Shown here: piece after piece, positions 1 through 64,000 of the stretch
Numbering within the stretch: position 1 is the first letter of the stretch
How the letters are laid out: each line of letters begins with the position of its first letter
NCBI RefSeq assembly: GCF_014646055.1
Contig: NZ_BMMS01000021.1
Location: 62,001 to 126,000, forward strand
Direction of reading: 5' to 3'
Origin: Wenjunlia tyrosinilytica
GTDB lineage: Bacteria; Actinomycetota; Actinomycetes; Streptomycetales; Streptomycetaceae
Length of the DNA: 64,000 bases
Notes under the pieces: generated by a model
The model's database searches: none
Told to the model about the DNA's origin: nothing
Seen by the model: only the letters and a program-made list of their open reading frames with translations
Position numbers and translations under genes: made by a program

Positions 1-1112
1 GCGGTGTCGGAGACGGACTCCGCGACGGCCATCGGCACGACCAGCAGGATCAGCGGCATCAGCGTCGGGGACAGCCCCGCGAAGACCTGGAGCACGGCCC
101 CGGCGGCGGCCAGCACGCCGACGAGGCGCACGGACGGGCGGCGCAGGCGTCCGGCGAGGACCGCCCCGGCGATGCCTCCGGCGGCCAGCACGGTGGAGAC
201 CGCGCCGAACGCCCCGGAGCTGCCGTGCAGCGGGCCGGTGACCAGGACGGCAAGGGTCAGCGCGTAGTTGCGCCCGAAGACCGAGCTCAGGCCGGTGATC
301 GCCGCGAGCGCCACGAGCCGGGGGCGGCGCAGGAAGAACGCCAGCCCCTCGCGGGCGGCGCCGCCCTTGGGTGCCCGGTCCTCGGCGGCGAGGTCCTTCC
401 GCGGCTGCGGAGCCGCGGGAGTCGCCGGGGCGGCCTCGGGCTCGCTCCGGGGCTCCTCGGCGGGGGCTCGCAGCGCGTTGTCGACCGGGCGCAGGAAGGG
501 AATGACGGAGGCGACGAACAGGAAGGACAGGCCGTCGGCCACATAGGCGGAGGCGGTGCCGAACACCGCCACGGCGACGGCGGCCATCGCCGTTCCGGCC
601 AGGCGGCCGACGCTGTGGACGACGGAGCCCAGCGCGATCGAGGACGGCACGTCCTCGGTCTCGACCAGGTCGTTGCCGAGCAGCGCGCACGCCGGGCCGT
701 CCACGGTGGCGACCAGGCCGGTCACGGCGGCCAGCACCATCAGTAGCGTCACATTGAGCTGCCCGAACGCCACGAGGGCGGCCGTGGTGAAGGCCACCAG
801 CCCCAGGACCGCCTGGCTGACGGCGGCGGTGAGCTTGCGCGGCCAGGCGTCGACCGCGGTACCCCCGACGAGGCCGAGCAGCAGGCCGGGCGCGGCCTGC
901 ACGGCCAGCGACAGACCGGTGGCCGCCGCGGAGCCGGTGATCTGGAGGACGAGCAGGTTCTGGACGGTGAGCTGCATCCACGTGCCCGCGTTGGAGACGA
1001 GGTTGGCGACGGACCACCAGCGCATGCTGCGGTAGCGCAGGCAGCGCCAGGGCGCACGGTCCTCGCGCTCGCCCGTCCTGCGGAAGCGGGCGGGGACAGG
1101 GAAAGAAGGCAT
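1..1112 (-). CDS. MFS transporter, DHA3/MFS_3 type (C-terminus beyond window)
   Basis: The frame is open from the ATG at 1112 to the left edge, about 370 codons with no stop, so the C-terminal part is missing. The protein starts MPSFPVPARF and then has a first membrane segment beginning RWWSVANLVSNAGTWMQ, typical of PF05977-like exporters related to enterobactin exporter EntS. About nine hydrophobic helices are visible, split by a Pro/Ala/Glu-rich cytoplasmic loop near residues 210-245 (PAEEPRSEPEAAPATP), the usual position of the central MFS loop. The substrate cannot be told. It is transcribed leftward, separated from the DUF4190-like gene by about 220 bp in which I see no gene. It could export a small molecule or siderophore, but no biosynthetic gene is adjacent on the visible side. 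Confidence 0.85.
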   Translation of the reverse strand, partial: MPSFPVPARFRRTGEREDRAPWRCLRYRSMRWWSVANLVSNAGTWMQLTVQNLLVLQITGSAAATGLSLAVQAAPGLLLGLVGGTAVDAWPRKLTAAVSQAVLGLVAFTTAALVAFGQLNVTLLMVLAAVTGLVATVDGPACALLGNDLVETEDVPSSIALGSVVHSVGRLAGTAMAAVAVAVFGTASAYVADGLSFLFVASVIPFLRPVDNALRAPAEEPRSEPEAAPATPAAPQPRKDLAAEDRAPKGGAAREGLAFFLRRPRLVALAAITGLSSVFGRNYALTLAVLVTGPLHGSSGAFGAVSTVLAAGGIAGAVLAGRLRRPSVRLVGVLAAAGAVLQVFAGLSPTLMPLILLVVPMAVAESVSDT

Positions 1113-1335
1113 GGTGGGGGTTCTCGCCGGAGCACGGCGGGGCAGGGGGCGGAGTCGTTCGGCACGCGAGAACCCCGACACGGGCCTGCCGGTCGAGGCT
1201 CTTTGGCGCAGTGCCATTCTCAGCACCGTTTGGCCCGCCGAAGAAGCGCCGATCGAGCGCCCCGGGACGGTCCCTGGCGCCAACTCCCCACCCCGGCAGG
1301 AGCCGTGGGGCGGTGGTGGCGTTGCTCACAGGGCC

Positions 1336-2403
1336 CTAGGTCCCGGGCCGCCTCAGGTCGAAGTACCAGTAGGCGCTGTCGTAGTGCCACCCCGGAGCGA
1401 GCTCGAGGTCCAGGACCTGTTCCTCTTGCGGCACGCTGAACGCGAAGTCGGCCGTCGCCGACCTTCCCGGCCCCACCGTCGCGGGGAGGCCCTGGCCGAC
1501 GCGGTCGGTGTCCGACCAGATCTGGTCGAGCTGCGCCTCGTCACCGCCCTCGGCGAGCACGTGGTAGCGGGTCGTGTCGATGTCCCGGTCGCCCTCGTTG
1601 CGCACGGTGACGGAGATCCGGTAGGCGCGCTCCCCCAGAGTCCGGCCGCGGACCCCTGCCGCGGGGGTGAACTCCTTCGGGGCCGAGACCGTGACGTGCA
1701 GGCCGCCCCGGTACGTGGCGGTGCCGTTGTCCCCGAGGGGGCGGGAGACCGTGCCCTGGGCGCCGGTGAGCGGGACCGCGTCGAACTCGTCCATGAGCGT
1801 GCCGACCGCCAGCACGCCGATGGCCGCGGACAGCAGCAGCCCGCCCACCCCGAGGAGGACTGCGGTGAGCGCCATGGGTCCGTTGGTCGCCCGGCCCTTC
1901 TTCGCCCGGGCCCGGCCCATGAGGCCGAGGATGAGCGCGAGGGCGCCGAGGACCACGCCGATGAAGAAGAACAGGACGCTGCACGCGGCCAGGACCGAGA
2001 GGATCCCGAGGACGAGGGCGGCGACAGCCGCGCCGTTGCGCGGCTGGACCGGGTACGGGTACCAGCCCACGGACCCCATGGGGTAAAGCGGGACGGACCA
2101 GGGCGGCGACGGCCGCGCCGTGGCGGCGGGTTCAGCGGCGCGGGGCCCGGGCGCGGCGGGCTCAGGGGCGGGAAGCTCAGCGGGGGGAGGCTGAGCGGCG
2201 GGAGGCTCAGGGGTGGGAGGCCGGACGGCGGCGGGCGGGACGGCCGCCGGTGAGGACGCGGTGGGCGAGGGGGCCGCGGGGCGGACCCACGGGTGGTCGT
2301 GCCTGACCGGGTCCGGTGTCCCGGTGCGGTCCTCGGACGGGGCGGACCACGGGTCCACGTCCGGCTGCGGCTGCGGGGACGGCTGCGGGGACGGCTCGGT
2401 CAC
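1336..2403 (-). CDS. Pro-rich DUF4190/DUF4352-like membrane protein
   Basis: A 355-residue protein with GTG start at 2403. Residues 1-105 are a disordered Pro/Ala/Glu-rich cytoplasmic tail. Residues about 122-195 hold two transmembrane helices around a short basic GRARAKKGR loop, the DUF4190 pattern. The C-terminal part (about 205-355) is an extracytoplasmic beta-rich domain with the hydrophobic/Asn pattern ISVTVRNEGDRDIDT seen in DUF4352 immunoglobulin-like domains. No function is known for such proteins; many Streptomyces have several. It is divergent from the deaminase gene with about 60 bp between the starts, so the two share a promoter region. I see no strong ribosome site ahead of the GTG, so the start is the most upstream in-frame codon rather than a proven one. 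Confidence 0.7.
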   Translation of the reverse strand: MTEPSPQPSPQPQPDVDPWSAPSEDRTGTPDPVRHDHPWVRPAAPSPTASSPAAVPPAAVRPPTPEPPAAQPPPAELPAPEPAAPGPRAAEPAATARPSPPWSVPLYPMGSVGWYPYPVQPRNGAAVAALVLGILSVLAACSVLFFFIGVVLGALALILGLMGRARAKKGRATNGPMALTAVLLGVGGLLLSAAIGVLAVGTLMDEFDAVPLTGAQGTVSRPLGDNGTATYRGGLHVTVSAPKEFTPAAGVRGRTLGERAYRISVTVRNEGDRDIDTTRYHVLAEGGDEAQLDQIWSDTDRVGQGLPATVGPGRSATADFAFSVPQEEQVLDLELAPGWHYDSAYWYFDLRRPGT

Positions 2404-2464
2404 CGTTTCAGGTTAACGTCGGCGGCTAGGATGACCCGATTCGCCCTGACGCAGGAGGAGCAGC

Positions 2465-3523
2465 ATGTCCGACACCGCAGCCGCAGCCGACCTGGAGACG
2501 TTCATCGCCGGTCTGCCGAAGGCCGAACTGCACGTCCACCACGTGGGCTCGGCATCGCCGCGGATCGTCGCCCAGCTCGCCGCCCGCCACCCGAACGCGA
2601 AGGTGCCCTCCGACCCCCAGCAGCTCGCGGAGTACTTCACCTTCCGCGACTTCGCTCACTTCATCGAGGTCTACCTGTCCGTGGTCGACCTGATCCGCGA
2701 CGCGGAGGACGTTCGGCTGCTCACCTACGAGGTGGCCCGGGACATGGCCCGGCAGAACATCCGCTACGCGGAGCTGACGGTCACTCCGTTCAGCTCCACC
2801 CGGCGCGGCATCCCCGACCGGGAGTTCTGCGACGCCATCGAGGACGCCCGCAAGGCCGCCGAGGCGGAGCTCGGTGTCGTGCTGCGCTGGTGCTTCGACA
2901 TCCCCGGTGAGGCGGGGCTGGAGTCCGCGGAGGAGACCGCGCGGATCGCCACCGAGCTCCAGCCGGCCGGCCTGGTCGGCTTCGGCCTCGGCGGTCCGGA
3001 GATAGGGGTGCCGCGCCCGCAGTTCAAGCCGTACTTCGACCGGGCCCGGGCGGTGGGCCTGCACAGCGTTCCGCACGCGGGCGAGACGACGGGCCCGCAG
3101 ACGGTGTGGGACGCGCTGCGGCACCTGGGCGCCGAGCGCATCGGGCACGGCACGACCTCCACCCAGGACCCGGCGCTGGTGGACTTCCTGGGCGAGAACC
3201 GGATCCCGCTGGAGGTCTGCCCGACGTCGAACATCGCCACGCGGGCGGTGGCCACGCTCGAGGAGCACCCGATCAGGGAGATGTTCGCCGCCGGGCTGAA
3301 GGTCACGATCAACAGCGACGACCCGCCGATGTTCGGCACCGACCTCAACCACGAGTACGCGGTCGCGGCCCGTCTGCTGGACCTGGACGAGACAGGGGTG
3401 ACGGCGCTGGCGAAGAACGCGGTCGACGCCTCCTTCCTCGACGACGCTGGCAAGGCGGCCCTGGGCGCCGAGATCGACGGCCATCTGGCCGCGCATCGGG
3501 CCGACCCGCGGCACCGGGCGTGA
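2465..3523 (+). CDS. add: aminodeoxyfutalosine/adenosine deaminase family protein
   Basis: A 352-residue amidohydrolase of the adenosine deaminase family (COG1816). Metal ligands are visible as ELHVHH near residue 20, HAGE near 200, GHG near 225 and SDDPPMFG near 280, the standard zinc-site series. The start ATG follows a strong AGGAGGAGC ribosome site. After the first beta strand the sequence reads HHVGSASPR instead of the HLDG of true adenosine deaminases. Streptomyces homologues with an Arg at this place (Sav2595, as I recall) act on 6-aminodeoxyfutalosine in the futalosine route to menaquinone, with much slower turnover of adenosine. I therefore favour that reaction, by inference, although the usual automatic name is adenosine deaminase. 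It converges with the binding-protein gene 16 bp downstream. Confidence 0.9.
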   Translation: MSDTAAAADLETFIAGLPKAELHVHHVGSASPRIVAQLAARHPNAKVPSDPQQLAEYFTFRDFAHFIEVYLSVVDLIRDAEDVRLLTYEVARDMARQNIRYAELTVTPFSSTRRGIPDREFCDAIEDARKAAEAELGVVLRWCFDIPGEAGLESAEETARIATELQPAGLVGFGLGGPEIGVPRPQFKPYFDRARAVGLHSVPHAGETTGPQTVWDALRHLGAERIGHGTTSTQDPALVDFLGENRIPLEVCPTSNIATRAVATLEEHPIREMFAAGLKVTINSDDPPMFGTDLNHEYAVAARLLDLDETGVTALAKNAVDASFLDDAGKAALGAEIDGHLAAHRADPRHRA

Positions 3524-3539
3524 CGGTGCCCCTCGGCTG

Positions 3540-4715
3540 CTAGAGCCCCACGACCTTGTTCCACGCCGACGAGAAGCCGGGGCGTTCCTCCGGGGTGATG
3601 TCCCGCATCACCTGGAGGCGCCTCCGCATGGAGGCGGTGGGGAAGATCAGCGGGTCCTCGGCCAGCGCCGCGGTGTCCTTGTCCTTGGAGGAGGCGAGGA
3701 CATCGCGGGCGGCCGGGACGGGGCAGACGTAGTTGACCCAGGCCGCGAGCCGGGCCGCGACCTCGGGCTCGTAGTAGTAGTTCATCAGCGCTTCGGCATT
3801 GGCCTTGTGCGCCGCCTTGTTGGGGACCATGAGGCTGTCCGACCACAGCTCGCCGCCCTCCTCGGGCACGACGAACTCGATGTCCTCGTTGTCCGCCTGC
3901 AACTGGATGACGTCGCCCGACCAGGCCTGGCAGGCCAGCACATCGCCCGAGGCCAGGTCCTTGGTGTAGTCGTTGCCGGTGAACCGGCGGATGTGCTTCT
4001 TCGCCACCAGGCGGCGCACCTCGTCGACCATGTCGTAGTACTGGTCGGCGGTGAAGGCCCTGCTGTCCGCACCGCGTCCCATCAACAGCAGCGCGGGTGC
4101 CTCGTCCATCGCCGAGAAGAGCGTCACCCGGCCCCGCAGGTCGTCCGCCCACAGGTCGGAGACGGACCTGATCTCGCGGCCGAGGCGCTTGCGGTTGTAG
4201 GCGATGCCGGTGATGCCGGACTGCCAGGGCACGCTGTGGTGGCGCCCCGGGTCGAACGGCGGGTCGCGCAGGAGCGGGTCGAGATTGGCCCTGACGTTGC
4301 CCAGCCGCGCGGAGTCCAGCCGCTGCACCCAGCCGAGCTTCACATAGCGGGCGCCCATCCAGTCACTGGGCACGATGATGTCCCGGTCGAGGGGCTGCCC
4401 GTTCTGCAGGGCGGGGCTGACCTTGCCGAAGAACTCGTCGTTGTCGTTGATCTCCTCGACGTACTTCACCGAGATGCCGGTACGCCGGGTGAACTCCCGC
4501 AGGGTGGGCCTGACCTGTTCGTTCCCCTCCGCGACATCGATGTAGAGGGGCCAGTTGGCGAAGTCCAGGCGGTGCTCGCGCTTCGAGCGGTCGGGAGCGG
4601 CCCGCTCACCCGGGGGGACGTAGGCGGGCGGCACTCCGCATCCGGCGAGCGCGAGGGCTCCGGCGCCGCCGGCGGCGGCGCGCATCAGGGAGCGGCGGGA
4701 GAGGCTGCGGTCCAT
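3540..4715 (-). CDS. polyamine-type ABC transporter substrate-binding lipoprotein (PotD/PotF-like)
   Basis: A 391-residue extracytoplasmic solute-binding protein. The N-terminus has a twin-arginine SRRSLM motif, a hydrophobic stretch and the lipobox LAGC, so it is probably a Tat-exported lipoprotein. The mature part starts with LDFANWPLYIDV and contains VKYVEEINDNDEFFGK and IIVPSDWMGARYVK, characteristic of spermidine/putrescine-binding proteins. I chose the ATG at 4715 because it places the twin arginine near the start; a GTG at 4730 is an alternative. No polyamine ATPase or permease gene lies beside it in this window, so it is an orphan here or works with a distant transporter. Its role fits the polyamine catabolic genes at 18.6-22.1 kb. 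Confidence 0.88.
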   Translation of the reverse strand: MDRSLSRRSLMRAAAGGAGALALAGCGVPPAYVPPGERAAPDRSKREHRLDFANWPLYIDVAEGNEQVRPTLREFTRRTGISVKYVEEINDNDEFFGKVSPALQNGQPLDRDIIVPSDWMGARYVKLGWVQRLDSARLGNVRANLDPLLRDPPFDPGRHHSVPWQSGITGIAYNRKRLGREIRSVSDLWADDLRGRVTLFSAMDEAPALLLMGRGADSRAFTADQYYDMVDEVRRLVAKKHIRRFTGNDYTKDLASGDVLACQAWSGDVIQLQADNEDIEFVVPEEGGELWSDSLMVPNKAAHKANAEALMNYYYEPEVAARLAAWVNYVCPVPAARDVLASSKDKDTAALAEDPLIFPTASMRRRLQVMRDITPEERPGFSSAWNKVVGL

Positions 4716-4836
4716 GGTGGACAACCTCACCCCGCCGCGTTCCCTTCCACAACGGGCAGACCGTCAGTCGAGCGGCGCCGCGCATGACACCCTGTCCGGC
4801 GCGCGCGGCCGACTCCGGTGTGCGCCGCGCCGTGCC

Positions 4837-5286
4837 TCAGGCCACCTGCCGCTCCTCCACGGACAGGTCGTAGACCCATTGGCGGCGCTCGCGGGGCGGC
4901 TCGGACTTGGCCCCGTTGAAGGTGCGCACGACCAGGTGCGGGTCGACGGTCACCGTGGTCACCCCGAGCGGCAGGAAGAGCGCCCTGAGCGGGCCCTGGG
5001 CCAGGCGCACCCACCGCTGCCCCCGGCCGAGGGCGCGTACGAGCTGCTGTTCACTGGTGAACGCCACGGCGGTCGGCGTCCCCCGCGGTGTGCGGTACAT
5101 CTGCGGAACGCATCCGACGGGAGCGGTCCGCACGGGCACGTAGTACGGCCCCCGGCGCGACGGGTGGGGCGGCCGGTCCGCGGGCGCACCGCCCTGCGGA
5201 CGACCGTCCCGCGCAGGGGCACCGCCCTCCGGAGGGGCACCGGCTGGTCCGTCCGGGACGGTCCCGGACGCTTGGGCGGTCCGCAT
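4837..5286 (-). CDS. small SAV_915/SseB-like protein at the end of the biosynthetic cluster
   Basis: A 149-residue soluble protein with a Pro/Gly-rich N-terminal 45 residues, then a compact domain containing YYVPVRT, TPTAVAFTSEQQLVRALG and WVRLAQGPLRALFLPLGV. This pattern resembles the short actinobacterial SAV_915 family and the N-terminal half of SseB proteins; the assignment is tentative and no biochemical role is known. The ATG at 5286 lies only 5 bp after the stop of the ATP-grasp-rhodanese gene, so it is very probably cotranscribed with it. Whether it belongs to the cluster or merely sits at its end is not clear. Confidence 0.6.
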   Translation of the reverse strand: MRTAQASGTVPDGPAGAPPEGGAPARDGRPQGGAPADRPPHPSRRGPYYVPVRTAPVGCVPQMYRTPRGTPTAVAFTSEQQLVRALGRGQRWVRLAQGPLRALFLPLGVTTVTVDPHLVVRTFNGAKSEPPRERRQWVYDLSVEERQVA

Positions 5287-5291
5287 GGCGC

Positions 5292-6935
5292 TCAGGCCCC
5301 CCGCTCGATCGGGTAGCCGCCCCGCTTCCAGTACTCGAAGCCACCGATCATCTCCTTCGTCCTGAAGCCCAGCTCGGCGAGCCTGGCCGCGCCCCGGGTC
5401 CCCCCGTTGCAGGCCGGGCCCCAGCCGTAGGTCACATAGAGCGTGTCCGGGTCCAGACCGGCCACCGCCTCCGCGGTGATCCCGGCGTGGGGCAGGCTCC
5501 TGGCACCGGGGACATGGCCCTCGGCATGGGCGGCCGGCTGCCGGACGTCCAGGACGACGAAGCCCTGGACCCCCTCGGTGAGGTCGTGGTGCACGTCGAA
5601 CGGGTCGGTCTCACTGGCGAGCCGCGCCCGGTGGTACGCCGCCGCCTCCAGGGCAGGCGCCGCGGGGATGCCCAGGACCCTGGACGCAGTGCGGTAGCGG
5701 ATCGGCCGGTAGCCGGCCAGGCGCTCGAAGTCCCGGTAGGCGGCGTCGTAGTCCTTGTTCGACACCAGGAAGGTGCCGCCGTTGGCGGTCAGGGAGTTGC
5801 TCTTCTCGATGCGCTCACCGACCCTGACCTTCCAGGTCATCTCGACGTCGCTCTCGAGGTCGGGCTCGATCAGCTCCTCGACGACGCCGCTGGCCTTGGG
5901 GACCACGCCGTCGAAGCAGTAGATCTGCTCGCCGTCGTAGGGAAGGCTCTTGATGCCCGACTCGATCTCGAAGGCGAGATTGACCAGCGCCACACCGTAG
6001 TTGCGCTGCATGGCGGCCAGTCCCGCGAGGCCCTTGAAGCGGGCGCCCACCTCGAGGAAGATCAGCTCGTCGTCCGGGGTGAGGAACAGCTCCAGGTGCG
6101 AGCCTCCGTCGAGCCGCCCGAGGGCGTCCAGGGCACGCTCCCCGAAGGCGACCATGCGGGGCACCCGGGGGTCGGAGTCGATGAGGTTGATGTCGGCGTT
6201 GACCTTGCCGTTGGGCACCTCGAAGGAGTTGACGAGGTACTCGGTGACACCGGCGAAGACGGTCGCGCCGTCCTCGGTCACGATGTTGACGCTGTAGATG
6301 GTCCCCTCGACGAACTCCTCGTACTCGTAGGAGCGTCCGAGGTCACCGGGCAGCGCGGCGAACTCCTCCCAGTCGGTGATCTTGTGGACGCCCTCGGCGC
6401 AGGCGGCGTCGACCGGCTTGAGGATGAACGGCAGGCCGACCTCCCCGACGATCCTGGCGTAGTAGGCGGCCTCGTCGAAGGCGCGCAGCTGGGAGTCGAA
6501 GCGGCCGAACTTCGGCACCCGCACCCCGGCGGCCACCAGGCGCTGCTTCATCAGGCACTTGTCGCGGTAGGGCAGGATGTCGGCGGTCTTCGGCCCCCGG
6601 ATCCCGAAGTGCGCGCGGATCTCGGCGGCGACCATCATGTCCTGCTCGTCCCAGCAGTGCAGTGTCAGGTCCTCGAGCGCGACGTCGCGCAGGATCTCGC
6701 CGACCACCTCGCGGGTGGCGTCGAGGTCGACCAGGGAGTGGAGCATCGGTGTCGGGTCGGGCAGGCCGCACGGCACGACATGGACGTCGGCGAGCCCGTC
6801 GCGCAGCGGCGGTGTCAGGTTCTCGACGTCCCGGTCGGCGAAGACGCCGATGATGCGGACCCCGTCGGGTTCGGCGAGCAGGTCGTGGCGGAACGCCGCG
6901 TAGCCCCGCGTGGATATGACGACTGCTGTCTTCAT
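5292..6935 (-). CDS. ATP-grasp ligase fused to a C-terminal rhodanese domain
   Basis: A 547-residue protein. Residues 1 to about 400 form an ATP-grasp carboxylate-amine ligase: an N-terminal Rossmann-like lobe (MKTAVVISTRGYAAFRHDLL), KTADILPYRDKCLMKQRL introducing the ATP-binding lobe, the nucleotide lysine in PFILKPVDAACAEGVHK, hinge YEYEEFVEG, and the Mg-binding LIFLEVGARFKG. Residues about 444-547 are a rhodanese: FVVLDVRQPAAHAEGHVPGA, then the active-site loop CNGGTR with Cys509, matching CxxGxR, so sulfurtransfer is plausible. The start ATG overlaps the stop of the aminotransferase gene as ATGA, so it is translationally coupled. Upstream in-frame codons are a shadow of that gene. Predicted role: joining two amino acids, possibly with sulfur delivery. 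The substrate is unknown. Confidence 0.88.
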   Translation of the reverse strand: MKTAVVISTRGYAAFRHDLLAEPDGVRIIGVFADRDVENLTPPLRDGLADVHVVPCGLPDPTPMLHSLVDLDATREVVGEILRDVALEDLTLHCWDEQDMMVAAEIRAHFGIRGPKTADILPYRDKCLMKQRLVAAGVRVPKFGRFDSQLRAFDEAAYYARIVGEVGLPFILKPVDAACAEGVHKITDWEEFAALPGDLGRSYEYEEFVEGTIYSVNIVTEDGATVFAGVTEYLVNSFEVPNGKVNADINLIDSDPRVPRMVAFGERALDALGRLDGGSHLELFLTPDDELIFLEVGARFKGLAGLAAMQRNYGVALVNLAFEIESGIKSLPYDGEQIYCFDGVVPKASGVVEELIEPDLESDVEMTWKVRVGERIEKSNSLTANGGTFLVSNKDYDAAYRDFERLAGYRPIRYRTASRVLGIPAAPALEAAAYHRARLASETDPFDVHHDLTEGVQGFVVLDVRQPAAHAEGHVPGARSLPHAGITAEAVAGLDPDTLYVTYGWGPACNGGTRGAARLAELGFRTKEMIGGFEYWKRGGYPIERGA

Positions 6936-8215
6936 GACTGGATGGTCCCGTCTCCTGCGAGCTCGCTCAGGGACGCCGCGACGGTGTCGAGGCCGAGCGA
7001 GAGGTTGACCTGGCTGATCGTCAGCGGGGGCAGGAGCTTGAGCACTTCGCTCCCCCGCCCGCACGACTCGATGACCAGGCCCTTCTCGAAGCAGAGCCTG
7101 GAGACCTTGCCCGCCGTCACTCCGGGGACGTCGCTGAGGTCGATGCCCCACATCAGCCCACGGCCGCGCACCGGTATCCCCAGGGGACCGGTGACCCTGC
7201 GCTGGAGGAAATCGGCGACGAGCTCGCCCTTCTTGCGGACCTTGGCGGCGAAGGCGTCGTCGGACCAGTAGTGGCGGATGGCGGTGGCCGCGGCGACGAA
7301 GGCGAGCTGGTTGCCGCGGAAGGTGCCGTTGTGCTGGCCCGGCTGCCACACGTCCAGCTCGGGCTTCATCAGCAGGACGGCCATGGGCAGGCCGTAGCCG
7401 CCGATCGACTTGGCCAGGGTGACCATGTCGGGTTCGATCCCGGCGGGTTCGAAGGAGAAGAACGTTCCCGTGCGCCCGCACCCGGCCTGGATGTCGTCCA
7501 CGATCAGCAGGATCCGGTGGCGGTCGCACAGCGCCCGAAGCTGCTTGAGGAACGGGATCGGGGCGGCATAGACACCGCCCTCGCCCTGCACGGTCTCCAG
7601 CAGCACGGCGGCGGGCTTGTCCACACCGGAGCTGGGGTCCTCCAGCAGGCGGCGCAGCAGATCGAGGCTGTCGAAGTCCCCCAGCGGGGTCTGCGGGTAG
7701 GGGATGTGGGTGACGAACGGCAGCGTCTGGTGCAGCCCCTGGCGGAAGTACCCGGACGCGGTCGCGGCCAGCGATCCGGTGCTCACGCCGTGGAAGCCGC
7801 CGCTGAAGGCGATCACGGTGGAGCGGCCGGTGGCCAGGCGGGCCAGCTTGAGCGCCGCCTCGACGGCGTTGGTGCCCGAGGGGCTGGTGAACTGGACCTT
7901 GTAGCCGAGTCCGCGCGGACGCAGGATGTGCTCGCGGAAGGCGTCCAGGAAGTCCGCCTTGGCGGAGGTGGCCAGGTCCAGGCCGTGCACCAGGCCGTCG
8001 CCGCCCAGGTAGTCGATCAGCGCCCGTTTGATGCTGTCCGGGTTGTGCCCGTAGTTCAGCGAACCCGCACCGGCGAGGAAGTCGATGTAGTACCTGCCGT
8101 CGGCGGTGGACAGGCAGTCGCCCTTGGCGGTGGAGAACAGGGCGGGGAACGACCGCGAGTAGGAGCGGACCGCCGACTCCGCCGCCTCGAAGACCGTCTC
8201 GTCGATGACGCTCAT
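6932..8215 (-). CDS. EctB-like L-2,4-diaminobutyrate:2-oxoglutarate aminotransferase
   Basis: A 427-residue class III PLP aminotransferase. It resembles EctB along its length: SAVRSYSRSFPALF at the start, FLAGAGSLNYGHN, GGDGLVHGLDLATSAK, SPSGTNAVEAALKLAR, LIVDDIQAGCGRTGTFFSFE, and the PLP lysine K269 in TLAKSIGGYGLPMAV. EctB converts L-aspartate 4-semialdehyde and glutamate to L-2,4-diaminobutyrate. The ectoine genes ectA and ectC are absent nearby, so the diamino acid is probably a building block for the surrounding cluster. A clear GGAGGAATC ribosome site precedes the ATG, the gene starts 16 bp after the PurD-like gene, and its stop overlaps the next start. Exact substrate is inferred from family similarity. 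Confidence 0.92.
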   Translation of the reverse strand: MSVIDETVFEAAESAVRSYSRSFPALFSTAKGDCLSTADGRYYIDFLAGAGSLNYGHNPDSIKRALIDYLGGDGLVHGLDLATSAKADFLDAFREHILRPRGLGYKVQFTSPSGTNAVEAALKLARLATGRSTVIAFSGGFHGVSTGSLAATASGYFRQGLHQTLPFVTHIPYPQTPLGDFDSLDLLRRLLEDPSSGVDKPAAVLLETVQGEGGVYAAPIPFLKQLRALCDRHRILLIVDDIQAGCGRTGTFFSFEPAGIEPDMVTLAKSIGGYGLPMAVLLMKPELDVWQPGQHNGTFRGNQLAFVAAATAIRHYWSDDAFAAKVRKKGELVADFLQRRVTGPLGIPVRGRGLMWGIDLSDVPGVTAGKVSRLCFEKGLVIESCGRGSEVLKLLPPLTISQVNLSLGLDTVAASLSELAGDGTIQS

Positions 8216-8231
8216 GATTCCTCCGTGGGCC

Positions 8232-9638
8232 CTAGACGTGGTCCGAGTGGGCGGCCTGGAGGAGCGCGTCCCCCAGGTCCGGCCGGCCGATGTCCGTGCG
8301 GGGCGCGGGCAGCTCCGTGCGGGGCGCCCCGGTGGACGCCCGCCGTGCGCCGATGTCCGAGCGGCTGCGCGCGCCGGGGAACGAGATGCGGGCGACCTGC
8401 TCGTAGGCGTGTGCCCGTGCCTGCTCGAGCGTGGTCCCCGAGCCGACGACGTGCAGGACCCGGCCGCCGCTGGTGACCGGTCCGCCGCCCGGCCCCTTGC
8501 GCATCCCGGCGTAGAACACCTGGGCCCGCTCCGGGGCCTCGGTGCCGAGCCCGCTGATCGGCAGCCCGGTCTCGAACTCGCCGAAGGGCCAGCCCGGTCC
8601 GGCCGCCGGGTCCGAGGGGTCCACCGGGCCCTGGGTCACCGCCACACTGCAGCGCACCAGGTCGTCGGTGACCAGGCGGCAGCGGTCCAGGTCCTGCTTG
8701 AGCACCGCCCGGCACAGATCGGAGAAGTTGCTCCGCACCGACGGCAGGACGGCCTGGGCCTCGGAGTCGCCGAACCGGGCGTTGATCTCGATGACCTTCA
8801 GGCCGTCGCCGGTGATCATCGCGCCGATGTAGACGAAGCCGGTGAAGCCCAGTTCCTCGTCGCGCACGCCCCGTGTCAGCGGTTCGAGCAGCTCGCGGCG
8901 GATCCGGTCGCGCAGGTCGCCGCCGGCCAGCGGGTGGGGGGCTACCGATCCCATCCCGTCGCAGTTCTTGCCCAGGTCGCCGTCGAGGGCGCGCTTGTAG
9001 TCCTCGGCGCAGGGGAACATCAGGTGGTTCACCCCGTCGAGCAGGGCGAACACCGAGATCTCCCGTCCGAAGAGACGTTCCTCCACCACGACGTGGAAGT
9101 CCTCGCCCTGAGCGCGCGCGAAGGCGTCGACCGCTTCCTCGGCGTCGGCCGCGGTGTCGCACACCACGGCGCCGTCCCCGTAGGGGGTCAGCCCGTCGGT
9201 CTTGACCACCACCGGGTGGGTGCGGCCCCGGATGTAGGCCTTGGCCTTGTCCGGGTCGCCGAACGCCTCATAGGCGGCGGTCGGCAGGCCGTGGCGCTCG
9301 AGGAAGACCTTGCTGCGCTCCTTGCTCGACTCCAGCGCGGCGGCGGCCTTCGTGGGGCCGATGACCCGGTGCCCGCGGGCGGCGAGCACATCCACGTAGC
9401 CGATGGACAGCGCGTCGATGTTGGCGACGAGGACGAACTCCACCTGGTGCCGGCTCAGGAACTCCAGCGCCGTGGCGGGGTCGTCCAGGCGCACCTCGGG
9501 CACCGGCACGATCCGCTCGTGCTCGATGACGTCGCAGCCGGGACCGTAGTACACCGTCACGTCGGGATCGGTGCGGACGAACAGGTCGCACAGCGCGTGG
9601 CCGCGCCCGGTCCCCCCGACCAGCAGGACGCTCGTCAT
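8232..9638 (-). CDS. PurD-like ATP-grasp ligase in biosynthetic cluster
   Basis: A 468-residue ATP-grasp enzyme with the architecture of phosphoribosylamine-glycine ligase. The N-terminal motif is LLVGGTGRGHAL instead of the GxGGREHAL of housekeeping PurD. ATP-binding elements are HPVVVKTDGLTPYGDGAVV and VVVEERLFGREISVFALLDG; the metal-binding part is LKVIEINARFGDSEAQAVLP. A PurD-like C-terminal domain follows (GGRVLHVVGSGTTLEQARAHAYEQVARI), and the last 55 residues are a low-complexity tail. Divergence from PurD and location in a biosynthetic operon suggest it ligates another carboxylate and amine, perhaps a diaminobutyrate derivative. It is coupled by an ATGA overlap to the desaturase upstream. 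Being the housekeeping purD is unlikely, but I cannot exclude it from one window. Confidence 0.85.
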   Translation of the reverse strand: MTSVLLVGGTGRGHALCDLFVRTDPDVTVYYGPGCDVIEHERIVPVPEVRLDDPATALEFLSRHQVEFVLVANIDALSIGYVDVLAARGHRVIGPTKAAAALESSKERSKVFLERHGLPTAAYEAFGDPDKAKAYIRGRTHPVVVKTDGLTPYGDGAVVCDTAADAEEAVDAFARAQGEDFHVVVEERLFGREISVFALLDGVNHLMFPCAEDYKRALDGDLGKNCDGMGSVAPHPLAGGDLRDRIRRELLEPLTRGVRDEELGFTGFVYIGAMITGDGLKVIEINARFGDSEAQAVLPSVRSNFSDLCRAVLKQDLDRCRLVTDDLVRCSVAVTQGPVDPSDPAAGPGWPFGEFETGLPISGLGTEAPERAQVFYAGMRKGPGGGPVTSGGRVLHVVGSGTTLEQARAHAYEQVARISFPGARSRSDIGARRASTGAPRTELPAPRTDIGRPDLGDALLQAAHSDHV

Positions 9639-10807
9639 ACCCGGCTCCCCTGCGGATCACGGCGCACCTGCTCGGGCGCCGGGACGGTGATGGCGAGGTC
9701 GTCGGGCAGCCCGACGCGGTTGTCGTCGACCTGCCCGGCGGCGCGCAGGTGGTCGGCGAGCGAGCCCCAGACCTCGGTGTAGCGCTCGGAGCCGCTGTCG
9801 ATGTCCTCGCTGCGCACGTAGTTGGAGTTGGCCCAGTCGCAGGTCGGCTTCACATGGTGGACGTCGTGCTGCACGGTGTCGCCGACGAGCACGAACATCC
9901 GGTACGACGAGTGCACGACCAGCATCCGGTAGGTCCAGCGGGTCCAGGCGAGCGCGCGCCGCACACCGGTGGCCTCGGGGCCGGGGACCGCCTCGCCGCA
10001 CACACGGCCGAAGGTCAGCAGGTCGCGCTGGTGGCGGGAGAGCTTCTCGCGGTTGCCGAACAGCCACCAGCGGTGCTCGGTCATCGTGTAGAGGTACGTG
10101 CAGGACTGGAAGACCACGGAGACGGGCACCAGCCACAGCACCAGGTACTCCACCCACCAGCCGGTCAGGCCGACGAAGGCGGCGGTGGCGGCGAGCCAGG
10201 TCAGCGACATCACCAGCCGGTAGCGGGGGCGGACACCGGCGACGTTGGACTTCAGCCGCCCGAGGAAGAACCCGCCGTGGTGGCGGGGCGAGAGCAGCGC
10301 GCCCCACAGGTACCGGCGAAACTCCGAGCGGGTCATGCCCGGCCGCATTCCGGTCGACATCAGATAGGTGGTGTCGATGTCCTTGGTGGAGCACGGGTAG
10401 GCGTGGTGGGTCAGGTGCTCCTTGCGGTTCTCGTCGTACGGGGTCCGCCAGAGCACCGTCGTGATCAGCTCGCCGACCGCCCGGTTGGCCCACGCGGTCC
10501 TGGCGAACATCCGGTGCAGGGTCTGGTGGACCACCACCACGTCGAGTCGCCGCATGCCGCCGCTGGTCAGCAGCCAGCTCAGGAGCAGCACCGGTACCGA
10601 CCACGCGGTGAACGGGTGCAGTGCCCGGGCCCCGATGCCGATGCCGACGGCGATCTGGGCCAGGCCCAGCAGTCCCGCCTTGTTGGGGCTCCACGGGATG
10701 AGCTGGCGGCCGCCCTTGAGCGGCACCCCGGTCACCCAGGTCAGATACGGCTGGACGAAGCGGGGCAGACCACGCATCGTCTCGCGCGGCTCTACAGCTT
10801 CTTGCAC
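9635..10807 (-). CDS. membrane diiron fatty acid desaturase-like oxygenase
   Basis: A 390-residue integral membrane protein of the fatty acid desaturase superfamily. The three histidine boxes that bind the diiron centre are present: HQTLH at residues 94-98, HLTHH at 131-135 and HDVHH at 314-318. Hydrophobic helices lie around residues 45-80, 200-215 and 218-240. Family members desaturate, hydroxylate or form acetylenes on acyl chains, and some act on amino-acid-derived substrates in natural product pathways. In this operon there is no acyl carrier protein or fatty acyl ligase, so a small amino acid or peptide substrate is possible; that is inference. The GTG start at 10807 has AGGAGAG upstream. 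The stop overlaps the start of the PurD-like gene. Confidence 0.88.
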   Translation of the reverse strand: MQEAVEPRETMRGLPRFVQPYLTWVTGVPLKGGRQLIPWSPNKAGLLGLAQIAVGIGIGARALHPFTAWSVPVLLLSWLLTSGGMRRLDVVVVHQTLHRMFARTAWANRAVGELITTVLWRTPYDENRKEHLTHHAYPCSTKDIDTTYLMSTGMRPGMTRSEFRRYLWGALLSPRHHGGFFLGRLKSNVAGVRPRYRLVMSLTWLAATAAFVGLTGWWVEYLVLWLVPVSVVFQSCTYLYTMTEHRWWLFGNREKLSRHQRDLLTFGRVCGEAVPGPEATGVRRALAWTRWTYRMLVVHSSYRMFVLVGDTVQHDVHHVKPTCDWANSNYVRSEDIDSGSERYTEVWGSLADHLRAAGQVDDNRVGLPDDLAITVPAPEQVRRDPQGSRV

Positions 10808-10894
10808 GGCTCTCTCCTATGTCCTGGTGCGGTGGTCCTGTTCACGCAGCCTTCGGTGTCGGGGGCCGCGGGCACGCCCCGCGGCTCGGGGATG

Positions 10895-13036
10895 TCAGCG
10901 CAGGGAGGCGGGGTCGGGGGCGGCGCCGCCGAAGAGGATGTCGTTGGTCTCGTGGGTCATCGGGCGCTCGAGGTCGTCGGCGTTGACCCAGGTCATGTTC
11001 ACGATCGTGCGGCGGCCCTCGCCTCGGATCGGGTACACCCGGTGCATCGTGGTGTCGGTCTTGATGACATAGGCGTCACCGGGCTGGAACGCGTAGGAGC
11101 GCACCTGGCTCTTGATGAGCGCCCCGTGGACATCGGGGTTCTCCTTGTCCCAGGAGGTGTGCGGCACCGCCTGCACGAAGCCGCCCTCGCGGTGATGGGG
11201 GGCCTCGAGGATCAGGACGAACCCGTAGGTGTAGTCGTCCCAGTGCCAGCCGTGGGTGTCACCGGTCCTGCCCAGGCGGCTGATGACGTAGTGCTCGCCC
11301 GCGTAGGGGCAGGTGAAGACCTCTTCGCCGACGACCCGGGTGAGCAGGTCCTTGACCGCGGGGGCGAAGTAGGTGGCGTGGATGAGCGGGCCGTGCTCGA
11401 CGATGACGGGCTGGCCCACGGTGGTCATCTGGCGCGGGGTGTTGTCGGTGACCTTGAACGTGAGGTTCCTGGACACGCCGTGCTCGTCCATGATGCCGAA
11501 GGCCTCGGCCCTGAGCTCCTCCAGCAGGGCGGGCGGGCAGAACCCCCGCAGCGGAACGACGTGTTCGCGCTTGAACCCCTCGCGCAGCTCGGCCGTCGCC
11601 GCCTCGTCGTACACCCGCGCGAAGTGCTCCTCGTAGAGGGTGTCGAGGCGGGCGAGGGCGTCGGTTCCGGCGGGCGGGGCGGTCTGGATGTCGGTCACGG
11701 GTGTCCTTTCTCGGCGATCGCCGCCTGATGCGTCGCGGCGCAGCGGGATGAAGCGGGGGTGGGACAGGATGTTGTTGGGGTCGTCGCCCAGCGGTCTGCC
11801 GTTGACGACGAGGTCGCGGCGGGCCCGGAGCGCCTTGGAGTGCAGCTCGGCGAGGTCGTCGGCGTCGACCACGAACATGGCGATGACGTCGAGCTGGTCG
11901 GCGCGCCCCGACAGCGGCCCACCGAGCGGCTTGGTCACCCGGCGGCAGTCGGCCGCCTCGGGGAAGTCGACCGAGACGAGCTCGGTGGCGTCCGACGGCG
12001 GGAGCACCAGCATGTCGACGGCGTAGCGGGTGGGGCGGGCGATGAACGACAGGTCGGGTGCGATCCCGCAGGCGATGTCGGTCAGCGGCACCGCGTAGTC
12101 GATGCCGAACGCCTTGCCGTAGCTGACAACGTTGGCCACCCCTCCGACCCGGATGTTGAAGTCGATCAGTTCGATCGGGCCCTGCGGGGAGACCATGACC
12201 TCCAGGTGGGTCGCCCCGTGGGAGATGCCGAGGCTCTTGTGGAAGGCCTCGGCCTTGGCGGTGATCTCGGCCAGCCGCGGGTGCGGGTAGGGGAAGACGA
12301 CGCCCTGCTCCACGACGGGGTCGGCGGCGAGCACATAGCGGCCGGTGAGGCCCACGGTGTTGACGCGGCCGCGGTCCACCAGGGACTCCACCGACAGCAG
12401 TTCGCCCTCGGCCTTCTCCTCCAGCACGAATCCGCCGTGGGCGCTGATGTACTCGCTCATCAGCGGGTTGCCGACCTCGACGGAGCCGGTCTGCCGGGCG
12501 GCCTCGTGCAGCTCCTCCAGGGAGGAGACGATGAAGCACAGCGCGCTGCCCGTGCCATTGGCCGGCTTGAGCACCGCCGGGCGCTCGAACTGCCAGCGGT
12601 CCCAGGTCAGCGCCTCGGTCAGCGTCGTGGAGCGCAGCTCGGACAGGCCCTCGGCGTAGAGCTTGCGGCGCACATGGGTCTTGTCGAGGGCGCGGGAGAC
12701 GGATCCGGCACCGCTGTTGGGCAGTCCGGCGAGCTCGCGCAGCTCGGCCTCGAACGGCAGGACGGCCTCGAAGGCGGCGTAGGTGCCTACCACGTCGTAG
12801 CGGTGGTGCAGATCGAGGATCACGGTGCGGATGGTCTCGTTGTCGGACCAGGAGGCGATGGGGACCACCTCGTCGACGACGCCCTCGCGGACCTCGAACG
12901 GGCCCGAGTCACGCAGCGGGTCGTGGTTGAGGGCGATGACGCGGAAGCCGCGCCGTTTGGCCTCTTCCGCGATCAGAACCATGTGGTTCAGCAGTTCGAG
13001 CAGGACGAAGGCCCGCTGCTTCGCTGGCGTGTTCAC
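10895..13036 (-). CDS. ATP-grasp ligase fused in frame to BesD-family Fe(II)/2-oxoglutarate oxygenase
   Basis: One open frame of 713 codons from a GTG with AGAGGAG seven bases upstream. Residues 1-446 are an ATP-grasp amino acid ligase: FVLLELLNHMVLIAEEAKRRGF, PAVLKPANGTGSALCFIVSS, FVLEEKAEGELLSVESL, and GPIELIDFNIRVGG for metal binding. From residue 447 the sequence is a BesD/HalB-type enzyme of about 267 residues. Counting from the internal GTG, the iron ligands are H152, D154 (motif HWDDY) and H219; the 67-residue H-to-H spacing equals BesD 137-204. BesD has Gly where D154 stands, so hydroxylation rather than chlorination is expected. Residues matching those I recall binding lysine in BesD (R89, E135, H149, D155, N234, T236) are all present. 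The two halves may be separate proteins in vivo: see the internal start feature. Confidence 0.85.
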   Translation of the reverse strand: MNTPAKQRAFVLLELLNHMVLIAEEAKRRGFRVIALNHDPLRDSGPFEVREGVVDEVVPIASWSDNETIRTVILDLHHRYDVVGTYAAFEAVLPFEAELRELAGLPNSGAGSVSRALDKTHVRRKLYAEGLSELRSTTLTEALTWDRWQFERPAVLKPANGTGSALCFIVSSLEELHEAARQTGSVEVGNPLMSEYISAHGGFVLEEKAEGELLSVESLVDRGRVNTVGLTGRYVLAADPVVEQGVVFPYPHPRLAEITAKAEAFHKSLGISHGATHLEVMVSPQGPIELIDFNIRVGGVANVVSYGKAFGIDYAVPLTDIACGIAPDLSFIARPTRYAVDMLVLPPSDATELVSVDFPEAADCRRVTKPLGGPLSGRADQLDVIAMFVVDADDLAELHSKALRARRDLVVNGRPLGDDPNNILSHPRFIPLRRDASGGDRRERTPVTDIQTAPPAGTDALARLDTLYEEHFARVYDEAATAELREGFKREHVVPLRGFCPPALLEELRAEAFGIMDEHGVSRNLTFKVTDNTPRQMTTVGQPVIVEHGPLIHATYFAPAVKDLLTRVVGEEVFTCPYAGEHYVISRLGRTGDTHGWHWDDYTYGFVLILEAPHHREGGFVQAVPHTSWDKENPDVHGALIKSQVRSYAFQPGDAYVIKTDTTMHRVYPIRGEGRRTIVNMTWVNADDLERPMTHETNDILFGGAAPDPASLR
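11696..11711 (-). promoter_or_regulatory. internal GTG start with ribosome site between the two domains
   Basis: On the minus strand GAAAGGA is followed after four bases by GTG (11698-11696), exactly where homology to the BesD-like oxygenase begins (VTDIQ). In the neighbouring frame a TGA overlaps this GTG as GTGA, the arrangement expected if an upstream gene had its own stop here. This suggests that the oxygenase can be translated on its own and that the ATP-grasp gene may have lost its stop through a one-base change near 11720, or that a true fusion formed recently. Confidence 0.55.
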
Positions 13037-13114
13037 GCTGGGACTCCTCTGGAGGCGGCGTTTCGGACTCGGACTCGGTCTCGGACTCGGGGAGTTGGGG
13101 GAGCGGGGTGGGGC

Positions 13115-14401
13115 TCAGGCGGCGCGGACGGCGGGCTCGGCGGGCTCCTGCGCGGCCGTCTCCTGCGTGGCGGGCTCGATCCGGCGGGCTCTGCGCGGCA
13201 GTTCCCAGCCGGCGACCAGCAGGGCGACGAGCGCGATGTTGACGTAGATCGTGGAGCCGATGCCCAGACCGTCCAGGCCCCAGGAGAAGACGGTGGCGAA
13301 GACGCCCATCAGGCTGTAGCCCATCGCCGTCTGGAGTCCGAGCACCGAGGAGACCTTCGCGGCGGGCGCCTTGGCGATCATCTGCTTGAACTGGTGCACC
13401 CAGATCAGCTCGCCTCCAACCACCATCAAGGAGAAGGCGACCAGGCACAGGTACACATTGCCTTCGAACAGCGGCACAAGGGCGTACAGGGCGGTGATGA
13501 CCACGACGACGGCGAGGTTGAGGGTGCGCTCGTTCCGGTCGGTGATGAATCCGCGGCGGTTGAGGTACTGGTAGAGGAAGACGCCGGTCATGACGGCGAC
13601 GGACTCGAAGGTGAAGAACAGCGCCGTGCCCGATTCCCCCTTGCCGTACCAGACCTGGGGAATGACGGTGATCAGCGTCTCGTAGGTGGCCTGGAAGGCC
13701 GTGACCGAGAGGATGATGTAGAACACCGCGGAGGCGATGCTCTCGTCCCGGGCGATGATGCCGAAGGCATTCCTGATGCCGCGCAGCTTGGTCTCCGCGG
13801 CGCCGCGGGCCGTGCGGATCGACTCCCTGGTCCGCTCCTCGTTCGGCTTCACCAGCAGCATCAGCGCCGCGGCGGTCAGGAAGGTCGCGGAGTCGATGTA
13901 GACGACGACGTTGAACTCGACGAACTTCAGGATGAAGGCACCGGTGGCGGCCGCCACGGCCATGGCGATGGGGAGGCTGGCGTTGAAGACCGGCGAGAAG
14001 AGGTCGGTCTCCTTCTTGGTGAAGAACTGCACCAGTGCCTTGACCCGGGCGTTGTTCACCGCGCTGTTGAGCAGGGCGCGGGCGAAGATGATCCCGATCG
14101 CGTAGGCGAACAGGTCGGGGTCGGAGAAGCCGAGGAAGACCAGGGTCACACCGGCCGCCACGACATTGAGCCACACCAGGAGCTGTTTGGCGTTCTGCCG
14201 GTCGATGTACTGGGCGCCCAGGAGTCCTATGAACAGGTTGGCCGTCCAGTCGGCGGCGAAGACGACGGCGGCCAGGGTGGCGCTTCCGCTCTCGCGGTAG
14301 ACATACGCCACGTACGAGATCATGAGCAGTTTCGAGCCGAAGAGCGAAATGAACGATGCGGCGAAACTCAGCAGGAAGTTCCGGTGCAGGTACAGCTTCA
14401 T
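13115..14401 (-). CDS. MFS transporter, probable exporter of the cluster product
   Basis: A 428-residue protein with about twelve transmembrane helices and a short central loop (KPNEERTRESIRTARGAAETKL, near residues 190-215). The N-terminus is MKLYLHRNFLLSFAASF and helix 2-3 carries the loop GAQYIDRQNAKQLLVW, a variant of the MFS signature. It is the first gene of the leftward cluster and lies 78 bp before the ATP-grasp-oxygenase gene; that gap contains a short ACTCGG-type repeat around 13062-13092 but no gene. I chose the ATG at 14401 because GAGGAG precedes it; an in-frame start eight codons upstream (14425) is possible. As the only transporter in the cluster it is a candidate for export or self-resistance. 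Confidence 0.85.
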   Translation of the reverse strand: MKLYLHRNFLLSFAASFISLFGSKLLMISYVAYVYRESGSATLAAVVFAADWTANLFIGLLGAQYIDRQNAKQLLVWLNVVAAGVTLVFLGFSDPDLFAYAIGIIFARALLNSAVNNARVKALVQFFTKKETDLFSPVFNASLPIAMAVAAATGAFILKFVEFNVVVYIDSATFLTAAALMLLVKPNEERTRESIRTARGAAETKLRGIRNAFGIIARDESIASAVFYIILSVTAFQATYETLITVIPQVWYGKGESGTALFFTFESVAVMTGVFLYQYLNRRGFITDRNERTLNLAVVVVITALYALVPLFEGNVYLCLVAFSLMVVGGELIWVHQFKQMIAKAPAAKVSSVLGLQTAMGYSLMGVFATVFSWGLDGLGIGSTIYVNIALVALLVAGWELPRRARRIEPATQETAAQEPAEPAVRAA

Positions 14402-14559
14402 GGCAGCCCTGACTCCTCGTCTCAATGGCCGGACACCATCAGGGAGCAGCGGACAGCCGATCCCTGGAGTTCCGCTTGAGCGGATTCGGAGGTGGGCCCT
14501 GACCTCGTCACTCGTGTGACGTGACGGCAGCAGGGAGCGGTCGTTCTCCGAGCGGCCGG

Positions 14560-14655
14560 TGCTCAGTGCTGTTCTCGGTACGGGCCGGTGCTGTTCTCAG
14601 CGCTGTCCTCGGTACGGGCTCGGTGCTGTTCTCCGTGCCGGCTCAGTGCTGTTCG
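14560..14655. repeat. short imperfect tandem repeats at the cluster boundary
   Basis: Between the MFS gene and the binding-protein gene the sequence contains about four imperfect copies of a unit near 20-30 bp built on GTGCTGTTCTCGGTACGGG. The last copy runs into the stop-codon end of the receptor gene at 14643. There is no open frame with coding character in the 240-bp gap. The repeats sit at the upstream edge of the biosynthetic operon. Confidence 0.65.
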
Positions 14656-16157
14656 GGGAAGGCGACGTCGAGCACGTCCACGCGGTCCCCGGGGCGGCGG
14701 CGCAGCAGGGGTACGGCCTTGTTGCGCGCGTAGCCGTCGTTGTCCAGGGTGATGTCCCCGCTGGCGCCCGGCACCTTGTTGGTGCCGCTCAGGGCGTACA
14801 GGTTCTGCGCCACGCCGTCGGGTGTGGGCAGTGCCTGCTCGTCCTGCTGTTCCTGCCGCTCCTGGCCGGGGCGGATGGCGAAGACGGCGGTGAGGACGGC
14901 GTCGTGGGCCATGACCGCCTGCCCGTCGGCGAGCGCGGAGCCGGGGAACATCTTCGGGCTGAGGAAGTCCGTCTCCTTGCCGCCCTCGGTGAAGAAGTCG
15001 GCGGCGATCCGGTTCACCGTGGCCTTGTGGCTGTCCTCCCACACCTCGGGGTGGGTCAGGCCCGTGTAGACGAGCGTGATGCGGTTGCGCAGCGACTGGT
15101 CGAACTCGGGGCTGCTGCGCAGGAGTGTCGCGTCGTCACCGGTCACGATGGTGAAGGTGCGGTCGCCGCACGTCCGGTTGCTCAACTGGTTGATGAACAC
15201 CTGGAGTTCGGTGGAGCGCCCGGCGAAGAAGACGGTGTCCACCGTGCCGGCGCACAGATTGGCGTTCAGCGCGGAGAACCGGTTCCCCAGGGAGCCCTTG
15301 GTCGAGTCGTACGAGCCGCCGTCCTCGACGAGACGGCTCCCGTGGCCCTTGAACGCCTTGCGGAAGCCGTCGCGCAGGCTGGTGACGTAGGCGTCCTGCG
15401 CATTGCGGTCGAAGACGAGTTGGACGTCGTTCATCTTCCGGCTCTTGAGGTACGCGGCCGCCGCCTTGGCCTCGTCGCTGTTGGTGGGGGCGACCCTCGC
15501 GAGGGTCTCGACACCCTTGACCTTGTCGGCGGTGAGCACGTCGCTGACCAGCGGTATTCCCTGGTCCGACAGATAGCGCATCGCGTCGGCGGTGGCGCCG
15601 GTGCTGCGGCTGAGCCCGGCGACGGCCACGAGGTGGTCCGGGCTCTTGGCGGCGGCGACGAGCCTTTCCGCGGCGGCCCTCCACTGCTTGGAGTGGTCAC
15701 CGAAGTTGGCGACGACGAGCCGGATCAGCGGGGTGTCGCCGCGCACGGAGGTGTTGTTGGCCCGCCACTGGGCGGCGTAGGCGCCCTGCACACCGTGCTC
15801 CACGGCCTCGCGGTGGCCCCTGCCCCCGGTGAGCGCGTCCATCGGGCGCGCGAACGCCACGGTGACATAGGCGCGGCCGTGGTCCCGGTGCTGTTTGGCC
15901 ACCCAGTCGTTCTGGGCCTTGATCTTCGCCGAGACGTCGTTGAGCTCCGGCTTGAGGAAGGCGTAGGAGCCATCGGTGACGCCGACGCACTCGCCGGACC
16001 GCTTCTCCACCCCGTGGGCGCATCTGGCGCGGGAGTCCTGCCAGGCGTGCCAGCCCAGGAGACCGCCGACGACCGCGCCGACGGCGGCCACCACGAGGGC
16101 GCCGGTCAGCACCGGGTGTCTGAGGTAGAACGGTCCCCTGCCAACAGCCCGTGCCAT
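14643..16157 (-). CDS. membrane-anchored periplasmic-binding-protein-like (type 1 fold) receptor
   Basis: A 504-residue protein. One transmembrane helix lies at residues about 17-38 (HPVLTGALVVAAVGAVVGGLL), followed by a large extracytoplasmic domain of the branched-chain amino acid/ANF receptor type. Indicators are VAVAGLSRSTGATADAMRYLSDQGIPLVSDVLTAD, LARVAPTNSDEAKAAAAYLKSRK and VQLVFDRNAQDAYVTSLRDGFRKAF, matching the strand-helix pattern of Peripla_BP_6. No lipobox and no ABC transporter genes are nearby. It starts 37 bp after the stop of the large NTPase, so the two form one unit, and the pairing suggests a sensor-plus-NTPase module rather than nutrient uptake. Upstream in-frame codons to 16409 are shadow of the NTPase gene. 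The function is not known. Confidence 0.8.
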   Translation of the reverse strand: MARAVGRGPFYLRHPVLTGALVVAAVGAVVGGLLGWHAWQDSRARCAHGVEKRSGECVGVTDGSYAFLKPELNDVSAKIKAQNDWVAKQHRDHGRAYVTVAFARPMDALTGGRGHREAVEHGVQGAYAAQWRANNTSVRGDTPLIRLVVANFGDHSKQWRAAAERLVAAAKSPDHLVAVAGLSRSTGATADAMRYLSDQGIPLVSDVLTADKVKGVETLARVAPTNSDEAKAAAAYLKSRKMNDVQLVFDRNAQDAYVTSLRDGFRKAFKGHGSRLVEDGGSYDSTKGSLGNRFSALNANLCAGTVDTVFFAGRSTELQVFINQLSNRTCGDRTFTIVTGDDATLLRSSPEFDQSLRNRITLVYTGLTHPEVWEDSHKATVNRIAADFFTEGGKETDFLSPKMFPGSALADGQAVMAHDAVLTAVFAIRPGQERQEQQDEQALPTPDGVAQNLYALSGTNKVPGASGDITLDNDGYARNKAVPLLRRRPGDRVDVLDVAFPEQH

Positions 16158-16171
16158 CGTCGCCCCCTGGT

Positions 16172-16199
16172 GGTGCCGGTCTAGCGGTGCCGGTCTAGC
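16172..16199. repeat. 14-bp tandem duplication at the 3' end of the NTPase gene
   Basis: Two exact adjacent copies of a 14-bp unit (GGTGCCGGTCTAGC). Each contains CTA, which read on the minus strand gives TAG; the upstream copy provides the stop of the NTPase frame. It is probably a slippage duplication. Confidence 0.7.
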
Positions 16200-18324
16200 G
16201 GTATCTGTCCGCCTCGTCGTAGAACAGCTGGAATCCGGTGCGCGAACGGGTGCCCAGCGAGCGCAGCAGATCGCCGACGAGCGGGCGCAGCTCGCCCACC
16301 GGGTCGGCCAGCGGGTCGCACAGGATCCACCGGGCCCCGGCGAGCAGCCACAGCAGCCGCTCCGACTCGGACAGGTCGGCGGCGGGTGCGGCGAGCCGTT
16401 CCAGCACACCGCGCGGCTGGGCCTGGCGCGGCAGCCGGTTCGGCGCTGTGGTGATGGTGTTGAACTCCTCCAGCCAGGCGGAGGGGCTGGTGACGCGGTC
16501 CTCCCAGCGCTCCTTGAGGTACGCCACGACCTCGGGCATCGCGTCCACGCTGAGCGCGTGGTGCAGCGCCCGCACGCTCAGCCCCCGCCTGGTGCCGGGG
16601 TCGTGGGCGGCCGCGGCCTCGCGCCGGTACTCCTGGCACAGCCCGGTGTGGACGGAGGTCCATGTGGGCCCGGTGCCCTCCTCGCCGCGGGCGAGGCGGT
16701 GCAGCAGGAGCGTGCGCAGCCATGGGTGGATGTCGCTGATCCGGCGCGGCTCCGGGACAAAGGGGACCATGCCGCGACTGGGCCGTGCCCGGGGGTCGGC
16801 GGAGGCGTCCTCCACGAGCCACAGGCTGTCCTTGAGCTTCTGGTACAGCTGCGGGAATCCGGTGGCGGGAACGGGGATCCACTGGTCGAGCTCGGCCGAG
16901 TCGTCGGGGTCCCAGGCGGCGGCGAGCGAGGCCAGGGAGGCGGCCTCGCCGGGTTCGAAGACCCCGCGCAGGGCGCTGTCCAGCGCGTACTCGCCGAGCG
17001 TGGGGCCGCCGCCGAAGTCCCCGCCGCCCGCGGTGGCGGTGAGCGGGTCGGGGCCCGGTCCCGGTCCTTCGCCGACCAGGCGCACGGGTGTGTCGAGGGC
17101 ACGGCGCAGGGCGTCGGGGCGGCTGGTGCCCTGGGAGCGGTTGAGGATCGCGCCGATGAGTGCGCGCGCGGCCCAGGGGTGGCCCCCGGTGGCCCGGTGG
17201 ACGGCGGCGGTCAGATCGGTGAGGGTGGCGGCCCGCTCGGGGTCGGCGGCGCGGGCGCGGCGGGTCTCGGCGGAGGAGATGGCGTCGAGGTCGCCCAGGC
17301 TCAGCCCCCGCAGCAGGACGGGGTACCACCACGACCCGTCGCTGCCGAGCTGTCGGCGCGAGCGCGTCCAGTCGCCGTATCCGGCGGCGTCGGGAGCGCG
17401 CGGGGGGACCTGGTCCTCACCGGGGGCGATCCGGCTCCAGGTGCGCGGGCGGCGGCGGCTCGCGGCGATCACGAGGAGGGAGTCGCGCTCGCCGGGCCCG
17501 GCGACGTCCCAGGCCTCGCGGACGCGGATGAGCGTGTCGAGGAACGCCGCCCCCGCGGGCGAGTCGGCGTTGTCCAGCACGGCCACGCAGACCCGGCTGC
17601 GGTGCTTGGCCCGGTAGGCGCGCAGGTCGGCGAGGAACGCGCCGCACTGCGCCTCGTCGACGCTGCGTTCCTCGTTGGGATCCCCGGAGTTCCAGTACTG
17701 GTTGAGGGTGGCGAGGGCGTCGCGGGGGTCGGTGCTGTCGCGTCCGTACCACTCCAGGGCGCTGCGGTGCGGGGAGCGGCCGAGGTTCAGGCGCCCGCCG
17801 AGGCCCTCGACGGCCAGGCCCAGGGCGAGGGCGCCGCCGGGCGGCAGCCAGCCGACCTGTTCGAGCAGATCGCCGACCAGGCCCATGCCCTCGCCCTCGC
17901 GGGAGCGCTCGGGGCGGCTGCGCAGGAGTTCGTCGATCTGGCGGCGGGCACGGGCGGGGTCGCGCAGGTGGAGCGGGGCGTCGAGGACGAGCTGGCCGAG
18001 CAGGAGGCGGGGGAAGTGCGGGTTGGGCACGCCGTCGAGGCGGTGGGCGAGCATGAACGCCAGCGCCGAGGCGACCTGTCCGGGGCTGGCCTGCTCGCGG
18101 CCCTCCAGATCGAGGCGGGCGACGGGGACGACCAGTTCGCGGCAGCGCTCCTCGATGCGGACGAGGACCGCGCTCTTGCCGCTGCCGCGCGGGCCGAGGA
18201 GGGCGACCAGCGGTAACTCCGGGCCGCTGCGGCCACTGCCCGCGGGCACCGTCGGGTTGAGGCATTCGTCCAGGAAGCGGTCGGTGATCTCGGTGCTTGC
18301 GCGCAGGACTGCGGGGCGCGTCAC
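16195..18324 (-). CDS. large P-loop NTPase, STAND-like, unknown function
   Basis: A 709-residue soluble protein. Walker A is GPRGSGKS at about residues 44-51 and a probable Walker B is VAVLDNAD near residue 255, followed by LLVIAASRRR as a sensor-like strand and a winged-helix-like region (ALSDLDAI... GHPWAARALIGAIL). The C-terminal half is helical with Trp-rich segments such as WYPVLLRGLSL and HPWLRTLLLHRLA, lacking clear repeats I can name. The overall plan resembles STAND/AAA signalling ATPases. It is cotranscribed with the membrane-anchored receptor, which it overlaps in none of its coding part. The start ATG at 18324 follows a region rich in G; the ribosome site GGGGGAGGG is upstream. 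The partner arrangement suggests ligand sensing, but that is inference. Confidence 0.75.
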   Translation of the reverse strand: MTRPAVLRASTEITDRFLDECLNPTVPAGSGRSGPELPLVALLGPRGSGKSAVLVRIEERCRELVVPVARLDLEGREQASPGQVASALAFMLAHRLDGVPNPHFPRLLLGQLVLDAPLHLRDPARARRQIDELLRSRPERSREGEGMGLVGDLLEQVGWLPPGGALALGLAVEGLGGRLNLGRSPHRSALEWYGRDSTDPRDALATLNQYWNSGDPNEERSVDEAQCGAFLADLRAYRAKHRSRVCVAVLDNADSPAGAAFLDTLIRVREAWDVAGPGERDSLLVIAASRRRPRTWSRIAPGEDQVPPRAPDAAGYGDWTRSRRQLGSDGSWWYPVLLRGLSLGDLDAISSAETRRARAADPERAATLTDLTAAVHRATGGHPWAARALIGAILNRSQGTSRPDALRRALDTPVRLVGEGPGPGPDPLTATAGGGDFGGGPTLGEYALDSALRGVFEPGEAASLASLAAAWDPDDSAELDQWIPVPATGFPQLYQKLKDSLWLVEDASADPRARPSRGMVPFVPEPRRISDIHPWLRTLLLHRLARGEEGTGPTWTSVHTGLCQEYRREAAAAHDPGTRRGLSVRALHHALSVDAMPEVVAYLKERWEDRVTSPSAWLEEFNTITTAPNRLPRQAQPRGVLERLAAPAADLSESERLLWLLAGARWILCDPLADPVGELRPLVGDLLRSLGTRSRTGFQLFYDEADRYR

Positions 18325-18505
18325 AGTGCCCCCTCCCCCGGTTTGTTCCGTCCCTCGGCACCTGACCCGATCAACGGCAGTGACGTTGTGTTGCCCCGTC
18401 AGGTGGTGGCTGTAACCTCCCCGGCGCCGCCCACTGGTTGGATCGGCTCGCCGCCGGGCGGCACGGTGCGCGGGACGCGGGGCCTCGTGGCGCCCGGGAA
18501 CGGCG

Positions 18506-18540
18506 GCGCGCCCGCCCTCCGGGGTGGAGGGCGGGCGCGC
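18506..18540. terminator. strong GC-rich hairpin terminator
   Basis: A perfect 15-bp inverted repeat (18506-18520 with 18526-18540) and a 5-base loop lie about 70 bp beyond the stop of the dehydrogenase gene, in the 283-bp gap before the NTPase start. There is no T tract, as usual in Streptomyces. I see no gene in this gap. Confidence 0.8.
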
Positions 18541-18607
18541 GGCAGCGGTGCCGGTGGGCGCGGGGCCGCGCCGGTCGGGCCGTCTGCCCGTCGCAGCTCC
18601 CGTGGGA

Positions 18608-20059
18608 TCAGAGGTCCAGCGAGGTCATCACGTGCTTGATGCGCGTGTAGTCCTCGAAGCCGTAGCTCGACAGGTCCTTGCCGTAGCCGGACTTCTTGAA
18701 GCCGCCGTGGGGCATCTCGGCGGCCAGGGCGATGTGGGTGTTGATCCACACGCAGCCGAAGTCGAGCTTCTTGGACAGGCGCATCGCGGTGGCGTGGTCC
18801 TTGGTCCACACCGAGGAGGCGAGGGCGTACTCGACGCCGTTGGCCCACTCGACGGCCTGGTCCTCGTCGGTGAACTTCTGGACGGTGATGACCGGGCCGA
18901 AGACCTCGTTCTGGATGATCTCGTCGTCCTGCTTGAGGCCCGAGACCACGGTCGGGGCGTAGAAGTAGCCCTGCTCGCCGACGCGTTTGCCGCCCGTCTC
19001 GACCTTGGCGTGCTCGGGCAGGCGGTCGATGAAGCCGGTGACCTGCGCGAGCTGGTTGGCGTTGTTCAGCGGGCCGTAGAGCACGTCCTCGTCGTCCGGC
19101 TGCCCGGTCTTGGTGCCGGCGGCGAACTTGGCGAGCGCGGCCACGAACTCGTCGTGGATGCCCTCCTGAACCAGCACCCGGGTGGCGGCCGTGCAGTCCT
19201 GGCCGGCGTTGAAGTAGCCGGCGACCGCGATGTCCTCGACGGCCTTGGGGATGTCGGCGTCGTCGAAGACGACGACCGGAGCCTTGCCGCCGAGCTCGAG
19301 GTGGACCCGCTTGAGGTCCTTCGAGGCGCTTTCGGCGACCGCCATGCCGGCGCGCACGGAGCCGGTGATCGACGCCATGGCGGGGATCTTGTGCTCGACC
19401 ATCAGACGGCCGGTGTCACGGTCGCCGCACACCACGTTGAAGATGCCCTTGGGCAGGTCCATCTCCTCCAGCACCGCGCCGATGATCTCGGCGAGCAGGA
19501 CGGTGGAGGCCGGGGTGGTGTCCGACGGCTTGAGGACGACGGTGTTGCCCGCGGCGATGGCCGGGGCGAACTTCCACACCGCCATCATCATCGGGTAGTT
19601 CCACGGGGCGACCTGGGCGCACACGCCCACCGGCTCGCGGCGGATGATCGAGGTCAGGCCCTCCATGTACTCGCCCGCGGCCTTGCCCTCGAGTACGCGG
19701 GCGGCTCCGGCGAAGAAGCGGATCTGGTCGACCATCGGCGGGATCTCCTCGCTCCGCGTCAGGGCGATCGGCTTGCCGGTGTTCTCCGACTCCGCCGCGA
19801 TGAGGTCCTCGGCACGGGCCTCGACCGCGTCCGCGATCTTGAGCAGGGCGCGCTGGCGGACGGACGGGATGGTGTCGCGCCAGGCCGGGAAGGCGGCGGC
19901 AGCGGCCTGCATGGCGGCGTCCACGTCGGCTGCGCCGGACAGCGGAGCCGTGGCGTACACCTGGCCGGTCGCCGGGTTGATCACCTCGGTCGTGCGGCCG
20001 TCCGCGGCGTCCGTGAACTCGCCGTTGATGTAGTTGCGCAGGGCGCGGAGCTCGCTCAC
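18608..20059 (-). CDS. gamma-aminobutyraldehyde dehydrogenase (polyamine catabolism)
   Basis: A 483-residue NAD(P)-dependent aldehyde dehydrogenase. Visible motifs: PWNYPMMMAVWKFAPAIAAGNTVVLKPS for cofactor binding, the catalytic glutamate in LELGGKAP, the catalytic cysteine in YFNAGQDCTAATR, and NEVFGPVITV near the end. The overall sequence matches the aminobutyraldehyde dehydrogenase group that oxidises 4-aminobutanal to GABA after transamination of putrescine. I chose the GTG at 20059 because AGGAGAG stands seven bases upstream; the longer frame to 20173 has a poor, non-homologous N-terminus. It is divergent from the Lrp regulator and aminotransferase genes, with which it probably forms a putrescine degradation unit. 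Confidence 0.93.
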   Translation of the reverse strand: MSELRALRNYINGEFTDAADGRTTEVINPATGQVYATAPLSGAADVDAAMQAAAAAFPAWRDTIPSVRQRALLKIADAVEARAEDLIAAESENTGKPIALTRSEEIPPMVDQIRFFAGAARVLEGKAAGEYMEGLTSIIRREPVGVCAQVAPWNYPMMMAVWKFAPAIAAGNTVVLKPSDTTPASTVLLAEIIGAVLEEMDLPKGIFNVVCGDRDTGRLMVEHKIPAMASITGSVRAGMAVAESASKDLKRVHLELGGKAPVVVFDDADIPKAVEDIAVAGYFNAGQDCTAATRVLVQEGIHDEFVAALAKFAAGTKTGQPDDEDVLYGPLNNANQLAQVTGFIDRLPEHAKVETGGKRVGEQGYFYAPTVVSGLKQDDEIIQNEVFGPVITVQKFTDEDQAVEWANGVEYALASSVWTKDHATAMRLSKKLDFGCVWINTHIALAAEMPHGGFKKSGYGKDLSSYGFEDYTRIKHVMTSLDL

Positions 20060-20192
20060 AGCGTCTCTCCTGTCCTCTCCGGTAGGTCCTGGGCAGCCAC
20101 GACCGGCTACCGGATCGCGGCGCCGCGAGGCTGTATGCACCCAGCCTAACCGTCGTTCTGCCGTATTCGACACACCCCGAAGTGCCCAACAA

Positions 20193-20210
20193 TGGAATCA
20201 GTGCTTTCCA
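20193..20210. promoter_or_regulatory. possible Lrp/AsnC operator in the divergent promoter
   Basis: An imperfect palindrome TGGAA-N8-TTCCA lies in the 211-bp divergent region between the dehydrogenase and the Lrp gene. Lrp-family regulators commonly bind such sites beside their own genes. The assignment rests only on position and symmetry. Confidence 0.3.
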
Positions 20211-20270
20211 AGGTCCCAGACCACGAAATCCTTTGATCCGGGGTTGCGCCACTGACGAGCGTCGTGCACA

Positions 20271-20753
20271 GTGGCGTCCGTGGCCACACGTGACAGACAC
20301 GGCGCTCCCATGATCGACGCGGTTTCCAAGGCGATCATCGAGCAGCTCCAGGAGGACGGACGTCGCCCCTACGCGGCTATCGGCAAGGCCGTGGGGCTGT
20401 CCGAGGCAGCGGTCCGGCAGCGCGTCCAGAAGCTGCTCGACCAGGGAGTGATGCAGATCGTCGCGGTGACGGACCCGCTCACCGTGGGCTTCCGCCGCCA
20501 GGCGATGGTCGGCATCAAGGTCGACGGGGACATGGACCCGGTGGCCGACGCGCTGGCCGAGATGGACGCGGTCGAGTACGTCGTCATCACGGCCGGCTCG
20601 TTCGACCTGATGGTGGAGATCGTCTGCGAGGACGACGACCACCTTCTGGAAATGATCAACAAGCGCATCCGGTCCCTGCCCGGGGTGCGCACCACCGAGA
20701 GCTTCGTGTACCTGAAGCTCCGCAAGCAGACCTACACCTGGGGCACCAGATGA
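20271..20753 (+). CDS. Lrp/AsnC family transcriptional regulator
   Basis: A 160-residue regulator. An N-terminal helix-turn-helix (IIEQLQEDGRRPYAAIGKAVGLSEAAVRQRVQKLLDQGVM) is followed by the RAM/AsnC ligand domain (VGIKVDGDMDPVADALAEMDAVEYVVITAGSFDLMVEIVCEDDDHLLE). The sequence is of the conserved type that sits with the putrescine aminotransferase in Streptomyces. The start is uncertain: GTG 20271 is the most upstream, and GTG 20280 or ATG 20310 are alternatives, since no good ribosome site marks any. Its stop overlaps the ATG of the aminotransferase as ATGA, so they are coupled. It likely senses an amino acid or polyamine product and controls the divergent dehydrogenase gene. Confidence 0.9.
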   Translation: MASVATRDRHGAPMIDAVSKAIIEQLQEDGRRPYAAIGKAVGLSEAAVRQRVQKLLDQGVMQIVAVTDPLTVGFRRQAMVGIKVDGDMDPVADALAEMDAVEYVVITAGSFDLMVEIVCEDDDHLLEMINKRIRSLPGVRTTESFVYLKLRKQTYTWGTR

Positions 20754-22111
20754 GCGCGGACATTTCAAAAACCGCGTACGACCACCTGTGGATGCACTTC
20801 ACCCGCATGTCGTCGTACGAGAAGAACCCCGTCCCGACGATCGTTCGCGGCGAGGGCACCTACATCTACGACAGCAACGGGCGCAGGTACCTCGACGGTC
20901 TCGCCGGCCTGTTCGTCGTGCAGGCCGGCCACGGCCGCACCGAGCTGGCCGACGCCGCCTACAAGCAGGCCCAGGACCTGGCGTTCTTCCCGGTGTGGAG
21001 CTACGCCCACCCCAAGGCGGTGGAGCTGGCCGAGCGCCTGGCGGACCTCGCCCCGGGCGACCTGAACAAGGTCTTCTTCACCACCGGCGGCGGCGAGGCC
21101 GTCGAGACCGCGTGGAAGCTGGCCAAGCAGTACCACAAGCTCACGGGCAACCACACCAAGTACAAGGTGATCTCCCGCGCGGTCGCCTACCACGGCACCC
21201 CGCAGGGCGCGCTGTCCATCACCGGCCTGCCGGCGCTCAAGGCGCCGTTCGAGCCGCTGGTGCCCGGCGCCCACAAGGTCCCGAACACCAATATCTACCG
21301 CGCCCCGATCCACGGCGACGACCCGGAGGCCTTCGGCCGCTGGTGCGCCGACCAGATCGAGCAGGAGATCCTCTTCGAGGGCCCCGACACCGTGGCCGCG
21401 GTCTTCCTGGAGCCCGTGCAGAACGCCGGCGGATGCTTCCCGCCGCCGCCCGGGTACTTCCAGCGGGTCCGTGAGATCTGCGACCAGTACGACGTGCTGC
21501 TCGTCTCCGACGAGGTCATCTGCGCCTTCGGCCGCCTCGGCCACTACTTCGCGTGCGACAAGTTCGGCTACGTGCCCGACATCATCACCTGCGCGAAGGG
21601 CATGACCTCGGGCTACTCCCCGATCGGCGCGGCCATCGTCTCCGACCGGGTCGCCGAGCCCTTCTACAGCGGCGGCGAGGTGTTCCTGCACGGCTACACC
21701 TTCGGCGGCCACCCGGTCTCGGCCGCCGTGGCGCTGGCCAACCTCGACATCTTCGAGCGCGAGGGCCTCAACCAGCACGTGCTGGACACCGAGGGCGCCT
21801 TCCTGAGCACGCTGCGGAAGCTGCACGACCTGCCGATCGTGGGCGACGTCCGCGGCAACGGCTTCTTCTACGGCATCGAGCTCGTCAAGGACAAGGCGAC
21901 CAAGGAGACGTTCACCGACGAGGAGAGCGAGCGCGTCCTCTACGGGTTCCTCAGCAAGGCCCTGTTCGAGAACGGTCTGTACTGCCGGGCCGACGACCGC
22001 GGCGACCCGGTGGTGCAGCTGGCGCCGCCGCTGATCTCCGACCAGTCGACCTTCGACGAGATCGAGCAGATCCTGCGCAGCGTCCTCACCGAGGCCTGGA
22101 CCAAGCTCTAG
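20750..22111 (+). CDS. class III aminotransferase, probably putrescine/polyamine:pyruvate
   Basis: A 453-residue PLP-dependent omega-aminotransferase. Motifs: YLDGLAGLFVVQAGHGRTELADAA near the start, FFTTGGGEAVETAWKLAKQYH, the pyridine-binding aspartate in LLVSDEVICAFGRLGHYFACDKFG and the PLP lysine in TCAKGMTSGYSPIGA. The group includes putrescine-pyruvate and beta-alanine-pyruvate transaminases; next to an aminobutyraldehyde dehydrogenase the first is most likely, giving 4-aminobutanal. It is translationally coupled to the Lrp gene and followed by a hairpin terminator. The protein is full length and shows no damage. Confidence 0.9.
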   Translation: MSADISKTAYDHLWMHFTRMSSYEKNPVPTIVRGEGTYIYDSNGRRYLDGLAGLFVVQAGHGRTELADAAYKQAQDLAFFPVWSYAHPKAVELAERLADLAPGDLNKVFFTTGGGEAVETAWKLAKQYHKLTGNHTKYKVISRAVAYHGTPQGALSITGLPALKAPFEPLVPGAHKVPNTNIYRAPIHGDDPEAFGRWCADQIEQEILFEGPDTVAAVFLEPVQNAGGCFPPPPGYFQRVREICDQYDVLLVSDEVICAFGRLGHYFACDKFGYVPDIITCAKGMTSGYSPIGAAIVSDRVAEPFYSGGEVFLHGYTFGGHPVSAAVALANLDIFEREGLNQHVLDTEGAFLSTLRKLHDLPIVGDVRGNGFFYGIELVKDKATKETFTDEESERVLYGFLSKALFENGLYCRADDRGDPVVQLAPPLISDQSTFDEIEQILRSVLTEAWTKL

Positions 22112-22168
22112 CCACCCCTCGGCCGGCCCGCCCTGACCGGCCGAAGCACGCTCCCCGGGCCCCCGGCG

Positions 22169-22210
22169 CGGCCCCTCCTCCCGGCTTCCCCTTGCCGCGA
22201 GGAGGGGCCG
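22169..22210 (+). terminator. hairpin terminator after the aminotransferase
   Basis: A perfect 12-bp stem (22169-22180 with 22199-22210) with an 18-base loop is followed by TTTCCGTTT, giving a partial T tract on the plus strand. It ends the Lrp-aminotransferase transcript. Just after it, GTTTGCCCGTTGCCGCTTC occurs twice in tandem (22216-22256). Confidence 0.75.
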
Positions 22211-22436
22211 TTTCCGTTTGCCCGTTGCCGCTTCATGTTTGCCCGTTGCCGCTTCGTCCCCGGCGCCGCGCCGATCGGGTTCTTACGTTTGTCGGTCCGC
22301 GAGTCGTCCAAGCCTCTCTTCGGATGGAACGTATGGTGCGGAATATGACAAATATGCCCGGAACCACCGCCCGGGCGTGACCGACCCCCCTCGCACTCGT
22401 TCGTCGGACGAGGCGATGAAACCCGGAGGTGCTCTC

Positions 22437-23333
22437 TTGACGGTGGCCCCGCCGGACAACGATGCGCTGTGGGCGCGCGCACTCGTGAAGTCCTACGACG
22501 GTTCGCCCGCACTGCGCGGAGTCTCCCTCGCCGCCCGGGAGGGCGAGATCCTCGCCGTCACCGGCCCGCGCGGCTGCGGCAAGTCGACCCTGCTGAACTG
22601 CCTGTCCGGGCAGCTTCTGCCCGACGACGGCGAGGTCTGGTTCCACAGCATCCCCGTGCACACCCTCAACGCCTCCTCGCGTGAGCGGCTGCGCCGAGAG
22701 CGCTTCGGCTGGATCGGCACCGAGCCCCACCTGGTGCCGGAGCTGACCGTCCGGGAGAACGCCGCCCTGCCCCTGCTGCTCGGCGGCGCCTCCCACAAGG
22801 CCGCCGCACTCGCGGCGCAGGAGTGGCTGGAGCGCCTGGACGTGGCCGACTGCGCCCGAAGGCGACCGGCCGAGCTTCTCCAGGCGCAGCGCCAGCGCGT
22901 GGCCATCGCCCGCGCCCTCGTCACCAGGCCCGCGGTGCTCTTCGCCGACGAGCCCACCGCCCCGCTGCACTGCGCCGACCGCGGCCAGGTGCTCCGCATT
23001 CTGACAACGGTGTCACGCTCGCACCGGATCACCATCGTCCTCGCCACCAACGACGACGAGGTGACCGCCTGCGCCGACCGCACCGTCGCCCTGCTCGACG
23101 GCAGGGCCGCCGCGGACGCGGGCGAGCGCAGCCGGGTCACCGCCGGAGCGAACGGGAGCCTCCAGGAGGGCGCGCAGGACGCCCAGCACACCGCCGACGC
23201 GGAGCCGGAGACCGCCGCTCCCGCCTCGGCCGTGGCCGCGGGCTCCACGGCATCGGCCCCGCCGACGGCTCCCCCGACGGCGACCACGGCCACGGGCAGG
23301 GAGGGCGCGGACCGGTGCTCTGCCTCCGCGTAG
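22437..23333 (+). CDS. ABC transporter ATPase-like protein with degenerate motifs
   Basis: A 298-residue protein of the LolD/MacB-like ABC ATPase type. Walker A (GPRGCGKST, residues 43-51) and Walker B (VLFADE, about 167-172) are intact. Other motifs deviate: the Q-loop Gln is replaced (WIGTEPHLVPELTV), the signature LSGGQ is LLQAQ at 147-151, and the switch His is Asn205 (VLATNDDE). The last 75 residues are an Ala/Thr/Pro-rich tail. I chose the TTG at 22437 because GGAGG stands seven bases upstream; ATG 22416 is an alternative. It overlaps the next gene by 19 bp. It may be a nucleotide-binding partner with weak or regulatory ATPase activity. Confidence 0.78.
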   Translation: MTVAPPDNDALWARALVKSYDGSPALRGVSLAAREGEILAVTGPRGCGKSTLLNCLSGQLLPDDGEVWFHSIPVHTLNASSRERLRRERFGWIGTEPHLVPELTVRENAALPLLLGGASHKAAALAAQEWLERLDVADCARRRPAELLQAQRQRVAIARALVTRPAVLFADEPTAPLHCADRGQVLRILTTVSRSHRITIVLATNDDEVTACADRTVALLDGRAAADAGERSRVTAGANGSLQEGAQDAQHTADAEPETAAPASAVAAGSTASAPPTAPPTATTATGREGADRCSASA

Positions 23334-24523
23334 CCCGAGGTTCCCGTCCCACCACCCTGCTGCGCCGACTCCTCCTCGCCGCCGTCTCCGCGGGCGCCGG
23401 ATTCCTGCTGCTGTGCGCGCTCGGATACGCCCTCGCCCATCCGGACCGGGCGACGGGGGCGACCGCCAGGCTGCTGTGGTGCCTGGTGCCCGCCGCGGCC
23501 GTCGTCCACCTGTCGGTGGCGGTCTCACGGGTCGAGCCGAGCCGGGAGCTGACCGCGGGGCTCAGCGCCACCGGATACAGCTCCAGCCGTCTGCCGATGC
23601 TCGCCGCGGTGGCGACCGGCTTCTGGTGTGCGATCGGGAGTCTGCTGGCGTTCGTGGCCTTCCTGCACCTGCGCGGGGACCTGCCGACCACCTCACCGCT
23701 GGCGCCGGGCCAGGAGGAGGCCCTGGGCTCCCGGCGGACGCTGCCGCTGGGGGCCACGCTGACGCTGCTGGCGCTCATCCCGCTCCTGGGCGCCGCCGCC
23801 TCCGCCGTGGCGCTTCGGCCCCGGCAGATCCGGCCGCCCAAGCAGCGCTCGAAGGACGACCACGACACCCATGACACCCCCGCCACGCCCGGGGACCAGG
23901 AAGCGGGGCTGCCCTCCGGTCTGCCCTGGGGGGTGGTGCTCGCCTTCGCCGGGCTGGCGCTCGAGCTGTACGCGGGGCACTGGGAGCACGTGGTGCCCCG
24001 CGCCGGTGTCAACCTGCCCAGCACGGTGGGCACCGTCTCCACGGCGATGCTCATCGGCTGGGTCGTGACCGCCGCGGGATTCGTGGTCGCGGGGCCGGGG
24101 CTGGTGCACCTGTGCGGTCAGCTGATCGCCTGGGGGCGGCCGAACGCCCTGCGCCTGCTGGCCGGGCGCGGTCTGGCGGCGGAGTCGCACCGGCTGGGAC
24201 GGCCGGTGGGCGTGCTGTGCGCGGCGGCGTTCGCGGGGCTGGCGACGCTGCGCCTGTGGCACACCTCGGCGCGGCCGGCCATCGACCCGCTGACCGTGTT
24301 CGGGGCGGTGCTCGTCGCGGTGTGCTCGGTCGCCACCGTCATGGCGGCGGCGGTGGAGTCACGGGGAGCGCGGCGGCCGAGCACCGCCACGCTCGCCCGG
24401 CTCGGGGCGCCGCGTTCGCTGCTGCGCCGGGCGGCAGGGCTGCGGTGCGCGGCGCTTATCGGGGTGCTGGCCCCGCTGACCTGGATGTTCGCGGAACTGG
24501 CGGCGCTGCCGATGTATGTGTGA
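23315..24523 (+). CDS. multi-pass membrane protein, partner of the ABC-like ATPase
   Basis: A 402-residue membrane protein starting at a GTG inside the end of the ATPase gene. About eight hydrophobic helices are visible, for example LLLAAVSAGAGFLLLCALGYAL, LLWCLVPAAAVVHLSVAVS, LPLGATLTLLALIPLLGA and VLLAFAG-type segments, with a polar loop of Lys/Asp/His residues near 175-210. Motifs such as GLSATGYSSSRLPMLAAVATG and ATLARLGAPRSLLRRAAGLR recall the cytoplasmic loops of FtsX/MacB-like permeases, which contact the ATPase. Overlap and coupling indicate a two-component complex. Substrate and function are unknown. Confidence 0.75.
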   Translation: MLCLRVARGSRPTTLLRRLLLAAVSAGAGFLLLCALGYALAHPDRATGATARLLWCLVPAAAVVHLSVAVSRVEPSRELTAGLSATGYSSSRLPMLAAVATGFWCAIGSLLAFVAFLHLRGDLPTTSPLAPGQEEALGSRRTLPLGATLTLLALIPLLGAAASAVALRPRQIRPPKQRSKDDHDTHDTPATPGDQEAGLPSGLPWGVVLAFAGLALELYAGHWEHVVPRAGVNLPSTVGTVSTAMLIGWVVTAAGFVVAGPGLVHLCGQLIAWGRPNALRLLAGRGLAAESHRLGRPVGVLCAAAFAGLATLRLWHTSARPAIDPLTVFGAVLVAVCSVATVMAAAVESRGARRPSTATLARLGAPRSLLRRAAGLRCAALIGVLAPLTWMFAELAALPMYV

Positions 24524-24538
24524 GCGTGGGGGCGTGAG

Positions 24539-24578
24539 CGCCGCTGGGGCCCCGGAAGTTGCCGGGGCCCCAGCGGCG
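24539..24578. terminator. bidirectional hairpin terminator
   Basis: A perfect 17-bp stem (24539-24555 with 24562-24578) with a 6-base loop lies between the convergent membrane protein gene and rlmN, and can serve both. Confidence 0.85.
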
Positions 24579-24624
24579 TCCGGCGTTCAGCGCTTGGGGA
24601 GTCGGTCCTTCCCCGCGTCGGCGT

Positions 24625-25728
24625 TCAGCGCTCGGCGGCGGCGAGCTGGCCGCAGGCGCCGTCGATCTCCTGGCCGCGGGTGTCGCGGACGGTGACCGGC
24701 ACACCGTGCTTCTCCAGCTGGCGGACGAACTCCCGCTCGTCCTCCGGCCGCGACGCGGTCCACTTCGACCCCGGAGTGGGGTTGAGCGGGATCAGGTTCA
24801 CATGCACCCGGTGGTTCTTGAGCTTGCGCGCGAGCAGGTCGGCGCGCCAGGCCTGGTCGTTGATGTCCTTGATCAGCGCGTACTCGATGGAGACCCGGCG
24901 GCCGCTGCGCTCGGCATAGTTCCACGCGGCGTCCAGGACCTCGGAGACCTTCCATCGGGTGTTGACGGGCACGAGCGTGTCGCGCAGTTCGTCGTCCGGG
25001 GCGTGCAGGGACAGCGCGAGGCGGACCTTCATGTCCTCGTCGGCCAGCCGGTGCATCGCCGGGACCAGGCCGACCGTGGAGACGGTTATGCCGCGCTGGG
25101 ACAGGCCCAGGCCGTCAGGCTCGGGGTCGGTGAGGCGGCGGATGGCGCCGACGACCTTCTTGTAGTTGGCCAGCGGCTCGCCCATGCCCATGAAGACGAT
25201 GTTGTTCAGGCGGGCCGCGCCGCCGGGGATCTCACCGTCGCGCAGGGAGCGCATGCCGGCGACGATCTGGTGGACGATCTCCGCCGTCGACAGATTGCGG
25301 GTGAGCCCCGCCTGGCCGGTGGCGCAGAACGGGCAGTTCATCCCGCAGCCTGCCTGCGAGGAGATGCACATCGTCACCCGGTCGGGGTAGCGCATGAGCA
25401 CGGACTCGACGAGCGTGCCGTCGAACAGCCGCCACAGGGTCTTGCGGGTGGTGTCGCCGTCGCAGGAGACGTGCCGCACCACCGACATCAGGTCGGGCAG
25501 CAGGTCGCTCGCGAGCCTGTCGCGGGACGCGGCCGGGATGTCGGTCCAGTGCGCGGGGTCGTCGGCGAGGCGCGCGAAGTAGTGGCGGGAGACCTGGCCG
25601 GCGCGGAACGGCTTCTCGCCGAGCGCGGCGACGGCTTCCCGGCGCTCCCCGGGGGTGAGGTCGGCAAGGTGCCGCGGGGGCTTGGCCCCTCGCGGCGCGG
25701 CGAAAGTGAGTTCTCCGGGTACAGGCAT
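24625..25728 (-). CDS. rlmN: RlmN, dual-specificity 23S rRNA A2503/tRNA A37 C2-methyltransferase
   Basis: A 367-residue radical SAM enzyme. The [4Fe-4S] cluster motif CxxxCxxC is in [16 protein letters not shown] near residue 120, followed by GMGEPLANY and [17 protein letters not shown], and the second conserved cysteine near the C-terminus is in IDGACGQL. It methylates adenine 2503 of 23S rRNA and A37 of some tRNAs. The ATG at 25728 fits the family length; the much longer frame to 26964 runs over cdsA in another frame and is not real. It follows cdsA in the same direction with a terminator between. Confidence 0.96.
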
Positions 25729-25756
25729 GGTCGTACCAGTGTCGCAGACGTGGGAA

Positions 25757-25783
25757 GGGCTCCCGGCACGCTGCCGGGAGCCC
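25757..25783 (-). terminator. hairpin terminator after cdsA
   Basis: A perfect 12-bp stem (25757-25768 with 25772-25783) and a 3-base loop lie between the cdsA stop and the rlmN start, so rlmN probably has its own promoter or depends on read-through. Confidence 0.75.
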
Positions 25784-25800
25784 CTCCATGAGGCCTCGTT

Positions 25801-25880
25801 CCTTCGCCGTGCCTCGCCGTTCCTCGCCGTGCCTCGCCGTGCCTCGCCGTGCCTGCGTTCCTTCGCCGTTGCTTCGTTTC
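25801..25880. repeat. 10-bp tandem repeat between rlmN and cdsA
   Basis: About five copies of a 10-bp unit GCCTCGCCGT (some with TTC for CTC) fill the 195-bp gap between rlmN and cdsA, next to the hairpin. No gene is seen in the gap. Confidence 0.75.
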
Positions 25881-25922
25881 GTACGCGGTTTCCTTCGCGC
25901 CCGGCCGACCGGACCGGTCGGG

Positions 25923-27365
25923 TCAGCCGGCTCCCACGAAGATCACGAACAGCAGCCAGACCACGGGCGCGGTCGGCAGCAGGGAGTCGAGCCGGTCCAT
26001 GATGCCGCCGTGCCCGGGGAGCAGGGTGCCCATGTCCTTGATGCCGAGGTCCCGCTTGATCATGGATTCGCCCAGGTCGCCGAGGGTGGCGCTGACGGCG
26101 ACGGCCAGGCCCAGGATCAGGCCCTGCCACCACGATCCGCCGTCGATGGCGAACTGCATGCACAGCGCGCCCGCGGCCATCGAGAAGGCGATCGCGCCGA
26201 GCAGGCCCTCGCGGGTCTTGCCGGGGCTGATCCTCGGGGCGAGCTTGCGCTTGCCGAAGCGGTAGCCCACCGCGTAGGCGCCGGTGTCGCTGCAGACGGT
26301 GAGGAGCAGGAAGGTCAGCACCCGCCAGGCGCCGTCGTCCGCGGCGAGCGTCAGCACCACGAAGGTGGCCAGGAACGGGACGTAGAAGGCGGCGAACACC
26401 CCCGCCGTCACATCGCGCAGGTAGTTCTCCGGCGGCTCGATCATGCGCCAGACCAGCACCGCGAGGACGGTGAGGGCCATGGCGACCCAGGCGCCCTCGG
26501 CCCCGCGCACATATCCGGCGATGAGCATCCCGGCCCCGCCGACGACCAGCGGGACCAGGGGGACCTTGATCTCCTTGCGCTCGGCCAGGCGCGAGGTGAG
26601 CTCCCACAGGCCCACGACGACGGCGACCACGACGACGCCGAGGAACGCGGGCTTGTAGACGAACAGCGAGGCGAGGATCACCGCGCCGAGGCCGACGCCG
26701 ACCCCGATCGCCGCCTTGAGGTTGCGGCCCCCGCGGTTCACCGGGGCCGCCGGAGCCGGTACGGGCTCCGGCTCGTGCCTGCCCAAGGGCTCGCCGGGCT
26801 TGTCCGGGCCGCCGCCCGAACCGTTCGCCGTGCCCGGACCGTTGGCCGTGCCCGGCTCGCCGGTGGTGCCCGGCTCGTCCCGGAACAGTGGGCGGCCGCG
26901 GTGGGCGCCGCCCTCCGGGCCGCCGTTGCCCCACCCGCCACCGTTGCGCCCCTCGCCGTTCCACCCCTCGCCGTTCGGCTCGGGGTCCGGGACAGCGTCG
27001 GGCACGGAGGGCATGTACCGAGTCTGCGCCGCATCCCCGTCCCCGTACACCGGACTGCCGGGCTGCTGGTACGCCCGACCAGGGGCGTATCCGTAGCCCG
27101 GGCCCTGGCCGGGGCCGTGCTCGGCCGGGCCTCCCGCCGGGGCCCCCAGGTGCGGAGTGTGGGCCGAACGGGTGAGGGAGCCCAGGTCCGCGCGGCCGTC
27201 GGCCACGGGTGGCAAGAGCTGTGTCTCGTCCTGGTCCGCCGGGGTGTGCTGGTAGACCGACGCGTCCCCGTGGGCACGGCCGTGCGGGGTGGCCGGCCCG
27301 GGGGCTGCCGGCGGCTGGGCCTGCTGCCGGTCTCCCGACGGAGCTCCCCAGGAAGACTCGTTCAT
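25923..27365 (-). CDS. cdsA: phosphatidate cytidylyltransferase with long disordered N-terminus
   Basis: A 480-residue protein. Residues 1 to about 215 are Pro/Gly/Asn-rich and disordered; the enzyme core follows with about seven transmembrane helices. The CDP-diglyceride synthase signature is [20 protein letters not shown] followed by [17 protein letters not shown] near the C-terminus. It makes CDP-diacylglycerol from CTP and phosphatidate at the membrane for phospholipid synthesis. The start ATG overlaps the frr stop by one base (TGATG), so translation is coupled. The N-terminal extension is unusually long compared with about 270-residue bacterial enzymes, a feature shared to a degree by other actinobacteria. 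Confidence 0.95.
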
Positions 27366-27922
27366 CAGACCTCGAGGAGCTCGGATTCCTTGTGCTTGAG
27401 GAGCTCGTCCACCTGGGCCACGTACTTGTGGGTGGTGTCCTCGAGCTCCTTCTCCGCGCGGCGCACCTCGTCCTCGCCGGACTCGCCGTCCTTGACGCGC
27501 TTGTCGAGGGTCTCCTTGGCCTTGCGGCGGATGCTGCGGATCGAGATCTTCGCGTCCTCGCCCTTGCTCCGGGCGACCTTGATGTACTCCTTGCGGCGCT
27601 CCTCGGTCAGCTGCGGGAACACCACCCGGATGATGCTGCCGTCGTTGCTGGGGTTGACGCCCAGGTCCGAGTCGCGGATCGCCTGCTCGATGTTGCGCAG
27701 CGCGCTCTTGTCGAAGGGCGTCACCACGGCCATGCGCGGCTCGGGCACCGAGAACGACGCGAGCTGGTTGATGGGCGTCAGGGCGCCGTAGTAGTCCGCC
27801 ACGATCTTGTTGAACATCGCCGGGTGGGCCCGGCCGGTGCGGATCGCGGCGAAGTCCTCCTTGGCGACCAGTACGGCCTTCTCCATCTTCTCCTCGGCCT
27901 CGAGGAGGGTCTCTTCGATCAC
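27365..27922 (-). CDS. frr: ribosome recycling factor
   Basis: A 185-residue protein matching ribosome recycling factor throughout: [35 protein letters not shown]-type and [32 protein letters not shown], then [23 protein letters not shown] and two long helices of the coiled three-helix bundle. With EF-G it splits post-termination ribosomes. It lies 160 bp after pyrH and is coupled to cdsA, the standard pyrH-frr-cdsA order. Confidence 0.97.
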
Positions 27923-28084
27923 TTCACAGCTCCCTGTCCCTTGCCCCTGCCCGCCGGTTCACCCGCGGGTCGCTACCTGCACGGTGTCGATAAGGCAGCG
28001 GGTTGTCCATCCCTCGTTGAGAGGGCTCGCCGCTCGCGTTGCCGATGGCGTCTCGCGTTGCCGGTGGCCTCGTGAGTGGCGCTG

Positions 28085-28864
28085 TCAGTCGCGATTGCCG
28101 TGGTGGCTGACGAGCGTGCCGATCTTCTCACCCCGTACGGCGCGGGCGATGTTGCCCTCGCTCAGCAGCTCGAAGACGAGGATCGGCAGTTTGTTGTCCA
28201 TGCACAGGCTGATCGCCGTGGCGTCGGCGACCTTGAGGCCGCGCGCGAGCACCTCGGAGTACTCCAGCGCGTCGAACTTCACGGCGTCGGGATTGTGCTT
28301 GGGGTCGGAGTCGTAGACCCCGTCGACGCCGCTCTTGGCCATCAGCAGTGCCTCGGCGTTGATCTCCAGGGCACGCTGGGCGGCGGTGGTGTCGGTGGAG
28401 AAGTAGGGCATGCCCATACCGGCGCCGAAGATCACGACACGGCCCTTTTCCAGGTGCCGCACGGCGCGCAGGGGGATGTAGGGCTCGGCCACCTGGCCCA
28501 TGGTGATGGCGGTCTGCACCCGGGTCTCGATGCCCTCCTTCTCCAGGAAGTCCTGGAGGGCGAGGCAGTTCATGACCGTGCCGAGCATGCCCATGTAGTC
28601 GGAGCGGGCCCGGTCCATGCCGCGCACCTGGAGCTCGGCGCCGCGGAAGAAGTTGCCGCCGCCGATCACGATGGCGATCTCGTAGCCGCCGCGTACGACG
28701 GCCGCGATCTGCCGGGCGATGGCGTGCACGACGTCGGGGTCGACGCCGAGGCCGCCCCCGCCGGAGAACGCCTCACCGGACAGCTTGAGAAGGAAGCGGC
28801 GACGTGTGGCGCCGTCCTTGGTTGCGGGCCGGCCGGTCTCGGCCTTACCGGCGTCGGGTTGCAT
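28085..28864 (-). CDS. pyrH: uridylate kinase
   Basis: A 259-residue UMP kinase of the amino acid kinase fold. Motifs: [14 protein letters not shown] (phosphate-binding loop), [34 protein letters not shown] and the nucleotide part [20 protein letters not shown]. It converts UMP and ATP to UDP. The ATG at 28864 is preceded by GAGGAG. The first 20 residues are a polar extension usual in Streptomyces. It lies in the rpsB-tsf-pyrH-frr series. Confidence 0.97.
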
Positions 28865-28889
28865 CGACTTCTCCTCGTACACGTACGAA

Positions 28890-28941
28890 GGAGGCCACTG
28901 CCGCGGGTTCCGGTCCGGTTCCCTGCACGGCAATGGCCTCC
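28890..28941 (-). terminator. hairpin between tsf and pyrH
   Basis: A 14-bp inverted repeat with one mismatch (28890-28903 with 28928-28941) lies in the 140-bp tsf-pyrH gap. It may attenuate read-through from tsf into pyrH. Confidence 0.55.
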
Positions 28942-29005
28942 TCGCGTCACAACTGGTGCCGGCCTGAGCCTGCCGACGGGTCCGACCCTAGCGGGTGGAC
29001 GGTGG

Positions 29006-29839
29006 TCAGACGCCGACGCGGAAGCGGGCGAAGCGCTTCAGCGTCACGCCGGCCTCGTCCAGGACCTTCTGGACGGTCTTCTTGTTGTCCTTGGCGAACG
29101 CCTGCTCCAGAACGGCGTTCTCCTTGACGAAGCCCGTCACGCGGCCCTCGACGATCTTCGTCAGAGCGGCCTCCGGCTTGCCCTCCTCACGAGCGGTGGC
29201 CTCGGCGACGCGGCGCTCGTTCTCGAGCACGTCGGCGGGGATGTCCGCGCGGGAGAGGAACTTCGGGGCGAACGCGGCGATGTGCTGGGCCACGTCCTTG
29301 GCGACCTGCGCGTCCTCCTTGTCCAGCTCGACCAGGACGCCCACCTGCGGGGGCAGGTCCGGGCTGGTGCGGTGCAGGTAGGAGGCGACGAAGCCGTCGT
29401 TGAACTGCGCGAAGCGGCTCAGGACGATCTTCTCGCCGAGGGTCGCGTTGGCCTCGTCGACAAAGGCCTGCACGGTCTTGCCGGACTCGATCTCGGTGGC
29501 GAGCAGGGCCTCGAGGTCGGCCGGGGAGGTCTTGGCGACGTGGTCCGCGATCGTGTTGGCGACCTCGACGAAGCGGTCACCCTTCGCGACGAAGTCGGTC
29601 TCGCAGTTGAGCTCGACCAGCACGCCGGCCTTGCCGCCCTCGAGCTTGGCGACAACAGCGCCGTTCGAGGCGTTGCGGCCCTCGCGCTTGGCGACGCCCT
29701 TCTGGCCCTTGACGCGCAGGATCTCGACGGCCTTCTCGACGTTGCCCTCGGCCTCGTCCAGCGCCTTCTTGCAGTCCATCATGCCGGCGCCGGTGAGCTC
29801 GCGGAGCTTCTTGACGTCGGCGGCGGTGAAGTTCGCCAT
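29006..29839 (-). CDS. tsf: elongation factor Ts
   Basis: A 277-residue EF-Ts: N-terminal UBA-like [33 protein letters not shown], then the core signature [17 protein letters not shown] and two subdomains ending in [24 protein letters not shown]. It catalyses GDP release from EF-Tu. The ATG at 29839 fits; the frame upstream of it (to 30220) is a shadow of rpsB. Downstream of rpsB with a hairpin between, the normal order. Confidence 0.97.
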
Positions 29840-29884
29840 GGTCTGTAAATCTCTTCTCGGTATGTCGGTGGATCTACCGGTGAA

Positions 29885-29912
29885 CGGCGGGGGCCTGGTG
29901 GGGCCCCCGCCG
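29885..29912 (-). terminator. hairpin in the rpsB-tsf gap
   Basis: A perfect 11-bp stem (29885-29895 with 29902-29912) with a 6-base loop lies in the 112-bp gap. rpsB and tsf are usually one transcript with partial termination here, so attenuation is likely. Confidence 0.7.
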
Positions 29913-29951
29913 ATCGGATGCCGTGTCGGCGCCCGGAAGAAGGTCGAACCG

Positions 29952-30911
29952 TCAGGCCTTGTCGGCCTCGGCGGCGGGCTGCTCGGCGGCGGCCTCGTCG
30001 GACTTCTCCTCGGCCGCGGCGCCGGCCGGCTCGGCCTCGGCCTCGGCGGGCTTGGCGGCATCGTCGGCCTTGGCGGCATCGTCGGCCTTGGCCTCGGCGG
30101 GCTTGGCTTCGTCGGCCTTGGCCTCGTCGGCCTTCTCGTCGCGGACGAGGAGCTCGCGCTCCCAGTCGGCCAGCGGCTGGTCGGCGCCCGGCTCCACCTT
30201 CGCGTCACCGGTGGCGGCACCGGCGCGGGCGATGAGGCCCTCGGCGACGGCGTCGGCGATCACGCGGGTGAGCAGCGTGACGGAGCGGATCGCGTCGTCG
30301 TTGCCCGGGATCTTGTAGTCGACCTCGTCGGGGTCGCAGTTGGTGTCCAGGATCGCGACGACCGGGATACGCAGCTTGCGGGCCTCGCCGACGGCGATGT
30401 GCTCCTTCTTGGTGTCCACGATCCACACGGCGCTGGGCACGCGCTGCATGTCACGGATACCACCGAGGGTGCGCTCGAGCTTGTCCTTCTCGCGCTGGAG
30501 GACCAGGAGCTCCTTCTTGGTCATGCCGGAGCCGGCCACGTCCTCGAAGTTGATCTCCTCGAGCTCCTTGAGGCGCTGGAGGCGCTTGTGGACGGTCGAG
30601 AAGTTGGTGAGCATGCCGCCCAGCCAGCGCTGGTTGACGTAGGGCATGCCCACGCGGGTCGCCTGCTCGGCGATGGCCTCCTGGGCCTGCTTCTTCGTAC
30701 CGACGAAGAGGACCGAGCCACCGTGGGCGACGGTCTCCTTCACGAACTCGTAGGCGCGGTCGATGTACGACAGCGACTGCAGCAGGTCGATGATGTAGAT
30801 GCCGTTGCGCTCCGTGAAGATGAAGCGCTTCATCTTCGGGTTCCAACGGCGGGTCTGGTGCCCGAAGTGGACGCCGCTTTCCAGCAGCTCCCGCATCGTG
30901 ACGACGGCCAT
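29952..30911 (-). CDS. rpsB: ribosomal protein S2
   Basis: A 319-residue S2: [27 protein letters not shown] at the start, then [38 protein letters not shown] and the second signature [25 protein letters not shown]. The last 70 residues are an Ala/Glu/Lys/Asp tail with ADEAK-type repeats, common in actinobacteria. The ATG at 30911 is chosen because homology starts there; upstream codons are non-homologous. Confidence 0.97.
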
Positions 30912-31271
30912 GGCCGTACTCCTTGGTGTTGCGCCCCCGAAGTGCGTGGAGGCTTGTTCCCGGTTGCCCACGGCTGCCGGGTGGCGGCCGTGCCTGACGC
31001 CCCGGTAGCGCCGTGCCTCGGAAACGGGTTTCCTTCGGACCAGGAGCGCTGCCGCCGCTGGGAGCCTCGGGGGCATCTCCAGGGGTGGTGGGGCGTGCGA
31101 AGTCGATCCGGTGACCCGGATCGCCAGGGAAAGTGTACGGGACCGGCCGAGCGCCGGGCGACTTGGTGATTTTCTCCCGAACGGGTGACCAGGTTTTCCA
31201 CATGAGCGGCGTTTTCCACAGAATCACACCAAGATCCACTGCGTCCCGGGCGTGGGGCGCATGGTCTTCGC
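30912..31271. other. divergent region between rpsB and the M23-like gene
   Basis: A 360-bp region without a gene. It should hold the rpsB promoter and leader and the promoter of the M23-like gene. Two features stand out: a short perfect palindrome GGAAAC-GG-GTTTCC at 31020-31033 in the rpsB leader, and two copies of TTTTCCACA at 31194-31202 and 31212-31220, one mismatch from the Streptomyces DnaA box TTGTCCACA. Confidence 0.6.
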
Positions 31272-32618
31272 ATGAAGCGCTCGAAAACGGTACTCGGGTG
31301 CCGGGGGGCCCTGGCTGCGACCGCGGTCATGGCCGTGGGCATGGTCATGGGCATGGTCTTCGGCATGGCCGTGCCCATGACCACGGCCCTGGTCCTGCTG
31401 GGCCCGGGGGCTGCGGTGGCCGCCCCGATTCCGGGGCCGGAGTCCGGGTCGGGGTCCGAGCCGGGTCCGGGGCCGGAGTCTGAGCCGGAGCCTGGGCCGG
31501 GGTCTCGACCGGGGTCTGGACCGGGGTCCGGGCCGGGGTCTGAGCCGGGGTCTGAGCCGGAGCCTGGGCCGGGGACTGAGCCGCGTCGGGGGCCTGGGCC
31601 AGGGTCTCGACCGGGGTCTGGACCGCGTCCGGATCCGGATCCGGGGCCGGGGTCTCGACCGTGGCCTGGACCGGGGTCCGGGTCGGGGTCTGAGCCGGAG
31701 CCTGGGTCGAGGTCTGAGCCGCGTCCGGGGCCGGAGCCTGGGCCGGGGACTGAGCCGCGTCGGGGGCCTGGTCCAGGGTCTCGACCGCGTCCGGATCCGG
31801 ATCCGGGGCCGGGGTCTCGACCGTGGTCTGGACCGGGGTCTGAGCCGGAGCCTGGGCCGGAGTCCGGGTCGAGGTCTGAGCCGGGGTCTGAGCCGCGTCC
31901 GGATCCGGGGCCGGGGCCGGGGCCGGGGCCGGGGCCGGGTGCGGGGCCGGGGCCGGGTGCGGGGCCGGGGCCGGGTGCGGGGCCGGGTGGGGGTGACCGG
32001 GCCTGGCCGGTGGACCCCGGCGGCGGCCGGGTGAGACCGGTCGTGGTGCGGGGGTGGGACCCTCCGCTGTCGCCCTACGGAGCGGGACACCGCGGGGTGG
32101 ACCTCGGCGCGGCGACCGGCCGGGCGGTGCGGGCGGCGGCGCCCGGAACGGTGTCGTTCGCCGGCCCGGTGGGTGGCCGGGGCGTGGTGTCGGTGGTCCT
32201 GGAAGGCACCGGGGCACCCCCACTGCGCACCACGTACGAGCCGGTGGCTCCGTCGGTGAGGAAGGGCGACCGCCTACGCGCGGGCGACGTCCTGGGCACC
32301 ATCCAGGCAGACGTCCCGTCGCACTGCGCGGCGCAGTGCGTCCACTGGGGCCTCCTGCGAGCAGACCAGTACCTGGACCCGCTGTCCCTGCTCCCGGAGT
32401 CACTGCTCCACGCGGGCCACTCCCGCCTGCTCCCGATCTTCGGCGTCCCAAGGCAGGGCATGGCACCGGCCGCCGCCATGGCGCGGAAGCGGAAATCCCG
32501 CGGCGGCCCGCCAGGAGCAGCCGCTGCCCTCCTCGCCGCCTCGGCCCTTTGGGCCCGCACAAGGCTGAGCAAGGGGCGCCCGCAGGCGCAGCGACCGCCG
32601 AAGGAGGCGACCGGGTGA
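31272..32618 (+). CDS. secreted M23-like (LytM) peptidase-fold protein with Pro-Gly repeat linker
   Basis: A 448-residue protein. An unusually long signal region (residues 1-51, Met/Val-rich, ending VAA) is followed by about 190 residues of Pro/Gly/Ser/Glu/Arg repeats, then an M23 domain at about residues 245-385. The first zinc motif is present as HRGVD (H273, D277). The second, normally HxH, is CVH here with C356 and H358, so the catalytic-position histidine is replaced by cysteine; zinc binding may persist but hydrolysis is doubtful. Many actinobacterial homologues near rpsB have the same CxH form, as far as I recall. The C-terminus has a basic, Ala-rich segment with a possible helix. It probably acts in the cell envelope. 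Confidence 0.85.
   Translation: MKRSKTVLGCRGALAATAVMAVGMVMGMVFGMAVPMTTALVLLGPGAAVAAPIPGPESGSGSEPGPGPESEPEPGPGSRPGSGPGSGPGSEPGSEPEPGPGTEPRRGPGPGSRPGSGPRPDPDPGPGSRPWPGPGSGSGSEPEPGSRSEPRPGPEPGPGTEPRRGPGPGSRPRPDPDPGPGSRPWSGPGSEPEPGPESGSRSEPGSEPRPDPGPGPGPGPGPGAGPGPGAGPGPGAGPGGGDRAWPVDPGGGRVRPVVVRGWDPPLSPYGAGHRGVDLGAATGRAVRAAAPGTVSFAGPVGGRGVVSVVLEGTGAPPLRTTYEPVAPSVRKGDRLRAGDVLGTIQADVPSHCAAQCVHWGLLRADQYLDPLSLLPESLLHAGHSRLLPIFGVPRQGMAPAAAMARKRKSRGGPPGAAAALLAASALWARTRLSKGRPQAQRPPKEATG
31430..31995 (+). repeat. intragenic low-complexity repeat coding for a Pro-Gly linker
   Basis: About 560 bp of degenerate six-base units of the GGGTCT/GAGCCG/GGGCCG kind inside the M23-like gene. Larger copies occur too: a segment coding GPGTEPRRGPGPGSR and RPDPDPGPGSRPW appears twice, about 150-180 bp apart, showing a recent internal duplication. 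The end is a (GGGGCC)n-like run coding PGPGPG and AGPGPG. Lengths that keep the frame are expected to vary between strains. Confidence 0.85.
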
Positions 32619-32690
32619 GGGAGGGGGCGGGGGGAGAGGGCGGGGCGGGGGCCCGGAGGCCGACCCGGGGCTGCGTCTGCTGGGCATGGG

Positions 32691-32714
32691 GCGCCCGCAG
32701 GGCCGGGCGGGCGC
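32691..32714. terminator. hairpin between convergent genes
   Basis: An 8-bp perfect stem (32691-32698 with 32707-32714) with an 8-base loop in the 112-bp gap between the M23-like gene and the TetR gene. Confidence 0.5.
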
Positions 32715-32730
32715 GCGAAGGGCCCGGGCG

Positions 32731-33315
32731 TCAGGGGCGGTGAACGCCTTGGAGGGCCATACTCACCGCGGCTTCGGTGATCTCCTGCGGGGGTTCGGCG
32801 GCGCCGAGTTCGAGGCGGCGGACGGCGGCGTCCACGAGGCCCTGCAGGAGCATCGCCGTCAGTCGGGGCTGGTCGTGGCCGAGGGCGGCCAACGCTTCGA
32901 CCACCATCGCGATCAACTGGCCGTGGGCGGCGCGGATCTTCTCCCTCGCGCCCTCGTCCAGTTCCCCGGCCGAGATGGCGACGACGGCGCGGTGCCGACG
33001 GTCCCCGACGAGGGCGAGCTGGCGGCGGACGTAGGCCTCGATCTTGGCCTCCGGAGTCGCGACCAGCTCCATCGCCGCCTCGACCTCCGCCGCCCAGACG
33101 GGGAAGTCCACGGCGCACAGCTCCTCCACGACCGCGGCGCGCGAGCGGAAGTACTCGTAGACCGAGGACCTGGCCAGCCCCGTGCGCTCGGCGAGGGCGG
33201 GGAAGGTCAGCGCCTCCGTTCCCCCTTCGGAGAGCAGGGCGCGCGCGGCGTCCAGCAGGGCGTCGCGCTGCATGGTCCGGTGCTCGGCCACCGAGGCCGC
33301 TCGAATCTTCGGCAC
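32731..33315 (-). CDS. TetR family transcriptional regulator
   Basis: A 194-residue regulator. The N-terminal HTH is TMQRDALLDAARALLSEGGTEALTFPALAERTGLARSSVYEYFRSRAAVVEEL; the C-terminal helical domain is of unassigned ligand type. The GTG at 33315 gives VPKIRAASVAEHRT, a usual N-terminus; the longer frame to 33405 is not homologous. A short imperfect palindrome CTAC-TGTAC-GTAG overlaps the start region (33320-33332) and could be its operator. It lies just after whiG in the same direction. Target genes are unknown; the convergent M23-like gene is a neighbour in Streptomyces. Confidence 0.88.
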   Translation of the reverse strand: MPKIRAASVAEHRTMQRDALLDAARALLSEGGTEALTFPALAERTGLARSSVYEYFRSRAAVVEELCAVDFPVWAAEVEAAMELVATPEAKIEAYVRRQLALVGDRRHRAVVAISAGELDEGAREKIRAAHGQLIAMVVEALAALGHDQPRLTAMLLQGLVDAAVRRLELGAAEPPQEITEAAVSMALQGVHRP

Positions 33316-33416
33316 GGTCCTACTGTACGTAGATGTCCTGGATCGGTGGGTGGTGCGGCACTGTTGCCACCACCGGGTTGGCGCAAAACATTCGGTGGAA
33401 CTCACGCGGGCCCGGG

Positions 33417-34235
33417 TCAGCGGCCCGCCTCGGCGAGCTTGGCCCGAAGTTGCAGGACCGACTTGGTGTGGATCTGGCTGACCCTGCTCTCGGTGACGCC
33501 GAGCACCTGGCCGATCTCGGCCAGGGTGAGGCCCTCGTAGTAGTAGAGCGTGACGACGGTCTTCTCCCGCTCCGGAAGGGTGTTGATCGCGCGGGCGAGC
33601 AGGCGCCGCAGTTCGCGGCTCTCGGCGATCTCCACGGGGTTGTCGGCGGCGGTGTCCTCGAGGGTGTCCACGAGGCTGAGCCGGTCGCCGGTCTCGGTGC
33701 CGCCGTGGAGCAGTTCCTCGAGCGCGACCACATTGGCGAGGGAGAGCTGGCTGAAGACGGCCCGCAGTTCCTCGACCGAGATGTCCATCTCATGGGCGAC
33801 CTCGGGCTCGCTGGGGGTGCGGCGCAGCTTGGCTTCGAGGGTGGCGTAGGCGCGTTCGACGGCGCGTGCCTTCTGGCGGACGGAGCGCGGGATCCAGTCG
33901 AGGGCACGCAGTTCGTCGATGATGGCGCCGCGGATCCGGCTGATGGCGTAGGTCTCGAACTTGATGGAGCGCTCGGGGTCGAACTTCTCGATCGCGTCGA
34001 TGAGCCCGAACACTCCGGAGGAGACGAAGTCGGCCTGCTCGACATTGGAGGGCAGGCCCACGCTGACGCGTCCGGCGACGTACTTCACCAGCGGTGAGTA
34101 GTGCAGGATCAGCTGTTCCCGAAGGCGTGGGTCGGCGGTGGACTTGTAGGAGCGCCACAGCTCGGCGAGCGCCGCGGTCCCGGGGGCGGCCGTCGCGGCG
34201 GACACGCGGTCAGGCCCGGAGGTGTGCTTGGGCAT
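33417..34235 (-). CDS. whiG: RNA polymerase sigma factor WhiG (FliA-type)
   Basis: A 272-residue sigma factor. Region 2 reads [69 protein letters not shown]; region 3 [32 protein letters not shown]; region 4 [45 protein letters not shown]. This matches the motility-type sigma28 that Streptomyces uses to begin sporulation of aerial hyphae, acting on whiH and whiI promoters and held by the c-di-GMP-dependent anti-sigma RsiG. Its place between dprA and the TetR gene is the normal Streptomyces context. Confidence 0.97.
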
Positions 34236-34584
34236 ACGTCGCCTTGAGCCGTTCTACCGATGCTGGAGTGCGGATGCGGATATTCGCGAGCGTAGCGTGA
34301 CGGGTCGGTCGCGCAGTGCCACTGCGGCGGATGCGGGGGCGGCGCGCAGATACGTTCCGCTGGAGCCGGGGCCGCCCGGCGCGGTGGAGGCTGGGCCCTC
34401 GCGGCGGCTCCGGCCGCACGGGAGGCGCGGCGGGGGCGGCCTCGGGCGAATTGGGGGGGTGTGCGGTCACACCCCCAACCTCATCACCCGATCGCCCCAG
34501 GTCAAGAACCGTCTTGTCACCTGATGGTGTGTTGACCCGCCCGCGGGGGAAGGGCTGCACGCCTGTTCGTCAGCCCGGCATCCA
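34236..34584. other. whiG upstream region without genes
   Basis: A 349-bp non-coding stretch holding the whiG promoter region and the dprA terminator hairpin (see 34455-34476). I find no open frame with coding character and no clear promoter motif. Confidence 0.6.
34455..34476 (-). terminator. hairpin terminator after dprA
   Basis: A perfect 9-bp stem (34455-34463 with 34468-34476) with a CGGT loop, about 110 bp past the dprA stop. Confidence 0.7.
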
Positions 34585-35793
34585 TCACCCGCGCACGCCG
34601 TAGCGTTCGGCGGGGGCCGTCATGTCGGACCGTTCGGCGGGGCCCGTTGTGGCGGCCTGAGGCGACGCGCGGGTGTTGGCCACGCTGGGGACCAGGCGCC
34701 AGCGGGTGGCGCGGCGCGCGACGAAGCCCATGGGCAGGAGTTCGTGCAGCGCGGCCAGTGCCTCGTCGAGGACGACTCCCGCGGCCTTGGCGATGGCTTG
34801 GGGCGAGGCGCCGTCGCCCGGTGGCACGGCCTCCAGGACACGTGCCGCCCTCGAGGGCAGCAGGTCCCTGGCCATCATGTGGCCGCGCCGCTCGGAGGCG
34901 AGGTCGCCGATGCTGCCGCACAGCTCCACGACCTCGGCCGCTCTGGTGACCAACACCGCCTCCCCGCGCAGGAGTTCATGGGCGCCGCCGGACAGGGCGC
35001 TGGTGACCGGGCCGGGCACGGCCATGGTAAAGCGGCCCAGCTCGGCGGCGCGCCGGGCCGTGATCAGGGCTCCGCTGCGGTACTCGGCCTCCACGACCAC
35101 GGTGCCTGGGGTGAGCGCGGCGATGACGCGGTTCCTGAGGATGAATCGGCTTCGGGTGGGATGCTCGCCCGGGGGCAGTTCGGCGATGAGCAGGCCCTGT
35201 TCGGCGATGCGCCGCAGGAGTTGGGCATGGCCTCTCGGGTAGGGGACGTCGACGCCGGAGGCGACGACGGCGACGGTGGCGCCGCCGACGGACAGGGACC
35301 CCCGGTGCGCTGCCGCGTCGACACCGTAGGCCGCTCCTGAGACGACGGCCCAGCCCAGCTCCCCCAGATCGGCGCACAGGCCGCTCGCCACATGGGCGCC
35401 GTAGGCGGTGCAGGCGCGGGCGCCGACGACCGCCACCGAGCGCAGGGCCAGCAGGCGCAGGGAGGGTGCGCCGCGCACCCACAGGCCGTAGGGGCGCTGG
35501 TCGCCGAGGTCGTCCAGCTGCCGGGGCCACTCGGGGTCGCCGGGGCAGACGAATCTGCCGCCGAGTGAGTCGATCGCGGCCAGGTCGTCCTGGGGGGCGG
35601 GGCCGTCGAGCCTGGTGCGGTATCCGTCGAGCTTGCGCTCGCTGATCCCCGGGAGGTCCGCGTCCGTGGTCAGTCGCCGGAGAGCCTCCTCGGGGGTGTG
35701 GTCCCGCAGGAGGCGGCCCATGGCGGTGTCGGCGGGCTCGGCGATCCTGGTGAGGGCGGCTCGGGCGTGCCTTTCCTGGTCGCTGACGGTCAT
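34585..35793 (-). CDS. dprA: DNA processing protein DprA
   Basis: A 402-residue DprA/Smf protein. The Rossmann domain is at about residues 120-310: SVAVVGARACTAYGAHVASGLCADLG, WAVVSGAAYGVDAAAHRGSLS, VPYPRGHAQLLRRIAEQG, RSRFILRNRVIAAL and VVVEAEYRSGALITARRAAELGR. The C-terminal winged helix (PQAIAKAAGVVLDEALAALHELLPMGFVARRATRW) follows. It loads RecA on incoming single-stranded DNA in competent bacteria; in Streptomyces it has been linked to DNA uptake or repair roles. The ATG at 35793 overlaps the comM stop as ATGA. Confidence 0.95.
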   Translation of the reverse strand: MTVSDQERHARAALTRIAEPADTAMGRLLRDHTPEEALRRLTTDADLPGISERKLDGYRTRLDGPAPQDDLAAIDSLGGRFVCPGDPEWPRQLDDLGDQRPYGLWVRGAPSLRLLALRSVAVVGARACTAYGAHVASGLCADLGELGWAVVSGAAYGVDAAAHRGSLSVGGATVAVVASGVDVPYPRGHAQLLRRIAEQGLLIAELPPGEHPTRSRFILRNRVIAALTPGTVVVEAEYRSGALITARRAAELGRFTMAVPGPVTSALSGGAHELLRGEAVLVTRAAEVVELCGSIGDLASERRGHMMARDLLPSRAARVLEAVPPGDGASPQAIAKAAGVVLDEALAALHELLPMGFVARRATRWRLVPSVANTRASPQAATTGPAERSDMTAPAERYGVRG

Positions 35794-37403
35794 GGCACGC
35801 GTCCTGCCGTCAGTGCTCCCCTTCTGACCTCGGTGCGCAGCTCGAGGGCGACACGGATGTCGTCGGCCTCCGGCCGGTCGCGGCCCGCGAGGTCGGCGAC
35901 GGTCCAGGCGACCCTGATCACCCGGTCGAGTCCTCGGGCGGTGAGAAGGCCGCGCTCCATTTCCCGTTCGGCGGCGTCCATGGCTCCCGGGTCGACCCGC
36001 CACCGGGTGCGCAGTTCATGGCCGGGCACTTCGCTGTTGGTGCGCCAGGGGGTGTCGGCGTAGCGCTCCGCGGCGCGTTCCCTGGCGTGGTGGACGCGGG
36101 CGGCCACCGCGTGGGTGGGTTCGGCGTCCTCGCCGCGGCCGAGGAGTTCCTCGCGGCCGACCGGCTGGACCTCGACTCGCAGGTCCACCCGGTCGAGCAG
36201 GGGGCCGGACAGGCGGGACTGGTAGCGGCGGATCATGGCGGGGGTGCACTGGCAGCCCTCCCGCAGGAGGGAGAATCTGCCGCACGGGCAGGGGTTGGCG
36301 GCCAGGACGAGCAGGAAGCGGGCAGGCAGGCGCAGGGAGCCGGCCGAGCGGGCCACGACGACATGGCCGGACTCCAGGGGCTGGCGCAGGGCGTCGAGGA
36401 CCCGGCCGGAGAACTCCGGGGCCTCGTCCATGAAGAGCACGCCTCGGTGGGCGAGGGAGACCGCTCCGGGGCGGGGCAGGCCGCTGCCTCCCCCGACGAT
36501 GGCCGGCATGGTGGCGCTGTGGTGCGGCGCGCAGTAGGGCGGGACGTCCACCAGGGGTTTGCCCGCGGGCAGGAGCCCCGCGACCGAGTGCACGGCGGTG
36601 ACCTCCAGGGCCTGCCGGGCGGTCAGCGGGGGCAGCAGGGCGGGCAGCCGTTCGGCGAGCATCGTCTTGCCGGCTCCTGGCGGCCCTTTCAGGTAGAGGT
36701 GGTGGCCTCCGGCGGCGGCGATCTCCAGGGCTTGGCGGGCCTCGTACTGCCCGGCGACGTCCGCCATGTCGAGGCGCCGGTCGACGCCTTCGGGGCAGCC
36801 GAGCGCCCCCGCTCCGGGGAGCGCGAGGCCGGCGAGCATGGGATCGGGCCTGCCCTGTTCCGCGTCGTCCGGGGTCTGCTCGGGGACGGGTTCGTCGTTG
36901 AGTACGGCGATGAGCTGGCGCAGGGTGCGCACCCCGAGCACCGACACGCCGGGGACGAGGGCGGCCTCGGCCGCGGTCTGCTCGGGGACGACGACATGCC
37001 GGTAACCGGCGTCGGCGGCCGCCAGGACGGCGGGCAGGACTCCGCGGACGGGCCGCACGCGGCCGTCGAGGCCGAGTTCGCCGACCATGAGGACATCGGC
37101 GATGTCCCTGGGCGCGATGCGCTCGGCGGCGGCGAGGACCGCGCAGGCCACGGCGAGGTCGAACCCGCTTCCGCTCTTGGGCACCGATGCCGGACTCAGG
37201 CCGACGGTGAGCTTGCGCTGGGGCCATTCCTCGCCGCTGTTGACGACGGCGGCCCTGACCCGGTCCTTGGCCTCGGACAGGCTCTTGTCGGGAAGCCCGA
37301 CCAGGGCGAAGGCCGCCAGGCCCGGCTCGAGGTCGGCCTGGACCTCGACCACGACTCCGTCGACCCCCACGAGGGCGACCGCGCAGGTGCGTGCGAAGGC
37401 CAT
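35790..37403 (-). CDS. comM: YifB/ComM-type Mg chelatase-like AAA+ ATPase
   Basis: A 537-residue protein. The N-terminal Lon-protease-like domain (GLPDKSLSEAKDRVRAAVVNSG, PASVPKSGSGFDLAVACAVLAA) is followed by a Mg-chelatase AAA+ domain with Walker A in KGPPGAGKTMLAERLPALLPPL, a Walker-B-like RGVLFMDEAPEF and ANPCPCGRF with a Cys-rich insertion GCQCTP. In other bacteria ComM is a branch-migration helicase that aids integration of transforming DNA, which fits the coupling with dprA. The ATG at 37403 overlaps the yraN stop by one base. Confidence 0.94.
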   Translation of the reverse strand: MAFARTCAVALVGVDGVVVEVQADLEPGLAAFALVGLPDKSLSEAKDRVRAAVVNSGEEWPQRKLTVGLSPASVPKSGSGFDLAVACAVLAAAERIAPRDIADVLMVGELGLDGRVRPVRGVLPAVLAAADAGYRHVVVPEQTAAEAALVPGVSVLGVRTLRQLIAVLNDEPVPEQTPDDAEQGRPDPMLAGLALPGAGALGCPEGVDRRLDMADVAGQYEARQALEIAAAGGHHLYLKGPPGAGKTMLAERLPALLPPLTARQALEVTAVHSVAGLLPAGKPLVDVPPYCAPHHSATMPAIVGGGSGLPRPGAVSLAHRGVLFMDEAPEFSGRVLDALRQPLESGHVVVARSAGSLRLPARFLLVLAANPCPCGRFSLLREGCQCTPAMIRRYQSRLSGPLLDRVDLRVEVQPVGREELLGRGEDAEPTHAVAARVHHARERAAERYADTPWRTNSEVPGHELRTRWRVDPGAMDAAEREMERGLLTARGLDRVIRVAWTVADLAGRDRPEADDIRVALELRTEVRRGALTAGRVP

Positions 37404-37762
37404 CACAGCACCCCGCGGACGTGCTCGACCGCTGCGGCGCCCCGCCTTCGGCGCAGCACGCCGACCACATCGATGCGCACTCCGCCCGGTGGGGCTCCTC
37501 CGTGCTCGGTGAGCCACCGCTCGGCCAGGAGTCTGAGGCGATCGGTCTTGACCTGTCCAACGGCGGCGAGCGGATGCTGATATCCGCCGCCGGAGCGGGT
37601 CTTGACCTCGCACATGACGATTGTGTCGCCGTCGCGAGCGATGATGTCGATCTCGCCGTACCGACAGCGCCAGTTGCGCTCCAGGACGGTCATCCCCCGG
37701 TCGGCGAGCCAGCGTCCCGCGACCCGCTCGCCGTATCTGCCAAGTGCCGCTCGGGCGTTCAT
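37403..37762 (-). CDS. yraN: YraN family (UPF0102) endonuclease-like protein
   Basis: A 119-residue protein with the restriction-endonuclease-like fold: [51 protein letters not shown], where D, E and K form the usual nuclease-like motif. The ATG at 37762 is preceded by GGAGG with an eight-base spacer; the annotated longer GTG frame to 37807 has no such site. It is coupled to comM and dprA; the role is likely DNA processing. Confidence 0.92.
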
Positions 37763-37884
37763 GGCCACCACCTCCGCGACCGACTGTGGCGGTTGCGGAG
37801 AATTCACGCCGAGCGGCGGCGAAAACTGTGGATTACCCGGCAGTTGTGAATATCTCGGGCACTCGAAGGAGTGAATTATGAGCT

Positions 37885-38202
37885 TTACATGGATGTGTCG
37901 GAGGGCAGTTCCAGGTCATTCTTGGTGAGTTCCTCGATGTTGACATCCTTGAACGTCAGCACTCTCACCTTCCGGACGAAGCGAGCCGGGCGGTACATGT
38001 CCCACACCCAGGCATCCGCCATCGAGACCTCGAAGAACACCTCGCCCTGCACCGAGTGCACCTGCATCTCGTAGTCGTTGGTGAGGTAGAAACGCCGCTC
38101 CGTCTCGATCACATACTTGAACAGCCCGACGACGTCGCGGTACTCCCGGTAGAGCTTGAGCTCCATCTCGGTTTCGTACTTTTCGAGGTCCTCCGCACTC
38201 AT
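37885..38202 (-). CDS. DUF2469 family protein
   Basis: A 105-residue acidic protein of the DUF2469 family, highly conserved in actinobacteria ([25 protein letters not shown]..., [19 protein letters not shown]). The ribosome site GGGGATATGCC precedes the ATG. It lies between the Nudix gene and yraN, the usual conserved order. Function unknown. Confidence 0.93.
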
Positions 38203-38244
38203 GGCATATCCCCTTCTGCCTTACGTCCCCCCATTGTGAACCAG

Positions 38245-38742
38245 TCACTCGTCCTGCGAGTCCAGCACCAGCGGAACGGCCGGCGGACCGGCTTCCAGCA
38301 GGGCCCCGAGCAGGCCGCCCAGGCCCGGCGGATAGACGGTCTCCCGGGTCTCCAGCAGCTCCTTCCGGCTCCACCAGCGCAGACCGGCCGTGGTGGCCCG
38401 CTCCAGCTCGGTCAGACCGGAGGTGTCCCAGGCCGTCACTTCGGTGCGGCCGAGGAAGTACCACTCGTCGTTGGACCACCGGCGCCCGGCGAAGGCGAAG
38501 GAACTGCGCCGCCGCCAGATCACCGGACCGAGCTCGAACGCGTCGATCCCTGTCTCCTCGGCCACCTCCCGCCGGGCCGCCTCCTCCAGGCTCTCCCCCG
38601 CCTCCGCCCCTCCACCGGGTGTGAACCACCAGGTCCGCGAGGTGTCGGCCGGTTCGAAGCCGTGCATGAGAAGGATGCGGTCGTCCGGGTCGAGAAGGAC
38701 GACCCGGGCCGCCCGGCGGACCTCGGCAGGCGCCTCAGGCAC
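38245..38742 (-). CDS. Nudix hydrolase
   Basis: A 165-residue protein with the full Nudix box GGGAEAGESLEEAARREVAEETGI (GX5EX7REUXEEXGU). It begins VPEAPAEVRRAARVVLLDPDDRILLM. Nudix enzymes hydrolyse nucleoside diphosphates linked to other groups; substrate not predictable. The GTG at 38742 overlaps the end of the signal peptidase gene by 8 bp, so it is coupled to it. In S. lividans the matching signal peptidase gene (sipZ) begins an operon with three unrelated genes, which fits this Nudix, DUF2469 and yraN series. Confidence 0.9.
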   Translation of the reverse strand: MPEAPAEVRRAARVVLLDPDDRILLMHGFEPADTSRTWWFTPGGGAEAGESLEEAARREVAEETGIDAFELGPVIWRRRSSFAFAGRRWSNDEWYFLGRTEVTAWDTSGLTELERATTAGLRWWSRKELLETRETVYPPGLGGLLGALLEAGPPAVPLVLDSQDE

Positions 38743-39511
38743 GCCGCGCCCTGCGTCGTGCGGCTCGGGCGGCCACGGGCCCCGCGGCGGCCCCGGCGAA
38801 GACGAGCACGGCTCCGGCGAGGCAGGCCGCGAGCAGCCACTTGAGCGGGCCGGGCCGCGAGACCGAGCCGACGTCGGCGAATGCCGTGACGTGCTCGGTG
38901 AACCCCATCCGTCCCATCGGCCACACGGTGGCGTCGACACGGGCGGTCACGGCGGAGCGCGGCACGGTTCCCTGGTCGTCGGTGAGGTGGCTGCGCGAGT
39001 CGGCGGAGGTGTTGCGGTTGTCGCCGAGGAGGAACAGGTGGCCGGCGGGGACCTTGGCAGAGAACCCGGTGGGCGAGGCGGGGCTGTCCTTGGACTTCAG
39101 GTACGGCTCGTCGACGGACTTGCCGTTGACCTTGAGACGTCCCCGCTTGTCGCAGCAGGCGACCTTGTCGCCGCCGATCCCGACGACGCGCTTGAGCATC
39201 GGGACATCGCCCCACACGGCGTCGTTGAAGATCACCACATCGCCGCGGCGCACGTCGCCGCCGTCTATCCGCTGGGCCATCAGCCGGTCACCGGCCGCCA
39301 CGGTGGGGTCCATGGAGTCCGTGGGCACGGAGAACGGCCGGTAGTCGATGGCGCCGAGCACGAAGCCGCCGATCAGCAGCGCCATGCCGAGGGCCACGGC
39401 CGTGCCGGAGAGCACACGCAGCCCGCGGGAGCCGGCTTTGCCGTCCTCCCTCGCGGAACCACCGCTCCCGCCGTTCACCGCTGGAGTACTGCTCGTGGTA
39501 CTGCTCCCCAT
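38735..39511 (-). CDS. lepB: type I signal peptidase (SipZ-like)
   Basis: A 258-residue membrane serine protease. N-terminal disordered 30 residues, one transmembrane helix (VLSGTAVALGMALLIGGFVLGA), the catalytic serine in VPTDSMDPTV, the catalytic lysine in MLKRVVGIGGDKVACC, box D GDNRNTSADSR, and a C-terminal transmembrane segment (WLLAACLAGAVLVFAGAAA). It cleaves Sec/Tat signal peptides outside the membrane. I chose the ATG at 39511 with GGGAGAG upstream. It is separated by 174 bp from the other three lepB genes, so has its own promoter, consistent with the sipZ arrangement. Confidence 0.95.
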   Translation of the reverse strand: MGSSTTSSTPAVNGGSGGSAREDGKAGSRGLRVLSGTAVALGMALLIGGFVLGAIDYRPFSVPTDSMDPTVAAGDRLMAQRIDGGDVRRGDVVIFNDAVWGDVPMLKRVVGIGGDKVACCDKRGRLKVNGKSVDEPYLKSKDSPASPTGFSAKVPAGHLFLLGDNRNTSADSRSHLTDDQGTVPRSAVTARVDATVWPMGRMGFTEHVTAFADVGSVSRPGPLKWLLAACLAGAVLVFAGAAAGPVAARAARRRARRA

Positions 39512-39685
39512 CGGCCGCTCTCCCGCCCCGCTGGCTGTTCCTGGCAGACACGTCGGAAAACGAGTCTCGCCAGCGCACACTACCCGGCAGTACGGGATTC
39601 AGTCAGCAGAGCGGGTGGGCGGGGCACGGTCCGCGCGGCCGCGCGCCCCCACCGATCCGGGAACACGCTCCCGGAACGCGCCTGC

Positions 39686-40774
39686 TCAGCGGTCCCCGCT
39701 GCGCAGCAGGCGCCTGCGGTTGAGCAGGACCAGCGGGACGGCTCCGGCCAGGCCCAGCGCGGCCGGTGCCGCGCCGCCCGCACCCGCCCCGGCGCCGAGT
39801 CCGAGCTGGTCGAACGTCTTCGGCACGGGCAAGGTGTCCCACCGGCCGATCGGCCAGGCGATGACGAAGGCGCGGCCGACGACCTGGTCCTGGTCGATGG
39901 TGCCGTGGCCCGGCAGGTCCTGGTGGTAGCGGGAGTCCAGTGAGTCGTTGCGGTGGTCGCCCATCACCCACAGGCGCCCCTGGGGCACCTTGACGGGCTT
40001 GAACGGGCGGTCGCCGCAGGGGGTGGCGCCGGGGAAGATGTACGGCTCGTCCAGTGCCTTGCCGTTGACCTTGACCGGGCCGGTGCCCTCGCACTCGACG
40101 GTGTCGCCGCCGACCGCGATGACCCGCTTGATCAGGTCCTTCTCCTCGGCGGACGGCATGAGGCCGATGAAGCTGAGTGCCTTCTGCAGGGCGTTGGGCC
40201 TGGCCGTCGGCTCGTTGAGCCAGCCGCCCGGGTCATGGAAGACGACGACCTCGCCGCGCTCGGGCTGGGCGCCGAACCACGGGGTGAACTTGTCGACGAG
40301 CACCCGGTCACCGCGCTGCAGCGTGTTCTGCATGGAGTCGGAGGGGATGGAGAACGCCTGGACGAAGAAGGTCTTGATGACCAGGGCGAGGACGAGCGCG
40401 ATGCCGACGAGGATGGGCAGCTCTTTCCAGAACGAGCGCTGTTTCTTCTCGCCGCGCGCGGCACGATGGCTGCCGCCTCGCGGTCCGTCGCTCCGGCCGT
40501 CACCCGACCCGCCACCGCGTTCGCCGCCGGATCCGCCCGTGCCGGAGCCGTCCGCGCCGCCGCGCGGGATCCCCGCGCCCGCCTCGGCGCTCTCACGGCC
40601 CCCGGCGTCCTCCGGGCGCTCCCAGCTCACTGTCCTTCCTTCCACGGACGGGGCGGCCGTGCCGGACGCCTCGGTCGTCTCGCTCGTCGTCTCCGGTTGT
40701 GCCGCGCCGGCCGGGACACCCCGACCCTCCGGTTCACCGGACCCGGACCGTGCGCCGACCACCAGGTCCCCCAC
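39686..40774 (-). CDS. lepB: type I signal peptidase (SipY-like)
   Basis: A 362-residue signal peptidase. The first 110 residues are Gly/Ser/Glu-rich and disordered, then a basic stretch and transmembrane helix (LPILVGIALVLALVIKTFFVQAF), catalytic serine in SIPSDSMQNTLQRGDR, catalytic lysine in LIKRVIAVGGDTVEC, box D WVMGDHRNDSLDSR, and a C-terminal helix (ALGLAGAVPLVLL). GTG start at 40774 has GGGAGGAG five bases upstream. The two-base spacing after the preceding lepB stop shows cotranscription. Third in the sip operon. Confidence 0.95.
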   Translation of the reverse strand: MGDLVVGARSGSGEPEGRGVPAGAAQPETTSETTEASGTAAPSVEGRTVSWERPEDAGGRESAEAGAGIPRGGADGSGTGGSGGERGGGSGDGRSDGPRGGSHRAARGEKKQRSFWKELPILVGIALVLALVIKTFFVQAFSIPSDSMQNTLQRGDRVLVDKFTPWFGAQPERGEVVVFHDPGGWLNEPTARPNALQKALSFIGLMPSAEEKDLIKRVIAVGGDTVECEGTGPVKVNGKALDEPYIFPGATPCGDRPFKPVKVPQGRLWVMGDHRNDSLDSRYHQDLPGHGTIDQDQVVGRAFVIAWPIGRWDTLPVPKTFDQLGLGAGAGAGGAAPAALGLAGAVPLVLLNRRRLLRSGDR

Positions 40775-40776
40775 AG

Positions 40777-42063
40777 CTACTCCTCCCTGTCCCTGCCATG
40801 CGTGTCGTCGCCATGAGTGTCGTCCCGGGTCCGCCTGCGGACCCGGGGTCGGAGAGCCACCGCCCTGCCTGGCAGCAGGCCCACCACAGTCATAACGAGC
40901 GGAAGTTCCGGGGGAACCGGGGGTACGCGCGTTTCCGGCGGATTCTTGGTGATTGCGGTGCTTCCGAGGGCAGTTGCGGTCCTTGCGCGATCGGGCACCG
41001 AGGCATACGTCTCGGGTTCCTCCAGACGCCGCCAGTGACCGGTCGGCCACGCGATGACGAACGCCCTGCCCACGACGAGGTCCACCGGGACGGTGCCATT
41101 CTTGCCGTCGTCGAGGTGGAAGCGCGAATCGGCGGAGTTGGCGCGGTGGTCGCCCATGACGAAGATGCGTCCGCGGGGCACGTTGACCTTGAACTTGATC
41201 TTGGACGGCTCATTGCCGGGGTGGAGGTAGGGCTCGTCGAGCGGCTGGCCGTTGACGGTGACCTTGCCGTTCTTGTCGCAGCACTGGACCGTGTCGCCGC
41301 CCACCCCGATGACCCGCTTGATCAGGTCCTGCTCATTGGCGGACGGCAGCAGTCCGATGAACGTGAAGAACGACTTGACCTGCTTGACTCCGGGCGGGTC
41401 CTGCTTGGCGGGGGGCTGGCCGTCGAGCCAGTGGCCGGGGTCCTTGAAGACCACGACGTCCCCGCGGCGCGGTGTGGAGCCGAACCAGGGCGTGAGCTTG
41501 TCGACGACCACGCGGTCGCCGATGCGGATGGTGTTCTCCATCGACCCCGAGGGGATGGAGAACGCCTGGAGCAGGAAGGTCTTCAGCAGCAGCGCGATCA
41601 GCAGCGCCGTGACGACGAGGATCGGCACTTCGCGGGTGGCCCTCAGCCGGCGCCGGGTCTTGGCCCGCTTGGCGGCCCTGCGGCGCTCGGCACGCCCCCC
41701 CGTGGGTGGGGCGGGGGCGTCGGCGCGGCCGGCGCGGGCGACCGCGCGGTCCTCCTCGGTGGGCAGGAACTGGTCGCCCTGGAGGAGGTAGTCGGCGCGC
41801 TCCACCCGTGGCGGGGGCTGGCCCCAGCCGACACCGTTGACCCGTCCCGGATCGGGGCGCCCAGGATCGGGGCGTCCCGGGTCGGGGCGTCCCGGGTCGG
41901 CGCGCCCAGGAGCCGGCGGCCCGGGGTCCCGACGTCCACCGCCCGCACGTCCACTGCCCGACCGCCCGCCGTCCGCCGGTCCTCCGGCGCCGTGCCGCGG
42001 CCGTTCCGGTCCATTGCCGCCCCGTGGACCGCGCGCGTGGCGGGTCCGCCCCCGATTACCCAT
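40777..42063 (-). CDS. lepB: type I signal peptidase (SipX-like)
   Basis: A 428-residue signal peptidase, the longest of the four. Residues 1-130 are Gly/Arg/Pro-rich with tandem DPGRP units (nucleotide repeats around 41848-41920). The transmembrane helix VPILVVTALLIALLLKTFLLQAF follows; catalytic serine in IPSGSMENTIRIGDR, lysine in LIKRVIGVGGDTVQCC, box D VMGDHRANSADSR, and a C-terminal hydrophobic, arginine-rich tail. Start ATG 42063 overlaps the upstream gene by 8 bp. Confidence 0.95.
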   Translation of the reverse strand: MGNRGRTRHARGPRGGNGPERPRHGAGGPADGGRSGSGRAGGGRRDPGPPAPGRADPGRPDPGRPDPGRPDPGRVNGVGWGQPPPRVERADYLLQGDQFLPTEEDRAVARAGRADAPAPPTGGRAERRRAAKRAKTRRRLRATREVPILVVTALLIALLLKTFLLQAFSIPSGSMENTIRIGDRVVVDKLTPWFGSTPRRGDVVVFKDPGHWLDGQPPAKQDPPGVKQVKSFFTFIGLLPSANEQDLIKRVIGVGGDTVQCCDKNGKVTVNGQPLDEPYLHPGNEPSKIKFKVNVPRGRIFVMGDHRANSADSRFHLDDGKNGTVPVDLVVGRAFVIAWPTGHWRRLEEPETYASVPDRARTATALGSTAITKNPPETRVPPVPPELPLVMTVVGLLPGRAVALRPRVRRRTRDDTHGDDTHGRDREE

Positions 42064-42829
42064 GAGCACCGTCCGGCACACGCGTATATCCCGGGGGCCG
42101 CTTCAGCTCCCCCGTTCGGCCCAGCGGCCACACGATCCAGTCCGCGCGGCCGATCACCTTGCCCACGGGCACCATGCCGCCCCCCGGCTCACCGAGGTGG
42201 TCCCGCGAGTCCCGGGATCGGGAGCGGTGGTCTCCGAGCACGAAAAGCTTCCCCTCCGGCACGACGATGTCGAACGGGACGCCGGACGCGGCGTCCCCGG
42301 GGTAGAGATTCCCCCTCTCGTCCACCGCGACGCCGTTGACCTCGATACGTCCCCGCTTGTCACAGCATGTGACCCGGTCCCCGGCGATTCCGATCACCCT
42401 TTTGGTGTAGTCGGTCTCCCCCGGGCGGGCGAAGCCGACGAGGCCCGCGCCCTTGCGGAACAGCTCCGCCACCGGGTTCGGTCGCGGGAACTCACCCTCC
42501 TGGACGAACGATCCGGTGCCGTCGAAGACCACGACGTCACCGCGCCGCACCTGGTTGCCGAATCGGTACGCCAGCTTGTTGACCAGGATCCGGTCGCCGA
42601 CCCGCAGGGTGTTGTCCATCGAGCCGCTGGGCACGAGGAAGGGCTGGGCCACGAAACCGTTCACCACGGCGAGGCCGGTCAGGCACAGCACGGCCACCCA
42701 GGCGGCCTCACGACGGCGGCTGCCGCGCCCGCGGGCGTACCGCGCCCGGAGCACAGCGAAGCGCGACCGCTCCTTCCGCCCTGGGGCCGAAGTGCGGTCG
42801 CGCTCCGAGAGTCGATCGCCGGTGTCCAT
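42056..42829 (-). CDS. lepB: type I signal peptidase (SipW-like)
   Basis: A 257-residue signal peptidase, first of the three-gene lepB operon. One transmembrane helix (AAWVAVLCLTGLAVVNGFVA), catalytic serine in VPSGSMDNTLRVGDR, lysine in YTKRVIGIAGDRVTCC and box D VLGDHRSRSRDSR. No C-terminal helix is visible. Start is uncertain: I use ATG 42829 because it gives the usual MDTGDRLSERD N-terminus; a GTG eleven codons upstream (42862) is possible. It follows rplS by 66 bp. Confidence 0.93.
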   Translation of the reverse strand: MDTGDRLSERDRTSAPGRKERSRFAVLRARYARGRGSRRREAAWVAVLCLTGLAVVNGFVAQPFLVPSGSMDNTLRVGDRILVNKLAYRFGNQVRRGDVVVFDGTGSFVQEGEFPRPNPVAELFRKGAGLVGFARPGETDYTKRVIGIAGDRVTCCDKRGRIEVNGVAVDERGNLYPGDAASGVPFDIVVPEGKLFVLGDHRSRSRDSRDHLGEPGGGMVPVGKVIGRADWIVWPLGRTGELKRPPGYTRVPDGAHG

Positions 42830-42895
42830 CGCGGCTGAGCCTATCCGGCCGGTGGTGAACACCTGTTAAGAGTCCGAAGACCGCGCGCCGCCGGA

Positions 42896-43246
42896 TCAGG
42901 CGTTGTCGCGCTTCTCCTTGATCTTGGCGGCCTTTCCGCGCAGCTCGCGCAGGTAGTACAGCTTGGCGCGGCGCACGTCGCCGCGGGTCACGACCTCGAT
43001 CTTCTCAACGATCGGGGTGTGCACCGGGAAGGTGCGCTCCACGCCGACGCTGAAGCTGACCTTGCGGACCGTGAAGGTCTCGCGCACGCCCGCGCCCTGG
43101 CGGCGGATGACGACGCCCTTGAACTGCTGGACGCGGGAGCGGTTGCCCTCGATGACGCGAACGTGGACGTTCACGGTGTCGCCGGGGCGGAACGCCGGGA
43201 TGTCGTCGCGCAGCGATGCGGCGTCGATGTCGTCGAGAAGGTGCAT
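42896..43246 (-). CDS. rplS: ribosomal protein L19
   Basis: A 116-residue L19 with [53 protein letters not shown] and the signature [28 protein letters not shown]. It sits at the 30S-50S interface. ATG 43246 follows GAGGAG; the preceding 160-bp gap to trmD holds no gene. Confidence 0.97.
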
Positions 43247-43405
43247 GACCGTCTGCTCTCCTCGCTGATGCCACAGGTCATCAGCGGTGTGTCGTGATGC
43301 GGTAGGGGGTGCTGGCGGGTCCGGCGATCGGCGTTCCCCCTGTGGCAGGGGCACCGGTCGCGCCTCGCGCTCTGGCGTGGCGTTCGACGGCCGTACAGCA
43401 GCGGC

Positions 43406-44215
43406 CTATTCTTCCACAGCCGCGGGCGACCGCCAAAACCGTCCGTCGGGGCCGGGCACCCAGCCCAGCTCCTCCAGCAGCCGGCGGTCGTGCTTGTCGA
43501 ACGTGGCCGGGTCGCACCGCTCGATCAGGTCCGGTCGCAGGGCCGCGGTGCGGCGGAACGCCTCGTCGCGGCGCCAGCGGGCGATCTTCCCGTGGTGGCC
43601 GGACAGCAGCACCTCGGGGACGGTCCGGCCGCGCCACTCGGGGGGCTTGGTGTAGACGGGGCCCTCGAGGAGGTCGGCCATGGCGCCGGGGGCGAAGGAG
43701 TCGTCGCGGTGGGACTCGGCGTTGCCGAGCACTCCCGGCAGGAGCCTGGCCACGGCCTCGACGATGACGAGGACGGCCGCCTCGCCGCCCGCGAGGACGT
43801 AGTCCCCGATGGAGACCTCCTCGACCGGCATACGGGTCGAGGCCTCATCGATCACCCGCCGGTCGATGCCCTCGTAGCGTGCGGGGGTGAAGACGAGCCA
43901 GGGCCGCTCGGCCAGCTCGACGGCGAGCTCCTGGGTGAACGGGCGCCCGCTGGGCGTCGGGACGACGAGGGTCGGCAGCTCCTCGCCCGACGCGGCGACC
44001 GAGTCCAGGGCCTCACCCCACGGCTCGGGCTTCATCACCATGCCGGGGCCGCCACCGAACGGGGTGTCGTCCACGGTGCGGTGCTTGTCGTGCGTGAAGG
44101 ACCGAAGGTCGTGCACGCGCACGTCGAGCTGCCCGCGCGTGCGGGCCTTGCCGACCAGGGACACGTTCAGCGGTTCCAGGTACTCGGGGAAGATCGTGAC
44201 GACGTCGATGCGCAT
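43406..44215 (-). CDS. trmD: tRNA (guanine37-N1)-methyltransferase
   Basis: A 269-residue SPOUT enzyme: [38 protein letters not shown], and the trefoil knot SIGDYVLAGGEAAVLVIVEAVARLLPGVLGN, then the C-terminal tRNA-binding helices. It methylates G37 to prevent frameshifting. Its ATG overlaps the rimM stop by one base (TGATG). Confidence 0.97.
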   Translation of the reverse strand: MRIDVVTIFPEYLEPLNVSLVGKARTRGQLDVRVHDLRSFTHDKHRTVDDTPFGGGPGMVMKPEPWGEALDSVAASGEELPTLVVPTPSGRPFTQELAVELAERPWLVFTPARYEGIDRRVIDEASTRMPVEEVSIGDYVLAGGEAAVLVIVEAVARLLPGVLGNAESHRDDSFAPGAMADLLEGPVYTKPPEWRGRTVPEVLLSGHHGKIARWRRDEAFRRTAALRPDLIERCDPATFDKHDRRLLEELGWVPGPDGRFWRSPAAVEE

Positions 44216-44745
44216 CAGCGGTGGGTGTCCTCGTCGAGGTCGCCGAGCAGACCCGGGGGCGGGTCGATGACGGCCCGCTGCTCCTCGAGGTCGATCTCGG
44301 GGACGATCTCGGAGACGAACGGGATCAGCACCTCACCACCGTCCTTCCGGCGGACCACGAGCAGGTCCTGGTAGGGCAGGTGCGCGATCTCGGCGATCCG
44401 GCCGACCTCTGCGCCCTCGACGGTCACCACGTCGAGGTCGATCAGCTGGTGGTCGTAGAACTCCTCGGGGTCCTCCGGGACCTCCTCGGGGTCGACCTCG
44501 GCGATCAGCAGGGTGTTGCGCAGCCCCTCGGCGGCGGTGCGGTCGGGCACACCCTCGAAGCGCAGCAGCAGGCGGCCGCTGTGCACACGGCCGGTCTCGA
44601 TGGTCAGGGGGCCGACGGAGGGCGGGTCGGTGAGCAGCACCGCGCCCGGCCCGAGCCTCAGCTCGGGCTCGTCGGTGCGCACCTCGACCGTGACCTCGCC
44701 CTTGATGCCGTGGGCGCGGCCGATGCGGCCAACTACGAGCTGCAC
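44215..44745 (-). CDS. rimM: ribosome maturation factor RimM
   Basis: A 176-residue protein with the RimM domain ([28 protein letters not shown]) and a PRC-barrel ([38 protein letters not shown]). It helps assemble the 30S head by binding S19. GTG 44745 is chosen since AGGAGAG stands seven bases before it; upstream in-frame codons come from the repeat. Confidence 0.95.
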
Positions 44746-44763
44746 GGTGTGACTCTCCTGTGG

Positions 44764-44864
44764 GAACGGCCTGCGTCGGCGGCCTTCGTGAACGGTCTGC
44801 CTCCGCGGCCTTCGTGAACGGTCTGGCCCCGCGGCCTTTGTGAACGGTCTGCCCTGGCGGCCTG
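44764..44864. repeat. 26-bp tandem repeat between rimM and khpA
   Basis: Nearly four copies of a 26-bp unit beginning GAACGGTCTG and ending GCGGCCTTCGT lie between rimM and khpA, inside a ribosomal maturation operon. Differences between copies are a few bases. No gene is seen in this 190-bp gap. Confidence 0.85.
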
Positions 44865-44936
44865 GAAGCGACTGCGGGCCGGGCAGGACGTGGCGTCCCA
44901 CCCGGCCCGAGCCGGCGTTTTCGAGCAGTTACGAGC

Positions 44937-45176
44937 TCAGCGGACCTGGTCCACGTCGACGAGGTCGACCCGGACGCCCCGGCCGCCGAGTGCGCCGACG
45001 ACGGTGCGCAGCGCACGAGCGGTGCGGCCGTTGCGGCCGATCACCTTCCCGAGGTCGTCGGGGTGGACCCGGACCTCGAGTACGCGCCCGCGGCGCAGGT
45101 CGCGGGAGGCGACCGAAACGTCGTCGGGGTTGTCGACGATGCCCTTCACCAGGTGCTCGAGGGCTTCCTCGAGCAT
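44937..45176 (-). CDS. khpA: KH-domain RNA-binding protein KhpA
   Basis: A 79-residue KH protein: LEEALEHLVKGIVDNPDDVSV, then the GxxG loop in GKVIGRNGRTARALRTVV. Such proteins bind RNA with partner KhpB/Jag and affect cell elongation and RNA turnover. It lies two bases after rpsP and before rimM, the standard order. Confidence 0.95.
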   Translation of the reverse strand: MLEEALEHLVKGIVDNPDDVSVASRDLRRGRVLEVRVHPDDLGKVIGRNGRTARALRTVVGALGGRGVRVDLVDVDQVR

Positions 45177-45178
45177 GC

Positions 45179-45625
45179 TCAGGCCTCGGTGGAAGAGGTC
45201 TCGGCCGACTCGGCGGCAGCGGCCTCGTCGTCCTTCTTCTCGCTCTTCTTGGCCTTCGGCGTGATGGCCTCGCCCTTGGGCTCGTCCCCGGCCTCCTTGG
45301 CCGCGGCCTCGAAGAGGACGCGCTTGTCGGCCTTGGGCGCGGCGACCTTCATCGGCTCAGGAGCCGGGAGGCCCTTGAACTTCTGCCAGTCGCCCGTGAC
45401 CTTGAGGATGGCCAGCACGGGCTCGGTCGGCTGGGCGCCGACGCCCAGCCAGTACTGCGCGCGCTCGGAGTCGACCTCGATGCGGGAGGGGTTCTGCACC
45501 GGGTGGTACAGGCCGATCTCCTCGATCGCGCGACCGTCACGGCGGGTACGCGAGTCGGCGACGACGATGCGGTAGTGCGGCGACCGGATCTTGCCCAGTC
45601 GCTTCAGCTTGATCTTGACTGCCAC
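45179..45625 (-). CDS. rpsP: ribosomal protein S16
   Basis: A 148-residue S16: [70 protein letters not shown]. The last 60 residues ([17 protein letters not shown]) are a charged tail usual in actinobacteria. Starts the rpsP-khpA-rimM-trmD-rplS series. Confidence 0.97.
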
Positions 45626-45780
45626 TGGAGTGGTGTCTCCTGGTCTTGACGTGGTTGAGCACGCGGAGCACCACGTGGGGTTGTGGGAGCCGAATGCTCG
45701 AACGGACGCGCCAGCCGGAGGAGAGAGGGTTCCTGTGCGGCTGCCGAGTACTCAGCGGTCCATTCTGCCACACGCTGGAC

Positions 45781-45817
45781 ACCGGCCGGACACCCCCTGC
45801 GCCCTGCCCCGGCCGGT
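45781..45817 (-). terminator. hairpin after the SprT-like gene
   Basis: A perfect 9-bp stem (45781-45789 with 45809-45817), 19-base loop, between the SprT-like gene and rpsP. The 238-bp gap should also hold the rpsP promoter. Confidence 0.45.
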
Positions 45818-45863
45818 CCCCTCGACCACTGCCCCCGCAGTGCCACCCGGCGGGGGCGGGGCG

Positions 45864-46454
45864 TCATCCGACCGCCATCACCTCCGGGATGCGGAACGGC
45901 TCACCGCACGCCCCGCAGGTGATCGGCGCCTGGGCAAGGACGGACGGGACGACCCGTACGTTCCTCCCGCAGTCGCACACCGCTTTGACGCGCACACCGC
46001 CGCCGGAGGAGCCGTGCCGGGCGGCAGGTCCGCGGAACGACTTCGCCGTGTCGGCGGCGGTGGCCTTCGTGTGCGCCCCCAGGGCCCGCTGGAGCCGCTC
46101 GATCGTCGTGCGGTAGCGCCGCTTGGTCTCCGGACGCATGACGACGAGCGAGAAGCCACTGCTGGGATGCGGCTGTTCGGAGTGGTCCAGGCCCATCTCG
46201 TCGGCGATGGCCAGGAACCGTCGGTTGTGGTACCGGCCGGCACGCGAGGTGTCCCGGACTCCGCGGGCGGCGGCGATTCCGTGGACGGCCTCGTGCAACA
46301 GCCGTTCGAAGGAGAGCTCGGTCCCGCATGCTGACGAGGACTCTCCGATGAGCGATTCGGGCGCGGCCAGATTCGGCAGCTCCGGGTGGTGACGCTGGAT
46401 GTCTGCCCAGGCGGCTGCCAGTTCGGCGGCAAGTACAAATGGTGTCGTGCTCAC
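45864..46454 (-). CDS. SprT-like zinc metalloprotease-fold protein
   Basis: A 196-residue protein. The zinc motif HExxH is in ERLLHEAVHGIAAARG near residue 54, with a third ligand histidine in RYHNRRFLAIADEMGL, as in SprT/Spartan-like domains. A C-terminal zinc ribbon has CDCG and CGACG pairs about 17 residues apart. Spartan-type enzymes cleave DNA-protein crosslinks; the role of bacterial SprT proteins is uncertain. The GTG start at 46454 has no good ribosome site, but TTGACA lies just upstream of it. It sits between rpsP and a prolyl-tRNA synthetase gene; similar genes are frequent on actinobacterial plasmids and integrated elements. Confidence 0.8.
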   Translation of the reverse strand: MSTTPFVLAAELAAAWADIQRHHPELPNLAAPESLIGESSSACGTELSFERLLHEAVHGIAAARGVRDTSRAGRYHNRRFLAIADEMGLDHSEQPHPSSGFSLVVMRPETKRRYRTTIERLQRALGAHTKATAADTAKSFRGPAARHGSSGGGVRVKAVCDCGRNVRVVPSVLAQAPITCGACGEPFRIPEVMAVG

Positions 46455-46857
46455 GTCGTGTCAACGAAACGGGATGGCCCGGTGTTCCGATTCCGGGCCA
46501 TCCCAAATAATTTGCACGTACTGGTCAGTACCCACTCACCCGCCGTACCGAGGGCGGCTGCGGATAACAGCGGAGGGACTACGCCAACCCGCCACCGAAG
46601 GTACGTATCGCCTTCTACGCACGGATGTGTAGCCGTTGATCGTCAGGCGCGCGACGTGATCCGATCACGTTCATACCAGGTCCGACCGGCGGATTGAACC
46701 GCCCTGCGACTGAACGCCGGTTCAGTACCACGGCCGCGTTCCCCTTCCGACGGCGCACGCTCCCCGCCGGAATCGGCGGGGAAAACCCGAACGGGCCTGC
46801 CCCGCAAGCCCGTTCAGCTCCGTTCGGGCCCTGTCGGGCCCCGTTCGGCAAGCGGTC
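46455..46857. other. intergenic region with two hairpins after proS
   Basis: A 403-bp non-coding stretch. A perfect 8-bp hairpin with 4-base loop (46762-46781) and a second with 8-bp stem (46789-46815) lie just past the proS stop and probably end its transcript. The rest, towards the SprT-like start, is less GC-rich than the genes and shows no open frame or tRNA. Confidence 0.6.
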
Positions 46858-48270
<1,413 letters not shown>

Positions 48271-48520
48271 GGCGCTGATGGTACGGCGAAGCCCGCCCCG
48301 ACCGTGAATCGGAGCGGGGTCCGATACGGGGGCGAAGGCATGCCCCCCGCCCTCTGGACGCCGGGGCCAAACAGGGGTTCCCTGGCGTAGTGGAAGCTCG
48401 ACCGTGAGCCACCGAGCGGGAGCGCACGACCGAGCGCGGATGCACCGACGAGGTACCGATGCACCCATGGGGAGCACGACTGGGGGCGCAACCGACCGCA
48501 GCTCGAAGGGGCGGCGTCTG

Positions 48521-49414
48521 ATGGCTTCTGTTCTGGCACGACAGGCACCCCGCGGGCGCCGCGGCGAAGGTGCCGCGGACTTCCGGGCCCGTGCGCGCGA
48601 CTGGGCGGAGATTCAGGAGCGCATGCTCGTACCGCTGTACGACGCCGTCTACCAGCGGCTGGACGTGGGGCCCGACTCGCGGGTGCTGGGCCTGGGCTGC
48701 GGCTCCGGTCTGGCGCTGCTGATGGCGGCCGCTCGCGGGGCGTCGGTCACCGGTGTGGAGGACGAGCCGGAGCGGCTCGCGCTGGCCCGGGAGAGGTTGC
48801 TGCCGGCCGAGGCCGCCCCTGGCGGAACGATTCCGCGGCTGAGTCCGAGGACCCGCTCCCGGATGTCCGCCGTGGCCGCCCTGGTGCCGTCGGTCCCGTC
48901 GAGGCCGCTGGGCCGCGCACCCTGCGACCCCTACAACGTGATCACCGTCTTCGACGACCTGTGCACCCTGGCGGAGCCCGAGCGGCTGCTGTCCGCCGCC
49001 GCCCGTCTGGCCGAACGCGGCAGCCCGGTCGTCCTGGCCGGCTGGGGGCCGCCGGAGCGGTGCCGGACGGGTCAGGTGCTGCGGCTCGCCGCCCGTCTGG
49101 CCGAACCGACACAGGGCTATGCCGCCTGCGACCCCTTCCGCCTGAGCGGGCCGGACGACCTGGAGGACATCGCGGTGCGGGCGGGGCTGCGGCCCGACGG
49201 CTCCGGCCGGGTGGCCTGCCCGTTCGCCTATCCGGACATGGACAGCGCGGTGCGGGGCCTGTGCTCGACGGGGCTGTTCGACGCCGCCGTGGAGGCGACG
49301 GACCCGACGCAGGTGGAGAAGGAGCTGACGGAGGCGCTGCACTGCTTCCGGCTCTCCGACGGCAGTATCCGGATGGACAACGTCTTCCGGTATGTCATCG
49401 CCCGGACGGCGTAG
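48521..49414 (+). CDS. SAM-dependent methyltransferase-like protein
   Basis: A 297-residue class I methyltransferase fold protein. Motif I is VLGLGCGSGLALLMAAARGASVTGVEDEPE and the post-I acidic residues follow; FDDLCTLAEPERLLSAAARLAERG corresponds to motif II-III. No target can be assigned. ATG 48521 is chosen because homology-like sequence starts there; the longer frame is poor. Its 3' end overlaps the convergent GNAT gene by 20 bp. Similar proteins lie near ffh in Streptomyces. Confidence 0.78.
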   Translation: MASVLARQAPRGRRGEGAADFRARARDWAEIQERMLVPLYDAVYQRLDVGPDSRVLGLGCGSGLALLMAAARGASVTGVEDEPERLALARERLLPAEAAPGGTIPRLSPRTRSRMSAVAALVPSVPSRPLGRAPCDPYNVITVFDDLCTLAEPERLLSAAARLAERGSPVVLAGWGPPERCRTGQVLRLAARLAEPTQGYAACDPFRLSGPDDLEDIAVRAGLRPDGSGRVACPFAYPDMDSAVRGLCSTGLFDAAVEATDPTQVEKELTEALHCFRLSDGSIRMDNVFRYVIARTA

Positions 49415-49928
49415 CGAACCCCGGCCACTCCTCCGCGGTGAGCGCGAACCGCTCGTGGTCGCGCCAGGCGTCGTTGATGAAGAGCATGCGCGGCGAGAAG
49501 CCCTCGTGGCGGAAGCCGAGGCGCTTGGCCATCGCGATCGAGCGGTCGTTCTCGGGCTGCACATTGATCTCCAGACGGTGCAGCCCCAGGCCCTCGGGGT
49601 ATTCGGTGAAGCACCGGTCCACGACCAGGCGCATGCCCTCGGTCATCCTGCCCGTGCCCTCGTAGGGGACGTAGGAGTCGTAGCCGAGGGCCCCGTTGCG
49701 GAAGCGGGCGCGGACGATGTTCGCGACGTTCACCTTGCCGACGATGCCGCCGTCCTCGTTGTCGATGATGAGGAACGACCGCAGGGACGGACCCTGGCGC
49801 CGCAGCAGCTCGGGCAACCCGTTCGGGTCAACGGGGTTCCACGGGCCGATGTGCTCGGCCGAGCGCAGGACGGCCGTGGTGTAGGCGTCGGCGTCGCTCG
49901 GCTGCGGGGGGCGGATGTGGACGCGCAT
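49395..49928 (-). CDS. RimJ/RimL-like GNAT N-acetyltransferase
   Basis: A 177-residue acetyltransferase: MRVHIRPPQPSDADAYTTAVLRS at the N-terminus, the acetyl-CoA site in YVPYEGTGRMTEGMRLVVDRCF and the C-terminal motif HRLEINVQPENDRSIAMAKRLGFRHEGFSPRM, typical of ribosomal-protein alanine acetyltransferases of the RimJ/RimL type. Substrate unknown. 64 bp from the end of ffh; convergent overlap with the methyltransferase gene. Confidence 0.9.
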   Translation of the reverse strand: MRVHIRPPQPSDADAYTTAVLRSAEHIGPWNPVDPNGLPELLRRQGPSLRSFLIIDNEDGGIVGKVNVANIVRARFRNGALGYDSYVPYEGTGRMTEGMRLVVDRCFTEYPEGLGLHRLEINVQPENDRSIAMAKRLGFRHEGFSPRMLFINDAWRDHERFALTAEEWPGFATPSGR

Positions 49929-49992
49929 ACGTCCATCATCGCAACCGCCCGCACACCGGCGCCGACGGGGTCCTTGACCTGAGCCGCCCGGC

Positions 49993-51537
49993 TCAGCCCA
50001 TGAACTTCTTGAACTCGTCCGGGAGTTCGAAGTCCTGCGGGGCCTGGGCGGCACCCGGCATCCCGAACGCTCCCCCGCCGGTCGCGGCACGCTCGGCGGC
50101 GGCCTTCTCCTCGGCGGCGCGCTTGGCGGGGTTGCCGCTGCGCTTCTTGCCCTTCTTGACCTGCGCCTTGGGCTTGCGCTTGGCGCCGCCCCCGCCCATG
50201 CCGGGGATCCCCGGCATACCGGGCATGCCACCGCCCTGGGCCATGCGGGACATCATCTTGCGGGCCTCGAAGAAGCGCTCCACGAGGTTGTTGACGGCGC
50301 TGACCTCGACACCGGAGCCACGGGCGATACGGGCGCGGCGCGAACCGTTGATGATCTTCGGGTCCTCGCGCTCGCCCGGGGTCATCGACTTGATGATCGC
50401 GGCGACACGGTCGACGTCCCGGTCGTCGAGGTTGTTGATCTGGTCCTTGATCTGCCCCATGCCCGGCAGCATCCCGAGCAGCTTGGAGATGGAGCCCATC
50501 TTCCGGACCTGCTCCATCTGGGCCAGGAAGTCGTCGAGCGTGAACTCCTTCGGGCCGCGCGCCAGCTTCTCGGCCATCTTCTCGGCCTCGGCCTGGCTGA
50601 AGGTGTCCTTCGCCTTCTCGATCAGGCTGAGCATGTCGCCCATGCCGAGGATGCGGGACGCCATGCGGTCCGGGTGGAACTGGTCGAAGTCGTCCAGCTT
50701 CTCACCGTTGGAGGCGAACATGATCTGGCGGCCGGTGACCTGGGCGACCGACAGCGCGGCGCCGCCTCGGGCGTCGCCGTCGAGCTTGGACAGGACCACG
50801 CCGTCGAAGCCCACGCCCTCGAGGAAGGCCTGCGCGGTGTTCACCGCGTCCTGGCCGATCATGGCGTCGACGACGAAGAGGATCTCGTCGGGGTTCACGG
50901 CGTCGCGGATGTCCGCGGCCTGCTGCATCAGCTCCTGGTCGATACCCAGGCGGCCGGCGGTGTCGACGACGACGACGTCGTGCTGCTTGATGCGGGCGTG
51001 CTCGATGGAGTCCTTGGCGACCTGGACGGGGTCACCGACGCCGTTGCCCGGCTCGGGGGCGAAGACGGCGACACCTGCGCGCTCGGCGACGACGGCGAGC
51101 TGGTTGACCGCGTTGGGGCGCTGGAGGTCGGCGGCCACGAGCAGCGGGGCGTGGCCCTGCGACTTCAGCCAGCGGCCGAGCTTTCCGGCGAGGGTGGTCT
51201 TACCGGCACCCTGCAGACCCGCGAGCATGATGACCGTCGGCGGGTTCTTCGCGAACCGCAGCCGGCGGGTCTCGCCGCCGAGGATCGCGATGAGTTCCTC
51301 GTTGACGATGTCGACGACCTGCTGGGCGGGGTTGAGCGCCTGGGAGGCGGCGGCGCCGAGGGCGCGCTCCTTGACCTGCTTGATGAAGGCGCGGACGACG
51401 GGCAGCGCCACGTCGGCCTCGAGCAGGGCGATGCGGATCTCGCGGGCCGTGGCGTCGATGTCCGCCTCGGTGAGGCGTCCCTTGCCCCGGAGGCTCTTGA
51501 ATGTCGCTGCGAGGCGGTCGGAAAGGGTGTCGAACAC
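49993..51537 (-). CDS. ffh: signal recognition particle protein Ffh
   Basis: A 514-residue SRP54. N domain, then GTPase motifs GLQGAGKTTLAGKLG, DTAGRLGIDQELM and SKLDGDARGGAALS, and the methionine-rich M domain with the 4.5S RNA-binding motif GSRRARIARGSGVEVSAVN and MAQGGGMPGMPGIPGMGGG. It brings nascent membrane proteins to FtsY. The long plus-strand frame across it is a shadow. Confidence 0.97.
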   Translation of the reverse strand: MFDTLSDRLAATFKSLRGKGRLTEADIDATAREIRIALLEADVALPVVRAFIKQVKERALGAAASQALNPAQQVVDIVNEELIAILGGETRRLRFAKNPPTVIMLAGLQGAGKTTLAGKLGRWLKSQGHAPLLVAADLQRPNAVNQLAVVAERAGVAVFAPEPGNGVGDPVQVAKDSIEHARIKQHDVVVVDTAGRLGIDQELMQQAADIRDAVNPDEILFVVDAMIGQDAVNTAQAFLEGVGFDGVVLSKLDGDARGGAALSVAQVTGRQIMFASNGEKLDDFDQFHPDRMASRILGMGDMLSLIEKAKDTFSQAEAEKMAEKLARGPKEFTLDDFLAQMEQVRKMGSISKLLGMLPGMGQIKDQINNLDDRDVDRVAAIIKSMTPGEREDPKIINGSRRARIARGSGVEVSAVNNLVERFFEARKMMSRMAQGGGMPGMPGIPGMGGGGAKRKPKAQVKKGKKRSGNPAKRAAEEKAAAERAATGGGAFGMPGAAQAPQDFELPDEFKKFMG

Positions 51538-51832
51538 GTCGGTCGCGGATCCTCAGGTCGGGGGGCGGTCAGGGCACAGAACGAGTCCCAGGGTATCCGG
51601 CCGCCGAGGGTGCGGTCTGCCCCGCGTGGGCGGGAACGCCCGGAACGGGGCAGAACCGCTTTCCCCGAGGACGGGAACCACTTCCCCGAGGACGGGAACC
51701 GCTTCCCCGGAGACAGGGACCGCTTCCCCGACCGGAGCCGACCAGCGGTCGTACGCACCTGGGACCGCCGTACGCGCGGGACCGCCGCACAGGCGTGGCC
51801 CACGCCCTCCAACCGGTCGGACAGCGCTCCCC
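51538..51832. other. ffh-glnD intergenic region with repeats
   Basis: A 295-bp stretch with no gene. It contains the 21-bp repeat (51661-51732), a shorter duplicate of GGGACCGCCG near 51768-51788, and should hold the ffh promoter and glnD terminator; no clear hairpin stands out. Confidence 0.55.
51661..51732. repeat. 21-bp tandem repeat between ffh and glnD
   Basis: About three and a half copies of a 21-bp unit TTCCCCGAGGACGGGAACC(A/G)C; the third copy carries three changes. Non-coding in both directions. Confidence 0.8.
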
Positions 51833-54373
51833 TCAGACCAGCGCCCGTTCCACCTCTTTGGCCACTTCCGCCGCGCGCACCGGGGAAAGCGGTGCCCCGT
51901 CGGCGCCCACCACGTAGAAGGCGTCGACCGCGTTGGCACCCAGGGTGCTGATCCGTGCGGAGCGGACGTTCACCCCCGTCGCCTCCAGGGCGCGCCCGAT
52001 GCGGTGGAGCAGGCCCGGCGCGTCCTGGGCGCGGACCTCCAGCACGGTCGCCGCGGACGAGGCGCCACCGGGAGCCACCGTCACCTGGGGCGGCGGTGCG
52101 GGGCGGCCCCTGCGGCGGGGGTAGGCCGCTTCGCGTTCGGCGAGCCGCCGGGGGATGTCGAGAGTGCCGTCGAGCGCCCGCCCGAGGTCCTGGCGCAGCC
52201 GCGCCGCCTCGGGCAGGGCCCCGTACTCGGCCTCCACCCGCCAGCTCAGCAGGGTCACGGTGCCGGCGCCGACGGGGTCCAGGCCCCGCAGGTCGGCGGT
52301 GCGGACGGTGAGGCGGTTGAGCGCGAGGACCCCCGCGGCGGCGGCGAGGAGTCCGGGGCGGTCCGGGACGGCGAGGTGGAGCTCGACGCCCACGGGTTCG
52401 GAGTCGTCGCCCTGGGGGCGGTCATGGGCGTGGGCCCACATGGACAGCACGGGGCCGCCGGTGCGGGCAGCCTCGACGGCCAGGCGCTCCTGCTCGGCCG
52501 TGATCTCGGGCGCGGTGGGCTCGGGAACCGGTTCCCCGGCCAGGACCGCCGAGGCGCGCTTGACCAGATCGGCGACGAGGGAGGCACGCCAGGTGCTCCA
52601 GGCCGCCGGTCCCGTGGCGAGGGCGTCCGCCTCGGTGAGGGCGTGGAGGAGTTCCAGCGCCTCGGCGCCGCCGACGGCCTCGGTGACCACACGCACGGTC
52701 GCCGGGTCGTCCAGGTCGCGCCGGGTGGCGGTCTCGATCAGCAGGAGGTGGTGGCGCACGAGCAGCGCGAGCAGTTCTATGTCGGCGCGGCCGAAGCCGA
52801 CCCTGGCCGCCATGTCCCGGGCGATGACCTCGCCCGCGACGCTGTGGTCGCCGGGCCAGCCCTTGCCGATGTCGTGCAGCAGGGCCGCCATCAGGAGCAG
52901 GTCGGGGCGGCCGACGCGCCGGGTCAGGTTGGAGGCGTTGACGGCGGTCTCCACCAGATGCCGGTCGACGGTCCAGCGGTGGACGGGATTGCGCTGCGGG
53001 CGGCACCGCACCCGCTCCCAGTCGGGCAGCAGGCGGGTGACCAGGCCCTCGGCCTCCAGCGCCTCCCACACCGGAACGGTGCTCTCACCGGCGTCGAGCA
53101 GGGTGATGAGCTGCTCGCGGGCCTCCTCGGGCCACGGCACGGGCAGCGGGCGGGCGGTGGTGGCCAGGCGGCGCACGGCGTGCGGGGACAGCGGCAGTCC
53201 GGCCTGGGCCGCGGCGGCCGCGGCGCGCAGCGGCAGGACGGGGTCGCGGTCGGGGCGGGCGGCGCGGGCGAGGACGGCCTCGCCCTCGTGCTCGACGACG
53301 CCCTCGGCGAGGGGGGTGCGCTCGACGGGGACCACCTGTTCACTGGTGGCTCGGCCGAGTCCGAGCAGTCCGCGGCGGCCCTTGCGTCCTTGTCCGTCGC
53401 GGGCGCGCAGCACTCGTCCGACCTCGCGCCAGGTGACGTCGGCGGCGTAGCGGACGGTGTGGGCGGCCTCGTAGACCTGGCGCAGCAGGGCGTCCGCGTC
53501 GAGCAGGCCCATGGCGCTGGCGACCTGGTCCTGTTCCTGGAGGGCCAGCCGGTCGGTGGCGCGGCCGGTGCACAGGTGGAGGGCGTCGCGGACGTCGAGG
53601 AGGCGGTTGCGGGCTTCGTCCAGGCCCTCGCGAGGGGCGTCGGCGAGCCAGGAGGCGGCGACGGCGCGCAGCACGGTGGCGTCGCGAAGCCCGCCGCGGG
53701 CCTCCTTGAGGTCGGGTTCGAGGAGGAAGGTCAGTTCGCCGTGGCGCTCGGCCCGTTCCTGGCAGAGCTCGTGGAGCTCGGGGAGGCGCTTGGGGGCGGC
53801 GGCGCGCCAGTCGGCGAGCACGGCCGCGCGCAGGGAGGTGGTCAGGGCCGCGTCACCGGCGATGTGCCGGGCGTCGAGGAGGCCGAGTTGGGCCTTGAGG
53901 TCCTCGGCGGCGGTCTTGCGGGCCTCGGCGGGGGTGCGGACCGAGTGGTCCAGTGCCAGGCCCATGTCCCACACGGGGTACCAGATGCGGTCGGCCAGGG
54001 AGGCGATCCGGTCGCTCTTCCAGCTGCCGTCGTGGATGAGTACGAGGTCGAGGTCGCTGCGCGGGGAGAGCTCGCCGCGCCCGTAGCCGCCGACGGCCAC
54101 GAGGGCGACACCGGGCGCGGCACCGGGGGCGTTGGTCGTGCGGGGTCCGCCCGAGCCGTCGGAGCCCTCGGGGTCCGGCCGCTGGTACTGGGCGGTGGTG
54201 GCGGCGACACCTCCGGCGAGGAGGGCGTCGAGCCAGCGGTCGGTCAGTTCGGCGAGGGCTGTGCGGCGGCCCCGCCCGGACTGCGTCTCCTCCTGGAGGA
54301 GGCGCAGCCGGGCCTGGGCGTATCCGCCGGTGTTGCCGGCCGCCTCTGACGGGGTTTCGACGCGTTCCGTCAC
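51833..54373 (-). CDS. glnD: PII nucleotidylyltransferase/deadenylylase GlnD
   Basis: An 846-residue enzyme. The nucleotidyltransferase domain has VGGYGRGELSPRSDLDLVLIHD; the HD domain has LLLMAALLHDIGKGWPGDHSVAGEV; two ACT domains end the protein (ELHLAVPDRPGLLAAAAGVL and EVRAQDAPGLLHRIGRALEATG). In Streptomyces it adenylylates PII at Tyr51 under nitrogen limitation and removes the group. GTG 54373 has AAGGAG five bases before. Last gene of the amtB-glnB-glnD operon. Confidence 0.95.
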   Translation of the reverse strand: MTERVETPSEAAGNTGGYAQARLRLLQEETQSGRGRRTALAELTDRWLDALLAGGVAATTAQYQRPDPEGSDGSGGPRTTNAPGAAPGVALVAVGGYGRGELSPRSDLDLVLIHDGSWKSDRIASLADRIWYPVWDMGLALDHSVRTPAEARKTAAEDLKAQLGLLDARHIAGDAALTTSLRAAVLADWRAAAPKRLPELHELCQERAERHGELTFLLEPDLKEARGGLRDATVLRAVAASWLADAPREGLDEARNRLLDVRDALHLCTGRATDRLALQEQDQVASAMGLLDADALLRQVYEAAHTVRYAADVTWREVGRVLRARDGQGRKGRRGLLGLGRATSEQVVPVERTPLAEGVVEHEGEAVLARAARPDRDPVLPLRAAAAAAQAGLPLSPHAVRRLATTARPLPVPWPEEAREQLITLLDAGESTVPVWEALEAEGLVTRLLPDWERVRCRPQRNPVHRWTVDRHLVETAVNASNLTRRVGRPDLLLMAALLHDIGKGWPGDHSVAGEVIARDMAARVGFGRADIELLALLVRHHLLLIETATRRDLDDPATVRVVTEAVGGAEALELLHALTEADALATGPAAWSTWRASLVADLVKRASAVLAGEPVPEPTAPEITAEQERLAVEAARTGGPVLSMWAHAHDRPQGDDSEPVGVELHLAVPDRPGLLAAAAGVLALNRLTVRTADLRGLDPVGAGTVTLLSWRVEAEYGALPEAARLRQDLGRALDGTLDIPRRLAEREAAYPRRRGRPAPPPQVTVAPGGASSAATVLEVRAQDAPGLLHRIGRALEATGVNVRSARISTLGANAVDAFYVVGADGAPLSPVRAAEVAKEVERALV

Positions 54374-54417
54374 TCGGTCTCCTTCTTGATTTCCGGGGCG
54401 GGACACGTCGAGGGGCG

Positions 54418-56141
<1,724 letters not shown>

Positions 56142-56220
56142 CGGCGTCTCCTCATCTCGATCCGGCCCAGGGCGGTCAGGGAAGGTGGGCCGGTTTTCGC
56201 CATGAGATTGGCGGACGGGG

Positions 56221-56258
56221 GTTTCAGCGGATGCCATGCGGTGTTTCACCGCAGTGAC
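56221..56258 (-). promoter_or_regulatory. GlnR operator upstream of amtB
   Basis: Read on the minus strand, four half-sites are spaced exactly six bases apart: GTCAC-N6-GAAAC-N6-TGGCA-N6-GAAAC. This matches the Streptomyces GlnR box gTnAc-N6-GaAAc repeated, with only the third half-site degenerate. It lies 80 bp ahead of the amtB start. GlnR is expected to activate the operon under nitrogen limitation. Confidence 0.85.
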
Positions 56259-56574
56259 GAACCCCCCGGGCGTGTTACACGGCCGTGAACTGCCGGATGG
56301 GGCGGAGCGCCGCGCGTACCGTGGGCGGCCGCTCCGTACAGCAGCGCCTCTCACGACCCGGTGACCCTGGCGGAGCCCGTCGGCGGCCTGTGCACGGGGC
56401 TCCGCGGTGGCCTGCGGCGGGGCTCTGCCGGGGGGAGGAGCACCGGCCGCGGAAGTCTCCCTGTCGACCTGGCGTGGGGGAGCCGAGTCGGGCGGTTCGG
56501 GGGCTTCCGCGGCCGGAACCTGCGGGCGTCGGCCGGTGTCCGAGCGGTGAGACGGGCCTGTGCCGACGAAGGGT

Positions 56575-56592
56575 GCCGGTGGTCGCACCGGC
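56575..56592 (-). terminator. small hairpin after nsdA
   Basis: A perfect 7-bp stem (56575-56581 with 56586-56592) with a 4-base loop starts 14 bp past the nsdA stop codon. Confidence 0.45.
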
Positions 56593-56605
56593 GCTGAGGG
56601 CAGGG

Positions 56606-58060
56606 TCAGACGGCCTGCCTGGCGGGGGTCGGGTCGGAGGGGTCGGGGAGCTCGGAGAGGTGCTCGGCGAGCTCGCGGACCTCGGGGACGTCACCGAAGT
56701 CGTTCATGGCGTTGGCGGTCGTACGGCGCAGCCGCGTATTGACCCGCTCGGAGCGGATCCGCTCCGCGACGCCCGCGGCTTCGTATGCGAACGCGGCGGC
56801 CTCCTCGGGCTCGCGCTGGAGCAGGTGGACCGTGGACATGCCGATGAGGTTGAACGCCAGGGTGCGCTGCTGGTCGGGGTCCTGGCGGAAGAGTTCGACG
56901 GCCTTCTCCATCGCCGGGCGGGCCAGGGAGGCGTAGGCGGGGCTGCGTCCGGCGACGTACGACAGGTCGCGGTAGGAGTGGGCGTTCTCCCCGTACAGCT
57001 CGCCCTGCGTGAAGAAGCCGATCCAGTCGGGGTCCTCGCCCGGCCGCGACTCGGTGAAGGTCTCCTCGGCCATGCGCACCGCTCGGTGGCACTTGTTGAC
57101 CTCGCCCATATTGGCGTAGGCGCGGGCCTCCACCGCGTGCAGCATCGCCTGCGTCCTGGCGGTGGCCGAGTCCCGGCTTCCGTACTGGGCGAGGTGGATG
57201 AGCTCGAGGCCGTCCTCGGGGCGGTTGAGGTGGATCATCTGCCGGCCCATCGCGGACAGGACCAGCGCGCCGAGCGGGCGGTCCCCCGCCTCCTTGGCGG
57301 CGTGCAGCGCGAGGACGAAGTACTTCTGCGCGGTGGGCTGCATACCGACGTCGTAGCTCATCCATCCCGCGAGGTGGGCGAGTTCCGCGGTGGTGCGGAA
57401 CAGGCGCTTGGCCACGGGTGCCGGGTGCGACTCCTGGAGGAGGTCGGTGACCTCGTGGAGCTGGCCGACGACGGCCTTGCGGCGCAGCCCTCCCCCGCAC
57501 TGGGCGTCCCACTGGCGGAACATCACCGTCGTGGTCTCCAACAGGTCCAGCTCGGGCTCGGACAGCCGGGTGCCGCCCCTGCGCACGTCCTGGCGGGGGA
57601 TCTCGACCACGCCGGTGGCGGTCGGTGCCAGCCAGCGCTGCATCGGCTCGACGAGGGCGGGGCCGGCCGAGAGCGCGAGGGAGGTGCCGAGGAATCCGCG
57701 GCGGTTGAGCATCAGGTCGCTGCGGGAGAACTCGTTGATCAGCGAGACGGTCTCGGGTGCCGCCCAGGGCAGGTCGATGCCGGACATCTGCGGCGAGCCG
57801 AGGGTGGAACGCAGCCCGAGGTCCTCGACCGACACCACGCTGCCGAAGCGCTCCGAGAACAGCTCGGAGAGGATCTTCGGAATGGGCTCGCGGGGCTGTT
57901 CCCCGTCGAGCCAGCGCCGCACCCGCGAGGTGTCGGTGCTGATGTGGTGGGCCCCCATCTGCCGCGCTCTGCGGTTCACCTGGCGTGCGAGCTCGCCCTT
58001 CGACCAGCCGCTGCGCATGAACCACGAGCTCAACTGGGCATTGGGCTGCTTCTCACCCAC
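56606..58060 (-). CDS. nsdA: NsdA-like regulator of development and antibiotic production
   Basis: A 484-residue protein with an XRE-like N-terminal DNA-binding region (LSSWFMRSGWSKGELARQVNRRARQMG and TDTSRVRRWLDGEQPREPIPKILSELF) and a long helical TPR-like C-terminal part (residues about 190-470). This matches NsdA, a negative regulator of sporulation and antibiotic synthesis in S. coelicolor, and its place between amtB and a prim-pol-like gene and ftsY fits. Regulatory role here is inferred from homology. Confidence 0.88.
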   Translation of the reverse strand: MGEKQPNAQLSSWFMRSGWSKGELARQVNRRARQMGAHHISTDTSRVRRWLDGEQPREPIPKILSELFSERFGSVVSVEDLGLRSTLGSPQMSGIDLPWAAPETVSLINEFSRSDLMLNRRGFLGTSLALSAGPALVEPMQRWLAPTATGVVEIPRQDVRRGGTRLSEPELDLLETTTVMFRQWDAQCGGGLRRKAVVGQLHEVTDLLQESHPAPVAKRLFRTTAELAHLAGWMSYDVGMQPTAQKYFVLALHAAKEAGDRPLGALVLSAMGRQMIHLNRPEDGLELIHLAQYGSRDSATARTQAMLHAVEARAYANMGEVNKCHRAVRMAEETFTESRPGEDPDWIGFFTQGELYGENAHSYRDLSYVAGRSPAYASLARPAMEKAVELFRQDPDQQRTLAFNLIGMSTVHLLQREPEEAAAFAYEAAGVAERIRSERVNTRLRRTTANAMNDFGDVPEVRELAEHLSELPDPSDPTPARQAV

Positions 58061-58563
58061 CGGAACGCCCCCATCCCGGGTCTCCCCGCTGCTGTCGCCC
58101 GCCGAATTCGCTTCCGGCGGTCGGGCCTGAGAACCGTCACCAGAATGCCCTGTCCCGGGCGTCCTGCCGACACCACGTCAGAGGTCTGTCGGAGGGGGCC
58201 CGGGACTCGACCCGAAATCCGGCTCGAAAGCCGACTCGAACGTCGAACGGATGCCATTGCCTCCGGCATACCCGCGGACTGACGCGCCGCCGGGTTCATG
58301 CACTGAACGTAATCCCCCGATCACCGGTCCCGCGAGGGAGGTCGCAGAAACGCCACCATTCGCCACCCCTACGGATGAACTCTTCTACCGCATCGCACGA
58401 TTCACTTGACACATGACGATTGGAGCGCGCGGGGAGAGCCACGAGGCAGCGAGGGGCGCAAGCCTCGAAGGCCGCGCCGCACCGCCGCGGCGCGCGCCGC
58501 CACATCCTCGACGCTGTGTCACAGGGGCGTAACCATCGGCTACCACGACCCGTTGGAGGTGAC
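58061..58563. other. divergent promoter region between nsdA and the prim-pol-like gene
   Basis: A 503-bp non-coding region, less GC-rich around 58340-58420. A perfect -35-like TTGACA lies at 58406-58411 on the plus strand, but no good -10 follows at the right distance. Short ACTCGA/CTCGAA repeats occur near 58205-58245. No gene is recognised. Confidence 0.5.
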
Positions 58564-59247
58564 ATGGGCATCACGTTGGGCGACATCAGGACCGGCTCGC
58601 GCCGCCGCGCCCGCGCCACGGTGTGCAGCACTGTGACCGAGTACACCGGACTGTGGGGCTGGGCCGTCGCACCGGGCACCCGCCTGGTCCGCGGTGACGA
58701 GTGCTCGTGCGGGGACGAGCGGTGCGCCGCCCCCGGACGCCACCCGCTGGCCGGGGCCGGTGAGGTGGGGCCCGGATCGACGGCCGACGAGGTGGCGGCC
58801 CTGTGGGAGCGGTTTCCCGGGGCGTCGGCGCTCCTTCCGGCCGGGCGCTCCTTCGACGTGCTCGAGGTGTCCGAGGCCGCGGGATGCCGGGCGATGGTCA
58901 GGCTGGAGCGGATGGGCACCCGGCTGGGGCCCGTGCTCGCCACGCCCGAGGGCCGGGCGCAGTTCTTCGTGGCGCCGGGCGCCGCCGCGGAGCTGTCCGG
59001 GCTGCTGTACAAGATGGGCTGGGACGACGCCGGGCTGGATCTGCGCCCGCTGGGGCTCGGTGACCACGTCACCGCGCCGCCCTCCGAACTCGGGGGGCTG
59101 GGGCCGGTCCGCTGGCTGCGCCCGCCGACGCTCGACACCGCCGTGCACCCGCCCGAGGCCCGGCTGGTCCTCGGCACCCTCGCCTACGCCTGCCACCGGG
59201 ACCGGCGGCCCTTGGCAGGCAGCGGCTCCTGGCTCGTTCCGTCGTAG
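58564..59247 (+). CDS. bifunctional DNA primase/polymerase-like protein
   Basis: A 227-residue protein. An RBS GGAGGTGAC precedes the ATG. The N-terminal part GLWGWAVAPGTRLVRGDECSCGDERCAAPGRHPL resembles the Cys-containing start of actinobacterial prim-pol domain proteins, which usually adjoin nsdA and ftsY in Streptomyces. The catalytic acidic residues of a primase are not obvious, and the protein is short, so it may have lost polymerase activity. Role unknown. Confidence 0.82.
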   Translation: MGITLGDIRTGSRRRARATVCSTVTEYTGLWGWAVAPGTRLVRGDECSCGDERCAAPGRHPLAGAGEVGPGSTADEVAALWERFPGASALLPAGRSFDVLEVSEAAGCRAMVRLERMGTRLGPVLATPEGRAQFFVAPGAAAELSGLLYKMGWDDAGLDLRPLGLGDHVTAPPSELGGLGPVRWLRPPTLDTAVHPPEARLVLGTLAYACHRDRRPLAGSGSWLVPS

Positions 59248-59267
59248 TCCGAGCGGCCGCCCCGCAA

Positions 59268-59312
59268 AGAGCGTCGGCCCCTCCCGCCCGGTGGCGGAGG
59301 GGCCGACGCTCT
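59268..59312. terminator. strong hairpin terminator between convergent genes
   Basis: A perfect 17-bp stem (59268-59284 with 59296-59312) and an 11-base loop lies after the prim-pol-like gene and before the end of ftsY; it can serve both. Confidence 0.85.
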
Positions 59313-59341
59313 TCTGTGCGCTCCTGAGATCGGTGCGCGGC

Positions 59342-59398
59342 GCACGCTCGGTGCGCTCGGTGCGCTCGGCGTGCTCGGTGCGCTCGGCGCATCGCGGT
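59342..59398. repeat. 9-10-bp tandem repeat downstream of ftsY
   Basis: About six imperfect copies of GTGCGCTCG lie between the shared terminator and the ftsY stop. Non-coding. Confidence 0.7.
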
Positions 59399-59424
59399 GC
59401 GCGCGGTCTGCGGTGGCGTGCGGC

Positions 59425-60639
59425 TCACTCGCCGATGAGGGCGTCCACGAAGGCGCCCGGCTCGAAGGGCGCCAGGTCGTCCGGGCCCTCGCCGAGTCCG
59501 ACGAGCTTGACGGGCACGCCCAGCTCGCGCTGGACCGCGACCACGATGCCGCCCTTGGCCGTGCCGTCGAGCTTGGTGAGCACGATGCCGGTGATGTCGA
59601 CGACCTCGGCGAAGACCCTCGCCTGGACCAGGCCGTTCTGGCCGGTCGTGGCGTCGAGGACGAGCAGGACCTCGTCGACGGGGCCGTGCTTCTCCACCAC
59701 CCGCTTGACCTTGCCGAGCTCGTCCATCAGGCCCGTCTTGGTGTGCAGGCGGCCGGCGGTGTCCACCAGGACGGTGTCCGCGCCCTCGGCGATACCTTCC
59801 TTCACCGCGTCGAACGCGACGGAGGCGGGGTCCCCGCCCTCCGGCCCGCGCACGGTGCGGGCGCCGACGCGTTCGCCCCAGGTCTGGAGCTGGTCGGCCG
59901 CGGCGGCGCGGAAGGTGTCGGCGGCACCGAGCACGACACTGCGGCCGTCGGCGACGAGGACACGGGCGAGCTTGCCCGTGGTGGTGGTCTTGCCGGTGCC
60001 GTTGACCCCGACGACCATGACGACGGCCGGGCGCTCCTCGTGACTGTGCGTGTGCAGGCTGCGGTCGGCGTCGGTGCCGATGAGGTGCACCAGCTCCTCG
60101 CGCAGCAGGCCGCGCAGTTCGGCGGGGGTGCGGGTGCCGAGGACCTTCACCCGGGTGCGCAGGCGCTCCACGAGTTCCTGCGTGGGCGCCACGCCGACGT
60201 CGGCGGTGAGGAGGGTGTCCTCGATCTCCTCCCAGGTGTCCTCGTCGAGGTGCTCACGGGAGAGCAGGGAGAGCAGTCCCTGGCCCAGGGTGTTCTGGGA
60301 GCGGGACAGGCGCGAACGCAGCCGCACCAGGCGCCCGGCGGTGGGCTCGGGCACCTCGATGGCGGGCGGGGGCAGGGTCTCGGGAACCCCGGGGATCTCG
60401 GGCTCGAGGACGGTGACCGTGCCGGCGTCCGGCAGGTCGACGGACTCCACGGTGCGCTTCGGTGTGTCCCGGGGGACCTCCGCGTCCTCGCCGACCTGCG
60501 GCTCGGCGGGCGGCGCGAGCGCGTCCGGCTTGGGGGCGGGAGGGGCGGCGTGCCCCTTGCGGCGCCGCGCCAGGACCAGGCCGCTGAGCCCGCCGAGAAC
60601 GACCACCGCGATGACTACGGCAAGGATCACAAATTCCAT
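59425..60639 (-). CDS. ftsY: signal recognition particle receptor FtsY
   Basis: A 404-residue SRP GTPase. An N-terminal hydrophobic helix (FVILAVVIAVVVLGGLSGLVLA), an acidic Pro/Glu linker, the N domain, then GTPase motifs GVNGTGKTTTTGKLA, DTAGRLHTKTGLMDELGK and TKLDGTAKGG. It docks the ribosome-SRP complex on the membrane. The membrane helix at the N-terminus is typical of actinobacterial FtsY. Confidence 0.97.
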   Translation of the reverse strand: MEFVILAVVIAVVVLGGLSGLVLARRRKGHAAPPAPKPDALAPPAEPQVGEDAEVPRDTPKRTVESVDLPDAGTVTVLEPEIPGVPETLPPPAIEVPEPTAGRLVRLRSRLSRSQNTLGQGLLSLLSREHLDEDTWEEIEDTLLTADVGVAPTQELVERLRTRVKVLGTRTPAELRGLLREELVHLIGTDADRSLHTHSHEERPAVVMVVGVNGTGKTTTTGKLARVLVADGRSVVLGAADTFRAAAADQLQTWGERVGARTVRGPEGGDPASVAFDAVKEGIAEGADTVLVDTAGRLHTKTGLMDELGKVKRVVEKHGPVDEVLLVLDATTGQNGLVQARVFAEVVDITGIVLTKLDGTAKGGIVVAVQRELGVPVKLVGLGEGPDDLAPFEPGAFVDALIGE

Positions 60640-60844
60640 AACGCATCCAGTATCACGGACGCGCGGCCCGGCGCTGGGCGGCGGTTGGGAAGGGACTGCT
60701 GGGCCGGACGGTGAGAGGTGATGGGGATGAGACCGCCCGGGGCGGCGCCGGAGAACGGAAGGGACAGCGGCTGCCGGGCGGCCGGGGCCGCGAGGAACGG
60801 CACTGCGGGCCGATGGCGCCTCGGCCGCTGTGCGGCGGCTGGAT

Positions 60845-61262
60845 GGGAAGGGCGCCGCCGTGGACGGGGCCGGTAGGCGGGGTGGGAAAGACGTTGCCGT
60901 GGGGCGGGGCCGGTGGGCGGGGTGGCACGGGCGCCTACCGTGGGCAGGGCCGGTCGGCGGGGTGGCTGCGGAGGCAGCCGTCGGTGGGATCGGTCGGCTG
61001 GGTGGGTGGGTAGGGGGCCCGGCTGCGGGCGGGGGCCGGTCGGCGGGGTGGCTGCGGAGGCAGCCGTAGACGGGGCCGGTCGGCGGGGTGACACGGGGGT
61101 CGCCATGGGCGGGTCCGGTCGGCGGAGTGGCACGGGCGCCAACCGTGGGCCGGGTCCGGTCGGCGGAGTGGCACGGGCGCCAACCGTGGGCGGGGGCCGG
61201 TCGGCGGGGTGGGAAAGGCGCCGCCGTGGGCGGGGCCGGTCGGCGGGGTGGCTGCGGGGGCG
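60845..61262. repeat. minisatellite of about ten 40-bp units
   Basis: About ten degenerate tandem copies of a unit near 40 bp, each with the core GGTCGGCGGGGTGG preceded by GTGGGCGGGGCC and a variable part such as GCGCCAACC or AGGCAGCC. Two neighbouring copies (around 61120-61200) are nearly identical, suggesting recent duplication. Unit lengths vary by a few bases, so it is unlikely to code for protein. Confidence 0.85.
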
Positions 61263-61326
61263 GCCGGGCCGAAGGGGGGCGGCACCCGCCCGGCAGGCAC
61301 CCTTCGTGGGACGAGGGAGCGCTTCC

Positions 61327-61346
61327 CCCCTGCTCCGCTGCAGGGG
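61327..61346. terminator. short hairpin near the end of the minisatellite
   Basis: A perfect 7-bp stem (61327-61333 with 61340-61346) with a 6-base loop. Confidence 0.35.
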
Positions 61347-61379
61347 GCGCTTCCCCGTTGGGTCTGCGTGAGCATTGAA

Positions 61380-61398
61380 AGCTGACGATGTGTCAGCT
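61380..61398 (+). promoter_or_regulatory. palindromic operator-like site upstream of the LLM gene
   Basis: A perfect 7-bp palindrome, AGCTGAC-GATGT-GTCAGCT, lies 40 bp ahead of the LLM start. The TGAC-N5-GTCA core is a common operator form of actinobacterial regulators for oxidoreductase genes. Confidence 0.45.
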
Positions 61399-61437
61399 AC
61401 CTTGCCCCGGACATCTTCCGCTGGGGAGGGGTGCGGC

Positions 61438-62424
61438 GTGGTGGTTTCCAATGTTCGGTTCAATCTCGTGCAGCCGGGGTTGGCGACCGAGGAACTGGCC
61501 GAGCGGTACCGGGCGGCCGTGGAGATGGCCGCGGCGGCCGACGGCAGTGGGGTCGACACCATCACGCTCGAGGAGCACCACGGCGCCGACGACGGATGGC
61601 TGCCCTCGCCCCTGGCCCTCGCCGGGCTCATGCTCGGGCGGACCCGGCGGATCGGGGTCACCGTTTGCGCGTTGATCACCCCGCTCTACGACCCATTGCG
61701 CCTCGCCGAGGATCTGGCCGTGCTCGACCTCGCCGGGGGCGGTCGGCTGATGGCGGTGGCCGGGATCGGCTACCGGCCGCAGGAGTACGCCGCGCACGGG
61801 CGGGACTGGCACGCGCGCGGGAAGCTCCAGGACGAGTCGCTGGAGACGCTGCTCGCGGCGTGGAGCGGTGAGCCGTTCGAGCACCGGGAGCGCACCGTGC
61901 GGGTCACTCCTCCCCCGGCGACGCGCCCGCATCCGCTCCTGCTCGTCGGCGGGGCCTCCAAGGCGGCCGCGCGCCGGGCCGCCCGCCTGGGGCTGCCTTT
62001 CTTCCCCTCCGCGCATCTGCCGGAGTTGGAGGAGTACTACCACGCCATGCGCGCCGAGTACGGGACGGAGGGCTGGTGCCTGCTGCCCCCCGCCACCACC
62101 GCGTTGCTGCACATCACCGAGGACCCCGACCGGGCCTGGGCAGAGTACGGGAAGCACCTGCTCCACGAGGCCGCCGTCTACGCCGGGTGGCAGACGCCCG
62201 AGACCCGTTCCGCCGTGAAGTCGGCCGCCGCCACCGCCGAGGAGCTGAGGGCCGAGGGCGTGTACCGGATGCTGACTCCGGACGAGTGCGTGGCGTTCGC
62301 CGAGGAACAGGGGCCGGGCGCCGCCCTCGTCCTGCACCCGCTGTGCGGCGGAATGCCCGTGGACGAGGGCTGGCGCAGCCTCCATCTGTTCACCGAGCGG
62401 GTCCTGCCCAGGCTGAAGGACTAG
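61438..62424 (+). CDS. LLM-class flavin-dependent oxidoreductase
   Basis: A 328-residue luciferase-like monooxygenase fold protein: SNVRFNLVQPGLATEELAERYRAAVEMAAAAD, GVDTITLEEHHGADDGWLPSPLALAGLMLGRTRRIGV, and the phosphate-binding part HPLLLVGGASKAAARRAARLGL. Uses reduced FMN or F420; substrate unknown. GTG 61438 is chosen because GGGGAGG stands eight bases upstream. Convergent with glcP, 37 bp apart. Confidence 0.88.
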   Translation: MVVSNVRFNLVQPGLATEELAERYRAAVEMAAAADGSGVDTITLEEHHGADDGWLPSPLALAGLMLGRTRRIGVTVCALITPLYDPLRLAEDLAVLDLAGGGRLMAVAGIGYRPQEYAAHGRDWHARGKLQDESLETLLAAWSGEPFEHRERTVRVTPPPATRPHPLLLVGGASKAAARRAARLGLPFFPSAHLPELEEYYHAMRAEYGTEGWCLLPPATTALLHITEDPDRAWAEYGKHLLHEAAVYAGWQTPETRSAVKSAAATAEELRAEGVYRMLTPDECVAFAEEQGPGAALVLHPLCGGMPVDEGWRSLHLFTERVLPRLKD

Positions 62425-62461
62425 GCCGCTGACGGAACGGGCCGGCGGAACAGGCCGGACC

Positions 62462-63889
62462 TCAGCCCATCTCCTCCAGCTTCTTGCCCTTCGTCTCGGG
62501 CACGAACTTCAGCACGAAGAAGAACGACAGCACGGCGAATCCGGCGTATGCGATGTACGTGGCCGACAGGTTCCAGTCCGACAGCGACGGGAACGTCACC
62601 GTGATCGCCCAGTTGGCCAGCCACTGCGCCGACGCGGCGATGCCGAGGGCGGCGGCGCGGACGCGGTTGGGGAACATCTCACCGAGCAGGACCCAGACCA
62701 CCACACCCCAGGACAGGGCGAAGAAGAGCACGAAGACATGCGCGGCGATGAGCGCCACCGTGCCCTGCGTGTCCGGGATGGAGATGTCCTGGCCGGTGCC
62801 GCTCTTGTAGGAGAACGCCCATGAGGCGGCCGCCAGCGACAGCGCCATGCCGGCGGAGCCGACCAGCGCCAGGGGCTTGCGGCCGACCCGGTCGACCAGC
62901 GCGATGGCGATGAAGGTGCCGATCAGGTTGATGATCGAGGTGGAGAGGCTGATCAGGAGGGAGTTGCTGGTGTTGATGCCCACCGACTGCCACAGCGCCG
63001 AGGAGTAGTAGAAGATCACATTGATGCCGACGAGCTGTTGGAACACCGACAGCAGGATGCCGACCCAGACGATCGGGAGCAGGCCCCACCTGCCGCCGAG
63101 CAGGTCGGAGAGCTTCGGCTCGTGGTCGCTGCGCAGCAGTTGTTCGATCTCGGCGACCCGCGTGTCGAGGTCCACGTCCGAACCCTCCACGTCGGCGAGG
63201 ACCTTGCGGGCCTCGTCGTGGCGCCCGGCCGAGATCAGATACCGCGGCGACTCGGGGATCGTGAGCGACAGCACCCCGTAGAGCGCGGCCGGGACGACCA
63301 TCACACCGAGCATCCACTGCCAGGCCTCGATGCCGAGGATCGTGTTCGTGGTCTCACCGCCGGCGGCCTGGGCGACGGCGTAGTTGGCGAGCTGGGAGAT
63401 CACGATGCCCACGACGATGCCGAGTTGCTGGAGCGAGCCGAGGCGGCCCCGGTACGCCGGGGGCGCCACCTCGGCGATGTAGGCGGGGGCGATGACCGAG
63501 GCCATACCGATCCCGATGCCGCCGACGACCCTCCAAAAGCCCAGGTCCCAGAGGGAGAAGGGGAACATCGAGCCGATCGCGCTCGCCGTGAACAGCACGG
63601 CCGCGATCTGCATCGAGCGGATACGACCGAGCCGGTCGGCCAGTCGCCCGGCGAACGCGGCGCCGAAGGCGCAGCCGAGCAGCGCCACGGAGACGACGAG
63701 GCCGGTCTCACCGCTGCCGACCCCGAAGTGGGACTTGATGCCGGTGACGGCGCCGTTGATGACGGCGCTGTCGTAGCCGAACAGGAAGCCGCCCATCGCG
63801 GCCGCCGCGGTGATGAAGACGACATGGCCGAGATGGTCGGGGTGGGCGCTGCGGCCCTGCGGGTCCATCGGCGGGGCGGTGCTGGTCAA
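62462..63889 (-). CDS. glcP: glucose permease GlcP-like sugar porter
   Basis: A 475-residue sugar porter with twelve helices and signatures GGFLFGYDSAVINGAV, GRLADRLGRIR, PESPRYLISAGRHDEA, QQLVGINVIFYYSSALW, VDRVGRKPLALVG and PETKGKKLEEM. Matches the Streptomyces H+-glucose symporter GlcP, found near ftsY in S. coelicolor, as I recall. TTG start at 63889 has AGGAG six bases upstream; ATG 63868 is an alternative. Confidence 0.94.
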   Translation of the reverse strand: MTSTAPPMDPQGRSAHPDHLGHVVFITAAAAMGGFLFGYDSAVINGAVTGIKSHFGVGSGETGLVVSVALLGCAFGAAFAGRLADRLGRIRSMQIAAVLFTASAIGSMFPFSLWDLGFWRVVGGIGIGMASVIAPAYIAEVAPPAYRGRLGSLQQLGIVVGIVISQLANYAVAQAAGGETTNTILGIEAWQWMLGVMVVPAALYGVLSLTIPESPRYLISAGRHDEARKVLADVEGSDVDLDTRVAEIEQLLRSDHEPKLSDLLGGRWGLLPIVWVGILLSVFQQLVGINVIFYYSSALWQSVGINTSNSLLISLSTSIINLIGTFIAIALVDRVGRKPLALVGSAGMALSLAAASWAFSYKSGTGQDISIPDTQGTVALIAAHVFVLFFALSWGVVVWVLLGEMFPNRVRAAALGIAASAQWLANWAITVTFPSLSDWNLSATYIAYAGFAVLSFFFVLKFVPETKGKKLEEMG

Positions 63890-64000
63890 CGCTTGCTCCT
63901 GGCGGTCCGGCGCCTGTGCCGGACCTGTGGCTCGGGCCTTCGGCGGCAGCCGGTCGGGACCCGAGCACGGCTATCACTCGAAAGCAAAGACAACGCAACG

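Follow-up and report, generated by a model that had tools for sequence, protein, structure and literature searches.

An oxygenase of the HalD/BesD family, encoded in a biosynthetic operon of Wenjunlia tyrosinilytica, raises the question of which reaction it catalyzes and on which amino acid. To address this, we analyzed a window of 64,000 nucleotides (contig NZ_BMMS01000021.1, positions 62,001 to 126,000) by computation, which established the family, triad and fold of the enzyme, its operon, the conservation of the gene set across phyla and the insertion site. All coordinates below are those of the window. The explanation that fits best as a whole, to which we give a probability of about one half, is a hydroxylase acting on an amine-bearing free amino acid within an operon that supplies L-2,4-diaminobutyrate (DAB) and makes an exported small peptide.

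Family and fold of the oxygenase

The oxygenase gene is located on the minus strand at positions 10895–11698, where 11698 is the first base of a GTG start codon and 10895 the last base of the stop codon. It encodes an Fe(II)/2-oxoglutarate (2OG) oxygenase of 267 amino acids with an HWD...H triad. The PF23169 HalD profile matched this protein with E=2.1e-97 and 325.4 bits, against a cut-off of 26. A chance open reading frame or a wrong strand was rejected on this match (E=2e-97), the plus-strand reading being antisense only. In a phmmer comparison with PDB sequences, the protein matched HalB (8.5e-56), HalD (4.9e-53), BesD (2.3e-47) and Hydrox (6.6e-38). The score with NF042920, the equivalog profile of the BesD L-lysine 4-chlorinase, was 184.2 bits, below the cut-off of 450.

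An AlphaFold (AF2) model of the oxygenase had a pLDDT of 93.9, and a Foldseek search with it returned BesD-family structures at all ranks from 1 to 41. The best of these were HalB with lysine or glycine (rmsd 1.3–1.4 Å), and the top group also contained HalD with ornithine, HalA, Hydrox and BesD. The alignment with BesD (6NIE) ran without gaps over 212 residues (query 37–248, chain 25–236). Oxygenase numbering equals 6NIE numbering plus 12, and 6NIE numbering equals the BesD numbering of an earlier, sequence-only reading plus 3; the constant offset of 15 residues on which that reading relied was thus right, and the residues it had transferred fell at the named positions. The profile match, the ungapped alignment and the Foldseek ranks bear out its assignment, and the oxygenase is a genuine member of the HalD/BesD family PF23169.

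Iron site and second sphere

H152, D154 and H219 of the oxygenase coincide with BesD H137, G139 and H204 (numbering of the sequence-only reading), with 67 residues from H152 to H219. The hydroxylase-type triad H152-x-D154...H219 that had been proposed from this spacing was confirmed, and the 2OG-binding Arg (R230) is also present. BesD, HalA, HalB and HalD have Gly at the position of D154, whereas Asp is found in the window protein and all of its clade (22/22), in place of the Gly or Ala of a halogenase. This supports the expectation that the chloride site is blocked, and hydroxylation is likely because Asp stands where halogenases have Gly. Weighed against the other outcomes of 2OG chemistry, we consider hydroxylation highly probable.

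Hydrox has been turned into a chlorinase by the substitutions D142G, N149I and V223N (PMC13244439). At these positions the window protein carries D154, V161 and N234, which amounts to a hydroxylase ligand inside an otherwise halogenase-like second sphere. A halogenase, or an enzyme with dual activity that chloride might still enter, could be argued from this, since N234 matches and the hydrophobic V161 resembles two of the three switch positions, and since both sequence and fold are nearer to HalB and HalD than to Hydrox. However, the chloride site is filled by D154 in every clade member. Asn is also the commonest state at position 234 among other HWD relatives (38 of 50), so N234 is not halogenase-specific and is weakened as a hallmark. 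With D154 invariant in the clade, halogenation was rejected as very improbable.

Substrate pocket and lid

We compared residues across 76 sequences, namely the window protein, 71 related HWD proteins and four HWG halogenases. R89, E135, H149, D155 and R230 were invariant in all of them (72 HWD and 4 HWG). As R89, E135, H149 and D155 are invariant throughout the family, they mark an amino acid pocket and do not discriminate between DAB, ornithine and lysine. In simulations of BesD (6NIE numbering), the lysine amines were bound by D239, D143 and E123 and the carboxylate by R77, H137 and W241, while N222 contacted the Fe-bound succinate (PMC13244439). Four of these six substrate-gripping residues are kept in the window protein, but they are family-invariant.

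The sequence-only reading had listed R89, E135, H149, D155, N234 and T236 as residues binding the lysine backbone and side-chain amine. All six fall at the BesD positions it named, but the four that are invariant in 76/76 point to no particular diamino acid. N234 is equivalent to N222 of BesD and was rejected as an amine ligand on the published simulations (PMC13244439); it thus belongs to the second sphere and is not one of the amine-binding residues. The description of the amine pocket as intact was also too strong, as D239 and W241 of the BesD lid have no clear counterpart and the sequence THETND is found there. THETND is a variant of the HET motif common to HalB and most HWD relatives. Among the 76 sequences N252 was limited to the clade of the window protein, and L162 replaces the Trp that most relatives carry; at L162, N252 and F256 the window protein departs from most or all of the characterized members compared. 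As for the free diamino acid that had been suggested as substrate, the pocket core is kept and DAB is plausible given the adjacent EctB paralogue, but the pocket residues are not selective. Use of a free amino acid is established for BesD, HalA, HalB, HalD and Hydrox, with lysine- or ornithine-bound structures among the Foldseek matches, and we regard it as probable for the window oxygenase.

Genes of the operon

The oxygenase gene is the third of a seven-gene minus-strand operon (5292–14425), which in upstream to downstream order encodes an MFS protein, an ATP-grasp ligase, the oxygenase, an FA_desaturase-type enzyme, a PurD-like protein, EctB and an ATP-grasp–rhodanese protein. The MFS transporter (13115–14425; Pfam MFS_1, E=1e-20) is a probable exporter, and its gene is collinear in five related loci that have the full seven-gene order and is also present in locus L005. 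The first ATP-grasp ligase (11699–13036) resembles L-amino acid ligases (best PDB match 3vot, E=4e-17). Directly downstream of the oxygenase lies the gene of a membrane di-iron enzyme of the FA_desaturase family (9635–10807; Pfam FA_desaturase, 4.6e-17), with three His boxes, HX3H, HX2HH and HX2HH, at residues 94, 131 and 314. It is distantly GntB-like, matching the GntB profile NF041365 at 2.2e-9 and 37.2 bits, below the cut-off of 380. In guanitoxin biosynthesis, hydroxyarginine is formed by GntB, a transmembrane enzyme (PMC10367076), and the NCBIfam name of the profile, L-arginine gamma-hydroxylase, agrees with this.

The next gene (8232–9638) encodes a paralogue of the GAR synthetase PurD, which passes the TIGR00877 cut-off (333.4 against 288 bits) and has altered substrate loops. 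None of the 13 cluster PurD-like proteins keeps the canonical motifs GGREHA, GPEAPL, NTGGMG and FGDPE; REH is changed to RGH, GPEAPL to [NH][IV][DEQ][AS]L, NTGGMGA to NCDGMGS (NCDGMAS in locus L026) and GDPE to GDSE. These consistent changes imply a changed substrate for what would be a GAR-synthetase-derived ligase, probably forming amides. A diagnostic motif, NCDGM[GA]SxxPH, is kept in 13/13 of the proteins compared, across two phyla. A housekeeping role was rejected because a second, canonical purD exists elsewhere in the genome. A phosphoribosylamine-based nucleoside product, suggested by PurD and by a NudC-like Nudix protein of sister clusters, is disfavored by the loss of GPEAPL and NTGGMG, motifs that we take to have a role in PurD substrate binding.

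The EctB-type L-2,4-diaminobutyrate–2-oxoglutarate aminotransferase (6932–8215) exceeded the TIGR02407 cut-off (568.2 against 552.2 bits) and is a second copy. The nearest EctB paralogue in the genome (51%) is located inside a complete ectABCD operon, so the copy in the window is a dedicated one. No ectA or ectC was found among the neighboring genes scanned with Pfam and NCBIfam profiles, and with the full ect operon elsewhere an ectoine cluster was rejected. The last gene (5292–6935) encodes, by Pfam, an ATP-grasp ligase with a C-terminal rhodanese domain (PDB matches rhodanese 3o3w, 6e-28, and L-amino acid ligase 4wd3, 1.9e-10); both ATP-grasps other than PurD are thus nearest to L-amino acid ligases among PDB matches. 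The rhodanese domain has an intact CNGGTR loop; in several related loci it stands as a module of its own or is absent.

Reading frame shared with the ATP-grasp gene

The upstream ATP-grasp gene and the oxygenase gene are in frame without a stop between them, forming one open reading frame of 713 codons (13036–10895), which the sequence-only reading did not mention. A Shine-Dalgarno-like GAGAAAGGACACCC-GTG is present right before the oxygenase start, and in most relatives a stop closes the frame at the equivalent position, with a Shine-Dalgarno-like sequence and a start codon after it. The bounds 10895–11698 given by that reading, which named no strand, are therefore reasonable. Among the close relatives read, the same read-through was observed only in a Catellatospora locus (L013:8663–10756). 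The physiological protein might then be a fusion of 713 amino acids in which oxidation is coupled to ligation, an arrangement compatible with any substrate; both the stop-free frame and the Catellatospora locus agree with this. However, the ribosome-binding-like sequence and start lie where relatives begin a separate protein, the linker between the two domains is short and unconserved, and a draft-assembly error is possible. We consider the fusion doubtful; most likely the oxygenase is made as a separate protein, perhaps alongside some fusion product.

Conservation across loci

To examine the conservation of the gene set, one genome per species was scanned for 84,980 species; HGWHWDDY was among the six patterns used, and the scan is accordingly biased towards HWD proteins. 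The same gene set was found at 16 other actinobacterial and five proteobacterial loci, giving 22 loci with the window (17 actinobacterial). The oxygenase, GntB-like and PurD-like genes occurred together in 22/22, the GntB-like gene always directly downstream of the oxygenase gene, and the EctB-type aminotransferase occurred in 20/22, with no copy found close to the oxygenase in L016 or L031. The oxygenases of the proteobacterial loci were 41–53% identical to that of the window. In a tree of HWD proteins and four HWG halogenases, from which Hydrox (7JSD) was left out, the 22 oxygenases formed one clade (support 92/86; 95/98 for the 17 actinobacterial rows), with the halogenases outside it. A phylum-wide PF23169 search gave mostly remote matches. 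Nocardia (L055–L058, L060, L061 and others) and other actinobacteria also harbor separate large clades of HWD BesD-family proteins that lack the DAB gene set and probably have different substrates.

Two layouts were observed in actinobacteria, one collinear with the window (L003, L006, L007, L014 and L019) and another in which a NudC-like Nudix protein and a further ATP-grasp of the LAL type are present and the MFS protein is a different one. The NudC-like Nudix hydrolase recurs in sister clusters (L018:11879–12853, L017:16159–17088 and equivalents), and in a gammaproteobacterial locus its gene lies between the desaturase and PurD-like genes. The shortest sets, L026 (Sneathiellales) and L031, consist of the oxygenase, the GntB-like enzyme, an EamA exporter and the PurD-like ligase, to which L026 adds EctB. 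In the open literature searched, whose coverage excludes subscription journals, no described cluster with the same gene combination was found; the conserved cassette is apparently undescribed.

HxD-type 2OG oxygenases are versatile, and the enzyme might act at a late stage, on an intermediate that has already been ligated or hydroxylated, or might desaturate or cyclize its substrate instead of simply hydroxylating it. The constant association of two oxygenases with the divergent PurD-like ligase agrees with such a role, and the lid residues peculiar to the clade hint at a substrate unlike those of known members. In contrast, the carboxylate- and amine-gripping residues are all conserved, and the fold can be superposed on structures that contain free lysine or ornithine, so that we judge this alternative to be unlikely.

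Insertion site

The operon is flanked by genes outside the pathway, both on the minus strand: a PotD-like solute-binding protein (3540–4730; Pfam and NCBIfam profiles) and an aldehyde dehydrogenase (18608–20173; Pfam profile). In two family members (L125 and L126), orthologues of the aldehyde dehydrogenase (80–81%) abut those of the PotD-like protein (58–59%), whereas in the window the two genes are about 13.9 kb apart (4731–18607) with the operon inside. This adjacency is consistent with acquisition of the segment as a block, as a putative island. The block also holds 14643–16157, which gave no Pfam or NCBIfam match, and 16195–18324.

Proposed pathway

In the pathway that we propose, EctB would supply DAB, and the oxygenase and the GntB-like membrane di-iron enzyme would oxidize DAB or a partner amino acid. 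The oxygenase would act on a free amino acid that bears an amine in its side chain, hydroxylating it through the ordinary 2OG-hydroxylase cycle, and D154 would fill the chloride-binding site of the halogenases and keep chloride out. The neofunctionalized PurD-type ATP-grasp and the two L-amino acid ligase-like ATP-grasps would link these units to form a small peptide, which the MFS protein would export. A short peptide or amide is what the PurD-like and LAL-like ligases imply, and a small peptide containing oxidized DAB is the most likely product.

Because EctB is dedicated, DAB is the most economical candidate for oxidation. BesD attacks C4 of lysine. In DAB, C4 bears the amine, and hydroxylation there would give a carbinolamine and then aspartate semialdehyde, undoing the work of EctB. 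Since C4 attack on DAB would be self-defeating, C3 hydroxylation, lysine or ornithine, or a later intermediate has to be considered. That DAB itself is the substrate is a tentative proposal, a little short of even odds, and C3 would then probably be the site; the conserved pocket residues, being family-wide, do not select DAB.

Alternatively, the oxygenase may hydroxylate ornithine or lysine, both of which the sequence-only reading had allowed and the second of which Hydrox hydroxylates, with the DAB from EctB serving as a separate building block of the peptide. Neither amino acid poses a chemical problem for BesD-type attack at C4, HalB and Hydrox have been solved with lysine and HalD with ornithine, and R89, E135, H149 and D155 are conserved. 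However, the clade differs from most lysine and ornithine enzymes at the lid and strand positions L162 and N252, and the minimal proteobacterial sets make no other dedicated amino acid; we regard this alternative as rather unlikely. The preferred reading, hydroxylation of an amine-bearing free amino acid in a DAB operon, is itself opposed by the two loci in which no EctB was found close to the oxygenase, and by L162, N252 and F256, which are unlike the residues of most or all characterized members compared. GntB likewise acts on a free amino acid (PMC10367076).

Significance

BesD-family hydroxylases were already known (7JSD); the HxD triad itself is thus not new, and the oxygenase is a new member of this group. 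Its clade is a well-defined natural set of HWD hydroxylases with a halogenase-like second sphere (N234, V161), and provides a test case for hydroxylation versus chlorination. The compact conserved cassette combines DAB supply, two different C–H oxygenases and a repurposed PurD; the literature searched gave no described product for it. It yields a clear prediction both for mining genomes and for making hydroxylated diamino acids by biocatalysis. More speculatively, a previously undescribed pathway shared across phyla might use a BesD-family hydroxylase and a GntB-like di-iron enzyme to convert EctB-derived DAB to a new oxidized amino acid, possibly doubly hydroxylated or cyclized, which a substrate-switched GAR-synthetase paralogue would then turn into an amide. 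If true, this would represent a new natural-product class and a new use for PurD.

Comparison with known systems

BesD (6NIE), HalA (9OER), HalB (7U6I/7U6J) and HalD (7U6H) share the Pfam family, the His pair, the R/E/H/D carboxylate and amine grip and the Asn/Arg second sphere with the window oxygenase, at 32–37% identity in fold alignments and an rmsd of about 1.3–2.2 Å for most chains. Unlike these enzymes, it has Asp rather than Gly at the halide site and a different gene neighborhood, and it carries THETND instead of the D239/W241 lid of BesD. The lysine hydroxylase Hydrox (7JSD, 9OET), a BesD homologue, has the HxD triad and fold in common with it, and by analogy hydroxylation would be expected of the window oxygenase. 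However, Hydrox is farther from it in sequence than HalB (6.6e-38 against 8.5e-56) and has Asn149 and Val223 where the window oxygenase has Val161 and Asn234.

Among the partner enzymes, GntB and the FA_desaturase-type protein are both of the membrane type (profile match 2e-9), but they are different enzymes from different clusters. PurD and the PurD-like protein are homologous over the whole length and have the ATP-grasp core in common, whereas the substrate loops are changed in 13/13. The ectoine pathway EctABC(D) shares the EctB family; the window set lacks EctA and EctC, and its EctB is instead joined to oxygenases and ligases.
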